IMG/VR virus record: IMGVR_UViG_3300004806_001016
Span: 1 to 33,935 of that record
DNA: 33,935 nt
Source of the DNA: a virus
Direction: 5' to 3' (one strand)
In this document: positions 1-33,935 of the stretch, piece after piece
How positions within the stretch are numbered: position 1 is the stretch's first letter
How the letters are laid out: each line of letters opens with the position of its first letter
Translations under genes and position numbers: made by a program
The notes under the pieces: model-generated
Database searches by the model: none
Seen by the model: the letters and a program-made list of their open reading frames with translations, nothing else
What the model was told of the DNA's origin: nothing

Positions 1-108
1 GATAAAGAAGCGCTGGCGAAAAAACTGGCTGAGTCGCTATCCTTGGCTGAAATCAAACAGTTACTCGGCCACTCCAACTCCAAGACGACTAAAAAGTACG
101 TCCACTGA
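1..108 (+). CDS. int: Tyrosine recombinase (phage integrase), C-terminal fragment
   Basis: The first frame is open from the window edge to a TGA at 106-108 and gives the last 35 residues of a protein. The end reads LLGHSNSKTTKKYVH, the C-terminal box of tyrosine recombinases: LGH carries the conserved catalytic histidine, and the tyrosine three residues from the end fits the nucleophile that attacks DNA. The upstream catalytic Arg, Lys and HxxR residues lie outside the window. The enzyme would catalyse site-specific integration and excision between attP and attB. It is the only plus-strand gene visible, and its last 20 bases overlap the 3' end of the giant virion gene tail to tail, so it belongs to the phage and not to flanking host DNA. 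The family call is confident; the exact type (integrase or XerC/D-like) is not resolvable from this fragment. Confidence 0.88.
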   Translation, partial: DKEALAKKLAESLSLAEIKQLLGHSNSKTTKKYVH

Positions 109-3100
109 TCGGACTGGCAATCATTCGCTCACGTGCATCGTTTAGCGTGAGCGTGTGAGCAAGCGAAGTGGGCGCAACTGAGCGAGCGAAGACGCCGCCG
201 GTTGCGCCAATTTGCTGCCCGTAGTGCTGAAACAAGTTGATCGCCGTGGCCACACTCTCGCGGCCCTGGCTATCCATCCCTGCAATCATCTTCCGATATT
301 CATATTCCGTGGGCAGTGTTTTGAACACTGACCGGAGTGGCGACGAATCTGCAAACGCCTGCGCCACCTTCTTTTGAGCTTCCAAATTCTTATCCTTCCC
401 CGTCATCTTCTTGTCGTCTTCCAACATCGCCAGTTGGGCCTGAATAGCCTCGCGCTTTGCCTCCTGAAAGTCATTGGCATTATTGGCATACGCCGCCATC
501 AACATTTTTCCAACGAGCGGTTTAATGGGGCTTGGTGAAGACGCCATTTGCATTGTGCCGTTCATCGTCCGCACATCGAGGTTAAGCTCGCGCCCTGCTA
601 CGCGCAGATAGTTATTTACGCTGATACGCCCAGTCACGCGGGCCTCGGCGTCGTCAAGGCTGAGCGCGTGGTTTAATGCACCAGCGTACTGCAAGAACCC
701 ATTCCCACCAAGAGATTGCAACAGCGGTCGAACCACGGTGGCGTAGTCCATGCTCCGCTGGTGAACCAAGTTCATGATGGCGTTCTGCGTGTTCAGAATC
801 GTGGACAAAAAGAACACCCTTGAATCTATCGAGATCGGACGCACCCCCGAATCGCGGTTGAGCCAGTAATTCGGAACTTCTCCAAACACACCAAATGTGC
901 CAATGCGAGATGCGTTGTCGCAGACGGTCAGCAAGGCGCTTTTCGGGTCATGAATGGTGGTTAAATCCTCCACGTTCTGCTTGCGGCCGAGAACATCCTC
1001 GTCGAATTTATTGCGGAGCATGGCAAACGCCATTCCAATCGGCAGAATCGCCGCATAGGCAGCAAGGCCGGTCCCGAACGCACTGTAAGATTTCTGACCG
1101 TTCGGCTCGCGGAATCCACGAACCGCATCGTAACCCTTGTGTACCGCCCAGCCCAGCATGGGATTGGCCATCTGCCCAAGACTGTTGGTCATCAGCCATG
1201 TCGGGCGAGTGGTCAAACTGCTTTCCATCGTCATGTCATCCAAGCATTGCTGTGCTGCATAGCGATAAGTGGACTGATGAAGGAGTGGCGCTGTGCTGTC
1301 CGCCTCGCGCCGAGCGACGGCGTCGCGCGTCAACTGCTCGAACGTCATGCCGTATTTCGTCATCGAAGATTTCAGATAGTCGAACGCGCGCCCCTCAGGC
1401 CAACCCAAGTGCTTGGCTGTAAATTGAAAATCTTTATTTGCCAGATCTTCCGGATGAGAAGCGAAGTGCTCGACACCAGCCATGACGTTACCCTCGTAAA
1501 TCTTGGCCCACGCATTTGCGCCGCCAAGTTGAATCACTTGCGCGGCCCAATGGAACACAGATAGTGGTTTTAGCGTTGGGAAGACCGCTTTCCCTTCTTG
1601 CGCTCGACCGACACCTACGGTCAGGGCAGTCTTGGCGAGCCGGCCAGCCATGATAACGCCGCGCAACATCTGATTTTCGGCGTAGATTGGATGGACAAGA
1701 GCGGAGCGCCACTTATCTTTGATTGAAAGCGTTGCGTCATCATCGAAAACGCCAACCGTGTTATTCAACTTGGTGAGACGAGTATCCCAAAACGCCTGCC
1801 TATGGAATGCCTGCAATAGCGAACCGAAAGCGACTTTTGCAATCTCCTCGGTGGCGCTGGCAGTCAGTCGAAGCCCAGCCGTGTTGAATCCGAACTTGCG
1901 AAACCACTGCTCAAAAATGACCTCGTGGGCTGTGATGGCTGTTCCCGGGCCGGAAACCGTCCCTGCCGCGATTGCGCCCATGATCTCGGCAAAAGCTGCT
2001 TGCTCTGGCGGACGGTTGCGGTTCATGCCCAGCACGGATTCGATCTGCTTCGCGTTGGCTGCCACTGATTTGGCGTTACGCTGAGCGTTTTCCATGATGA
2101 CCTGGTCAAGCCCTTGAGATTTCATTTCCCCACGAATCGCATCACGCAACTTTTTGCCCTTCAAGTCGGGGTAAAGTGCTTTCAAGTCCTCGTATTGTTT
2201 CGCCAGCGCCAACTGCTCTGCCTCGGCTTTTTGGAGGGTTTCACGCATCGCGGTCATGCGTCGGCCAAACGCGGCGTTGTATGCTTGCGACTTCGTTAAT
2301 TGCGTCAAAGTTGTCTTGTCGAATGGCAAGTAATCGTAAAAACCAGCAGGCATCTCCTCGCATTTGCGGGCATCCATTATAAACCGCTTGGGGCTTGGGT
2401 GGCCATTGTCCTGCAAATCGGAATAGTCAGATCGGCTCGCAGACAGCAAATCGTAATACGACTGGAATGTTTCCATCGTCTCGCCAACAAAATCCGCAAA
2501 CTTCGCAGGGTCCGCCTTGCCACCTTCCAGCTTGTACAGCATCTCCGAAAACTTGATTGGGTCAAAACCGAGGTCGCCGCCAGCCATTTCGTAGGCGGTT
2601 GCCACCCGCTCGCGTGTAGCGAACCGGTTAATACCACCTTCTTCGGGTGCGTAAAAAGCACTTCGGCCCTGCTTGTTCTTGCAGAGTTCACTGACAAAGA
2701 ATCGCTGCTCTGGCGTAAAGCGGCTCTTCAAGGATTCTCGCAGCTTCTCGATGTCCTGGCTGGCGTCAAACCTCACGCCTGCCTTTGTGAGCTTCTCCTT
2801 CGCCCATTCTCCCATCTTCAAAAACAGCGTCTCAGCCTCGCTGGATAGCTGGCGCGGCAATGTCGTTGGCGCGTTGCCGATTACATCGCGATAAGTATTC
2901 CCGTCCAGCACCTTGTTACCCATCCATGCGCCAGTCTTGACGCCCCATTCAGCAATCTCGACGTGCAATCGCATCCATTTTTCGACTGCCGCCGTAGCGC
3001 CAGGTTTCCCCATCATTTCCTTCGTAGCATCGTCCAAGCGCAAATGCTCCATGCCGGCTCGAATTCCTTCCTCGACCGAATTCAAATCTTTCCGATGTTC

Positions 3101-6100
3101 CAGCGCGTTTGCAAAGTCGCGCAGGATGGTTTTGTCGAACACTTCGGGGCGCGCAATCCCCAGGGCGACCATTGCCCGGTCGCGCTGCGACTCGTATTCG
3201 CTTCCGTACTGATGCGCTTGCCCCATCACTGAGCGAATCAAAACCTGAGAGCGCTCAATCATCGAAGCCGCCATGCGACTCGAGGGGGTTCCAATCGAGC
3301 GCAGCTTGTCGGTGATGGGCGCGAGAAAGCGAGTAACAAAGCTGCCTTGAATGGAATCGTGAATGCCCCAGCGAACCTGCGCCAGCATTAATCGGTCGTA
3401 TTGCTGCTTCACCCCCAGATAGTCGGCTCCGTGCAGGGCCAGTAGCTGGGGATTTGCCTCTCCCTCTTTGCTCAGCTTGAGCCAGTCCGCCATTTTGTTC
3501 AGGGAGTCAGCCACCTCTGGGCTGGTCGTTCCATCCTTGCTGAGATTTAGACTGCGCTGAACGAAGGCGTCCGGCCGCGCGCCAGCGTTCGGCGGAATCA
3601 TCATCTTCGCTCCATGCACCGGCTGAAAGTCGTTACGCAAAAGCCCAATGCGCGCCTCGTGCTCGGCTGCCGCACGCTTCAAAATCGGGTCAGCGAGCCG
3701 CTGAATCTCAATAAATTTACGACCGTTCTCGACTCGCATCTGTCGGTCAGCGACGCTGGTTTTCAACTCCTGCAAATGCCGCAATAGCCGGTCCATCTTC
3801 ACCGCCAGCCGGGGTAATTTCTTAGCCATGTTTCGGGCGTCCGAAATAGCCGAGTCGCCGCCCTGAGTCGCGTTGTGGATAATTTTGTTTGCCTCGGTGA
3901 GTTCTTTTGTCAGCGAGCTGCGATCTCCGGCGGCATCAACTTGCCGCAATGCGAGCAAATCCATGAGATGCGCGTTACCTTTTGCAAACGAAATTGCGGT
4001 TGCCAGCAGCGCGCGCGCTTCGGGAGTCTTTTCGAGCAGTGGCTCAATTAAATGCCCGTTATCCACCTCGCTCAAATCGACCGCTTGCAGCGAATTCCGA
4101 ATGTCGCCCGGGGTGGACTCGACCCAATCCATATCACCCATCGCACTCGCGAGCGCCTGCAAAGTGTCGCTGTAATCTTTTCCGCCAGCCAACTTTTTCG
4201 CCAGCGCGTCAAGCGCCTTGACATAAGGCTCTGGTAGCGGGTTGTCGCCTTTGATGTCAGTGTCAAGCTGCCGCAGTATTTGGTCGAGCGCGCCAATTTT
4301 GCGCGCAGTCTTCCCGATTTCGCCAGCAGCATCGCGAATAGCCTGAGTGTCTTTGACGGTCATCCCAATCAAGTCAGACATTCGCAACTTAGCCTGCGCG
4401 TAAATGAGGTCGAGGTTGCGATATTCTGTCAGTGCGGTGGCGTGCCGCTCGATGTCTTTGGTAAGGGCGTGAGCGTTAGCATTCACCTCAGACTTTACAT
4501 CGCGAGCCTTGGCCGCAAGGGTTGTGCGGGTCGCTTCCAGCAGGTTCCGCGCGATGGCTGAGGCCTGTTGCTTTGACGCCCCGTCCGCAATGTCGGCAAC
4601 CTTTATGCTTGGGTCAATTAAAGTCTGCCCAATGGATTGCAGCGCTTTATTTCCTTCGGCGATCTTGGTTGCCGGCGTTTCGCCTTTGCCGAAATACTTC
4701 ACGTCTCCAATTTGAACCGGCAACCCAATCGCGCGAGTGAAGTCGTCAATTCCCATCCCTTGCGGTAAATGCCCCTCTTCTAAGACGGCTCGATGAATAG
4801 TTTCAATGGCGTCACCGAGTTCATTCATCGCGGCAGCTTTTGGCGTATTGACGGCGGTCGAATTTCGATCTGCCGAAATGTCCCATTTTGGATCTGAGAC
4901 AAAGGAGACATCGCGATAGCGAGTCATGACTGATGCCGGGCTATCGTAATTCACCTCAGCCATGCGCGGGCCACCCATGAAACTTGTCAGACTCATGCCC
5001 TTGCCTGACAAGAACGAACGCATCCGCGCCTCAAAATACGCCGCCGCGCGCTCTGGCGACGGCGTTAACCCCATCGCCTTAATCAACCCCATCGCCACTC
5101 GCTGATAAAGCTCTCTAACAGCAATCGCGATGCGCTGAACTGCGCTACGAGCCTCCTCTGGGTCAAACCCGGACAAGGCAAGCTTCTGAGCAATAGACTC
5201 AACCAGCCGTCCCTCCTGTTTCACGGCGGCAGGGTTTTGCTCGCCCGGGGCGACGCGCTCCTCGTATGAACCAATACCAAGGGCTTCGTTTGTAGCGCCA
5301 TCGATAGCTTGATGCAGCAAGGCTTGCGTCTCTGGCGTTTCATCCGCGAATACGCAGTGGCCAGCCTCATGCAAAAGCGAGATAACCGTGTTCGCTGTTG
5401 GTTTGGTGGTGTCTTCGAGCGCAACCGTGATCGCCTTCGAGGTTGAACCTTTGTCGTTCTTCCAAACCTCCATCTTGGCGCAGTCTTTCGCCATCCCGGC
5501 AATTTCGGGGGCGAGTAGGCGAGTTTCGATTCCGCGCGCACGCAACGCATGGATGATGCGTGGCACGAGCAGGTGTGCCTGAGCATCAGAAATCACATGC
5601 TGAGAAATGACCACCTTCGCGCGCTCGCGAGTCATTGGTGGCGTGAACATCGAAAGCTTTCCACCACCGAGTCGCTGACCGTTGACCACCATTGTTGGCT
5701 TCTTGAAATCTTCCGGCTGCGCCATGTTGGGGATGGCGTCAATGAAAGCAATGCCGCTTGGTGTTACAATCGAGTTTTCATCGTGAGCATCGCCAAGGAT
5801 GATGCCGGTACGAGGATTGTAGTAATCGAATTCTTTGCCCGGTATTAATTGATACCCGCGCCGAGCCATATCCGCCTTAACCTCGGCCGGAGTAGCGCCG
5901 CGACCGGACACATCCTTTTGTTTGAAAACTGGCTCGATTGGAACCGACTTTCCATCGCGCTTGCCGCCTTCCATGAAACCAATAAACTCCAGCTTCGTTT
6001 CCGGAAACAGGGAGTTATGTAAAGCAATGCGATCAAAGAAGTGCAGCCAGGTTCCGTGTGCGCTACCATCGTTCGCCTTAATCCAGTTGCCGTGCCCGTC

Positions 6101-9100
6101 TGGGTACGCGCGATTTTCCATCCCCTCAATCTTGCCGCCAGCCTTCCAGTTTTTATCGAAGTTGGCGCGGTCAATCATCAGGCCATTGGCCTTTGCCCAC
6201 ATCAGCAAGGCAGCGGTCTCTTTCGGCCTTATTTTTTCGTCGAGGGCGGTGCGTTCTGTGCCGCGCGTTGGCTGTTTTGCGCCAGCCTCCGCGCTTGCGC
6301 GATGCACTCCTTCGAGGATCGTATGGGCTGCGCCAATATGTGTGCCGTCAATAGCTCGCTTTGCTTCCGGTGGTAGTTGTTCAGGATGGTAGGCGTCTTT
6401 TTCATTGGCGATTCGATAACGAGTTGAAACTGTACTGCCTTTGTCAAGTGACGCAAGGTAGGCGTCAATGTTGTGTGCCGGAGTCCCCTCTAATGGCGCA
6501 TACTCATCGCCAAATGGATTCTTCCCTTTGGCGAGCAGAGACAGGGCATCGCTGTGCTCTTCAAAGTCGGAGCCGATGAGTTTATCGAGCTTGGCCTGAT
6601 CTGTGGCCGGTAATGATTCGATGGCGGAGTCAACGTCACCCTTGCTCTTTTTTAGAGCTTCGGAGAGACGACCGCCGAGGGTATCGGCTGTTGATTTGGC
6701 AGGCTTGGGCGCGGGCTTTGCGGCATCATTTGCGGGCTTGCTGGGTGCTGCATCTGCGCTTGGACGACCGCCATCCTTGCCTGCTCCAACTTGAGCCGCA
6801 TCGCTTCCTCGCCCAGCGGTTGCCGGGCCACTGCTTGCTCGGTCTGCGGCTGGCTGAACACCTCCGGAAACACTATCCGAGCCGCCTCGTCGCAGGCTTT
6901 CTTTCCTGACGGACTCAATAAATTGTACTCGCGCTCGGCCTGCTCCCGCATGGTTCCTCTGTGCTTCGGTAAATGCTTCATATAGGATTCTGGACGCTAA
7001 ATTAATTGCTACTCTGGCTTCGCTTTCTGTTTTGATTTGCAAGCCAAGGTCGCGGGCGAGCGCGCGAAACCCCATGCCAAGCTCTGGGGTTTGCTTGATA
7101 ATCTGAAAGACATCTTCAGGCGACTCTACACCCAAACCATGCAGCGCGTCAAATATGTCCTCCGCGTGGTCAGAGGTAAAAGCTGAGCTTTCGGGCGCAA
7201 TGGACGCTGGCCCAGCGGCCGCAGCCGGCGGCGGAAGGTCGTCGGATTCAAGCTTGGCACCACGCCCGTCAGCGCTCTCGGCCAGCGAGTTTTTTGCTTC
7301 TTCAACGGTTGCGCTATCGTGCGGTTTTCCAAGTTCGCTCGACATCTCTGCGTGGTGATCGTCCAACAGCGCTGCCGCCTTGCTGGTTTCCGATTCTTTT
7401 TCCCACAGCGTGTTTTCGAGCCTTGACCATTCTTCTGGCGAAAACGTGGCCAGAAAATTCTTGCTGTAATCCTTCTGCTTGATGGTGGCCAGTGGTTGCC
7501 AGCCATCCTTTTTCACCAAATCATCAAAGTTTCTGACTTTGGGTTTGCCGTTGGCGTCATACATTGTGACACGGTCAACCCCACCCGTCCGATACGCTTG
7601 CCCTAAAACAACATGGCTATCATCGGGGGCACGCAGAGCCACCAGCTTTTTGGTCGTAGAACCATTCTTGCCAGTCTTGGACGCAGAGTCGTCGTAAGCG
7701 CGCGCCTTGGCTTGTTCCAGCGTCATCCCGCGTAGCGGCTCGTAAGCCTTTGCGGTTTCTTGACCAGCTCCAACTCGCTCGACTCCGACCTCGCCGCCGC
7801 GCTTCACCTTTAAGCTGGCTACCCTTTCCTGAAATTCTTTTTCAGCAACAACTGGATCCGCTCCACCGCGAATGTCCTTATCGCGCTTCTTGAGGGCTGC
7901 TCGAAGCTCGAGGGAAGCCGCGCCAAGTTTATTTTCAAGTGAAGCATCACCCGTTGAAACCGACTTGTCTCCGGCTCCGGCCTCGAACGCACCTTGCGCG
8001 CTCTCATGGATTTGCTCCGCCGTAGCGGTCGCCTTCACCTTGCGCCATGATTCAACTGGCGGCTTTGCAGCCAGTGGCTTTGTGGTGTCTCCCGATTTTA
8101 CCCAATTTTCAAAATCTTGCTTTGGCATCTCTGTGACGCCACCAATGCGCTCATCGGCCTTGCCATCAGAGAAACTGGCGCGATAAGCGGCCAGCGCGTC
8201 ATCCTTCGAGTTGTAGCCCAGCAACGCCTTGTGCTCGTCAAAGCCGCCATCGGCGTTCAACTGGTCAATCACCCACGCTTTTTGAAATCCATCCGGATTC
8301 GGGCCGATGGTGACATCCACATGATCGCCGTCTTTACCCTCTGTGCCTTTGACGTAACCATAGTCGCCCGGCATTTTGACAGACCATTCTTTTCCGCTCG
8401 CGTCGGTTCCAGATCGAATTGAGCCAGCCGGATTTTCAATAGTGACATCTAGGCCACCGATTTTAACGTGGCCCTTGACGTAATTCCCTGCCTGCTTCTG
8501 CGCTTCGGTCGGTGCTGGAGATGCTTGCACTTTTTGCGCTTCCTCATCAAGCTTATCGGCAACCGGGGTGTTCGAGATGGCATTACGCGCCTCGGTGAGG
8601 CGATCAACCGCCGGGGCTGGCGCTGTCGCCGCAGGCGTGTTCCCCAATCGTAAGGACGCTTGGTCGTCCACGGCAACAGGCGCAGCCTTGGCGATTTCTA
8701 CGGAAGATGGCGCGGGCGCGGGCGCGGGCGGAGCGACCGGCAATGAAGCCACCGGCGCGGCTGGAGCCACATCAGCCGACGCCAGTGGTGAATTTGGAGG
8801 GAGCGCAGGTGTTACGGGTGACTCCGAAGATGGCGCGAGCGGCGTGGCAGCGGCAGCCTGGTTCCGTTGCCGCTGCCGCTCGTTGATGTAAAACTCGTTC
8901 TCGCCACCGAGCGAATCATCGCTTTGAAGCTGGCCAAGCTGGCTAACATCATCGGGCGTGAGCTTTCCGCTTTGCTCGCGGCTCACAATTTGGCTGATAA
9001 TCGCCTTACGCTCAGGCGAAACATCGTAGCTGGCAGCTGGATCAATGCTTGGTGGCTGCGGCGCGGGAGGCGCGGGCGCGGGAGGCGCGGGAGGCGCGGA

Positions 9101-9859
9101 CACAGCGGCTTGAGGTGCCTTCTCGCCGGCACCCGTCCAATCACGAGGATGCCCTAACAGCATAGCCTGAGCTACCGCCGAGGTGATTCCCTTGAACGTA
9201 GGAGCTTGCCCTTCAACAAGTGAGCCAGCGGCTCCAAACGCAGCCCCCATGCCGGTCTGAATCGCCAGCGCTTGAACTGCCTGCCGCTCCGGCTCTTTTA
9301 GTGCCTTCCAAGTCGTTTCTCCCCTTGCGATTATTATGAGAGACGCTGCTCCGCGAGCCGCTTCAAGTGGGGCCAGCTTGAAAATCGTCGCCCCGCCCGC
9401 AACGTCGCCAGCAAACGCCGCATAGGGATGCTGCTCCTGATCTGCGGCCTGATATTTTTCCAGAGTCGAGTGAACACTCGGAGCAACTTCTTTAAGGGCG
9501 GCCGATTGAACTTTGTCACCCAGCAAGCCGCCGATAAATGCGCCAATGGCATTGCCGACAAACTTGCCAGCACCCCAACCAGCCGCTTCAGATGCGCCAG
9601 TCTCACCAGCGCCCGGCACCAACGCGCCAGCAGCAGCGCCAACATAGCCGCCAATTTGCGAGCCAATCAGGGCGGCGGCAGACGGAACCACACTTGTAGC
9701 TGCGGCGCGTCCAGCGGCACCGATGGCTGTGGTTTGAGGTAGCTGTCCTTCGAGCGGCGGAAGTCCAGCAAGCAGGTCGTCACCTCCGGGCGAGGCTTGG
9801 GCATCAGCTTTTGGTAACGGTGGCAATCCGGCGAGCAGAGCGTCGGCGTCGGTTGGCAT
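89..9859 (-). CDS. Giant polyvalent virion protein: pyrophosphatase-like, kinase-like and HExxH peptidase domains
   Basis: This 3256-residue protein is the last gene of the virion operon, four bases after the 532-residue internal protein. N-terminus: the octapeptide LLAGLPPL occurs twice (residues 8-15, 29-36), then a Gly/Ala-rich glycine-zipper stretch (about 45-115) that could insert in membranes, then Pro-Ala linkers. Residues about 455-592 match the inorganic-pyrophosphatase-like domain of phage polyvalent proteins (GNYVKGHV, MPGDYGYVKGTEGKDGDHVD). Residues about 1205-1380 match the polyvalent-protein kinase domain, with DAHDEN at 1357-1362 as the likely catalytic loop and an Asp at 1374 as the likely metal ligand. 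HEAGH at 1497-1501 marks a zinc metallopeptidase. The remaining 1700 residues are mostly helical and charged, with one hydrophobic segment near 2925-2945. Known polyvalent proteins are thought to enter the host with phage DNA and blunt defences; that role here is inferred. The start is an ATG after AATAAT, with no clear ribosome site. Confidence 0.85.
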   Translation of the reverse strand: MPTDADALLAGLPPLPKADAQASPGGDDLLAGLPPLEGQLPQTTAIGAAGRAAATSVVPSAAALIGSQIGGYVGAAAGALVPGAGETGASEAAGWGAGKFVGNAIGAFIGGLLGDKVQSAALKEVAPSVHSTLEKYQAADQEQHPYAAFAGDVAGGATIFKLAPLEAARGAASLIIIARGETTWKALKEPERQAVQALAIQTGMGAAFGAAGSLVEGQAPTFKGITSAVAQAMLLGHPRDWTGAGEKAPQAAVSAPPAPPAPAPPAPQPPSIDPAASYDVSPERKAIISQIVSREQSGKLTPDDVSQLGQLQSDDSLGGENEFYINERQRQRNQAAAATPLAPSSESPVTPALPPNSPLASADVAPAAPVASLPVAPPAPAPAPSSVEIAKAAPVAVDDQASLRLGNTPAATAPAPAVDRLTEARNAISNTPVADKLDEEAQKVQASPAPTEAQKQAGNYVKGHVKIGGLDVTIENPAGSIRSGTDASGKEWSVKMPGDYGYVKGTEGKDGDHVDVTIGPNPDGFQKAWVIDQLNADGGFDEHKALLGYNSKDDALAAYRASFSDGKADERIGGVTEMPKQDFENWVKSGDTTKPLAAKPPVESWRKVKATATAEQIHESAQGAFEAGAGDKSVSTGDASLENKLGAASLELRAALKKRDKDIRGGADPVVAEKEFQERVASLKVKRGGEVGVERVGAGQETAKAYEPLRGMTLEQAKARAYDDSASKTGKNGSTTKKLVALRAPDDSHVVLGQAYRTGGVDRVTMYDANGKPKVRNFDDLVKKDGWQPLATIKQKDYSKNFLATFSPEEWSRLENTLWEKESETSKAAALLDDHHAEMSSELGKPHDSATVEEAKNSLAESADGRGAKLESDDLPPPAAAAGPASIAPESSAFTSDHAEDIFDALHGLGVESPEDVFQIIKQTPELGMGFRALARDLGLQIKTESEARVAINLASRILYEAFTEAQRNHAGAGRARVQFIESVRKESLRRGGSDSVSGGVQPAADRASSGPATAGRGSDAAQVGAGKDGGRPSADAAPSKPANDAAKPAPKPAKSTADTLGGRLSEALKKSKGDVDSAIESLPATDQAKLDKLIGSDFEEHSDALSLLAKGKNPFGDEYAPLEGTPAHNIDAYLASLDKGSTVSTRYRIANEKDAYHPEQLPPEAKRAIDGTHIGAAHTILEGVHRASAEAGAKQPTRGTERTALDEKIRPKETAALLMWAKANGLMIDRANFDKNWKAGGKIEGMENRAYPDGHGNWIKANDGSAHGTWLHFFDRIALHNSLFPETKLEFIGFMEGGKRDGKSVPIEPVFKQKDVSGRGATPAEVKADMARRGYQLIPGKEFDYYNPRTGIILGDAHDENSIVTPSGIAFIDAIPNMAQPEDFKKPTMVVNGQRLGGGKLSMFTPPMTRERAKVVISQHVISDAQAHLLVPRIIHALRARGIETRLLAPEIAGMAKDCAKMEVWKNDKGSTSKAITVALEDTTKPTANTVISLLHEAGHCVFADETPETQALLHQAIDGATNEALGIGSYEERVAPGEQNPAAVKQEGRLVESIAQKLALSGFDPEEARSAVQRIAIAVRELYQRVAMGLIKAMGLTPSPERAAAYFEARMRSFLSGKGMSLTSFMGGPRMAEVNYDSPASVMTRYRDVSFVSDPKWDISADRNSTAVNTPKAAAMNELGDAIETIHRAVLEEGHLPQGMGIDDFTRAIGLPVQIGDVKYFGKGETPATKIAEGNKALQSIGQTLIDPSIKVADIADGASKQQASAIARNLLEATRTTLAAKARDVKSEVNANAHALTKDIERHATALTEYRNLDLIYAQAKLRMSDLIGMTVKDTQAIRDAAGEIGKTARKIGALDQILRQLDTDIKGDNPLPEPYVKALDALAKKLAGGKDYSDTLQALASAMGDMDWVESTPGDIRNSLQAVDLSEVDNGHLIEPLLEKTPEARALLATAISFAKGNAHLMDLLALRQVDAAGDRSSLTKELTEANKIIHNATQGGDSAISDARNMAKKLPRLAVKMDRLLRHLQELKTSVADRQMRVENGRKFIEIQRLADPILKRAAAEHEARIGLLRNDFQPVHGAKMMIPPNAGARPDAFVQRSLNLSKDGTTSPEVADSLNKMADWLKLSKEGEANPQLLALHGADYLGVKQQYDRLMLAQVRWGIHDSIQGSFVTRFLAPITDKLRSIGTPSSRMAASMIERSQVLIRSVMGQAHQYGSEYESQRDRAMVALGIARPEVFDKTILRDFANALEHRKDLNSVEEGIRAGMEHLRLDDATKEMMGKPGATAAVEKWMRLHVEIAEWGVKTGAWMGNKVLDGNTYRDVIGNAPTTLPRQLSSEAETLFLKMGEWAKEKLTKAGVRFDASQDIEKLRESLKSRFTPEQRFFVSELCKNKQGRSAFYAPEEGGINRFATRERVATAYEMAGGDLGFDPIKFSEMLYKLEGGKADPAKFADFVGETMETFQSYYDLLSASRSDYSDLQDNGHPSPKRFIMDARKCEEMPAGFYDYLPFDKTTLTQLTKSQAYNAAFGRRMTAMRETLQKAEAEQLALAKQYEDLKALYPDLKGKKLRDAIRGEMKSQGLDQVIMENAQRNAKSVAANAKQIESVLGMNRNRPPEQAAFAEIMGAIAAGTVSGPGTAITAHEVIFEQWFRKFGFNTAGLRLTASATEEIAKVAFGSLLQAFHRQAFWDTRLTKLNNTVGVFDDDATLSIKDKWRSALVHPIYAENQMLRGVIMAGRLAKTALTVGVGRAQEGKAVFPTLKPLSVFHWAAQVIQLGGANAWAKIYEGNVMAGVEHFASHPEDLANKDFQFTAKHLGWPEGRAFDYLKSSMTKYGMTFEQLTRDAVARREADSTAPLLHQSTYRYAAQQCLDDMTMESSLTTRPTWLMTNSLGQMANPMLGWAVHKGYDAVRGFREPNGQKSYSAFGTGLAAYAAILPIGMAFAMLRNKFDEDVLGRKQNVEDLTTIHDPKSALLTVCDNASRIGTFGVFGEVPNYWLNRDSGVRPISIDSRVFFLSTILNTQNAIMNLVHQRSMDYATVVRPLLQSLGGNGFLQYAGALNHALSLDDAEARVTGRISVNNYLRVAGRELNLDVRTMNGTMQMASSPSPIKPLVGKMLMAAYANNANDFQEAKREAIQAQLAMLEDDKKMTGKDKNLEAQKKVAQAFADSSPLRSVFKTLPTEYEYRKMIAGMDSQGRESVATAINLFQHYGQQIGATGGVFARSVAPTSLAHTLTLNDARERMIASPISGRTF
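126..208. repeat. Cluster of inverted and direct repeats beside the integrase stop (possible att or recombinase-binding region)
   Basis: Within 100 bases of the integrase stop there are two perfect 8-base inverted repeats: CGCTCACG at 126-133 with CGTGAGCG at 146-153, and GGCGCAAC at 171-178 with GTTGCGCC at 201-208. Between them is a direct repeat, GAGCAAGCGAAG at 157-168 and GAGCGAGCGAAG at 180-191 (11 of 12 bases match). All of it lies inside the C-terminal codons of the giant gene. No T-run follows either stem on the plus strand, so a plain intrinsic terminator for the integrase is not well supported. Arm-type or core-type recombinase sites are the alternative; this is inference. Confidence 0.35.
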
Positions 9860-9863
9860 ATTA

Positions 9864-11462
9864 TTATTGACCCATCTGCGACTGCCAGTTGTTGCGTGCC
9901 GTCATTGCTGCGGCTTGCGTTGCCAGCGGATTACTGTCGTCGCCCACTGGCATTGGCATCGGCATCGGCTGATAAATGGATGAGCTAAGACTCGCCCCCG
10001 GAGGGAGAACACCGATTGATGGCGGGGCAAATGCGGGCGGGGCAAATGCGACTGCGGGCGCGGGCGCGACTGCGGGCGCGGGCGCGACTGCGGGCGCGGG
10101 CGCAACCTGCGGAGCGGCCACCACGAGCGGGCTGAGCCGAAATGGAACCGTGCCCGTGCCAGGTGGACTGAAATTGTTCTGCGGGATTGCAACCGCAGCC
10201 GGTGGTGCAACTACCTGAAAATTAGAGTTCGCTGGCGCAACCGGCTGGATGGTTAGAGCGGCTGGGGGTGGCGTTGGCCCATTTGCTGCCCACCACTGTT
10301 GCGCCTCTGTCATTGCAGGTGATGTGAATAAGGTGCCACCCATTTCAGGTGTTGCGGTGTAACCAGCCGGCCCAGCCACTGCCGGTGCCACTGTCGGTGC
10401 TGTCGACCTCGCGGTGGCTGGAGGTCCAAAAACCTGCGGTGCTGCGGCGTCTTGAGCCTGCGGCTTCAGCTTCCAGCTTCTTGACTCGTCGTCAAAAAAC
10501 ATCCGCGAGGCGGCAGTCGGGTCTTTCTCCATCGCGGTGTGAGCATCGGCGGCATTTACCGCGGACGACCACCAGGGCTTTTCAACCTGACGACCATTCG
10601 TGCTGCCCATCATCGAAAGTGATTGCTGCTGCTTGTAGAGCAGGTTTAGGTTATCGCGCGCCGTGGCGATGCCAGCCGCAATCGGATTGCCGCTGTTTTT
10701 CAACGAGCGCGCCGTCTCCTCAACGAGCGCTTGATTGAATTTGCCCTGATACGCCTCGCCGTATTTGGCGCGAGCGCGTTTAAGGATTTCAGTGGACTGA
10801 TCTGGCCGCCCCGTTGTCGGGTCAAGTGCGGCCATAACGTCGGGCTGCTGCATGAGCCACGAATCCGCTGCGCCCTGTGCCGCGCTTTGAACAGTCGGGT
10901 CGGTTGCGGCTTTTTGAAACGCTGATTGGATTTGAGGATTACTCAAGTAGGCGTTCTGTTGCGCAATCTTGGCATCAATCGCCGACTTCGCCAGCGAGTC
11001 AGACTTAATGTTTTCGGTGAGCTTCGCCTTTGTTGCGGCCTGAATCCTGCCGAGGTAGGCGTCATCGGTCTCACCGGCAAGACGCTGCACCGGGTCGCCG
11101 CCAAGCTGGTTCGTTAAATTGCCCTGCGCGGACTTGATGTCGTTGAACATTCCTTGCTGCTTCAGGATGTCCATGTGAGACTGCGCGGCCATTTGCGCCA
11201 CCTTCGTGGCTCGATCATCGCGCATCTGTTCGCGCTCGATCTGCATCTTATGTTGCATGGTCGCGAGCGCCCACTTTGCGTCAATTTCATGCTGGGCCGC
11301 TTCGGTTGAAAATTGATGCTGCTGCTGCTCGCGGGCAAGCGCCACCCGCGCCTCACCGTTGCGGATAATCGCTTCGTTAATCGGCGCAATAAATCGACTG
11401 CCCATGTCTGCCGACTGAGCAATGTTAAGGGGCTGAGGGTTGTCGCCAATGACTTGAACCAT
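9864..11462 (-). CDS. Internal virion (ejection) protein with coiled coil and Pro-Ala tail
   Basis: The protein has 532 residues. The N-terminal third is a long charged helix rich in Gln, Glu, Arg and Ala (about residues 35-110), likely coiled coil. The middle is helical. The region from about 340 onward is Pro/Ala/Val-rich and low in complexity, including three exact repeats of PAPAVA. It sits directly between the 357-residue protein with a hydrophobic N-terminus and the giant polyvalent protein (gaps of 3 and 4 bases). That is where short-tailed phages keep internal or DNA-ejection proteins, comparable in position to T7 gp15 or P22 gp20. No enzymatic motif is visible, in particular no lytic-transglycosylase signature. 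The role is inferred from composition and position. Confidence 0.6.
   Translation of the reverse strand: MVQVIGDNPQPLNIAQSADMGSRFIAPINEAIIRNGEARVALAREQQQHQFSTEAAQHEIDAKWALATMQHKMQIEREQMRDDRATKVAQMAAQSHMDILKQQGMFNDIKSAQGNLTNQLGGDPVQRLAGETDDAYLGRIQAATKAKLTENIKSDSLAKSAIDAKIAQQNAYLSNPQIQSAFQKAATDPTVQSAAQGAADSWLMQQPDVMAALDPTTGRPDQSTEILKRARAKYGEAYQGKFNQALVEETARSLKNSGNPIAAGIATARDNLNLLYKQQQSLSMMGSTNGRQVEKPWWSSAVNAADAHTAMEKDPTAASRMFFDDESRSWKLKPQAQDAAAPQVFGPPATARSTAPTVAPAVAGPAGYTATPEMGGTLFTSPAMTEAQQWWAANGPTPPPAALTIQPVAPANSNFQVVAPPAAVAIPQNNFSPPGTGTVPFRLSPLVVAAPQVAPAPAVAPAPAVAPAPAVAFAPPAFAPPSIGVLPPGASLSSSIYQPMPMPMPVGDDSNPLATQAAAMTARNNWQSQMGQ
10048..10101 (-). repeat. Three tandem 18-base repeats coding PAPAVA
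   Basis: The plus strand shows the unit GCGACTGCGGGCGCGGGC three times with no mismatch, in frame with the 532-residue internal protein, where it encodes a Pro-Ala-Val linker. The unit length is a multiple of three, so copy-number change would keep the frame. Confidence 0.9.
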
Positions 11463-11465
11463 AAA

Positions 11466-12539
11466 TTAAAACAGCGTTGCTGCGCCCGGCGCAAAGCTAC
11501 TCGCCTGACTGCTGATAGGGTCAACCATGACCGAGGTTCCAGCCGGAGCGCCTGAGCCGTATGCATACATTTGCGGCGTGCCTGGATTCGCGTAGGCATT
11601 ATACGTTGTCGCATTTCCGCTGTTTGCCTGAAAGCTGTTTAACAGGCTGTTGTAATTGCGCTGCTGCATGTAAGCCCCAAGCCCGTTTGAAATTGAACCG
11701 CCAGCGGCAGAGAGCGCGTTCGCGCCTCCCATGTACGCAGCCGCCGAGGGAGTCGGCAAGGGTTGATACTGATATGGCTGGGCAGTGCCAATTCGCAACT
11801 CGTTCAAGGGCTGCATTCTCTGGCTGAGACTGTTCAGCCAGTTCGATTGCGGCAAAAACGCCATCTGGTTAGATTCGCCTGCGACCGCGCCCGGCGCTTG
11901 AAGATTCTGCAATGGCAGCGTGACGTTGCCGTAATTTCTTGTGTCAGCCACTTCCTGAGCGTTCTGTTGGCCAGCCGCGCCAAGACTTTCGCCGGCAGAT
12001 TTCGCGGCCGTGAATTCCAGCGCGCGACCGCCAAAGCTATCGCCACCAAAGCCGTGCCCGGCCTGAGTTGCGTTGATGTCGGAAAGCGTTTTGTTGAGCG
12101 CGTCGAGGGATGTTGAGCGAGCAGTCGCAAGCCGAGCGGCTCGCACTGGGGCTGTGTTTGACAGCATCGTGTTTGTGATGCCGCCGTTGAAAATGTCATT
12201 CGTGGATTTTGTGGCCCCAGCCAGAGCTGGTTTCAGTGGATCTGTTGCCGCTTGAAAACTCGACAGTGGAACAAAACTGCCATTGTAGCCGCTCACTAAA
12301 TCATTACTGAGTGATTTCTCGAACAGGCTCCCGTCTGGATTCTTCATGTACAGCGGCAACACCGCGCTGCCGTCAGAGCCACGGCTCTGCTGGTACATTT
12401 TATAGTTCTGGTCGTTTGCAGACTGCTGCGAAGCAGCGGCAGTGTCTGCGGCGGACTGCTGTGCATCAGCGGACATGACGGAACCTGCAACACCGCTAAT
12501 GAGCGATGCGCCACCAATTGCTACTGCCACCCATGCCAT
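11466..12539 (-). CDS. Internal virion / DNA-ejection protein (P22 gp7-like layout)
   Basis: The protein has 357 residues. It begins with a hydrophobic, glycine-containing segment (MAWVAVAIGGASLISGVAGS), followed by a helical stretch rich in Ala, Gln and Ser with DAQQSAADTAAASQQSA, then a Gly/Ser/Asn/Gln-rich body with little predicted structure. This layout, a short membrane-active N-terminus and an Ala/Gln helix, is common to small ejection proteins of podoviruses that help form a channel for DNA across the envelope. It follows the cupin-like gene by two bases and precedes the coiled-coil protein by three, so it forms an ejection set with the two genes after it. The start is an ATG in a TAATATG context right after the upstream stop, with no ribosome site I can identify. 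The call rests on composition and neighbours. Confidence 0.55.
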   Translation of the reverse strand: MAWVAVAIGGASLISGVAGSVMSADAQQSAADTAAASQQSANDQNYKMYQQSRGSDGSAVLPLYMKNPDGSLFEKSLSNDLVSGYNGSFVPLSSFQAATDPLKPALAGATKSTNDIFNGGITNTMLSNTAPVRAARLATARSTSLDALNKTLSDINATQAGHGFGGDSFGGRALEFTAAKSAGESLGAAGQQNAQEVADTRNYGNVTLPLQNLQAPGAVAGESNQMAFLPQSNWLNSLSQRMQPLNELRIGTAQPYQYQPLPTPSAAAYMGGANALSAAGGSISNGLGAYMQQRNYNSLLNSFQANSGNATTYNAYANPGTPQMYAYGSGAPAGTSVMVDPISSQASSFAPGAATLF

Positions 12540-12540
12540 A

Positions 12541-13041
12541 TTAGTTTGAACCTTTCAGTTCGGTTAAAATTTCCGAGCTTAAATCAACAATATCGTCGTG
12601 GGGCAAAATTATTTCAGCCTCCACTTCGTCAACGCTGGTTTTTTCTGTTGGATGAAATGTGGTCCACTCGCAGTCTTCGTGAATGTAAAGCACTCGCCGA
12701 GTTGCAGGCTTAGTGATGCCGCGATATGGAGCAGTCAGAATTTTAACACCAACGCCCTCAATCCACACTGCCGCAATGCCTTTCGTGATAACATACGGGT
12801 GCTCGGTTTTGTGAATCTTGGAGATAATAAACGTGCCTTTCGGCATGAATATTGTTCGCGCGTACAACCCTGGGGTAAAACTGTGTTGGACTGGGCATTC
12901 AACTTGCGGTTGTTTTTCAAGCTGAGCACGAGCTAAATCGATGCTTGCCTGCGTCGGCGTTGCCATCAGTTCGCGCACCTTCAAATCATCGACCACTCGG
13001 CTGATTTTGCAGGGGTGATTGATTGACTGAACGCCTGTCAT
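12541..13041 (-). CDS. Cupin-like conserved phage protein of unknown function
   Basis: The protein has 166 residues. Residues about 50-145 form a run of short beta strands (QHSFTPGLYARTIFMPKGTF, then KTEHPYVITKG, then RRVLYIHEDCEWTTFHPTEK) typical of a single-domain RmlC-like cupin. I have seen closely similar sequences described only as hypothetical in other phages. The histidines and glutamates (KIHKTEHP, YIHEDCEWTTFHP) could bind a metal, but the canonical cupin motif spacing is not fully clear. It lies between the fibre and the first ejection protein. The chosen ATG has AAGGG six bases upstream, one of the few clear ribosome sites in the window, which favours it over the internal ATG at residue 26. 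It could be virion-associated or act on a small molecule; neither is shown. Confidence 0.65.
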   Translation of the reverse strand: MTGVQSINHPCKISRVVDDLKVRELMATPTQASIDLARAQLEKQPQVECPVQHSFTPGLYARTIFMPKGTFIISKIHKTEHPYVITKGIAAVWIEGVGVKILTAPYRGITKPATRRVLYIHEDCEWTTFHPTEKTSVDEVEAEIILPHDDIVDLSSEILTELKGSN

Positions 13042-13051
13042 AGTTACCCTT

Positions 13052-13079
13052 ATTATAGGCTCACTTTTCTGGAAAGCAA
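13052..13079 (-). promoter_or_regulatory. Possible sigma70-type promoter before the cupin-like and ejection genes
   Basis: In the 46-base gap before the cupin-like gene, the minus strand has TTGCTT (13079-13074) and a perfect TATAAT (13057-13052) separated by 16 bases. Transcription would start near 13045, which falls within the AAGGG ribosome site, so the leader would be only a few bases. This weakens the call. Confidence 0.3.
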
Positions 13080-13087
13080 ATTAAACC

Positions 13088-15367
13088 TCAACCCTCCACC
13101 CAAGGAATGCGCGTGATGGTGCCATCACTGGGATTGCCATCGCCCCAGCGCACGATGGTGATTGATTTTTCCAGCCCGGTTGTCTGATCGACCTCGATGG
13201 TATGATTAAACCGATTCCAATCCCCCAGCGGCGCGCCGATTCCTGGGATGGCGATGGACTTGATATAGCTGAGGCTGGCGAGCGGAGAAGCCGACGCCCA
13301 CCACGCGCTAATATCATTGCCAGAAAATCCGGAGCCGATCTGGAAAATGTGAATCATCGAAACCTCGGTCCCCATGATATAAATTCGCTTCGAGAGCGGA
13401 TTGTACTGAAAAAGCAGGATGCGCGAACCAGAGCCTGACGGATACCATAAATTAAACGGAGCAATGTTATTGATACTGCCGCTGGTAAAGTTCAGGCTCG
13501 CCATTGTCACGTCTGATGATGACGAAATGTTGTGCATTGGAACCGAACTAATCGCAACCCCAGAGCCATAATTACTCGGCACCACATAAGCGTTCCAGCC
13601 AGAGCCTTCCGTGATCCAGACCGGCTTGTAGGCGTAATAACTCCCGTTCGTTAAGACTTGAACCGGCTGCCAGACAGAGCTTGCCGTGGCCACCGACGCC
13701 GTGATGCTCGCGTTGGGAGTGCCTTTCAGGATGACAATTAAGCTAGACGGGCCTGTAAATGTTGACGGGGTGGTCGTGACGTCGCTCGCGCCAATGTTGT
13801 ACGAGGTGTCATTTGCGCCCTTGGTCCATGTGTACGATGAGCCGCTCACGACCGCCAGAGAGTATGTCCCACTGCTGCTGTATGTGGCATACGCTGGAAC
13901 AATGGAGGCATAAGGCGCGACCACTGGCAACCGATAAATGCCCGCATTGGAAGTGAATATCGCTTCAACGCTTCCATTTGACCGAGTGAAGACAGCCCCA
14001 TTTCCATATTGCGGGTTGCCAGCGGATGCCGCGGTAAGTCCAGTCACGACATTGTTGACCAGGTTAATTGCCGCGCCGAGAGTGATTCCAGTGCTGGCTC
14101 CATGCGTCAACGTCAGCAAGCTGTTGCCGTATGATACCGCAAGCTCCGGCTGCGACGATGCCCAACTCAACGCGGGGAAAATAGCCTGACTCACGCTCGT
14201 CTGCTTTGTGGCGTTGATAACCAACTTCCAGTTGGCTGGAGTAATCGCAAGCGAAGTCGAGCCATCCGCCGCAATGAGCGTCGGGGTGCCGTTTTGAACC
14301 AAATTGACGAAGGTTGTATCAATCGCGACCGTGAAAGCGCGGTTTCCGCCTGATACATAAAACAACTCCAGTCCGACCGCATCCCCAATCGCCACAACCG
14401 CATCAGTTCCATCCGAAGCGGTTTTAATGAGGTACGCCTGAACCGCAGTCGGGATCTGGCCAAGACCGTGCGCCACCGAAAGCGCGATGGTGTTACCCGG
14501 CAATGGCATATTGCCGCTGGTAAAGCGAACGGTCGTATTTGTGTTGTAGCTGATGTTGGTAACTCCAGACGAGCCGCTAGAAGACGTTCCGCCGGCCAAC
14601 AAAAGAAAGCTGCCGTTTCGATAGACAACGCAAAACACCGAGTTTGCAGCCACGGCACCCGCCGCGATGGGAAGCCCGCCCTGCAAGATCGGGACTGCAC
14701 CGAGTCCGTTGACATTCAAGGTTGCCGCCGACGTATTCGCCGTGCCGGTCCACACAAAATAAATCTGGCCGTTTTTGTACGCCGTAACAGCGGCAGCGGT
14801 GGCAACTGAGGCGGTCACCAATGCGGATGCGGTACCCGTCAGAGTGACTGAGGTTTGCGTTGCCTGAAAGATTCCACTGCTGGTGATCGAGTACCCGCTG
14901 TTGACCTGAAGCGCGGCGTCGTTATCCGGCAACACACCCTGCGTGTACGAATAGTACGAGTTCACCACCAACCCGCTCAATGTGAACGTGCCCAGGCCGC
15001 TGCTTCCGGCTGGTGGGGCGACGTAAGTCGAGCCGGATGCGATTAGATTTGCTCCCGTAGTCGGCCCCGCCGTGGCAATCGCGTAGCCGTTCAGTGTACC
15101 AACGTCGGTCGCGATTGGCAGGAACGCATACGGCATTGTTGGATCAATCGCCGAAAGCCCAACAGCCCCAGCTGACAGCGAGCCTGATTTTACCGCCCCC
15201 GAAACCAGTGTCCCGTCTGGGTTTAGCGACCCCTCAATGACGGAAAGGATGGACAAGCAAAATGCGCGAATCTGGTCAAGGTTTGCGTCCCCTTCGGCAA
15301 ATGTGAGGGCGCGGCCAACGGTCGTGCGTCGTACAAAAGTGGGCAATGTAATGCTGGGGCTGATCAT
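13088..15367 (-). CDS. Tail fibre-like protein
   Basis: The protein has 759 residues. The N-terminus (residues about 10-60, with RRTTVGRALTFAEGDANLDQ, then an ILSVIEGSLNPDGT segment) resembles the anchoring end of phage fibres that starts near LTFAEGD. It is followed by a long Ala/Ser/Thr/Gly/Val-rich beta-strand region, consistent with a receptor-binding or adhesin shaft. The C-terminal 150 residues are richer in aromatic and charged residues (YNPLSKRIYIMGTEVSMIHI, then FNHTIEVDQTTGLEKSITIV) and may form the tip. The start overlaps the stop of the 100-residue gene by four bases (ATGA), so the two are translationally coupled. No catalytic motif was seen. The fibre role is inferred from composition, size and its place after the nozzle. 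Confidence 0.6.
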   Translation of the reverse strand: MISPSITLPTFVRRTTVGRALTFAEGDANLDQIRAFCLSILSVIEGSLNPDGTLVSGAVKSGSLSAGAVGLSAIDPTMPYAFLPIATDVGTLNGYAIATAGPTTGANLIASGSTYVAPPAGSSGLGTFTLSGLVVNSYYSYTQGVLPDNDAALQVNSGYSITSSGIFQATQTSVTLTGTASALVTASVATAAAVTAYKNGQIYFVWTGTANTSAATLNVNGLGAVPILQGGLPIAAGAVAANSVFCVVYRNGSFLLLAGGTSSSGSSGVTNISYNTNTTVRFTSGNMPLPGNTIALSVAHGLGQIPTAVQAYLIKTASDGTDAVVAIGDAVGLELFYVSGGNRAFTVAIDTTFVNLVQNGTPTLIAADGSTSLAITPANWKLVINATKQTSVSQAIFPALSWASSQPELAVSYGNSLLTLTHGASTGITLGAAINLVNNVVTGLTAASAGNPQYGNGAVFTRSNGSVEAIFTSNAGIYRLPVVAPYASIVPAYATYSSSGTYSLAVVSGSSYTWTKGANDTSYNIGASDVTTTPSTFTGPSSLIVILKGTPNASITASVATASSVWQPVQVLTNGSYYAYKPVWITEGSGWNAYVVPSNYGSGVAISSVPMHNISSSSDVTMASLNFTSGSINNIAPFNLWYPSGSGSRILLFQYNPLSKRIYIMGTEVSMIHIFQIGSGFSGNDISAWWASASPLASLSYIKSIAIPGIGAPLGDWNRFNHTIEVDQTTGLEKSITIVRWGDGNPSDGTITRIPWVEG

Positions 15368-15666
15368 AAAGTTTTGGTTGCTGCCGCTTTCATGGCGGCG
15401 ATTTCCTTGGTTAATCCATCAACAATGCTTTGCAGGTCGGCTATCGCCTTCGCTTTTGCGGTCGAATCGTTCGCAATGGCTCCCTGTAAGTTGCCGGCCC
15501 AAGTCTGAATTGCGGCCGAGTGGTCGCCGTTCATTACCGAGTCACCAGTCCGCGTAGCAGCCTCCGGCGGCAATGCGAGCGTTGGCCAGCCAGTTGCGTT
15601 AGTGGTCGCCGCGGCTACCGCCGCACCCACAATCGCCTGCTCATTGGATGGACTCATTTTGCTCAT
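15364..15666 (-). CDS. Small helical protein between nozzle and fibre
   Basis: The protein has 100 residues and no recognised domain. The first half is Ala/Thr/Asn-rich and the C-terminal 40 residues (STAKAKAIADLQSIVDGLTK and onward) form an amphipathic helix likely to be coiled coil. Both ends overlap neighbours by four bases: its ATG lies across the nozzle stop and its stop lies across the fibre start. Tight coupling suggests a small tail component, or a chaperone or adaptor for the fibre. That is inference from position only. Confidence 0.6.
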   Translation of the reverse strand: MSKMSPSNEQAIVGAAVAAATTNATGWPTLALPPEAATRTGDSVMNGDHSAAIQTWAGNLQGAIANDSTAKAKAIADLQSIVDGLTKEIAAMKAAATKTL

Positions 15667-18065
15667 CGCGGCAAATTACCAAACCCGTGGCTGTTAATGG
15701 GCTGAATATTGAACATGCGACTAGTGATCTCGAACGGGCCAAAGCCGGTTACTGTTACCCTGTCTCCAAGGTAATAGCTGATGACGGTCGGGCGCAAATT
15801 ATTAAACTGCTGAGGCGCAATAATTGCTCCTGATTGCAAATCGGCGCCGGTGCCAGGATTTGAGCCACCCCTGAAATCAATCGAGACGATGGCGTTTGGA
15901 CATTTTGAGGACGCCCCAAGCGAATATTCATTCCACGACTTTTCGCTGTTCCCTGCCCCGAAATCATCCAGCCCGCTCTCAATGACTGAGTTGTATTGTA
16001 ATCCGTCACGATGCCAAATGCCGGGCAAAATGGTAAATTGCTGAGCGATGACTGGAGCAGTGAGGCCAATGATCGAAACGCTGGTTGCGCTGATGTATGC
16101 ATCAATGGCGGCCACGCTGCCACCGGAAAACAAAACCGTGGTCCCCACATCGTCGGGTGAGAAAAATGCCGTGGTTGCAGCCAGTGTAACCGTGGCGGTT
16201 CCCGATGTGGTGCCAGTAATTGCACCACTGCTGCGCGGCTTGCAGTCAAGCAGCCCGTACCGCTTTAGCGAGCCATCCACCATCCCCATGACGTACCAAT
16301 CGGATCCATTTTTTGGATGCCGAACCTTTGCGGCCGCTGTGAGCATGGCGCTGGTGGTTCTGACGGTTTGCTGTGCGTAATCGTAGCAAAGTGCCCCTCC
16401 CGCAATTCCGTAGCCAAAATAAATTTCTCGAGTTAAATGGTTCTCGGACACGAAGGCGGTCCCTCGATCCGCGTTGTCAAAAAATAACGACTGACACGCG
16501 GTCAGGGCGGGGATTTCTGTTGGCGTCAACTGGAACAAGTCGAACTTGTAGAACGCATTTCGGCCAGCGTAGATGTGATGGCTGCCATAATAGCCGCCTC
16601 CTTCTGGCGCGATGACGTTCTTGTAGTGTAACGCCTGAGCCGTGTTCGGAAGGGTTACGCGCTGAAAAGTGAACGGGGCTGCGGCAGCGCCGGTGTATGT
16701 CCCAATAAACACGGCCGGAGTTGGCGACGGCTCTTTGTAAATTACGAGCTGATCACGCAACTGCATTCCCCTTAAAATGGCGCTTCCGTCGTCGGTCAAA
16801 TCAGAATAAATACCAGCATAGCTCACCTGAGAGTCTGCGGCCTCGATTGGCAGGCTTGTAATGGTGTTCTGACAGATTTCAGCCATCGTCATCGACATTG
16901 CCGAGCCGCGCGAAATCCATTGAACCTGTGAAATTAGGTTGCCAGCGTTTATAGCTGCCTGCGGAAGGAAGATGGACGGCAGCGCGACCGCAGACAACCC
17001 AAACCGAGCCGCAGTGTAAAACAAGTCCGAGAGCGACCGAACGGGGTAATCAAACGCAACAACCGGACTGCCGGCCTGCATCGAAGCGGTCACAATCGCC
17101 CCAAATCGACGCGGCTGCGACGGCATCGAAGGAAATACACGCCACCCGTAACGCTGAACCTTGCCGGCCCACATTGTGTACGCGGCGGGATTCTCAACCG
17201 AACAAACCCCTGACACTGGAACCGTATTGTTGACCAGCAAGAACCCATTTGAATCAACGCCAATTATTTCGCGCTGCTCACCAGTGCTCCAAAATAGCGA
17301 CATTCCAACCAAGCTCACAGCTTGCATTGTGGGGAATAGCGTTGTCGCTGCCGGGGATACTTTCCCACTGACGTCTTGCGATGCGCTCAAAGATGCTGGA
17401 ATTGCGGCCATTAACCCCTTGAAATCATCATCCCCGATTTGGCTGATGCCAAGGCAAACCAGAACGTCGTTCATGGAGCAAATCGTCTTAACACTGGCGA
17501 CTTGCTGCTCGCGCAATTCATAAATCGGCTTCACTGAATACTCATCCAGCCGATATGTTATCGGGAGGTCAACCTCGTTGTTGAGCACAACAAAGTCGCC
17601 AATGCGCACGATCTCCCAGCGCGCGCCAGCAGTCGAAAAGCCAGAGCCAATTTGAATCCACCCCTTTGCCGCTTCGTCGAAATATGTCGCGCCAGATTCG
17701 GTATCGAAATAAGCCTGACCAGACTCAATGTCGAAATAAGCGATGTCTTCCAATCCAAAAAAGCGCCAAAGAGTCGTTTGATTCCCGGCAATGAGTGTCA
17801 CTCTGCCATCTCCAAGCTCAACCTCAGAGACTAGCGTTATTGGGCCACCACCGCTGATCGGAATTGACTGAGCCAGCCGATCATAAAAAGTGTTCGGCTG
17901 ATAAGCGACGTGCCCCTCGGCTCGCATTTCGCGGTCGAGGTAGCGTCGAATTTCTTCCTTGCGAACGTAATTTGGAGCGCCGGCCGTTTCAGAGGAAAGC
18001 CCAGCCATCAGCTTTCCGCCCTGGCCAGGCTTCAGCGTTACTGGTTTTCCGCCGGCTGCTGCCAT
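15663..18065 (-). CDS. Tail nozzle protein (tail tubular protein B-like)
   Basis: The protein has 800 residues, similar in size to T7 gp12-type nozzle proteins. It begins with an arginine-rich segment and AYQPNTFYDRLAQSIPISGG, then has beta-rich repeats that alternate between observation-like strands (WEIVRIGDFVVLNNEVDLPI, WSTGEQREIIGVDSNGF, RDQLVIYKEPSPTPAVFIGT), which fits a beta-propeller platform. The C-terminus (GDRVTVTGFGPFEITSRMFN) is also beta-rich. It would sit below the adaptor ring and gate DNA exit. It follows the spike gene by four bases and overlaps the 100-residue gene. A 9-residue repeat with YFD occurs three times near residues 110-130. The assignment is from length, beta content and position between adaptor and ejection genes; sequence identity to a named family was not tested. 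Confidence 0.6.
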   Translation of the reverse strand: MAAAGGKPVTLKPGQGGKLMAGLSSETAGAPNYVRKEEIRRYLDREMRAEGHVAYQPNTFYDRLAQSIPISGGGPITLVSEVELGDGRVTLIAGNQTTLWRFFGLEDIAYFDIESGQAYFDTESGATYFDEAAKGWIQIGSGFSTAGARWEIVRIGDFVVLNNEVDLPITYRLDEYSVKPIYELREQQVASVKTICSMNDVLVCLGISQIGDDDFKGLMAAIPASLSASQDVSGKVSPAATTLFPTMQAVSLVGMSLFWSTGEQREIIGVDSNGFLLVNNTVPVSGVCSVENPAAYTMWAGKVQRYGWRVFPSMPSQPRRFGAIVTASMQAGSPVVAFDYPVRSLSDLFYTAARFGLSAVALPSIFLPQAAINAGNLISQVQWISRGSAMSMTMAEICQNTITSLPIEAADSQVSYAGIYSDLTDDGSAILRGMQLRDQLVIYKEPSPTPAVFIGTYTGAAAAPFTFQRVTLPNTAQALHYKNVIAPEGGGYYGSHHIYAGRNAFYKFDLFQLTPTEIPALTACQSLFFDNADRGTAFVSENHLTREIYFGYGIAGGALCYDYAQQTVRTTSAMLTAAAKVRHPKNGSDWYVMGMVDGSLKRYGLLDCKPRSSGAITGTTSGTATVTLAATTAFFSPDDVGTTVLFSGGSVAAIDAYISATSVSIIGLTAPVIAQQFTILPGIWHRDGLQYNSVIESGLDDFGAGNSEKSWNEYSLGASSKCPNAIVSIDFRGGSNPGTGADLQSGAIIAPQQFNNLRPTVISYYLGDRVTVTGFGPFEITSRMFNIQPINSHGFGNLPR
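17676..17738 (-). repeat. Three 27-base repeats coding a YFD-x-ESG motif
   Basis: Inside the nozzle gene, YFDIESGQA, YFDTESGAT and YFDEAAKG follow each other at residues 110, 119 and 128 with a strict 9-residue period. The DNA copies share the core TCGAAATA(A/T)G on the plus strand. This looks like a recent in-frame tandem duplication in a surface loop. Confidence 0.75.
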
Positions 18066-18069
18066 AGCA

Positions 18070-19866
18070 TTAGGGCTGTGTGACGTTCATCAGTATTCCA
18101 TTCGTGAAATACAGCGTGTTCGTCCTAGTGCTGCCAAAAGTGAACTGGATGTTCGTAGTGTATCCGCCAGTTATGTTTGTGGCGTTCAACTTGCCAACAA
18201 GGTTGGTTGCCGTAAAGGTGCCATTTCCACCCAGCGTGAAAAGACCGCCCGGAGTTGTAAGGTTGAATTTCCCCTGCTGCGCCCAGACGTTTTCAAAATG
18301 CACATTGTTACCATCAGATCCGGCAGTAAAAATTTGGTTCATGGGGTAGAAAACCACATTCGTCGTGTAGAATGTCCCATTCTGGCCAAATCCAAATTGA
18401 CCACCGGGGGTAATGACGTGAAACTGACCTTGAATGATCCAGTTGTTTTCGACATGCACGTTGTTGCCATCTCCACCCGGGTTGATGTCTTGATTCACTG
18501 GCCAGAACGTAGCCGGCCAGCCAAGGTGAAATTGCTGCCCAACATAGCCACCGTTGTTGGTTATACCAACAACAACGCAGTTTGCCGCAGTGTCAACGAA
18601 CAGCGGACAGAGGTTTTGAGCCTGATTAACAAACCGAAAGCCCCAATCGTAAGAGCCGCCGCCAGCATCCCGATCACAGGCAAAGGTGGTTCCGCAAACC
18701 GGAATGAAATGCGTGCCTATATCGCCACCATACGCCTCTTCAATCGTAAATGCAGTGTTTCCGTTCTCTTGCATGGCCCAAACAGTCGGGGTGTTATTGA
18801 AAAAATTTGTGACAGCTGACCCCGTCCCAAACACAGTCGGGTAATACCACGCGGCGTCTGGGTTCGCAAATAATTGGGGCTGCGTGGACGCGAAAGAGGT
18901 TCTAATCGCCGCGTCAATCGCTGTCGCTAAATTTGTGTTCACCGCCGCAGTCAAATGAACTCCGTCAGCGGTTACAGAGGTGTTTAAGCTGCCGTCAGAG
19001 TTCGTCCATGTCGAAGGGGGCGCAACATTGTCGTAGTTCACGAAGGCAATGCCCTGGTTCGTCAGCGATTGCTCCCACTGAGTCAGCACGGCCCGGCCCG
19101 GTTCAGCGGCCGGAGTGTTGTAAATATACGGGCACGAAATCACCAACAAATTTGCGCCAGCGCCAGCGGCTTTTGTAATAATTGATTGCGCGTTTGCAAT
19201 GACGCTGGTAGCCGCGTTTAGCGCTTGCAGCGTGGTTGTAATGGACGTGTTGAAGTCATTCCTACCAAACATGACGGTAAGCGTTGCTCTGTTTCCAGTA
19301 TGGGTCGGAAAACATGGGTAAGCAGCATCCATTAACTGCTGTGAAATGTAGCCAGTTGACCTGCCGCCTTGCGCCGTGTTCGTCAGCACGTTGTAGCCAT
19401 ATTTTCCAGCTAACACCATTGGATAGCTGATGAGCGTGCTGGGGTTGGTAGTCGTCAGCGAGTCACCGACCGCGATAATGCGATAGGGATTGTAATTCAG
19501 ACTCGTATAGCTGCTTGCCACTTTGACGAGATTTGAGGCCGAAATTTGACTCCCTACGCCGGCAGATGTGGTTGCGTTTGCCAGCGCGTTCGATTGAGCC
19601 GGCGTCAACGCATTCGTGTTCTGGGAAAATGCGTAGGGCTGGATGAAGTTCCAGAACGCCAATGCGGCGTTGGTGTCAGATAGCCAGAAAGTGGCAGCTT
19701 GAGCGCCGGTCGCTTGAATGATGAAGTTCTGGCCCCAGGGCGACAGATATGGAATTCCACGGTACAGTCCGACCGGATTTGTGATGTCGGCCTGAGCGTA
19801 AGCCGGATTGCAGCTATGGCTTAAAGTTGCGATGATTGCGATTGTGAGCTTGATTAGGTTTTTCAT
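18070..19866 (-). CDS. Tail spike with SGNH/GDSL hydrolase domain and Sec signal peptide
   Basis: The protein has 598 residues. Residues 1-24 form a Sec signal peptide: a Lys near the start, a hydrophobic core (LTIAIIATL) and an AYA cleavage site before Gln25. Residues about 125-325 carry all four SGNH-hydrolase blocks: GDSL at 134-137 (catalytic Ser136), TAQGGRS around 165-170 (oxyanion Gly), GRND at 201-204 (Asn203), and DGVHLT at 301-306 (Asp301, His304). Such domains remove acetyl or other esters from polysaccharides. The C-terminal half is Asn/Gly/Thr-rich beta repeats with a 52-residue duplication. It lies between a small virion protein and the nozzle, so a receptor-degrading spike is likely. 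The exported form is odd, because virion proteins normally assemble in the cytoplasm; it may instead modify the envelope of the infected cell. Confidence 0.8.
   Translation of the reverse strand: MKNLIKLTIAIIATLSHSCNPAYAQADITNPVGLYRGIPYLSPWGQNFIIQATGAQAATFWLSDTNAALAFWNFIQPYAFSQNTNALTPAQSNALANATTSAGVGSQISASNLVKVASSYTSLNYNPYRIIAVGDSLTTTNPSTLISYPMVLAGKYGYNVLTNTAQGGRSTGYISQQLMDAAYPCFPTHTGNRATLTVMFGRNDFNTSITTTLQALNAATSVIANAQSIITKAAGAGANLLVISCPYIYNTPAAEPGRAVLTQWEQSLTNQGIAFVNYDNVAPPSTWTNSDGSLNTSVTADGVHLTAAVNTNLATAIDAAIRTSFASTQPQLFANPDAAWYYPTVFGTGSAVTNFFNNTPTVWAMQENGNTAFTIEEAYGGDIGTHFIPVCGTTFACDRDAGGGSYDWGFRFVNQAQNLCPLFVDTAANCVVVGITNNGGYVGQQFHLGWPATFWPVNQDINPGGDGNNVHVENNWIIQGQFHVITPGGQFGFGQNGTFYTTNVVFYPMNQIFTAGSDGNNVHFENVWAQQGKFNLTTPGGLFTLGGNGTFTATNLVGKLNATNITGGYTTNIQFTFGSTRTNTLYFTNGILMNVTQP
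18160..18471 (-). repeat. Tandem 52-residue repeat in the spike C-terminus
   Basis: DGNNVHVENNW...QGQFHVITPGG...NGTF at residues 466-517 is repeated as DGNNVHFENVW...QGKFNLTTPGG...NGTF at 518-569. A partial earlier copy is suggested by FWPVNQDINPGG before residue 466, matching FYPMNQIFTAGS before the second copy. The pattern suits stacked beta elements of a trimeric spike. Confidence 0.8.
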
Positions 19867-19869
19867 GTA

Positions 19870-20253
19870 TTACGGGGTGATTACAGTGGTTGAGGTTTGA
19901 ACATTTCCGCCAGTCAGTTGCCATGCCGTTCCGTCCCATTCCAATAATGCGGCAGTGGCCGCGGTATTGAACAGCAAAGACTGAAACCCAGCGAACACGC
20001 CAGACACAGTAAAGGGTGCCGTGATTGCGGCATTGGCCCCAATGACGTAAATGCGCTTGACTTGGCGCAAATAAGTTCCATTTGGCAGCACGAGGTTGTA
20101 TTTGCCAACCGATTTTGGCGTGATTTGGTTGATGTACGTCGGGTCGGCGCCAAGCTGGATGATGTCATCACCAGTCACAACTTGCACGGTTGGCGACTCA
20201 GACGGCCGCGACCACGGCGGCAATGGGCTAGTTCCCGGGATTGAGTTATTCAT
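19870..20253 (-). CDS. Small beta-rich virion-associated protein
   Basis: The protein has 127 residues and no family I can name. Residues about 50-120 are a series of beta strands (GKYNLVLPNGTYLRQVKRIY, then LLEWDGTAWQLTGGN) resembling small jelly-roll or spike-collar domains. The N-terminus is Pro/Ser-rich and likely flexible. Its start overlaps the adaptor stop by four bases (ATGA) and the spike starts three bases after its stop, so the adaptor, this protein and the spike form one translational unit. A role joining the spike to the adaptor ring is plausible from position but not shown. Confidence 0.6.
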   Translation of the reverse strand: MNNSIPGTSPLPPWSRPSESPTVQVVTGDDIIQLGADPTYINQITPKSVGKYNLVLPNGTYLRQVKRIYVIGANAAITAPFTVSGVFAGFQSLLFNTAATAALLEWDGTAWQLTGGNVQTSTTVITP

Positions 20254-21020
20254 GATTTTTGGAGCCGCCCAGCTTCCTTGCGAGCGGTAAATAAGTTCGT
20301 TCGCTTCACCGTATAATCACGCATGAAGTCATCGTGACGCTTTGAATCTCGATCAACTTCCATCGCGATTTTAGCGCGCACTCGCGCCGAGACTGCTTCG
20401 GCTTCTTCTTCGCCAAATGGAACCATCTCACCCTTGCGCCATTCCAGTTTCCTGCCCTCCCAGACAATGGATAAAATCCAGCCCGGCATAATTGAGGGGT
20501 GAATGTAAAAACGATGCGCCGCCCGATCTACCGCCATTAGCGCGATGTGTTTCCGGCCGGCATCGCTCCCCATGATTCCAAGTATCCGATTTGCCTCAAA
20601 GCTGGCCTCGGTCAGCACAATGTAGTCGGTTCCATTGAGGAACTGATTGAAATCATGCTGCTCCGTAAGTTCAAATCGCTTTGACCAGTCGAGGCGATAA
20701 ACGGCGAATCGCTGCGCTCGGTTGACGTTCCACAACCACGCCTCTTTCAAATTTGCTTGCGGCGGCAATGTTCCAACACTGGCCGCTCCGTCTGCCACAA
20801 AATCCTCCGGGTAGTAAATTGTTTCGTGCTGCTTGCGATATGCCGGGATAAAATCTTGCAGATCAAGAACCGCTTGCCGGATTAGCTTTGGAATGTACCC
20901 AACGTAGTCGCCATCGCTGGCAGTGCTCATCAACCCAATGCGCTGGCGATCCTGCGGCAAAAGTTCAAGAACCGAGTTGGTCCACTCCAGCCACGTCAAG
21001 TAGTCGGGCCCATGCGTCAT
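20250..21020 (-). CDS. Head-tail adaptor protein (tail tubular protein A / gp11-like)
   Basis: The protein has 256 residues, close to the usual adaptor length. It opens with a helical part (WLEWTNSVLELLPQDRQR, then IPKLIRQAVLDLQDFIPAYR), has a beta-rich middle (TLPPQANLKEAWLWNV, FYIHPSIMPGWILSIVWEGR) and ends with a long charged helix (SARVRAKIAMEVDRDSKRHD). Helix, beta insert and C-terminal helix is the layout of podovirus adaptors, which form a ring of twelve under the portal. It overlaps its upstream neighbour and its downstream neighbour by four bases each. It follows the capsid gene block and precedes the spike and nozzle, as expected. The assignment is by architecture and order. Confidence 0.6.
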   Translation of the reverse strand: MTHGPDYLTWLEWTNSVLELLPQDRQRIGLMSTASDGDYVGYIPKLIRQAVLDLQDFIPAYRKQHETIYYPEDFVADGAASVGTLPPQANLKEAWLWNVNRAQRFAVYRLDWSKRFELTEQHDFNQFLNGTDYIVLTEASFEANRILGIMGSDAGRKHIALMAVDRAAHRFYIHPSIMPGWILSIVWEGRKLEWRKGEMVPFGEEEAEAVSARVRAKIAMEVDRDSKRHDDFMRDYTVKRTNLFTARKEAGRLQKS

Positions 21021-21586
21021 ACTTTGCCGGTGGCCAACGCGTCATTGATTGTTTCTGCTGGCTTTGCGATGGCCAAGGGAGCTTTGGCCGGCTCTGGATT
21101 AACAGCTTGGGCAAGAAGACCACCCGCCGAGGGATCCACCGTCCTTACGGGCTGAGAGCTCAGCAAGGATTGCCCCATGCCGGTTGAGCCTCTTACTTTT
21201 TTTTTCAAGCAACGCTCGTAGTCTTCGATGGTCAAATGATCCACCACGGATTTTTTGGTTGCAACCAGTTCGTCCAGCGCAGCAATTTCATCAACGTTTT
21301 CGGTCAAATAGAACCCGAGCCACATGCCACCAGCTTGCTCATAAGGCGTAAAATTGAACACAAATTTGCCGGCGGCCACGCTTTGATTCGCCCGCTTTGC
21401 GTGATAAATTTTGTACGGCGGCGGCTCAGCGATGGACGGAACTGGGGCGTACCCGGCCGGAGGATAATTCTCGGCAGCATATCCAGCCGCCACATATTGC
21501 TCCAGCGTCGGCCCACCGGGTAGCAGTGGAGGCGGGAGAAAGGTTTTAGCTGAGGCTTCTTTCGGCGGATTAGTGGTTTCGCTCAT
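21017..21586 (-). CDS. Small head-associated protein of unknown function
   Basis: The protein has 189 residues. It has a Pro-rich N-terminus with GPTLEQYVAAGYAAENYPPA, a pattern I recall from small genes next to podovirus capsid genes. A folded-looking centre follows (YKIYHAKRANQSVAAGKFVF, FTPYEQAGGMWLGFYLTENV, LDELVATKKSVVDHLTIEDY). The last 55 residues are Ala/Pro/Ser-rich. An A9 run at residues 128-130 could cause transcriptional slippage; a one-base loss gives an immediate TAA and a 130-residue product lacking the tail. The ATG has AAGG seven bases upstream. A terminator lies before it, so it starts a new transcription unit or relies on read-through. The function is unknown; head decoration or head-tail completion are options. 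Confidence 0.65.
   Translation of the reverse strand: MSETTNPPKEASAKTFLPPPLLPGGPTLEQYVAAGYAAENYPPAGYAPVPSIAEPPPYKIYHAKRANQSVAAGKFVFNFTPYEQAGGMWLGFYLTENVDEIAALDELVATKKSVVDHLTIEDYERCLKKKVRGSTGMGQSLLSSQPVRTVDPSAGGLLAQAVNPEPAKAPLAIAKPAETINDALATGKV
21197..21205 (-). other. A9 homopolymer, possible slippage site
   Basis: On the minus strand the codons are TTG AAA AAA AAA GTA AGA. Loss of one A gives AAA AAG TAA, a stop directly after the run. Gain of one A opens another frame that continues about 30 codons (including KSKRLNRHGAILAELSARK). Runs of nine A are long enough for RNA polymerase slippage in bacteria. Confidence 0.45.
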
Positions 21587-21621
21587 TGTGTTACCTTAGT
21601 TCAGGGGTTTCTTTTTTGCAA

Positions 21622-21660
21622 TTAAAAAGCTGGTCGCGGCAAACCCAACCACGACCAGCT
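21622..21660 (-). terminator. Intrinsic terminator after the secreted 189-residue protein gene
   Basis: The perfect 9-base stem AGCTGGTCG (21628-21636) / CGACCAGCT (21652-21660) has a 15-base loop. On the minus strand it is followed by TTTTTAATTG. It lies in the 109-base gap between two genes read leftward, where a terminator would separate the transcripts. A second small stem, GGCTG/CAGCC, lies at 21672-21689. Confidence 0.75.
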
Positions 21661-21695
21661 CGCATTTAACCGGCTGCCACGAAACAGCCAATTAA

Positions 21696-22265
21696 TCAGT
21701 ACCAAAACCCAGCGCGTGCAGATACCAGGTTCAGGTTGTTGGTGCCAGCGTAAGAAAGGTTTATCACCTTAAACCATTTTGCACCAAGGAAGTTTGTGGC
21801 CGAAACAAACGAGATGTACGCAGTGTTATTTGTGGTTTGATAAACCGATGCCGTAACTGTAAGCAGCGAGTTGGTTGCCACTGGCCACTTCGCAGCCATC
21901 GAAGCATCGTCGAGCGCCAAGGCGACCGTGGCCGTCAAGCTTTGAACCGGTTGCGGCGTGTTGTTCGTGTTTACTTGGGCGGTTACCCATTGAAACGAAA
22001 CTCCGTTCGCATTCAGGTCGGCTGGAGTGACGCCTCGCGTGGCGATCCACCCGCCAGCACCGGCCTGGCCAGCGATGCCGGTAGCATAGTTCGCCGCAAC
22101 CAAGTTTGTCACAACGCCATTGCCCGCAATCAGCAAATTAGTTGCCGTCAGAGGCGCGCTGTAATAATACGAGACAGGCTGTGCGATTGCCGCCGCGCAG
22201 AACGCAGAGACAAAGCAAAAGGCCACAAGGATTCGATTGACGCCAAATTTGATTTTATTTTTCAT
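21696..22265 (-). CDS. Secreted small protein with Sec signal peptide, next to the capsid gene
   Basis: The protein has 189 residues. Residues 1-28 are a signal peptide: Lys-rich start, hydrophobic core (ILVAFCFVSAFCAAA) and an AIA cleavage site before Gln29. The mature part is Thr/Asn/Ala/Val-rich beta structure (SLTATVALALDDASMAAKWP, SVYQTTNNTAYISFVSA) and ends in Tyr. I do not recognise a family. It sits between the capsid gene and the head-tail genes, flanked by hairpins, and so may be expressed at its own level. An exported protein at this location is unusual. It could be an outer-surface or periplasmic protein made late, or a captured host gene. The start ATG has an A/T-rich leader without a clear ribosome site. 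Confidence 0.65.
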   Translation of the reverse strand: MKNKIKFGVNRILVAFCFVSAFCAAAIAQPVSYYYSAPLTATNLLIAGNGVVTNLVAANYATGIAGQAGAGGWIATRGVTPADLNANGVSFQWVTAQVNTNNTPQPVQSLTATVALALDDASMAAKWPVATNSLLTVTASVYQTTNNTAYISFVSATNFLGAKWFKVINLSYAGTNNLNLVSARAGFWY

Positions 22266-22304
22266 ACTGAAGTAAAATTTATTGTTAGTGGTTGAGTTGA
22301 AGGT

Positions 22305-22337
22305 TGGGCCTGCCTGATTTCAGGTCAAGCAGGCCCA
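22305..22337 (-). terminator. Hairpin after the capsid gene (terminator-like, no U-run)
   Basis: The stem is TGGGCCTGC (22305-22313) / GCAGGCCCA (22329-22337), nine perfect pairs, with CTGATTTCAG in the loop able to form an inner stem. On the minus strand it is followed by AACCTTCAAC, with no T-run. It starts five bases after the capsid stop codon. It may stabilise the capsid mRNA 3' end or cause partial termination. Confidence 0.55.
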
Positions 22338-22342
22338 GATTG

Positions 22343-24193
22343 TTAGTTGCCGCTCAGATCAACACCCGGCACTGTGAGCTTCACTTTGGTCGGGTTGTAG
22401 TTTTCGATGATGCGATGCCGGTTGCTGTTACCAACCCGCACAGAGAACTTCTTGCTCTCCATGAGGATGGATTGCATGTTCATTTCCATGACGTACTTGA
22501 GGCCATAGATGGCATCAGCGGCGGCATTGGAGTTCGCGGTGCGCGTCACACTCATCGCCTTGATGAGGGCAACCGCAATGTCCGACCAGTCGATAAACCA
22601 CATCGAGTAGCCCGCCGTTTTCTGGCTGTTCTGGAACTGACTGATGCGGTCATCGAAATACAAGTCGCTGAACACATTGAGCGTGTAGCCCCATTCCGGC
22701 AATTCGTAGGAGTCGTACTCGAATAGAACGGCACCGTTGAACGTGATTTTCTTGCCCTGCTCCATCCACATGGACACGTTGTCGATGCTGTATTTCTGTT
22801 TGTAGTACTTCGTCATGATCTGACGAATGAGCGGGCGAGTGCCGCGCATGTCGGTCATACAATCAATTTCCGTGACCTGCTGACCGGATTCACCCTCACG
22901 CTCCCGGCGCAGGTAATACCCCGCTTCGAAGATTGCGTCGAGGTCGAGCGGCCCGCCACCAGCATCGAGGACGTTACCGCAAAGCGCGATCTGGTTGCGA
23001 ATACCGATGGTGCGAGTGCGATATTCAATCGCCATCGTTCCAGACTCGCCGGACGCCGCCCAAGCGGGGTCGTACACCGTAGGCAAGTTTTGCCACAGCT
23101 GCGTGGTCTGGTTTTCGTCTTCGGCGTCGCCGTAAAAACAGGTTTCAAAAAACTGGCGCTCGCTTTCAGCTTCTTGCTGCTTGCGCAACTGCGCCAACGG
23201 CAACAAGCGGAATTTCGCCAAACCGGCAGAGGTTTTGTCTGCCGCGGCAGCCTTGAGCAGGTTCAAATACTCAGCATTGTACTTGTGTACGCGCCGAGTC
23301 GTTTGCGGCCAATAATCCACCAAGCCCCATTCGTTGAAGCCCGGCAAAGCATTGCCGTAGCTCTCGAAATTACTGACGGAATTGGATTGCAGGCGCACGA
23401 TGCCAATCACAGGCTGATAGGCAGCCTTTTGAGGAGTCGTCGCGCTGTCGTACCAAGTACCAGTCGCAGCGCCATTGCCACCCCAGTTACCGCCATTGGG
23501 GTAAGTGCGGTTCGGGGCCAGAATCACCTTGGCCTGATTGGCGTCCACGTTGAACGCACCAACGACATGCATGGTGCTGGTGTATTTTGCGCCAGAGTTT
23601 GGATCACTCCATTCCACAGTCACGCCGTGGCGAGGGAGGAAGAATTTTTCAATGTTCTTCAACACGTTGTTTGGAGATTTGGCGAGCCAAGAGCTGTCAG
23701 CATCCAATGAACCGTTGTTCACGGTAACAGTCCAGTGACCAGCCGAAGCGGTCTGGCTAGTGCCGCCAAGTAAGCCGGCGGCGGCAGCGGCGACCAAGTC
23801 GGCATTCGTCGAAGCTGCGCCAGCGGAAAGGCGAAAGTAACCAGGATTAACCCGGTTGCGGCGCGGCACGAGATCGAACGGCTGAATAATTGATTGCGGC
23901 TGAGCGCCGGCAGATACTTTCAGTGGGGTGTGGCGGGACAGCAGCAAATCCATCAGCGTGCGCTGAGCAGAGCCAGCCATGCGCGCCTCCTTGGTTTGCG
24001 CGATAACCTTGTCGAGGCCGACTTCCTTGAACATGACAGATTCAATGTCGGATTGATTCCAGCCAGTGATGTTGGCGCGAGTCAAGCTCATCGCGTCGTC
24101 CACCATGATTAAGCGTGGATTGCAGGCGTTGGCGTTAAAGCCGTTGGCTGCAGTGTTGGGCGCTTGGGATGCGCCGGCGGGTGTATTGGCCAT
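22343..24193 (-). CDS. Major capsid protein
   Basis: The protein has 616 residues. It follows the scaffold and precedes the head-tail genes, the classic place for the capsid gene. It starts with an Ala/Asn-rich arm, then DAMSLTRANITGWNQSDIES. The middle includes GVTVEWSDPNSGAKYTSTMH and NRTYPNGGNWGGNG, which look like a loop or insertion. The C-terminal part has GLKYVMEMNMQSILMESKKF and ends TKVKLTVPGVDLSGN. Beta and helix segments of this sort fit an HK97-type fold with insertions, and the length is above the common 300-400 residues, so an extra surface domain is likely. The transcript context is special: a strong terminator and a CAA-rich leader precede it and a hairpin follows it, fitting high, independent expression. 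The identity is by position and composition, not a motif. Confidence 0.75.
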   Translation of the reverse strand: MANTPAGASQAPNTAANGFNANACNPRLIMVDDAMSLTRANITGWNQSDIESVMFKEVGLDKVIAQTKEARMAGSAQRTLMDLLLSRHTPLKVSAGAQPQSIIQPFDLVPRRNRVNPGYFRLSAGAASTNADLVAAAAAGLLGGTSQTASAGHWTVTVNNGSLDADSSWLAKSPNNVLKNIEKFFLPRHGVTVEWSDPNSGAKYTSTMHVVGAFNVDANQAKVILAPNRTYPNGGNWGGNGAATGTWYDSATTPQKAAYQPVIGIVRLQSNSVSNFESYGNALPGFNEWGLVDYWPQTTRRVHKYNAEYLNLLKAAAADKTSAGLAKFRLLPLAQLRKQQEAESERQFFETCFYGDAEDENQTTQLWQNLPTVYDPAWAASGESGTMAIEYRTRTIGIRNQIALCGNVLDAGGGPLDLDAIFEAGYYLRREREGESGQQVTEIDCMTDMRGTRPLIRQIMTKYYKQKYSIDNVSMWMEQGKKITFNGAVLFEYDSYELPEWGYTLNVFSDLYFDDRISQFQNSQKTAGYSMWFIDWSDIAVALIKAMSVTRTANSNAAADAIYGLKYVMEMNMQSILMESKKFSVRVGNSNRHRIIENYNPTKVKLTVPGVDLSGN

Positions 24194-24230
24194 ATTTTAT
24201 TGTTGTTGGTTGTTGTTGCGGATTGTCCGC
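24194..24230 (-). promoter_or_regulatory. CAA-rich, SD-less leader of the capsid gene with small hairpin
   Basis: Read on the minus strand, the leader contains AACAACAACCAACAACAATA followed by AAAT and the ATG, with no Shine-Dalgarno match. Just upstream is a small hairpin, GCGGA / TCCGC (24218-24230). (CAA)n leaders are unstructured and are known to help translation in other systems (the tobacco mosaic virus omega leader). I found no convincing -35/-10 pair in the 66 bases between the terminator and the ATG. Confidence 0.5.
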
Positions 24231-24259
24231 TGTTACTTTCAATCTAAGGTTACATTGTG

Positions 24260-24305
24260 AAAAAAAAAGAAAAACGCCGGAAACGGTTGATTTTGTCTCC
24301 GGCGT
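24260..24305 (-). terminator. Intrinsic terminator between scaffold and capsid genes
   Basis: The perfect stem ACGCCGGA (24274-24281) / TCCGGCGT (24298-24305) has a 16-base loop, then on the minus strand a run TTTTTCTTTTTTTT. This is a typical rho-independent terminator for the scaffold transcript. It means the capsid gene needs its own promoter, or gets only partial read-through. Confidence 0.8.
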
Positions 24306-24331
24306 GATTGTCCGCCGCTAGTTTTTAATCC

Positions 24332-25798
24332 TCAAACTCCCTTTCCGTAGAGCGTTGCGGCGACATCAATCCCGCCGCCGGGGCTTGCGACTGATTTCAA
24401 AGGCTCAGCACCGGCAGCGGACGGGCGAGGGGCTGTAATTGGAGCCACGATTTCGACTGGCGCAGTTTGAGGTTTTCCAGCTGCGCCACGCGGACGCCTT
24501 TCAAAGCCCCTGGCTTTTGCGTTCTCGATCTCCCATTTAACCCGTCCATCAATGGTATTTTTAGCTTCGTGCGCCAAATAATCTACGATTTCAGAATCCG
24601 TGAACGTCCAGTACGATTTTGACCGCCACCCTTCCCGATCCAAGCTCTCGCGCTCGCCTGGCTCAGAATTCAATTTTGCATTGAATGCTTCACGAGAGAG
24701 AAACGTTCGACCATCCTTCACCTTGTACTTGCCACCTTTTTCTGCGAATATGCGCCCCTCGCGGTCAATGAAGTTAGCCAAATACGCATGGTCAGCGTTT
24801 TTGGGGTCGTAGTCCACGCATTGATTTTTAAGCAGCAGGAACGCACCAACCCGGCGCCGGGCGGCAGTGCCCTCCTCGCGCATTACCGCAACCTCCAGCG
24901 GAAACTCTTTAGCGGCTTCCGCAACTCCTTTTTCCTTGAGCAGCTTTAGCGCTTCCGCGCAGGGAGAGCTTGGGTCGCCATCAACCAGCGACCGCAAGCC
25001 GGCCGAGAATTCTGTTGCAACCCAATTTTCAACTTTGGGCTGAATTTCGAGTCGCCGCTGTTGCTGTTTGATTTTTTCCAGTTCTGGCCGGCTTTGAGCA
25101 ACCGCCTCCTCGGTTCCAATTGCGCGCTGAACCCGCTTTGATTCAACGGGCCGAAGGGCCGGCCGGCTACTGGCCAGCGCTTGGAATTCATCGTCTTCCT
25201 CGTTGAGCGTGCGTTCGGGGTTTGCCTTGAGCAGATCTTTCGCCCTGGAATCAAAATCACGATACCATTCAACCAATTTCTTTTTGAAACCCTTGCGCTC
25301 AGGGAACAAGCGCTCTGCAACTTCCGCTTCCCGCAAGTCTTCGCGTTGTTCGGGATTAAGTGTGGCGATGTACGCCTCGTCAGCATCCACCGGTGCGGGC
25401 GCAAACGGGGCGGGTGGTTCAGGCTTCGCAATTGGCGTATCAACAAAATCCGCATTCTCTTTGGAGATTACGGACACCACTTTTTTGCGCTTCGGCGCTG
25501 CTGGCGCTGCCGCAACCGGTTCGACGACTGGAGTAACCGGAGGCTCAACAACTGGCTCGACTGTCGGCTCAGCTGCTGGCTCAATAACCTCGGCCTGCGG
25601 TTCCAGCGTTTCGAGAATCGCGGCCATTAGCGGATCGTGGGGCTGCTCCTCTTCAACTGGCTCAACCGGGGGCTCGACCGGAGGCTCGACCGGCTCAATC
25701 ACTGGAGCGACCGGCGGCGGGACTACTGCGATTGGTGCGGCCGGGGCCGGGGCCGGGGCCGGAGCCGGCGTGAGTGGTGCTACGGGTTCATCAAACAT
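24332..25798 (-). CDS. Scaffold-like head assembly protein
   Basis: The protein has 488 residues and lies between portal and capsid. Residues 1-110 are extremely Pro/Val/Glu/Ala-rich (PVEPPVEPPVEPVEEE and PAPAPAPAPAAP) and disordered. Residues about 145-345 are charged, mostly helical (EQREDLREAEVAERLFPERK, RRLEIQPKVENWVATEFSAG), as scaffolds usually are. A more ordered segment follows (YLANFIDREGRIFAEKGGKY, SYWTFTDSEIVDYLAHEAKN), and the end is Gly/Ala/Pro-rich. Scaffold is favoured by location, helix content and a disordered acidic region. The extra ordered domain is unusual, so a second role (for example an internal head protein) is possible. It is followed by a strong terminator. Confidence 0.6.
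   Translation of the reverse strand: MFDEPVAPLTPAPAPAPAPAAPIAVVPPPVAPVIEPVEPPVEPPVEPVEEEQPHDPLMAAILETLEPQAEVIEPAAEPTVEPVVEPPVTPVVEPVAAAPAAPKRKKVVSVISKENADFVDTPIAKPEPPAPFAPAPVDADEAYIATLNPEQREDLREAEVAERLFPERKGFKKKLVEWYRDFDSRAKDLLKANPERTLNEEDDEFQALASSRPALRPVESKRVQRAIGTEEAVAQSRPELEKIKQQQRRLEIQPKVENWVATEFSAGLRSLVDGDPSSPCAEALKLLKEKGVAEAAKEFPLEVAVMREEGTAARRRVGAFLLLKNQCVDYDPKNADHAYLANFIDREGRIFAEKGGKYKVKDGRTFLSREAFNAKLNSEPGERESLDREGWRSKSYWTFTDSEIVDYLAHEAKNTIDGRVKWEIENAKARGFERRPRGAAGKPQTAPVEIVAPITAPRPSAAGAEPLKSVASPGGGIDVAATLYGKGV
25743..25766 (+). repeat. GGGGCC hexamer repeat in the scaffold gene
   Basis: The plus strand (template strand) has GGGGCC three times at 25743-25760, then GGAGCC. It encodes an Ala-Pro run near the scaffold N-terminus and could form a G-quadruplex in single-stranded DNA. 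Confidence 0.7.
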
Positions 25799-25807
25799 AT
25801 TCGTGGT

Positions 25808-28171
25808 TTATTGCGGTTGCGGTTGTTGCTGCTGTGGAGGCGCACTCATGGCCTGCTTGACCATTTGTGCGGCCTGTGGATTGGTTTGCTGAAGGACGGC
25901 GATAACTGCCTGCATCCCCGCCGCGTCCTTGTGTACCGCCTCAGCGAGTTGCTGGAGCGATTGCATTACTTGCTTGTCTTGCGAGAGAACGAGCGTGTCG
26001 TCTTCGCCTGCCTTGGTTTGAAGTTTAACGTCAACACCAGCATCGAGGCTGTGGAATATGGTGTTGATAATTTCAAACACCTTGGCCTTACCCATTGCTC
26101 CAAACACCGCGTTTTGAATTTCCGGGTTGAGGCTTCCAATGGATTGCAGCATTTGCACCATGACTGTCGCGGCCTGCTGTCCAGCTGGGCGATTTCCGCC
26201 GTCGCGGCTAGTGAACATGTAGTCATGCACCAGCGAAGTCTTTGCTCCAGTGATTTTGACGTAGCCGGTCGGATCATCACCGTCTGGGTCTCGCGGCTCG
26301 AAGCCGGCTTTTTTTACGATACTGTCTGGATAGCGGTCGGAGATAGTAAGCTCAACCTGATCGTCGCCACAGGCGACCAGCGATTCAAAACAGATCCGCT
26401 TCATCGCCGCGCGACCTTCATCAATGCTTTCACTGATGAAGTCGTACACATTATCTGTGCTATTGGCGATTGCCACCGACTCATGCGCGCTGATTTCATG
26501 GCTCGCGGCTTGTCCCTGCTCATGTGGAGACATTACGAGCAAGCGGTCAGCTAAGGCGATCACTTGCGTGATTGCCTTGAATATCTGCTCAATGCTTTGA
26601 TTTGGGTGCGACCGAACAACAATAAAAGCCTGACTCGGGTCGATTCCGAGTTGTTTCAGCTTCGAGAAACTCACCTCCAGCATTTGCGTGCTGGCGTATG
26701 TCCCCTTGTTTTGCATCAATCGCTTGAACTCATCCCGAACCTGATTGCCCTCCGGTGTGTCCGGAAAGACGTCAGTGTTGAGAACAGCAACGGAAAACAG
26801 GTCTTGCTTGACCACTTCGAGAAGCTGGCTGTACAAATTGGTAAGCTGATCCTGGTACGACATCAGCTCGTGGGCCAGCGAGACGTTAATGAGTCGGTCG
26901 TCTTTCTCGTTGTGACTGAATACTGCCGCTGGGCTGGACGGGCAAATCTTTGCGTACACCACAGTTGCATCCCCGGCCACGCGAAGGTGAATCCAAACCG
27001 GATGCGGATAGGTTCCCCAGCCCCAAACCGAAGGCCGAACCTTCACCCAGATGTGGCTGAATATGCAGGAGGTTTCTTCCATTTGCCCATTGAACAATCC
27101 AACCTGATTCTTTCGATCATTGGTTGCGGTTGTGGCAGTTGGAGTTTCGCCTTGCGCGGGATCCAGTGAAGGCGGAGGGGTGATGGTGTGGGAAAAATAT
27201 TGATTAAAGTAGAGCCAATAAGTACTAAACCAATCGGCCATGCTTCCGGACGTAAAAGATACCGATGTGCGATTAAAATACGCAGCATTATTGGCCACAT
27301 CCCCCCAGCGACAAACATCCCAGAATCCAACATATTTACAGCCATTATCAGTGTTCAGCGAAGACAACGGAAACGCATTGTCATAAAACATTCTACTCGG
27401 ATGCGGCATTACCCACGCGATACCCTCTTTGACGATGCGAACGCGGTTTTTCTTTTTATCACTCGCGAATTCTGGCGCAACATTGTCGCGCTCAAGTTGA
27501 ATCTCGCGCTCCCACCACGCACGAGGAAAAGCGACGCAATGCCCGTACAGGAACATGTCTCGGCTGATCTGAGTTTGAGTGTGACGATAATCAAATTGAT
27601 CGGCCATGATGTCCACGCGCTGAGAAAGTAGCTCAGCGCGAAGCTTGCCGACCTGGGTTTGATCGCGCGCTTCGTATTTGAAATAAGGCCACAAGGTGTT
27701 GTATTTCACCACCTGAGCCGCTAGCCGCCGCGTGATAACCGACCGCAGCAGGTTGACATTAACCTCGTGAAATTTTGGGATGTTGACGCCGGTTATCTTT
27801 CCGTCCTTGTCTTTATTTACGCACTCACCCGGCACCGCCTCGGCCCACTTGTCACGATTCTCGGTCGAAATTCGCCCCTGCGCATACTGCATGAGTGGGA
27901 GGATGGTTTTATTGATCGGCGTGCTGTCCCAGGCCATATCAACTGCGGAATACTTGGAATGATTCGCCAGAGAAAACACGATGTGCTCTTGAAGCCAGCC
28001 TTGAATCTGCTCCTCAAACTTTTTACGCATGGAGATGTCGCGATTAAGGATGCGAATCTCAGTGGCCGTCATTTTCGCTTTGCGCCGCGGTGACGGCTCT
28101 TTTGCGGTAAAGAACTCCTGAAGGCGAGCGTCAGTGGTGCCGTACTCCTTTAGAATCTCAAAATCTATCAT
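25808..28171 (-). CDS. Portal protein
   Basis: The protein has 787 residues from the ATG at 28171, which overlaps the stop of the helix-turn-helix gene (ATGA). A longer start at 28207 would overlap that gene by 40 bases and is less likely. Portals form a twelvefold ring at one vertex and work with TerL. The N-terminal region contains helices and a loop with DMAWDSTPINKTILPLMQYA. The middle has strand segments (DATVVYAKICPSSPAAVF), and the long C-terminal helices (LAHELMSYQDQLTNLYSQLL, FEIINTIFHSLDAGVDVKLQ) end in a Gln/Pro-rich tail (PPQQQQPQPQ). The size matches large podovirus portals. It lies between terminase and scaffold as expected. The identification is by order and size. Confidence 0.7.
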   Translation of the reverse strand: MIDFEILKEYGTTDARLQEFFTAKEPSPRRKAKMTATEIRILNRDISMRKKFEEQIQGWLQEHIVFSLANHSKYSAVDMAWDSTPINKTILPLMQYAQGRISTENRDKWAEAVPGECVNKDKDGKITGVNIPKFHEVNVNLLRSVITRRLAAQVVKYNTLWPYFKYEARDQTQVGKLRAELLSQRVDIMADQFDYRHTQTQISRDMFLYGHCVAFPRAWWEREIQLERDNVAPEFASDKKKNRVRIVKEGIAWVMPHPSRMFYDNAFPLSSLNTDNGCKYVGFWDVCRWGDVANNAAYFNRTSVSFTSGSMADWFSTYWLYFNQYFSHTITPPPSLDPAQGETPTATTATNDRKNQVGLFNGQMEETSCIFSHIWVKVRPSVWGWGTYPHPVWIHLRVAGDATVVYAKICPSSPAAVFSHNEKDDRLINVSLAHELMSYQDQLTNLYSQLLEVVKQDLFSVAVLNTDVFPDTPEGNQVRDEFKRLMQNKGTYASTQMLEVSFSKLKQLGIDPSQAFIVVRSHPNQSIEQIFKAITQVIALADRLLVMSPHEQGQAASHEISAHESVAIANSTDNVYDFISESIDEGRAAMKRICFESLVACGDDQVELTISDRYPDSIVKKAGFEPRDPDGDDPTGYVKITGAKTSLVHDYMFTSRDGGNRPAGQQAATVMVQMLQSIGSLNPEIQNAVFGAMGKAKVFEIINTIFHSLDAGVDVKLQTKAGEDDTLVLSQDKQVMQSLQQLAEAVHKDAAGMQAVIAVLQQTNPQAAQMVKQAMSAPPQQQQPQPQ

Positions 28172-28464
28172 AATTTTATCAAATCCAGCGGTATAATCGG
28201 CTTCCACTTCTTTCCAAATTTAAGCTCCAAGAAAGCCGCCTCAATGATGCTGAGGTGTAGGCTCACCGGCGGGGTAAAGCGGTTATATTTTATGCCTCGC
28301 GCAACTTCCTGTGGGCTGATTGCGCACATGGCGCCCATCTCAACTTGAGTCAGGTTCAATAGCCGACATAGCCGATTGAACCGCTCGCGACTCCAGCCGC
28401 TCAAAACTCCGGCGCGCCGATAACGCAACCGGACCTGAGCCGCGATGGCTTGCCCCTCGGCCAT
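28168..28464 (-). CDS. XRE-like helix-turn-helix protein inside the packaging operon
   Basis: The protein has 98 residues. The segment RLLNLTQVEMGAMCAISPQE, then VARGIKYNRFTPPVSLHL, fits a Cro/C1-type helix-turn-helix with recognition helix SPQEVARGIKY. The N-terminus is Arg-rich (QVRLRYRRAG). Its start overlaps the stop of the acidic gene (TAATG) and its stop overlaps the portal start (ATGA), so it is coupled to virion genes. A DNA-binding protein at this point is unusual; it might bind DNA during packaging or regulate late expression. Neither is shown. Confidence 0.6.
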   Translation of the reverse strand: MAEGQAIAAQVRLRYRRAGVLSGWSRERFNRLCRLLNLTQVEMGAMCAISPQEVARGIKYNRFTPPVSLHLSIIEAAFLELKFGKKWKPIIPLDLIKL

Positions 28465-28787
28465 TACTTGGACGGCGAGCCGGGTGGTAAATTGTCTTCT
28501 TGAGCAGGAACCCCCTTACTCTTGTACATGGCAACTGAGGGAGAATCCCCTTCCGCCGCCTCCGCTTCCGGCGACTCACCCGCCTCGCCGGGGTCTTCTT
28601 CGTCATCTTTTTCGATTTCAACCTTGGAGATCGAAATGGAAATAACCTTAGTGCCAGCCTCATCGAGCGTGCCCTCAAACCGACCAGTGACCTTATCGCC
28701 GGGCTGCTTCGTTGAAAACAGTTCCGCGATTTCCGGGGATTCGGTTGAGTCGATGACGATTTTGTCTTTGATGTCAGTGCTATCCAT
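28464..28787 (-). CDS. Small acidic protein of unknown function
   Basis: The protein has 107 residues. Residues about 25-60 are beta-rich (PGDKVTGRFEGTLDEAGTKV, then ISISISKVEIEK), followed by a Glu/Asp/Ala/Pro/Ser-rich tail (EIEKDDEEDPGEAGESPEAE). It lies just after TerL and before the helix-turn-helix gene. Similar short acidic beta proteins occur in other phages near portal and terminase, usually without a known role. The ATG has AAGG ten bases upstream. No domain can be named. Confidence 0.6.
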   Translation of the reverse strand: MDSTDIKDKIVIDSTESPEIAELFSTKQPGDKVTGRFEGTLDEAGTKVISISISKVEIEKDDEEDPGEAGESPEAEAAEGDSPSVAMYKSKGVPAQEDNLPPGSPSK

Positions 28788-28837
28788 ATTATTGTTGCCT
28801 TGTCTTTAGGGTTACACCGTTTTGATAAAAAGTCAAC

Positions 28838-30484
28838 TTATGTTCCAAGCCGCGTGATTGTTGGTAGATAAGCGCTGGTCTGCATCGTGTTGCGCGTGTC
28901 GCCAGAGAATTCCATCCGGAATGGCCCGTAGGTGGCCGCGTCAAACGTGTGAATGTATTTAGAGCGCTTGGGATTGCCCGGTTTTTTGGCATCCTCTTCC
29001 AAGTGACGCAACATTTCAATGTGGCCCGGGCATGTCGCGCTCACGAAGTATTCATCCATGTACAGCTTTGACTGCAAGAAGCGGACGCGGCTTTCTACGG
29101 AGCCAGCGCCCTTTGGGCAGCCCAGCATCTTGATCGATTTACCATCAAACTCATTAACCACCTTCGCGAACTCTTTTTCAAAGTCCCACGCATCGTAAGA
29201 ACCCTCGCCGCCCGGACGCCACTGATTTACCGCGGACTCGTCAGTGGTGTGCCGAAAACTGAATTTGTACGGCCTGCCATCATTGGATGGAAGCGGCATC
29301 TCGGACCACTTGCGCATTTTCCCAATGATCTCAGCCGCCATCAGCTTGTAGAGGATTCGCTCACGCAAATGAATGACCTCGTCGATGACTATCCAAATTG
29401 GCTTTTTGGCGGTCGGCACAAGCTGGAGAAACGACACACACGAGTTTACTTGGCCCAAGTCGTAGCTGATGTCGATTGGGTAGCCGGCGCGCGGAAGCAG
29501 TCCAATACTGCTCTTGGCGTCCCCCTTGACGTGGACGTCAAATGAGAAATATTGCTTAAACAGCCCCTCGCCAGTTGGTCTTGGCGTCCAAATGCCCTTG
29601 ATGAGCCGATCAACGGCACTAGTGTCGTTCTTGGCTTCAACCAGCAATGTATTTTGGTAGGACCGCTTTTCCTCTGCGCTCCAAAATACATTCTCGGTCA
29701 ACGGGACATGCCAGACGGCAAACTTTGGATCCGTCCCTTTTAACCGACCGCCGCCGTTTGGAATTTCAATTTTCTTCGACTCGTCCTTCCCATCGTTCAC
29801 CATCGTGCGCCAAACCCAATGCTCCTCACCTGAATCAGCCGGGTTACAGTTCGCCATGTAGATTTTAGGCGCGCCAGTTGGGCGACGAAGTTGTTGCAGT
29901 GGGGCGTTCAGATAATCAGCCGAATCGGTTTCCGTGATTTCCTCGAACAAGAAAAGGCTTGGCTCCATGCCCTTAATGCGGGCCTTGATGTTTTCGCCGT
30001 GCGGGATGGACTTCAGGATTACCCGCGACCACGTTCCAAATTTATTCCCAACAAAGGCGTAGCGGTTTTTTTGGTCATCCATCTTCGGCTCGGTGAATTC
30101 AAGCCCGATGCCGTCGTACCACTCTGGGAGCGTCAAGGAGAACAGCTTTTCCCAAGCACCACCTTCGGTTGCCGCGCTTCGCAAGATGGCGCAAATGACC
30201 GCCAGTGGGGTAATGTGGGGCTTTCCAGCTATGGGCGCAACCAGGTCACTGTAAAGATGGTTGACGACACAGTGGAGCGATATGCCAGACTTGAACGAGC
30301 CGCGTTCTCCGTAAAGCAGCTTGACGATTGCCTCGCTAGGGTTGCCCGGGACGCTGTTGGTCCGCATGATGTCGAGGCCGATTGGCCCAATCTTGGGACG
30401 CCAAGATTTGCGCTTTGGCTCACGCGGCTTTCGGCCCGGCGGCGGATCCAACAACGCCGCCAGCGTTTGCATATCATCGCTCAT
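28838..30484 (-). CDS. terL: Terminase large subunit (ATPase/nuclease)
   Basis: The protein has 548 residues. Residues 59-66 (GERGSFKS) are the Walker A, a deviant form of GxxxxGK(S/T). SLFLFEE at 176-182 is the Walker B with the catalytic glutamate. ANCNPADSGEEHWVW at about 211-225 is the coupling-motif region. The nuclease half has acidic residues at YDLG (Asp342), IVIDEV (Asp368) and HTFDAATYG (Asp515), fitting an RNase H-like fold. It would translocate DNA into the head and cut it at the ends. The start overlaps the TerS stop by four bases (ATGA). The call is strong. Confidence 0.9.
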   Translation of the reverse strand: MSDDMQTLAALLDPPPGRKPREPKRKSWRPKIGPIGLDIMRTNSVPGNPSEAIVKLLYGERGSFKSGISLHCVVNHLYSDLVAPIAGKPHITPLAVICAILRSAATEGGAWEKLFSLTLPEWYDGIGLEFTEPKMDDQKNRYAFVGNKFGTWSRVILKSIPHGENIKARIKGMEPSLFLFEEITETDSADYLNAPLQQLRRPTGAPKIYMANCNPADSGEEHWVWRTMVNDGKDESKKIEIPNGGGRLKGTDPKFAVWHVPLTENVFWSAEEKRSYQNTLLVEAKNDTSAVDRLIKGIWTPRPTGEGLFKQYFSFDVHVKGDAKSSIGLLPRAGYPIDISYDLGQVNSCVSFLQLVPTAKKPIWIVIDEVIHLRERILYKLMAAEIIGKMRKWSEMPLPSNDGRPYKFSFRHTTDESAVNQWRPGGEGSYDAWDFEKEFAKVVNEFDGKSIKMLGCPKGAGSVESRVRFLQSKLYMDEYFVSATCPGHIEMLRHLEEDAKKPGNPKRSKYIHTFDAATYGPFRMEFSGDTRNTMQTSAYLPTITRLGT

Positions 30485-31134
30485 TGGTCGTCGAGGTCTA
30501 AGATGCCCTTGGGTCGCTTGGCACCTTTCTTTTTACCGTTGACGATTTGATGAACCTTGGCCTGCGTCAGCATTCCGTCGAGAACACTGTTGTGAAAATC
30601 TTTCAAGATCAAAAGCAGCGCGCGACGATCTTCGCGAAGCATGAATTTTTCTTGTGGCGTTAACTCACCATCGAGGGAGGTGTTAATTTTATCAACCTCG
30701 GCTTGAACAATCCAAAACTGCCGGTTAATCCCGCCCCCCATGCTTTCGACGGTTGATCGGAAGTGGTGGCGCTGCTGCTTTTGACAGGTGAGCGCGAGTT
30801 TGGCCGCATCTGGCGGCAACCCCATGTTCTCCAGCCCCGCCTTTACCGCCGCATCCTCTTTTTCAAGCAACGCAGCAACGTCAGCCTCCTCCGGCAGCAC
30901 CTCCTCCTCATCGGCCGTCATTGGCGGAATATCGGCCGGCGGTCGATGGATTACGGTTGCATCGGCGGGCGGAGTGACACGACTTGGCGACCAGCGAGCA
31001 AACAGTGATTTATTGTCGCGAATGGCGTCTCGAAGCTGGCGGGGATTACAGCCTAGCACATGAGCCGCTTCGGTGATTTTTCCACCTGTTTGCTCAAGTG
31101 CTAAGTTGATTATGGCTTCCCGTTCAGCATCCAT
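30481..31134 (-). CDS. terS: Terminase small subunit-like protein
   Basis: The protein has 217 residues from the ATG at 31134; a TTG-type start upstream would overlap the preceding gene and lacks support. Residues about 1-45 carry a Fis-like helix-turn-helix (TGGKITEAAHVLGCNPRQLR), which would bind the packaging site. A Pro/Glu-rich linker and a helical C-terminal half follow (CQKQQRHHFRSTVESMGGG, TPQEKFMLREDRRALLLILK). It overlaps TerL and begins four bases after the 79-residue gene. Placement directly before TerL and the helix-turn-helix support the call. Confidence 0.75.
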   Translation of the reverse strand: MDAEREAIINLALEQTGGKITEAAHVLGCNPRQLRDAIRDNKSLFARWSPSRVTPPADATVIHRPPADIPPMTADEEEVLPEEADVAALLEKEDAAVKAGLENMGLPPDAAKLALTCQKQQRHHFRSTVESMGGGINRQFWIVQAEVDKINTSLDGELTPQEKFMLREDRRALLLILKDFHNSVLDGMLTQAKVHQIVNGKKKGAKRPKGILDLDDQ

Positions 31135-31138
31135 GTGG

Positions 31139-31378
31139 TTATTCCGCCGGGATGAAATCCAGATAATATTTCTGGCCGGCAACGAATTTGCCGACGAGGT
31201 CCGGATTCGTAATGGTGATGTCCAACGTGCCGCTCGGCGTCCAACGAGCGAAATCGTTGTCCTCGCTTTTGCCAGTGGTATCGAATGGCTTGTCGGTGAC
31301 CGCTTGCAGAATTACCTGCTGATGGTTTTCCGCATGGTTGCGGACTTCTTGAACTACGAATTTTGCGCGAGTATTCAT
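31139..31378 (-). CDS. Small conserved phage protein of unknown function
   Basis: The protein has 79 residues, beta-rich, ending WTPSGTLDITITNPDLVGKF, then VAGQKYYLDFIPAE. I recognise the W/YTPSG...L.ITNP...F..G..YY.DF pattern from small genes scattered in other phages, always without a function. It begins a close-packed run (TerS starts four bases later). The ATG has no visible ribosome site. It could be a regulatory or host-takeover protein, or a minor virion part. Confidence 0.6.
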   Translation of the reverse strand: MNTRAKFVVQEVRNHAENHQQVILQAVTDKPFDTTGKSEDNDFARWTPSGTLDITITNPDLVGKFVAGQKYYLDFIPAE

Positions 31379-31413
31379 ATTTATTTGTCTGTTTCGATGC
31401 TCGATGCCGCTGG

Positions 31414-31788
31414 CTACGGGTGAGTTTTTCGCCAGCGATTCATCCGAGCAAAATCTGAAAGAGCTTCCGGAGTGATTAAAAAAGCATTACTGCTCGTGTT
31501 TGCTATGCCGTAATTCGTGGCCAGCGGTGGAGCAAACTGCTTTCCATACACCAAAATGAGAGCATTGTAGCGGTCGCGAGCGTGCGCCGTTATGATCGCC
31601 CCACCATCTGCGGTCCACGCAATAAGCCCACTGTTTTGCTCGGCTCCGTCCCATGAAGCGGTGGATGACTTAACCACCGTTGGCGTAACCGTTGAGCACC
31701 CAGATAGCAGGCAAAGAATCCCTGCAATTACGGCGGCGGATAAAATCCACGGCAAAAAATCACTCTGCGATTTCTTCACGGATTTCAT
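31414..31788 (-). CDS. Lipoprotein, possible outer-membrane spanin-like component
   Basis: The protein has 124 residues if started at the ATG at 31788; a longer start at 31833 adds 15 polar residues. The N-terminus is Lys-rich, then hydrophobic (FLPWILSAAVIAGILCLLS), then LSGC, a lipobox with Cys31. The remainder is globular-looking (LIAWTADGGAIITAHARD, YGIANTSSNAFLITPEALSD). It overlaps the 3' end of the small helical gene by 29 bases in another frame, as outer spanins often do with their partners, but that partner has no clear membrane helix. The lipoprotein call is good; the spanin role is speculative. Confidence 0.6.
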   Translation of the reverse strand: MKSVKKSQSDFLPWILSAAVIAGILCLLSGCSTVTPTVVKSSTASWDGAEQNSGLIAWTADGGAIITAHARDRYNALILVYGKQFAPPLATNYGIANTSSNAFLITPEALSDFARMNRWRKTHP

Positions 31789-31966
31789 TGGTGTTCTTTT
31801 TTGCGATGGCTGCATTTGTCGCTGAGTTGGCATCGGTTTCGTTCTGGGCCGCTGCCGCCGCCTGCACGTTGGCCGCGTTCTTCAAAGCGCTTCGACCAGA
31901 GGCCCAGGAAAAGATTTCTTTCACCGCCGAGAACGCAGCGGTGATCACGGATGTGATCGGGTTCAC
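31760..31966 (-). CDS. Small helical protein in the lysis-like cassette
   Basis: The protein has 68 residues, starting at a GTG that overlaps the preceding lipoprotein stop (GTGA). It has a short hydrophobic-aromatic start (ITSVITAAFSAVKEIFSWAS) that may bind a membrane as an amphipathic helix, then an Ala/Asn-rich helix (NVQAAAAAQNETDANSATNA) and a charged end. No family is recognised. Tight overlaps at both ends support that it is a real gene. Confidence 0.55.
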   Translation of the reverse strand: MNPITSVITAAFSAVKEIFSWASGRSALKNAANVQAAAAAQNETDANSATNAAIAKKNTNEIREEIAE

Positions 31967-32475
31967 TTACTGGTGGGGTAAATGGTTAAAATACCCTGCG
32001 CAAATGATGTGAGTCCCGGCACTGCGTAGAGCGACCAGTTGCTCAACTTTTGGTCCAGCGCGTATCCCAAAAACGTCTGGTACGCTGCCACGCCTGCGTT
32101 GACACCAGAGATAACGCTCGGGTCAACTCCAGTGGTGAAAGCGTTGGCGATGTTTTGCACCGCATTCGGATCCGTGGAGCCTGTGCCAACCAAGTCTTCA
32201 ATGCCAGTGGCCACCGCTTGCAAATAAGCGATGCTATTGGTGTCCGACCGGCCAGCGATGGTTGCAGCGGCAACACCGGTAAGCTTCATGGTTGCAGCAA
32301 ACTGATTAGTGTTGACCGGGTTCCCAAAAACAAACAACAGTCCATTGGTGTCAGTCCCAACGACAGATGTATTGCCTGAGCCGGTCTTGCAACCGCAGCC
32401 GGTGACAATGGTGAACGTGGTAGCGATTGCGACCAGCATTACCAGTGCGATGATGTAACGAGCATTATTTTTCAT
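31963..32475 (-). CDS. Lipoprotein of unknown function
   Basis: The protein has 170 residues. It has a lipoprotein signal (RYIIALVMLVAIATTFTIV, then VTGC with Cys27). The mature part is Thr/Asn/Ala/Val-rich with GVAAATIAGRSDTNSIAYLQ and a helical end. No domain is recognised. It lies between a holin-like gene (six bases before its ATG) and the small helical gene (four-base overlap). Candidate roles are envelope disruption at lysis or superinfection exclusion. The lipobox is seen; the role is a guess. Confidence 0.65.
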   Translation of the reverse strand: MKNNARYIIALVMLVAIATTFTIVTGCGCKTGSGNTSVVGTDTNGLLFVFGNPVNTNQFAATMKLTGVAAATIAGRSDTNSIAYLQAVATGIEDLVGTGSTDPNAVQNIANAFTTGVDPSVISGVNAGVAAYQTFLGYALDQKLSNWSLYAVPGLTSFAQGILTIYPTSK

Positions 32476-32481
32476 GGTTAT

Positions 32482-32850
32482 TTATTTCAGTCTTGTTTCG
32501 GTTTGGGAAGCGTCCTTGAGCGCGTCGCCCACGAACGGGATTTTTTGCTCGATGCGTTTCAGCAGTTGCGCATGGAACAGCCAGGCGAACATGCCAATAA
32601 CACACCCTAGAATCAGGGTAGCAATTAAATAGCGAAAAAAAGAAGCTTTGTCCGCGTGCGCATCAGCCGGCGGCACACACAAAAACAAATACGCGCCAGC
32701 CGACACCGATATTGTCAAAAGCGGAATACGCTGGTTTGGAAATGACGGAATGAGCTTGAGAACATACCCAACAAACAGAGCAGCCAGAACAGCCAGAACA
32801 GCCGGGTTAATTTGAACCAGCGACCAAACAAATTGCAGCGGATCGTTCAT
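32482..32850 (-). CDS. Holin-like membrane protein with three transmembrane segments
   Basis: The protein has 122 residues, starting MNDPLQFVW at the ATG that overlaps the preceding stop (ATGA). A longer reading from 32967 is possible but overlaps its neighbour extensively and is rejected. Three hydrophobic segments are visible: about residues 15-32 (AVLAVLAALFVGYVLKLIP), 42-56 (LTISVSAGAYLFL) and 72-92 (LIATLILGCVIGMFAWLFH). The C-terminus is charged. Size and topology fit a class I holin, which would time lysis by opening the inner membrane. No endolysin is next to it. Confidence 0.55.
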   Translation of the reverse strand: MNDPLQFVWSLVQINPAVLAVLAALFVGYVLKLIPSFPNQRIPLLTISVSAGAYLFLCVPPADAHADKASFFRYLIATLILGCVIGMFAWLFHAQLLKRIEQKIPFVGDALKDASQTETRLK

Positions 32851-33071
32851 TTTGACTCCTTGTCTTTTTTGCAGAGCGCTTTGTTGTGCTTCAGTGAGTA
32901 GTAGGCCGCGCACAGGCCAATGCACACCGATATAAATCCAACTATCGGAGTCAGCACACCAAGCCATGTCAGAAGCACGGCTGCCCCACTCCCGACGCTC
33001 GCAGACATCCCAAACGCGGGCTTGCTGGCAGCCATTGCGAGCTTGGCCCCTAGTAGTTGATTTGTGTCCAT
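32847..33071 (-). CDS. Small membrane protein, possible holin or antiholin
   Basis: The protein has 74 residues from the ATG at 33071 (a TTG four codons earlier is less likely; GGAA lies upstream of the ATG). One long or two short hydrophobic segments lie at about 25-60 (AAVLLTWLGVLTPIVGFISV, then CIGLCAAYYSLKH), followed by a Lys-rich tail (HNKALCKKDKESK). Two-segment holins and antiholins look like this. It is coupled by four bases to the 122-residue holin-like protein. Confidence 0.55.
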   Translation of the reverse strand: MDTNQLLGAKLAMAASKPAFGMSASVGSGAAVLLTWLGVLTPIVGFISVCIGLCAAYYSLKHNKALCKKDKESK

Positions 33072-33083
33072 TAGTTGTTCCAA

Positions 33084-33425
33084 TTAAGGCCGCAATGCCA
33101 GCCAGTTTGTCTGCACGTTGGTTTCCGAAAAGTGGAATATCACCTGCAAGTTGGTCCCGACAAGATTGACGCCGTACCAGGGATATTTCGGCTCGGGCAA
33201 GCGGATAACGTTGGTATGGTTCACCGCCGGGGCCGGCCGATCTTTGAAATGCCAGCGCAGTAAATTCTGTCCTTTCGTTTCGATGTCCAATAGCAGCACC
33301 AGCCCGATCAGCATGGCCAGAAAAGCAAAGATTCGCGTCAGGGCCTCAAGCGTCGGCAGCGGCCGTCCCGAAAGCCAACGGCTGGTTTTGAAGCCCCAAG
33401 TATTCAACCAATCAAGCATTTTCAT
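33084..33425 (-). CDS. Single-pass membrane protein of unknown function
   Basis: The protein has 113 residues. One transmembrane segment lies at about 31-47 (IFAFLAMLIGLVLLLDI), with a positively charged N-terminal side (WGFKTSRWLSGRPLPT), so the C-terminal 65 residues should face the periplasm. The start overlaps the fibre-like stop by four bases (ATGA). No family is recognised. The topology, one helix then a periplasmic tail, is compatible with an inner-membrane lysis component, but it lacks a clear coiled coil. Confidence 0.55.
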   Translation of the reverse strand: MKMLDWLNTWGFKTSRWLSGRPLPTLEALTRIFAFLAMLIGLVLLLDIETKGQNLLRWHFKDRPAPAVNHTNVIRLPEPKYPWYGVNLVGTNLQVIFHFSETNVQTNWLALRP

Positions 33426-33935
33426 GGCAGTAAGTTAGTGCACGACAGCACCGTGAAATTGGACCACTGACCAAAATGAATGGAGTCGAAATTCCAAGCG
33501 CCCGGCGCGGAATTGGTGAAGGATCGTAGCCCGCCGAAGCTCGCCCGCAGGACGTTCGTGTCGTAATAGCGATCCCAAGAATTGGTCTGGTAGAAATCAA
33601 TGCTGAAAGTAAACGCCGGAGCGGGATTCGTAAAAATAATCATTGTGTTATTGGTCAGCGTCAAGACCAGGCCCACACGGATTTGATTGGTGTATTTGGA
33701 CAGATCCACGACGACGTTGCTCCCGCTGGTGTAGTTGAGAACGTTGCCCAAAACGTTGGAGGATAGCCCGGTAACTTGCGAGCTGGCCACTGTGCCATAA
33801 AAATTGGTTGCCCCCTTTGAATTTCCGGAAGTGTTGTTGGTTAAAGATCCCGTTACCGAGGAACCGTTCAAATTCGTCACACTGGCACCATTGCCAGAAA
33901 GCGTTCCGGTAAACGTTCCGGCGAGGGTCAACCCC
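33422..33935 (-). CDS. Fibre-like repeat protein, C-terminal part (cut at the window edge)
   Basis: The frame is open to the right window edge, so the true start lies outside; the TTG at 33931 is not a supported start. The visible 170 residues begin with AGTFTGTLSGNGASVTNLNG and SSVTGSLTNNTSGNSKGATN, a Gly/Asn/Ser/Thr repeat typical of tail fibres and of repeat proteins frequent in Verrucomicrobiota. The C-terminal 90 residues are aromatic-rich (DFYQTNSWDRYYDTNVLRAS, FGGLRSFTNSAPGAWNFDSI) and likely fold as a tip or carbohydrate-binding domain. Its stop overlaps the next gene by four bases. A receptor-binding role is inferred. Confidence 0.6.
   Translation of the reverse strand, partial: GLTLAGTFTGTLSGNGASVTNLNGSSVTGSLTNNTSGNSKGATNFYGTVASSQVTGLSSNVLGNVLNYTSGSNVVVDLSKYTNQIRVGLVLTLTNNTMIIFTNPAPAFTFSIDFYQTNSWDRYYDTNVLRASFGGLRSFTNSAPGAWNFDSIHFGQWSNFTVLSCTNLLP

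Follow-up and report, generated by a model that had tools for sequence, protein, structure and literature searches.

Phages commonly carry SGNH esterase appendages, and receptor-binding appendages evolve by C-terminus exchange behind a common N-terminal module. The coat proteins pIII and pVIII of filamentous phages are synthesized with Sec signal peptides and become part of the virion; filamentous phages are non-tailed and assemble in the membrane during extrusion, whereas the phage analyzed here is tailed, and assembly of tail or capsid parts following export by Sec is not known to us for any tailed phage. A literature search, mostly of titles and abstracts, returned no report of signal peptides on tailed-phage tail fibres, and according to one paper phage DGR target proteins are without signal peptides (PMC6199706). 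G7C gp63.1, gp41 of the Acinetobacter phage Aristophanes and the SGNH receptor-binding proteins of Klebsiella prophages share with the protein described here (P0001) an SGNH-class esterase domain and modular N- and C-termini (PMC8471582; PMC13123978), and G7C gp63.1 and the Klebsiella proteins are active esterases (PMC13123978). These appendages have a known or inferred role in the virion, whereas such a role is only proposed for P0001. P0001 and G7C gp63.1 had no BLASTP similarity (best E 0.74), and gp63.1, the only one of these SGNH proteins that was scanned, has no signal peptide, unlike P0001. Like P0001, the lom gene of phage lambda encodes a signal peptide and borders tail genes; its annotation is that of an outer-membrane protein, whereas P0001 is fibre-like and tightly packed inside a structural operon. 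WceF of Pantoea stewartii likewise resembles a tailspike, acts on glycans and carries an export signal, but it is bacterial, has a beta-helix and a Tat signal, lies in a polysaccharide locus and is not an SGNH protein (PMC7949094).

The window, meaning the whole stretch of DNA that was analyzed, comprises 33,935 nt (IMG/VR record IMGVR_UViG_3300004806_001016, positions 1-33,935); all window features given below lie on the minus strand. The original prediction of an esterase at 18070-19866 held as to the gene itself (ATG at 19866, stop at 18070, 598 aa), which belongs to the minus strand; the export signal that it had singled out is not isolated, being found again on several of the clade's genes. 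Residues 132-308 (18943-19473) matched PF13472 Lipase_GDSL_2, the sole Pfam family found (E 2e-9; 38.6 bits vs. a cutoff of 32.9; profile positions 1-174 of 178). The GDSL, GG, GRND and DxxH motifs that had been read from the sequence were all recovered as SGNH blocks I, II, III and V (GDSL 134, GGRST 167, GRND 201, DGVH 301). By the curated Pfam cutoff and all four blocks, P0001 is an SGNH/GDSL hydrolase with predicted esterase activity; Ser136, Asp301 and His304 are its putative catalytic residues. The 52-residue tandem repeat was also confirmed: its two shaft-like copies (residues 454-505 and 506-557; 18196-18507) are identical at 30 of 52 positions, against 16 of 52 at best in 200 shuffles. 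In the earlier term spike esterase, the enzyme half is borne out by Pfam, and the word spike draws only on the repeat, the gene position and the swapped C-termini described below. The mature protein contains six cysteines, and a single-sequence structure model reached a pLDDT of 34. Direct homologue searches with P0001 returned nothing in annotated phages (tblastn), genome contigs or the PDB, and searches of viral contigs and of 17 related records returned the identical contig only. No known family of tail proteins was matched, either in PHROG, by P0001 or its homologue in the related contig L029, or by tblastn in the phage collection.

Signal peptides were called by a simple home-made rule that considers n-, h- and c-regions (threshold 6.5) rather than by SignalP. 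At this threshold, the 8/8 exported proteins encoded within 50 kb of the E. coli K-12 genome passed, plus two membrane proteins, and lom of lambda was the sole gene to pass in lambda, T7, G7C and P22 when annotated starts were used. Two fibre-like cases were missed (a 244-aa protein of L029 and a second fibre-like protein completed in contig L003), and at least one call, an internal virion protein of L028 (383 aa), is a likely false positive. The N-terminus of P0001 scored 7.06, on a par with E. coli proteins known to be exported; among 2000 shuffles of this N-terminus, 36 reached 6.5. Its predicted signal peptide (residues 1-24; 19795-19866) has the n-region MKNLIK (+2), a hydrophobic h-region and a cleavage site after residue 24 (AYA↓QAD), and with its positive n-region and small residues at -3/-1 it fits the Sec type I pattern. 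C19 was considered as a lipobox cysteine and ruled out (S-H-S-C is no lipobox), and no lipobox or other anchor was seen in P0001. Export by Sec is likely and is the most economical reading of these features.

Relatives were brought in through a portal alignment (A1) and a capsid alignment (A2), not through searches with P0001. At the same gene position the distant phage relative L029 encodes a 491-aa protein (starting MKKSLIKLSILTIALAGVLRANAQFIDVHNPAALGLYRGIPYLSTWSQ). Its alignment with P0001 covers the first ~95 residues of the latter and begins at the Met of the L029 protein, signal peptide included (52% identity, E 5e-24; alignment A5). Past the shared N-terminal module, which in mature P0001 spans residues 25-100 (GLYRGIPYLS...WNFIQP...QNTNALT; 19567-19794), the two proteins differ completely, and the L029 protein has no Pfam match and no SGNH match. 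L030 encodes a 179-aa protein there (starting MRNLFSTLLVIAAAMRCPAFPDF), with a signal peptide and a weaker match to the module (A7). The gene is absent at this position in L028, so it is dispensable. A single N-terminal module with swapped C-termini, as in receptor-binding proteins, was thus found between the window and L029, and by this alignment the conserved end includes the signal. Homologues beginning after the hydrophobic segment, which the original prediction had set against its AYA signal peptide, were not seen (0/2, L029 and L030), and the signal in both relatives strengthens that call.

P0001 lies in a run of structural genes with gaps of -4, -4, +3, +4, -4 and -4 nt. It is separated by 3 nt from the upstream P0003 (19870-20253), a small structural-like protein whose homologues in L028, L029 and L030 occupy the equivalent place, and by 4 nt from the downstream P0002 (15663-18065), a virion structural protein (phrog_3287); neither neighbour has a signal peptide. 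Further downstream, P0009 (13088-15367) is an ordinary tail fibre-like protein without a signal peptide, and a similar N-terminus occurs at the same place in relatives. Because the genes are tightly packed and promoter-like sites around P0001 were no commoner than in shuffles, the esterase is likely to be co-expressed with the structural and late genes. P0001 does not have the separate promoter and terminator, or the position apart from the late operon, of a lom-like lysogenic-conversion moron. The P0003 stop and the esterase start share a frame (19864-19872, TAA TAC ATG), and readthrough would fuse the two; the frames differ in L029 and L030, and the fusion was dropped as probably a chance arrangement. 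The late operon ends with a single 3256-aa protein (89-9859), possibly a giant internal virion protein that is injected; G018 (the phage of L029) and G019 (the phage of L030) encode apparent equivalents, of 2756 and 2816 aa.

Contig L003 (IMG/VR 3300025838_001141) is identical to the window over 15,095 bases and extends 5.9 kb beyond it. Past the window end at 33935, its positions 1-3546 carry mnmE, a DUF218 gene, tRNA-Met (2234-2310) and a tyrosine integrase directly downstream of the tRNA. Because of this host flank and integrase, this temperate phage is an integrated provirus beside tRNA-Met; no attR was found in the window. By the style of neighbouring proteins in the L030 contig, the host may be one of the Verrucomicrobiota. 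The only portal relative in genome contigs (L031, JAERSQ010000200.1) is a 4.3-kb contig of the MAG 'Proteobacteria bacterium isolate BH10', too short for a host call.

Signal peptides were also found beside the capsid gene. The gene following the major capsid protein (22343-24193, assigned by position and by conservation in alignment A2) encodes a 189-aa protein (21696-22265; score 9.25) with a signal peptide at about residues 1-28. Its orthologues carry a signal in 5/5 genomes (the window, L013, L028, L029 and L030), and the five signal sequences hardly align (A6). A structure model (pLDDT 68) placed the signal helix before a mature part predicted to be a beta-sandwich; the matches in fold searches were all weak and of jelly-roll-like type (best PDB hit at E 2e-3; TM at most about 0.4). 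A strong terminator-like hairpin of 14 pairs (21627-21661) lies directly 3' of this gene and separates it from the downstream tail genes.

A fibre-like protein encoded 5' of the terminase has a signal ending in ...ADGxxGG in all three genomes where it is visible (A8). One of the three contains collagen repeats (PF01391) and has a tail fibre family as its best PHROG (2e-15), that of L029 carries a Peptidase_S74 chaperone domain (PF13884, 2e-6), and that of G019 (619 aa) had no Pfam match and looked SGNH-like by eye (GNS, DAVH). The C-terminal end of a second fibre-like protein lies at 33422-33935; its start in L003 is signal peptide-like (MNLVLTFALIMLAGSIVAQQP) and was missed by the rule because the n-region has no positive charge. 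Two putative lipoproteins are encoded at 31963-32475 (lipobox IVTG↓C) and 31414-31833 (LLSG↓C), the latter possibly o-spanin-like. Just 5' of the packaging genes, L029:1701-2288 and L030:1782-2378 have a signal peptide and barrel-type ends (...GAGFTF and ...TGLTFKF) and are possible phage-encoded outer-membrane proteins. Amid the tail genes of G018, an ORF resembling sulfotransferases (FFITGLPRSRTAWLANLLS; 24208-25275, plus strand) is possibly another surface-modifying cargo. The structural cluster of G019 includes a cysteine-rich radical-SAM-like protein (52878-53888, minus strand) that adjoins an acetyltransferase-like ORF.

With free choice of start, 16/103 ORFs in the window's clade passed the rule, vs. 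0/102 in six contigs of a sister group whose portals are about 50% identical to those of the clade (Fisher p 2e-5, a guide only, which overstates the case because ORFs of related genomes are not independent). In six other phages, two of them from Bacteroidetes hosts, 5/160 ORFs passed, and no head or tail gene was among these. By these counts, signal peptides on fibre-like and capsid-adjacent proteins are a clade-wide pattern, and P0001 is one instance of it.

We propose that P0001 is a modular appendage of the fibre-like kind, expressed late, and that in this phage an SGNH acyl-esterase serves as its effector domain. Residues 1-24 would act as a Sec signal peptide, and the protein would be exported, cleaved after AYA and folded outside the cytoplasm. 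Set free at lysis, it would act on host surface glycans, most likely by removing O-acetyl groups, and its conserved N-terminal module would probably serve to dock it onto virions, again outside the cytoplasm. We give this reading as a whole a probability of roughly 0.4. Within it we infer export, cleavage, esterase activity, substrate, late expression and docking, the last being the most conjectural; the putative substrate is proposed by analogy with G7C gp63.1 and the Klebsiella SGNH receptor-binding proteins. The position of the gene within the structural operon, C-terminus exchange, several exported fibre-like proteins per genome and the enzyme-less version in L029 argue slightly for joining the virion, and docking is slightly favoured over staying with the producing cell. 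Against the scheme stand the ordinary signal-free fibre P0009, already present, and the rule-based nature of the prediction, the same rule having flagged the likely internal virion protein of L028. The wider proposal, that the clade exports virion parts by Sec (fibre-like appendages, an esterase spike and the capsid-adjacent beta-sandwich protein) and finishes particle assembly only after lysis, outside the cytoplasm, is on present evidence rather unlikely.

P0001 might instead be exported and never enter the virion, as a late enzyme, cell-associated or free, that strips acyl groups from receptor glycans, so that progeny would not be trapped on debris or the cell would be closed to superinfection; taken together, these proposals are possible and fall short of probable. 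The signal peptide and the SGNH domain suit such an enzyme as well, P0009 could serve the virion as its ordinary fibre, and the outer-membrane-protein-like ORFs of L029 and L030 would be companions in export. There is precedent of a sort in lom, an exported outer-membrane protein encoded next to the tail genes and the one high-scoring gene of lambda, and in WceF, a bacterial exported enzyme of tailspike fold that acts on glycans (PMC7949094). Set against this are the missing lipobox or anchor, the position of the gene between virion genes and the number of exported fibre-like proteins per genome. The L029 homologue moreover shares the N-terminal module and by Pfam has no esterase domain, so receptor stripping cannot be the common task of the family.

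Failure of export is improbable. P0001 would then be a virion protein assembled in the cytoplasm with its hydrophobic N-terminus uncleaved, or Sec would ignore that N-terminus during infection. Tailed-phage assembly is indeed cytoplasmic, and hydrophobic N-termini do occur on certain internal virion proteins, the 383-aa protein of L028 that passes the rule being a case in point. Yet P0001 shows the complete n-h-c pattern, including small residues at -3/-1, the pattern recurs on unrelated proteins of the clade, and it is absent both from the 102 ORFs of the sister group, which has homologous core genes, and from the head and tail genes of the control phages.

It is very unlikely that P0001 is a periplasmic peptidoglycan O-acetylesterase aiding the endolysin at lysis. 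SGNH enzymes include such esterases, one of which (4K7J) was the modelling template for the tailspike of phage Aristophanes (PMC8471582), and export would place P0001 correctly. Such an enzyme would not be expected to have shaft-like 52-residue repeats and a fibre-like C-terminus, however; the domain is missing from the L029 homologue, and P0001 lies outside the lysis region, the holin-like and lipoprotein genes being at 31.4-33.4 kb. A misread start, with the true protein beginning past the hydrophobic segment, had been allowed for in the original prediction and is now largely refuted: a clear Shine-Dalgarno sequence is missing before the ATG at 19866, but an in-frame stop lies two codons upstream (TAA-TAC-ATG), the later in-frame starts are codons 69 (TTG, within the conserved module), 87 (TTG), 116 (GTG) and 150 (ATG), and L029 aligns from its own Met.

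The enzyme of P0001 is thus an ordinary kind of phage SGNH domain, and what is unusual is the export signal that recurs on fibre-like and capsid-adjacent proteins of the clade. Recurring in the clade and absent from the sister group, these signals conflict with the standard cytoplasmic assembly of tailed virions. If the proteins that bear them join virions, part of particle assembly would happen outside the cytoplasm; if they stay out of virions, these phages would secrete a fibre-like toolkit onto or around the producing cell.
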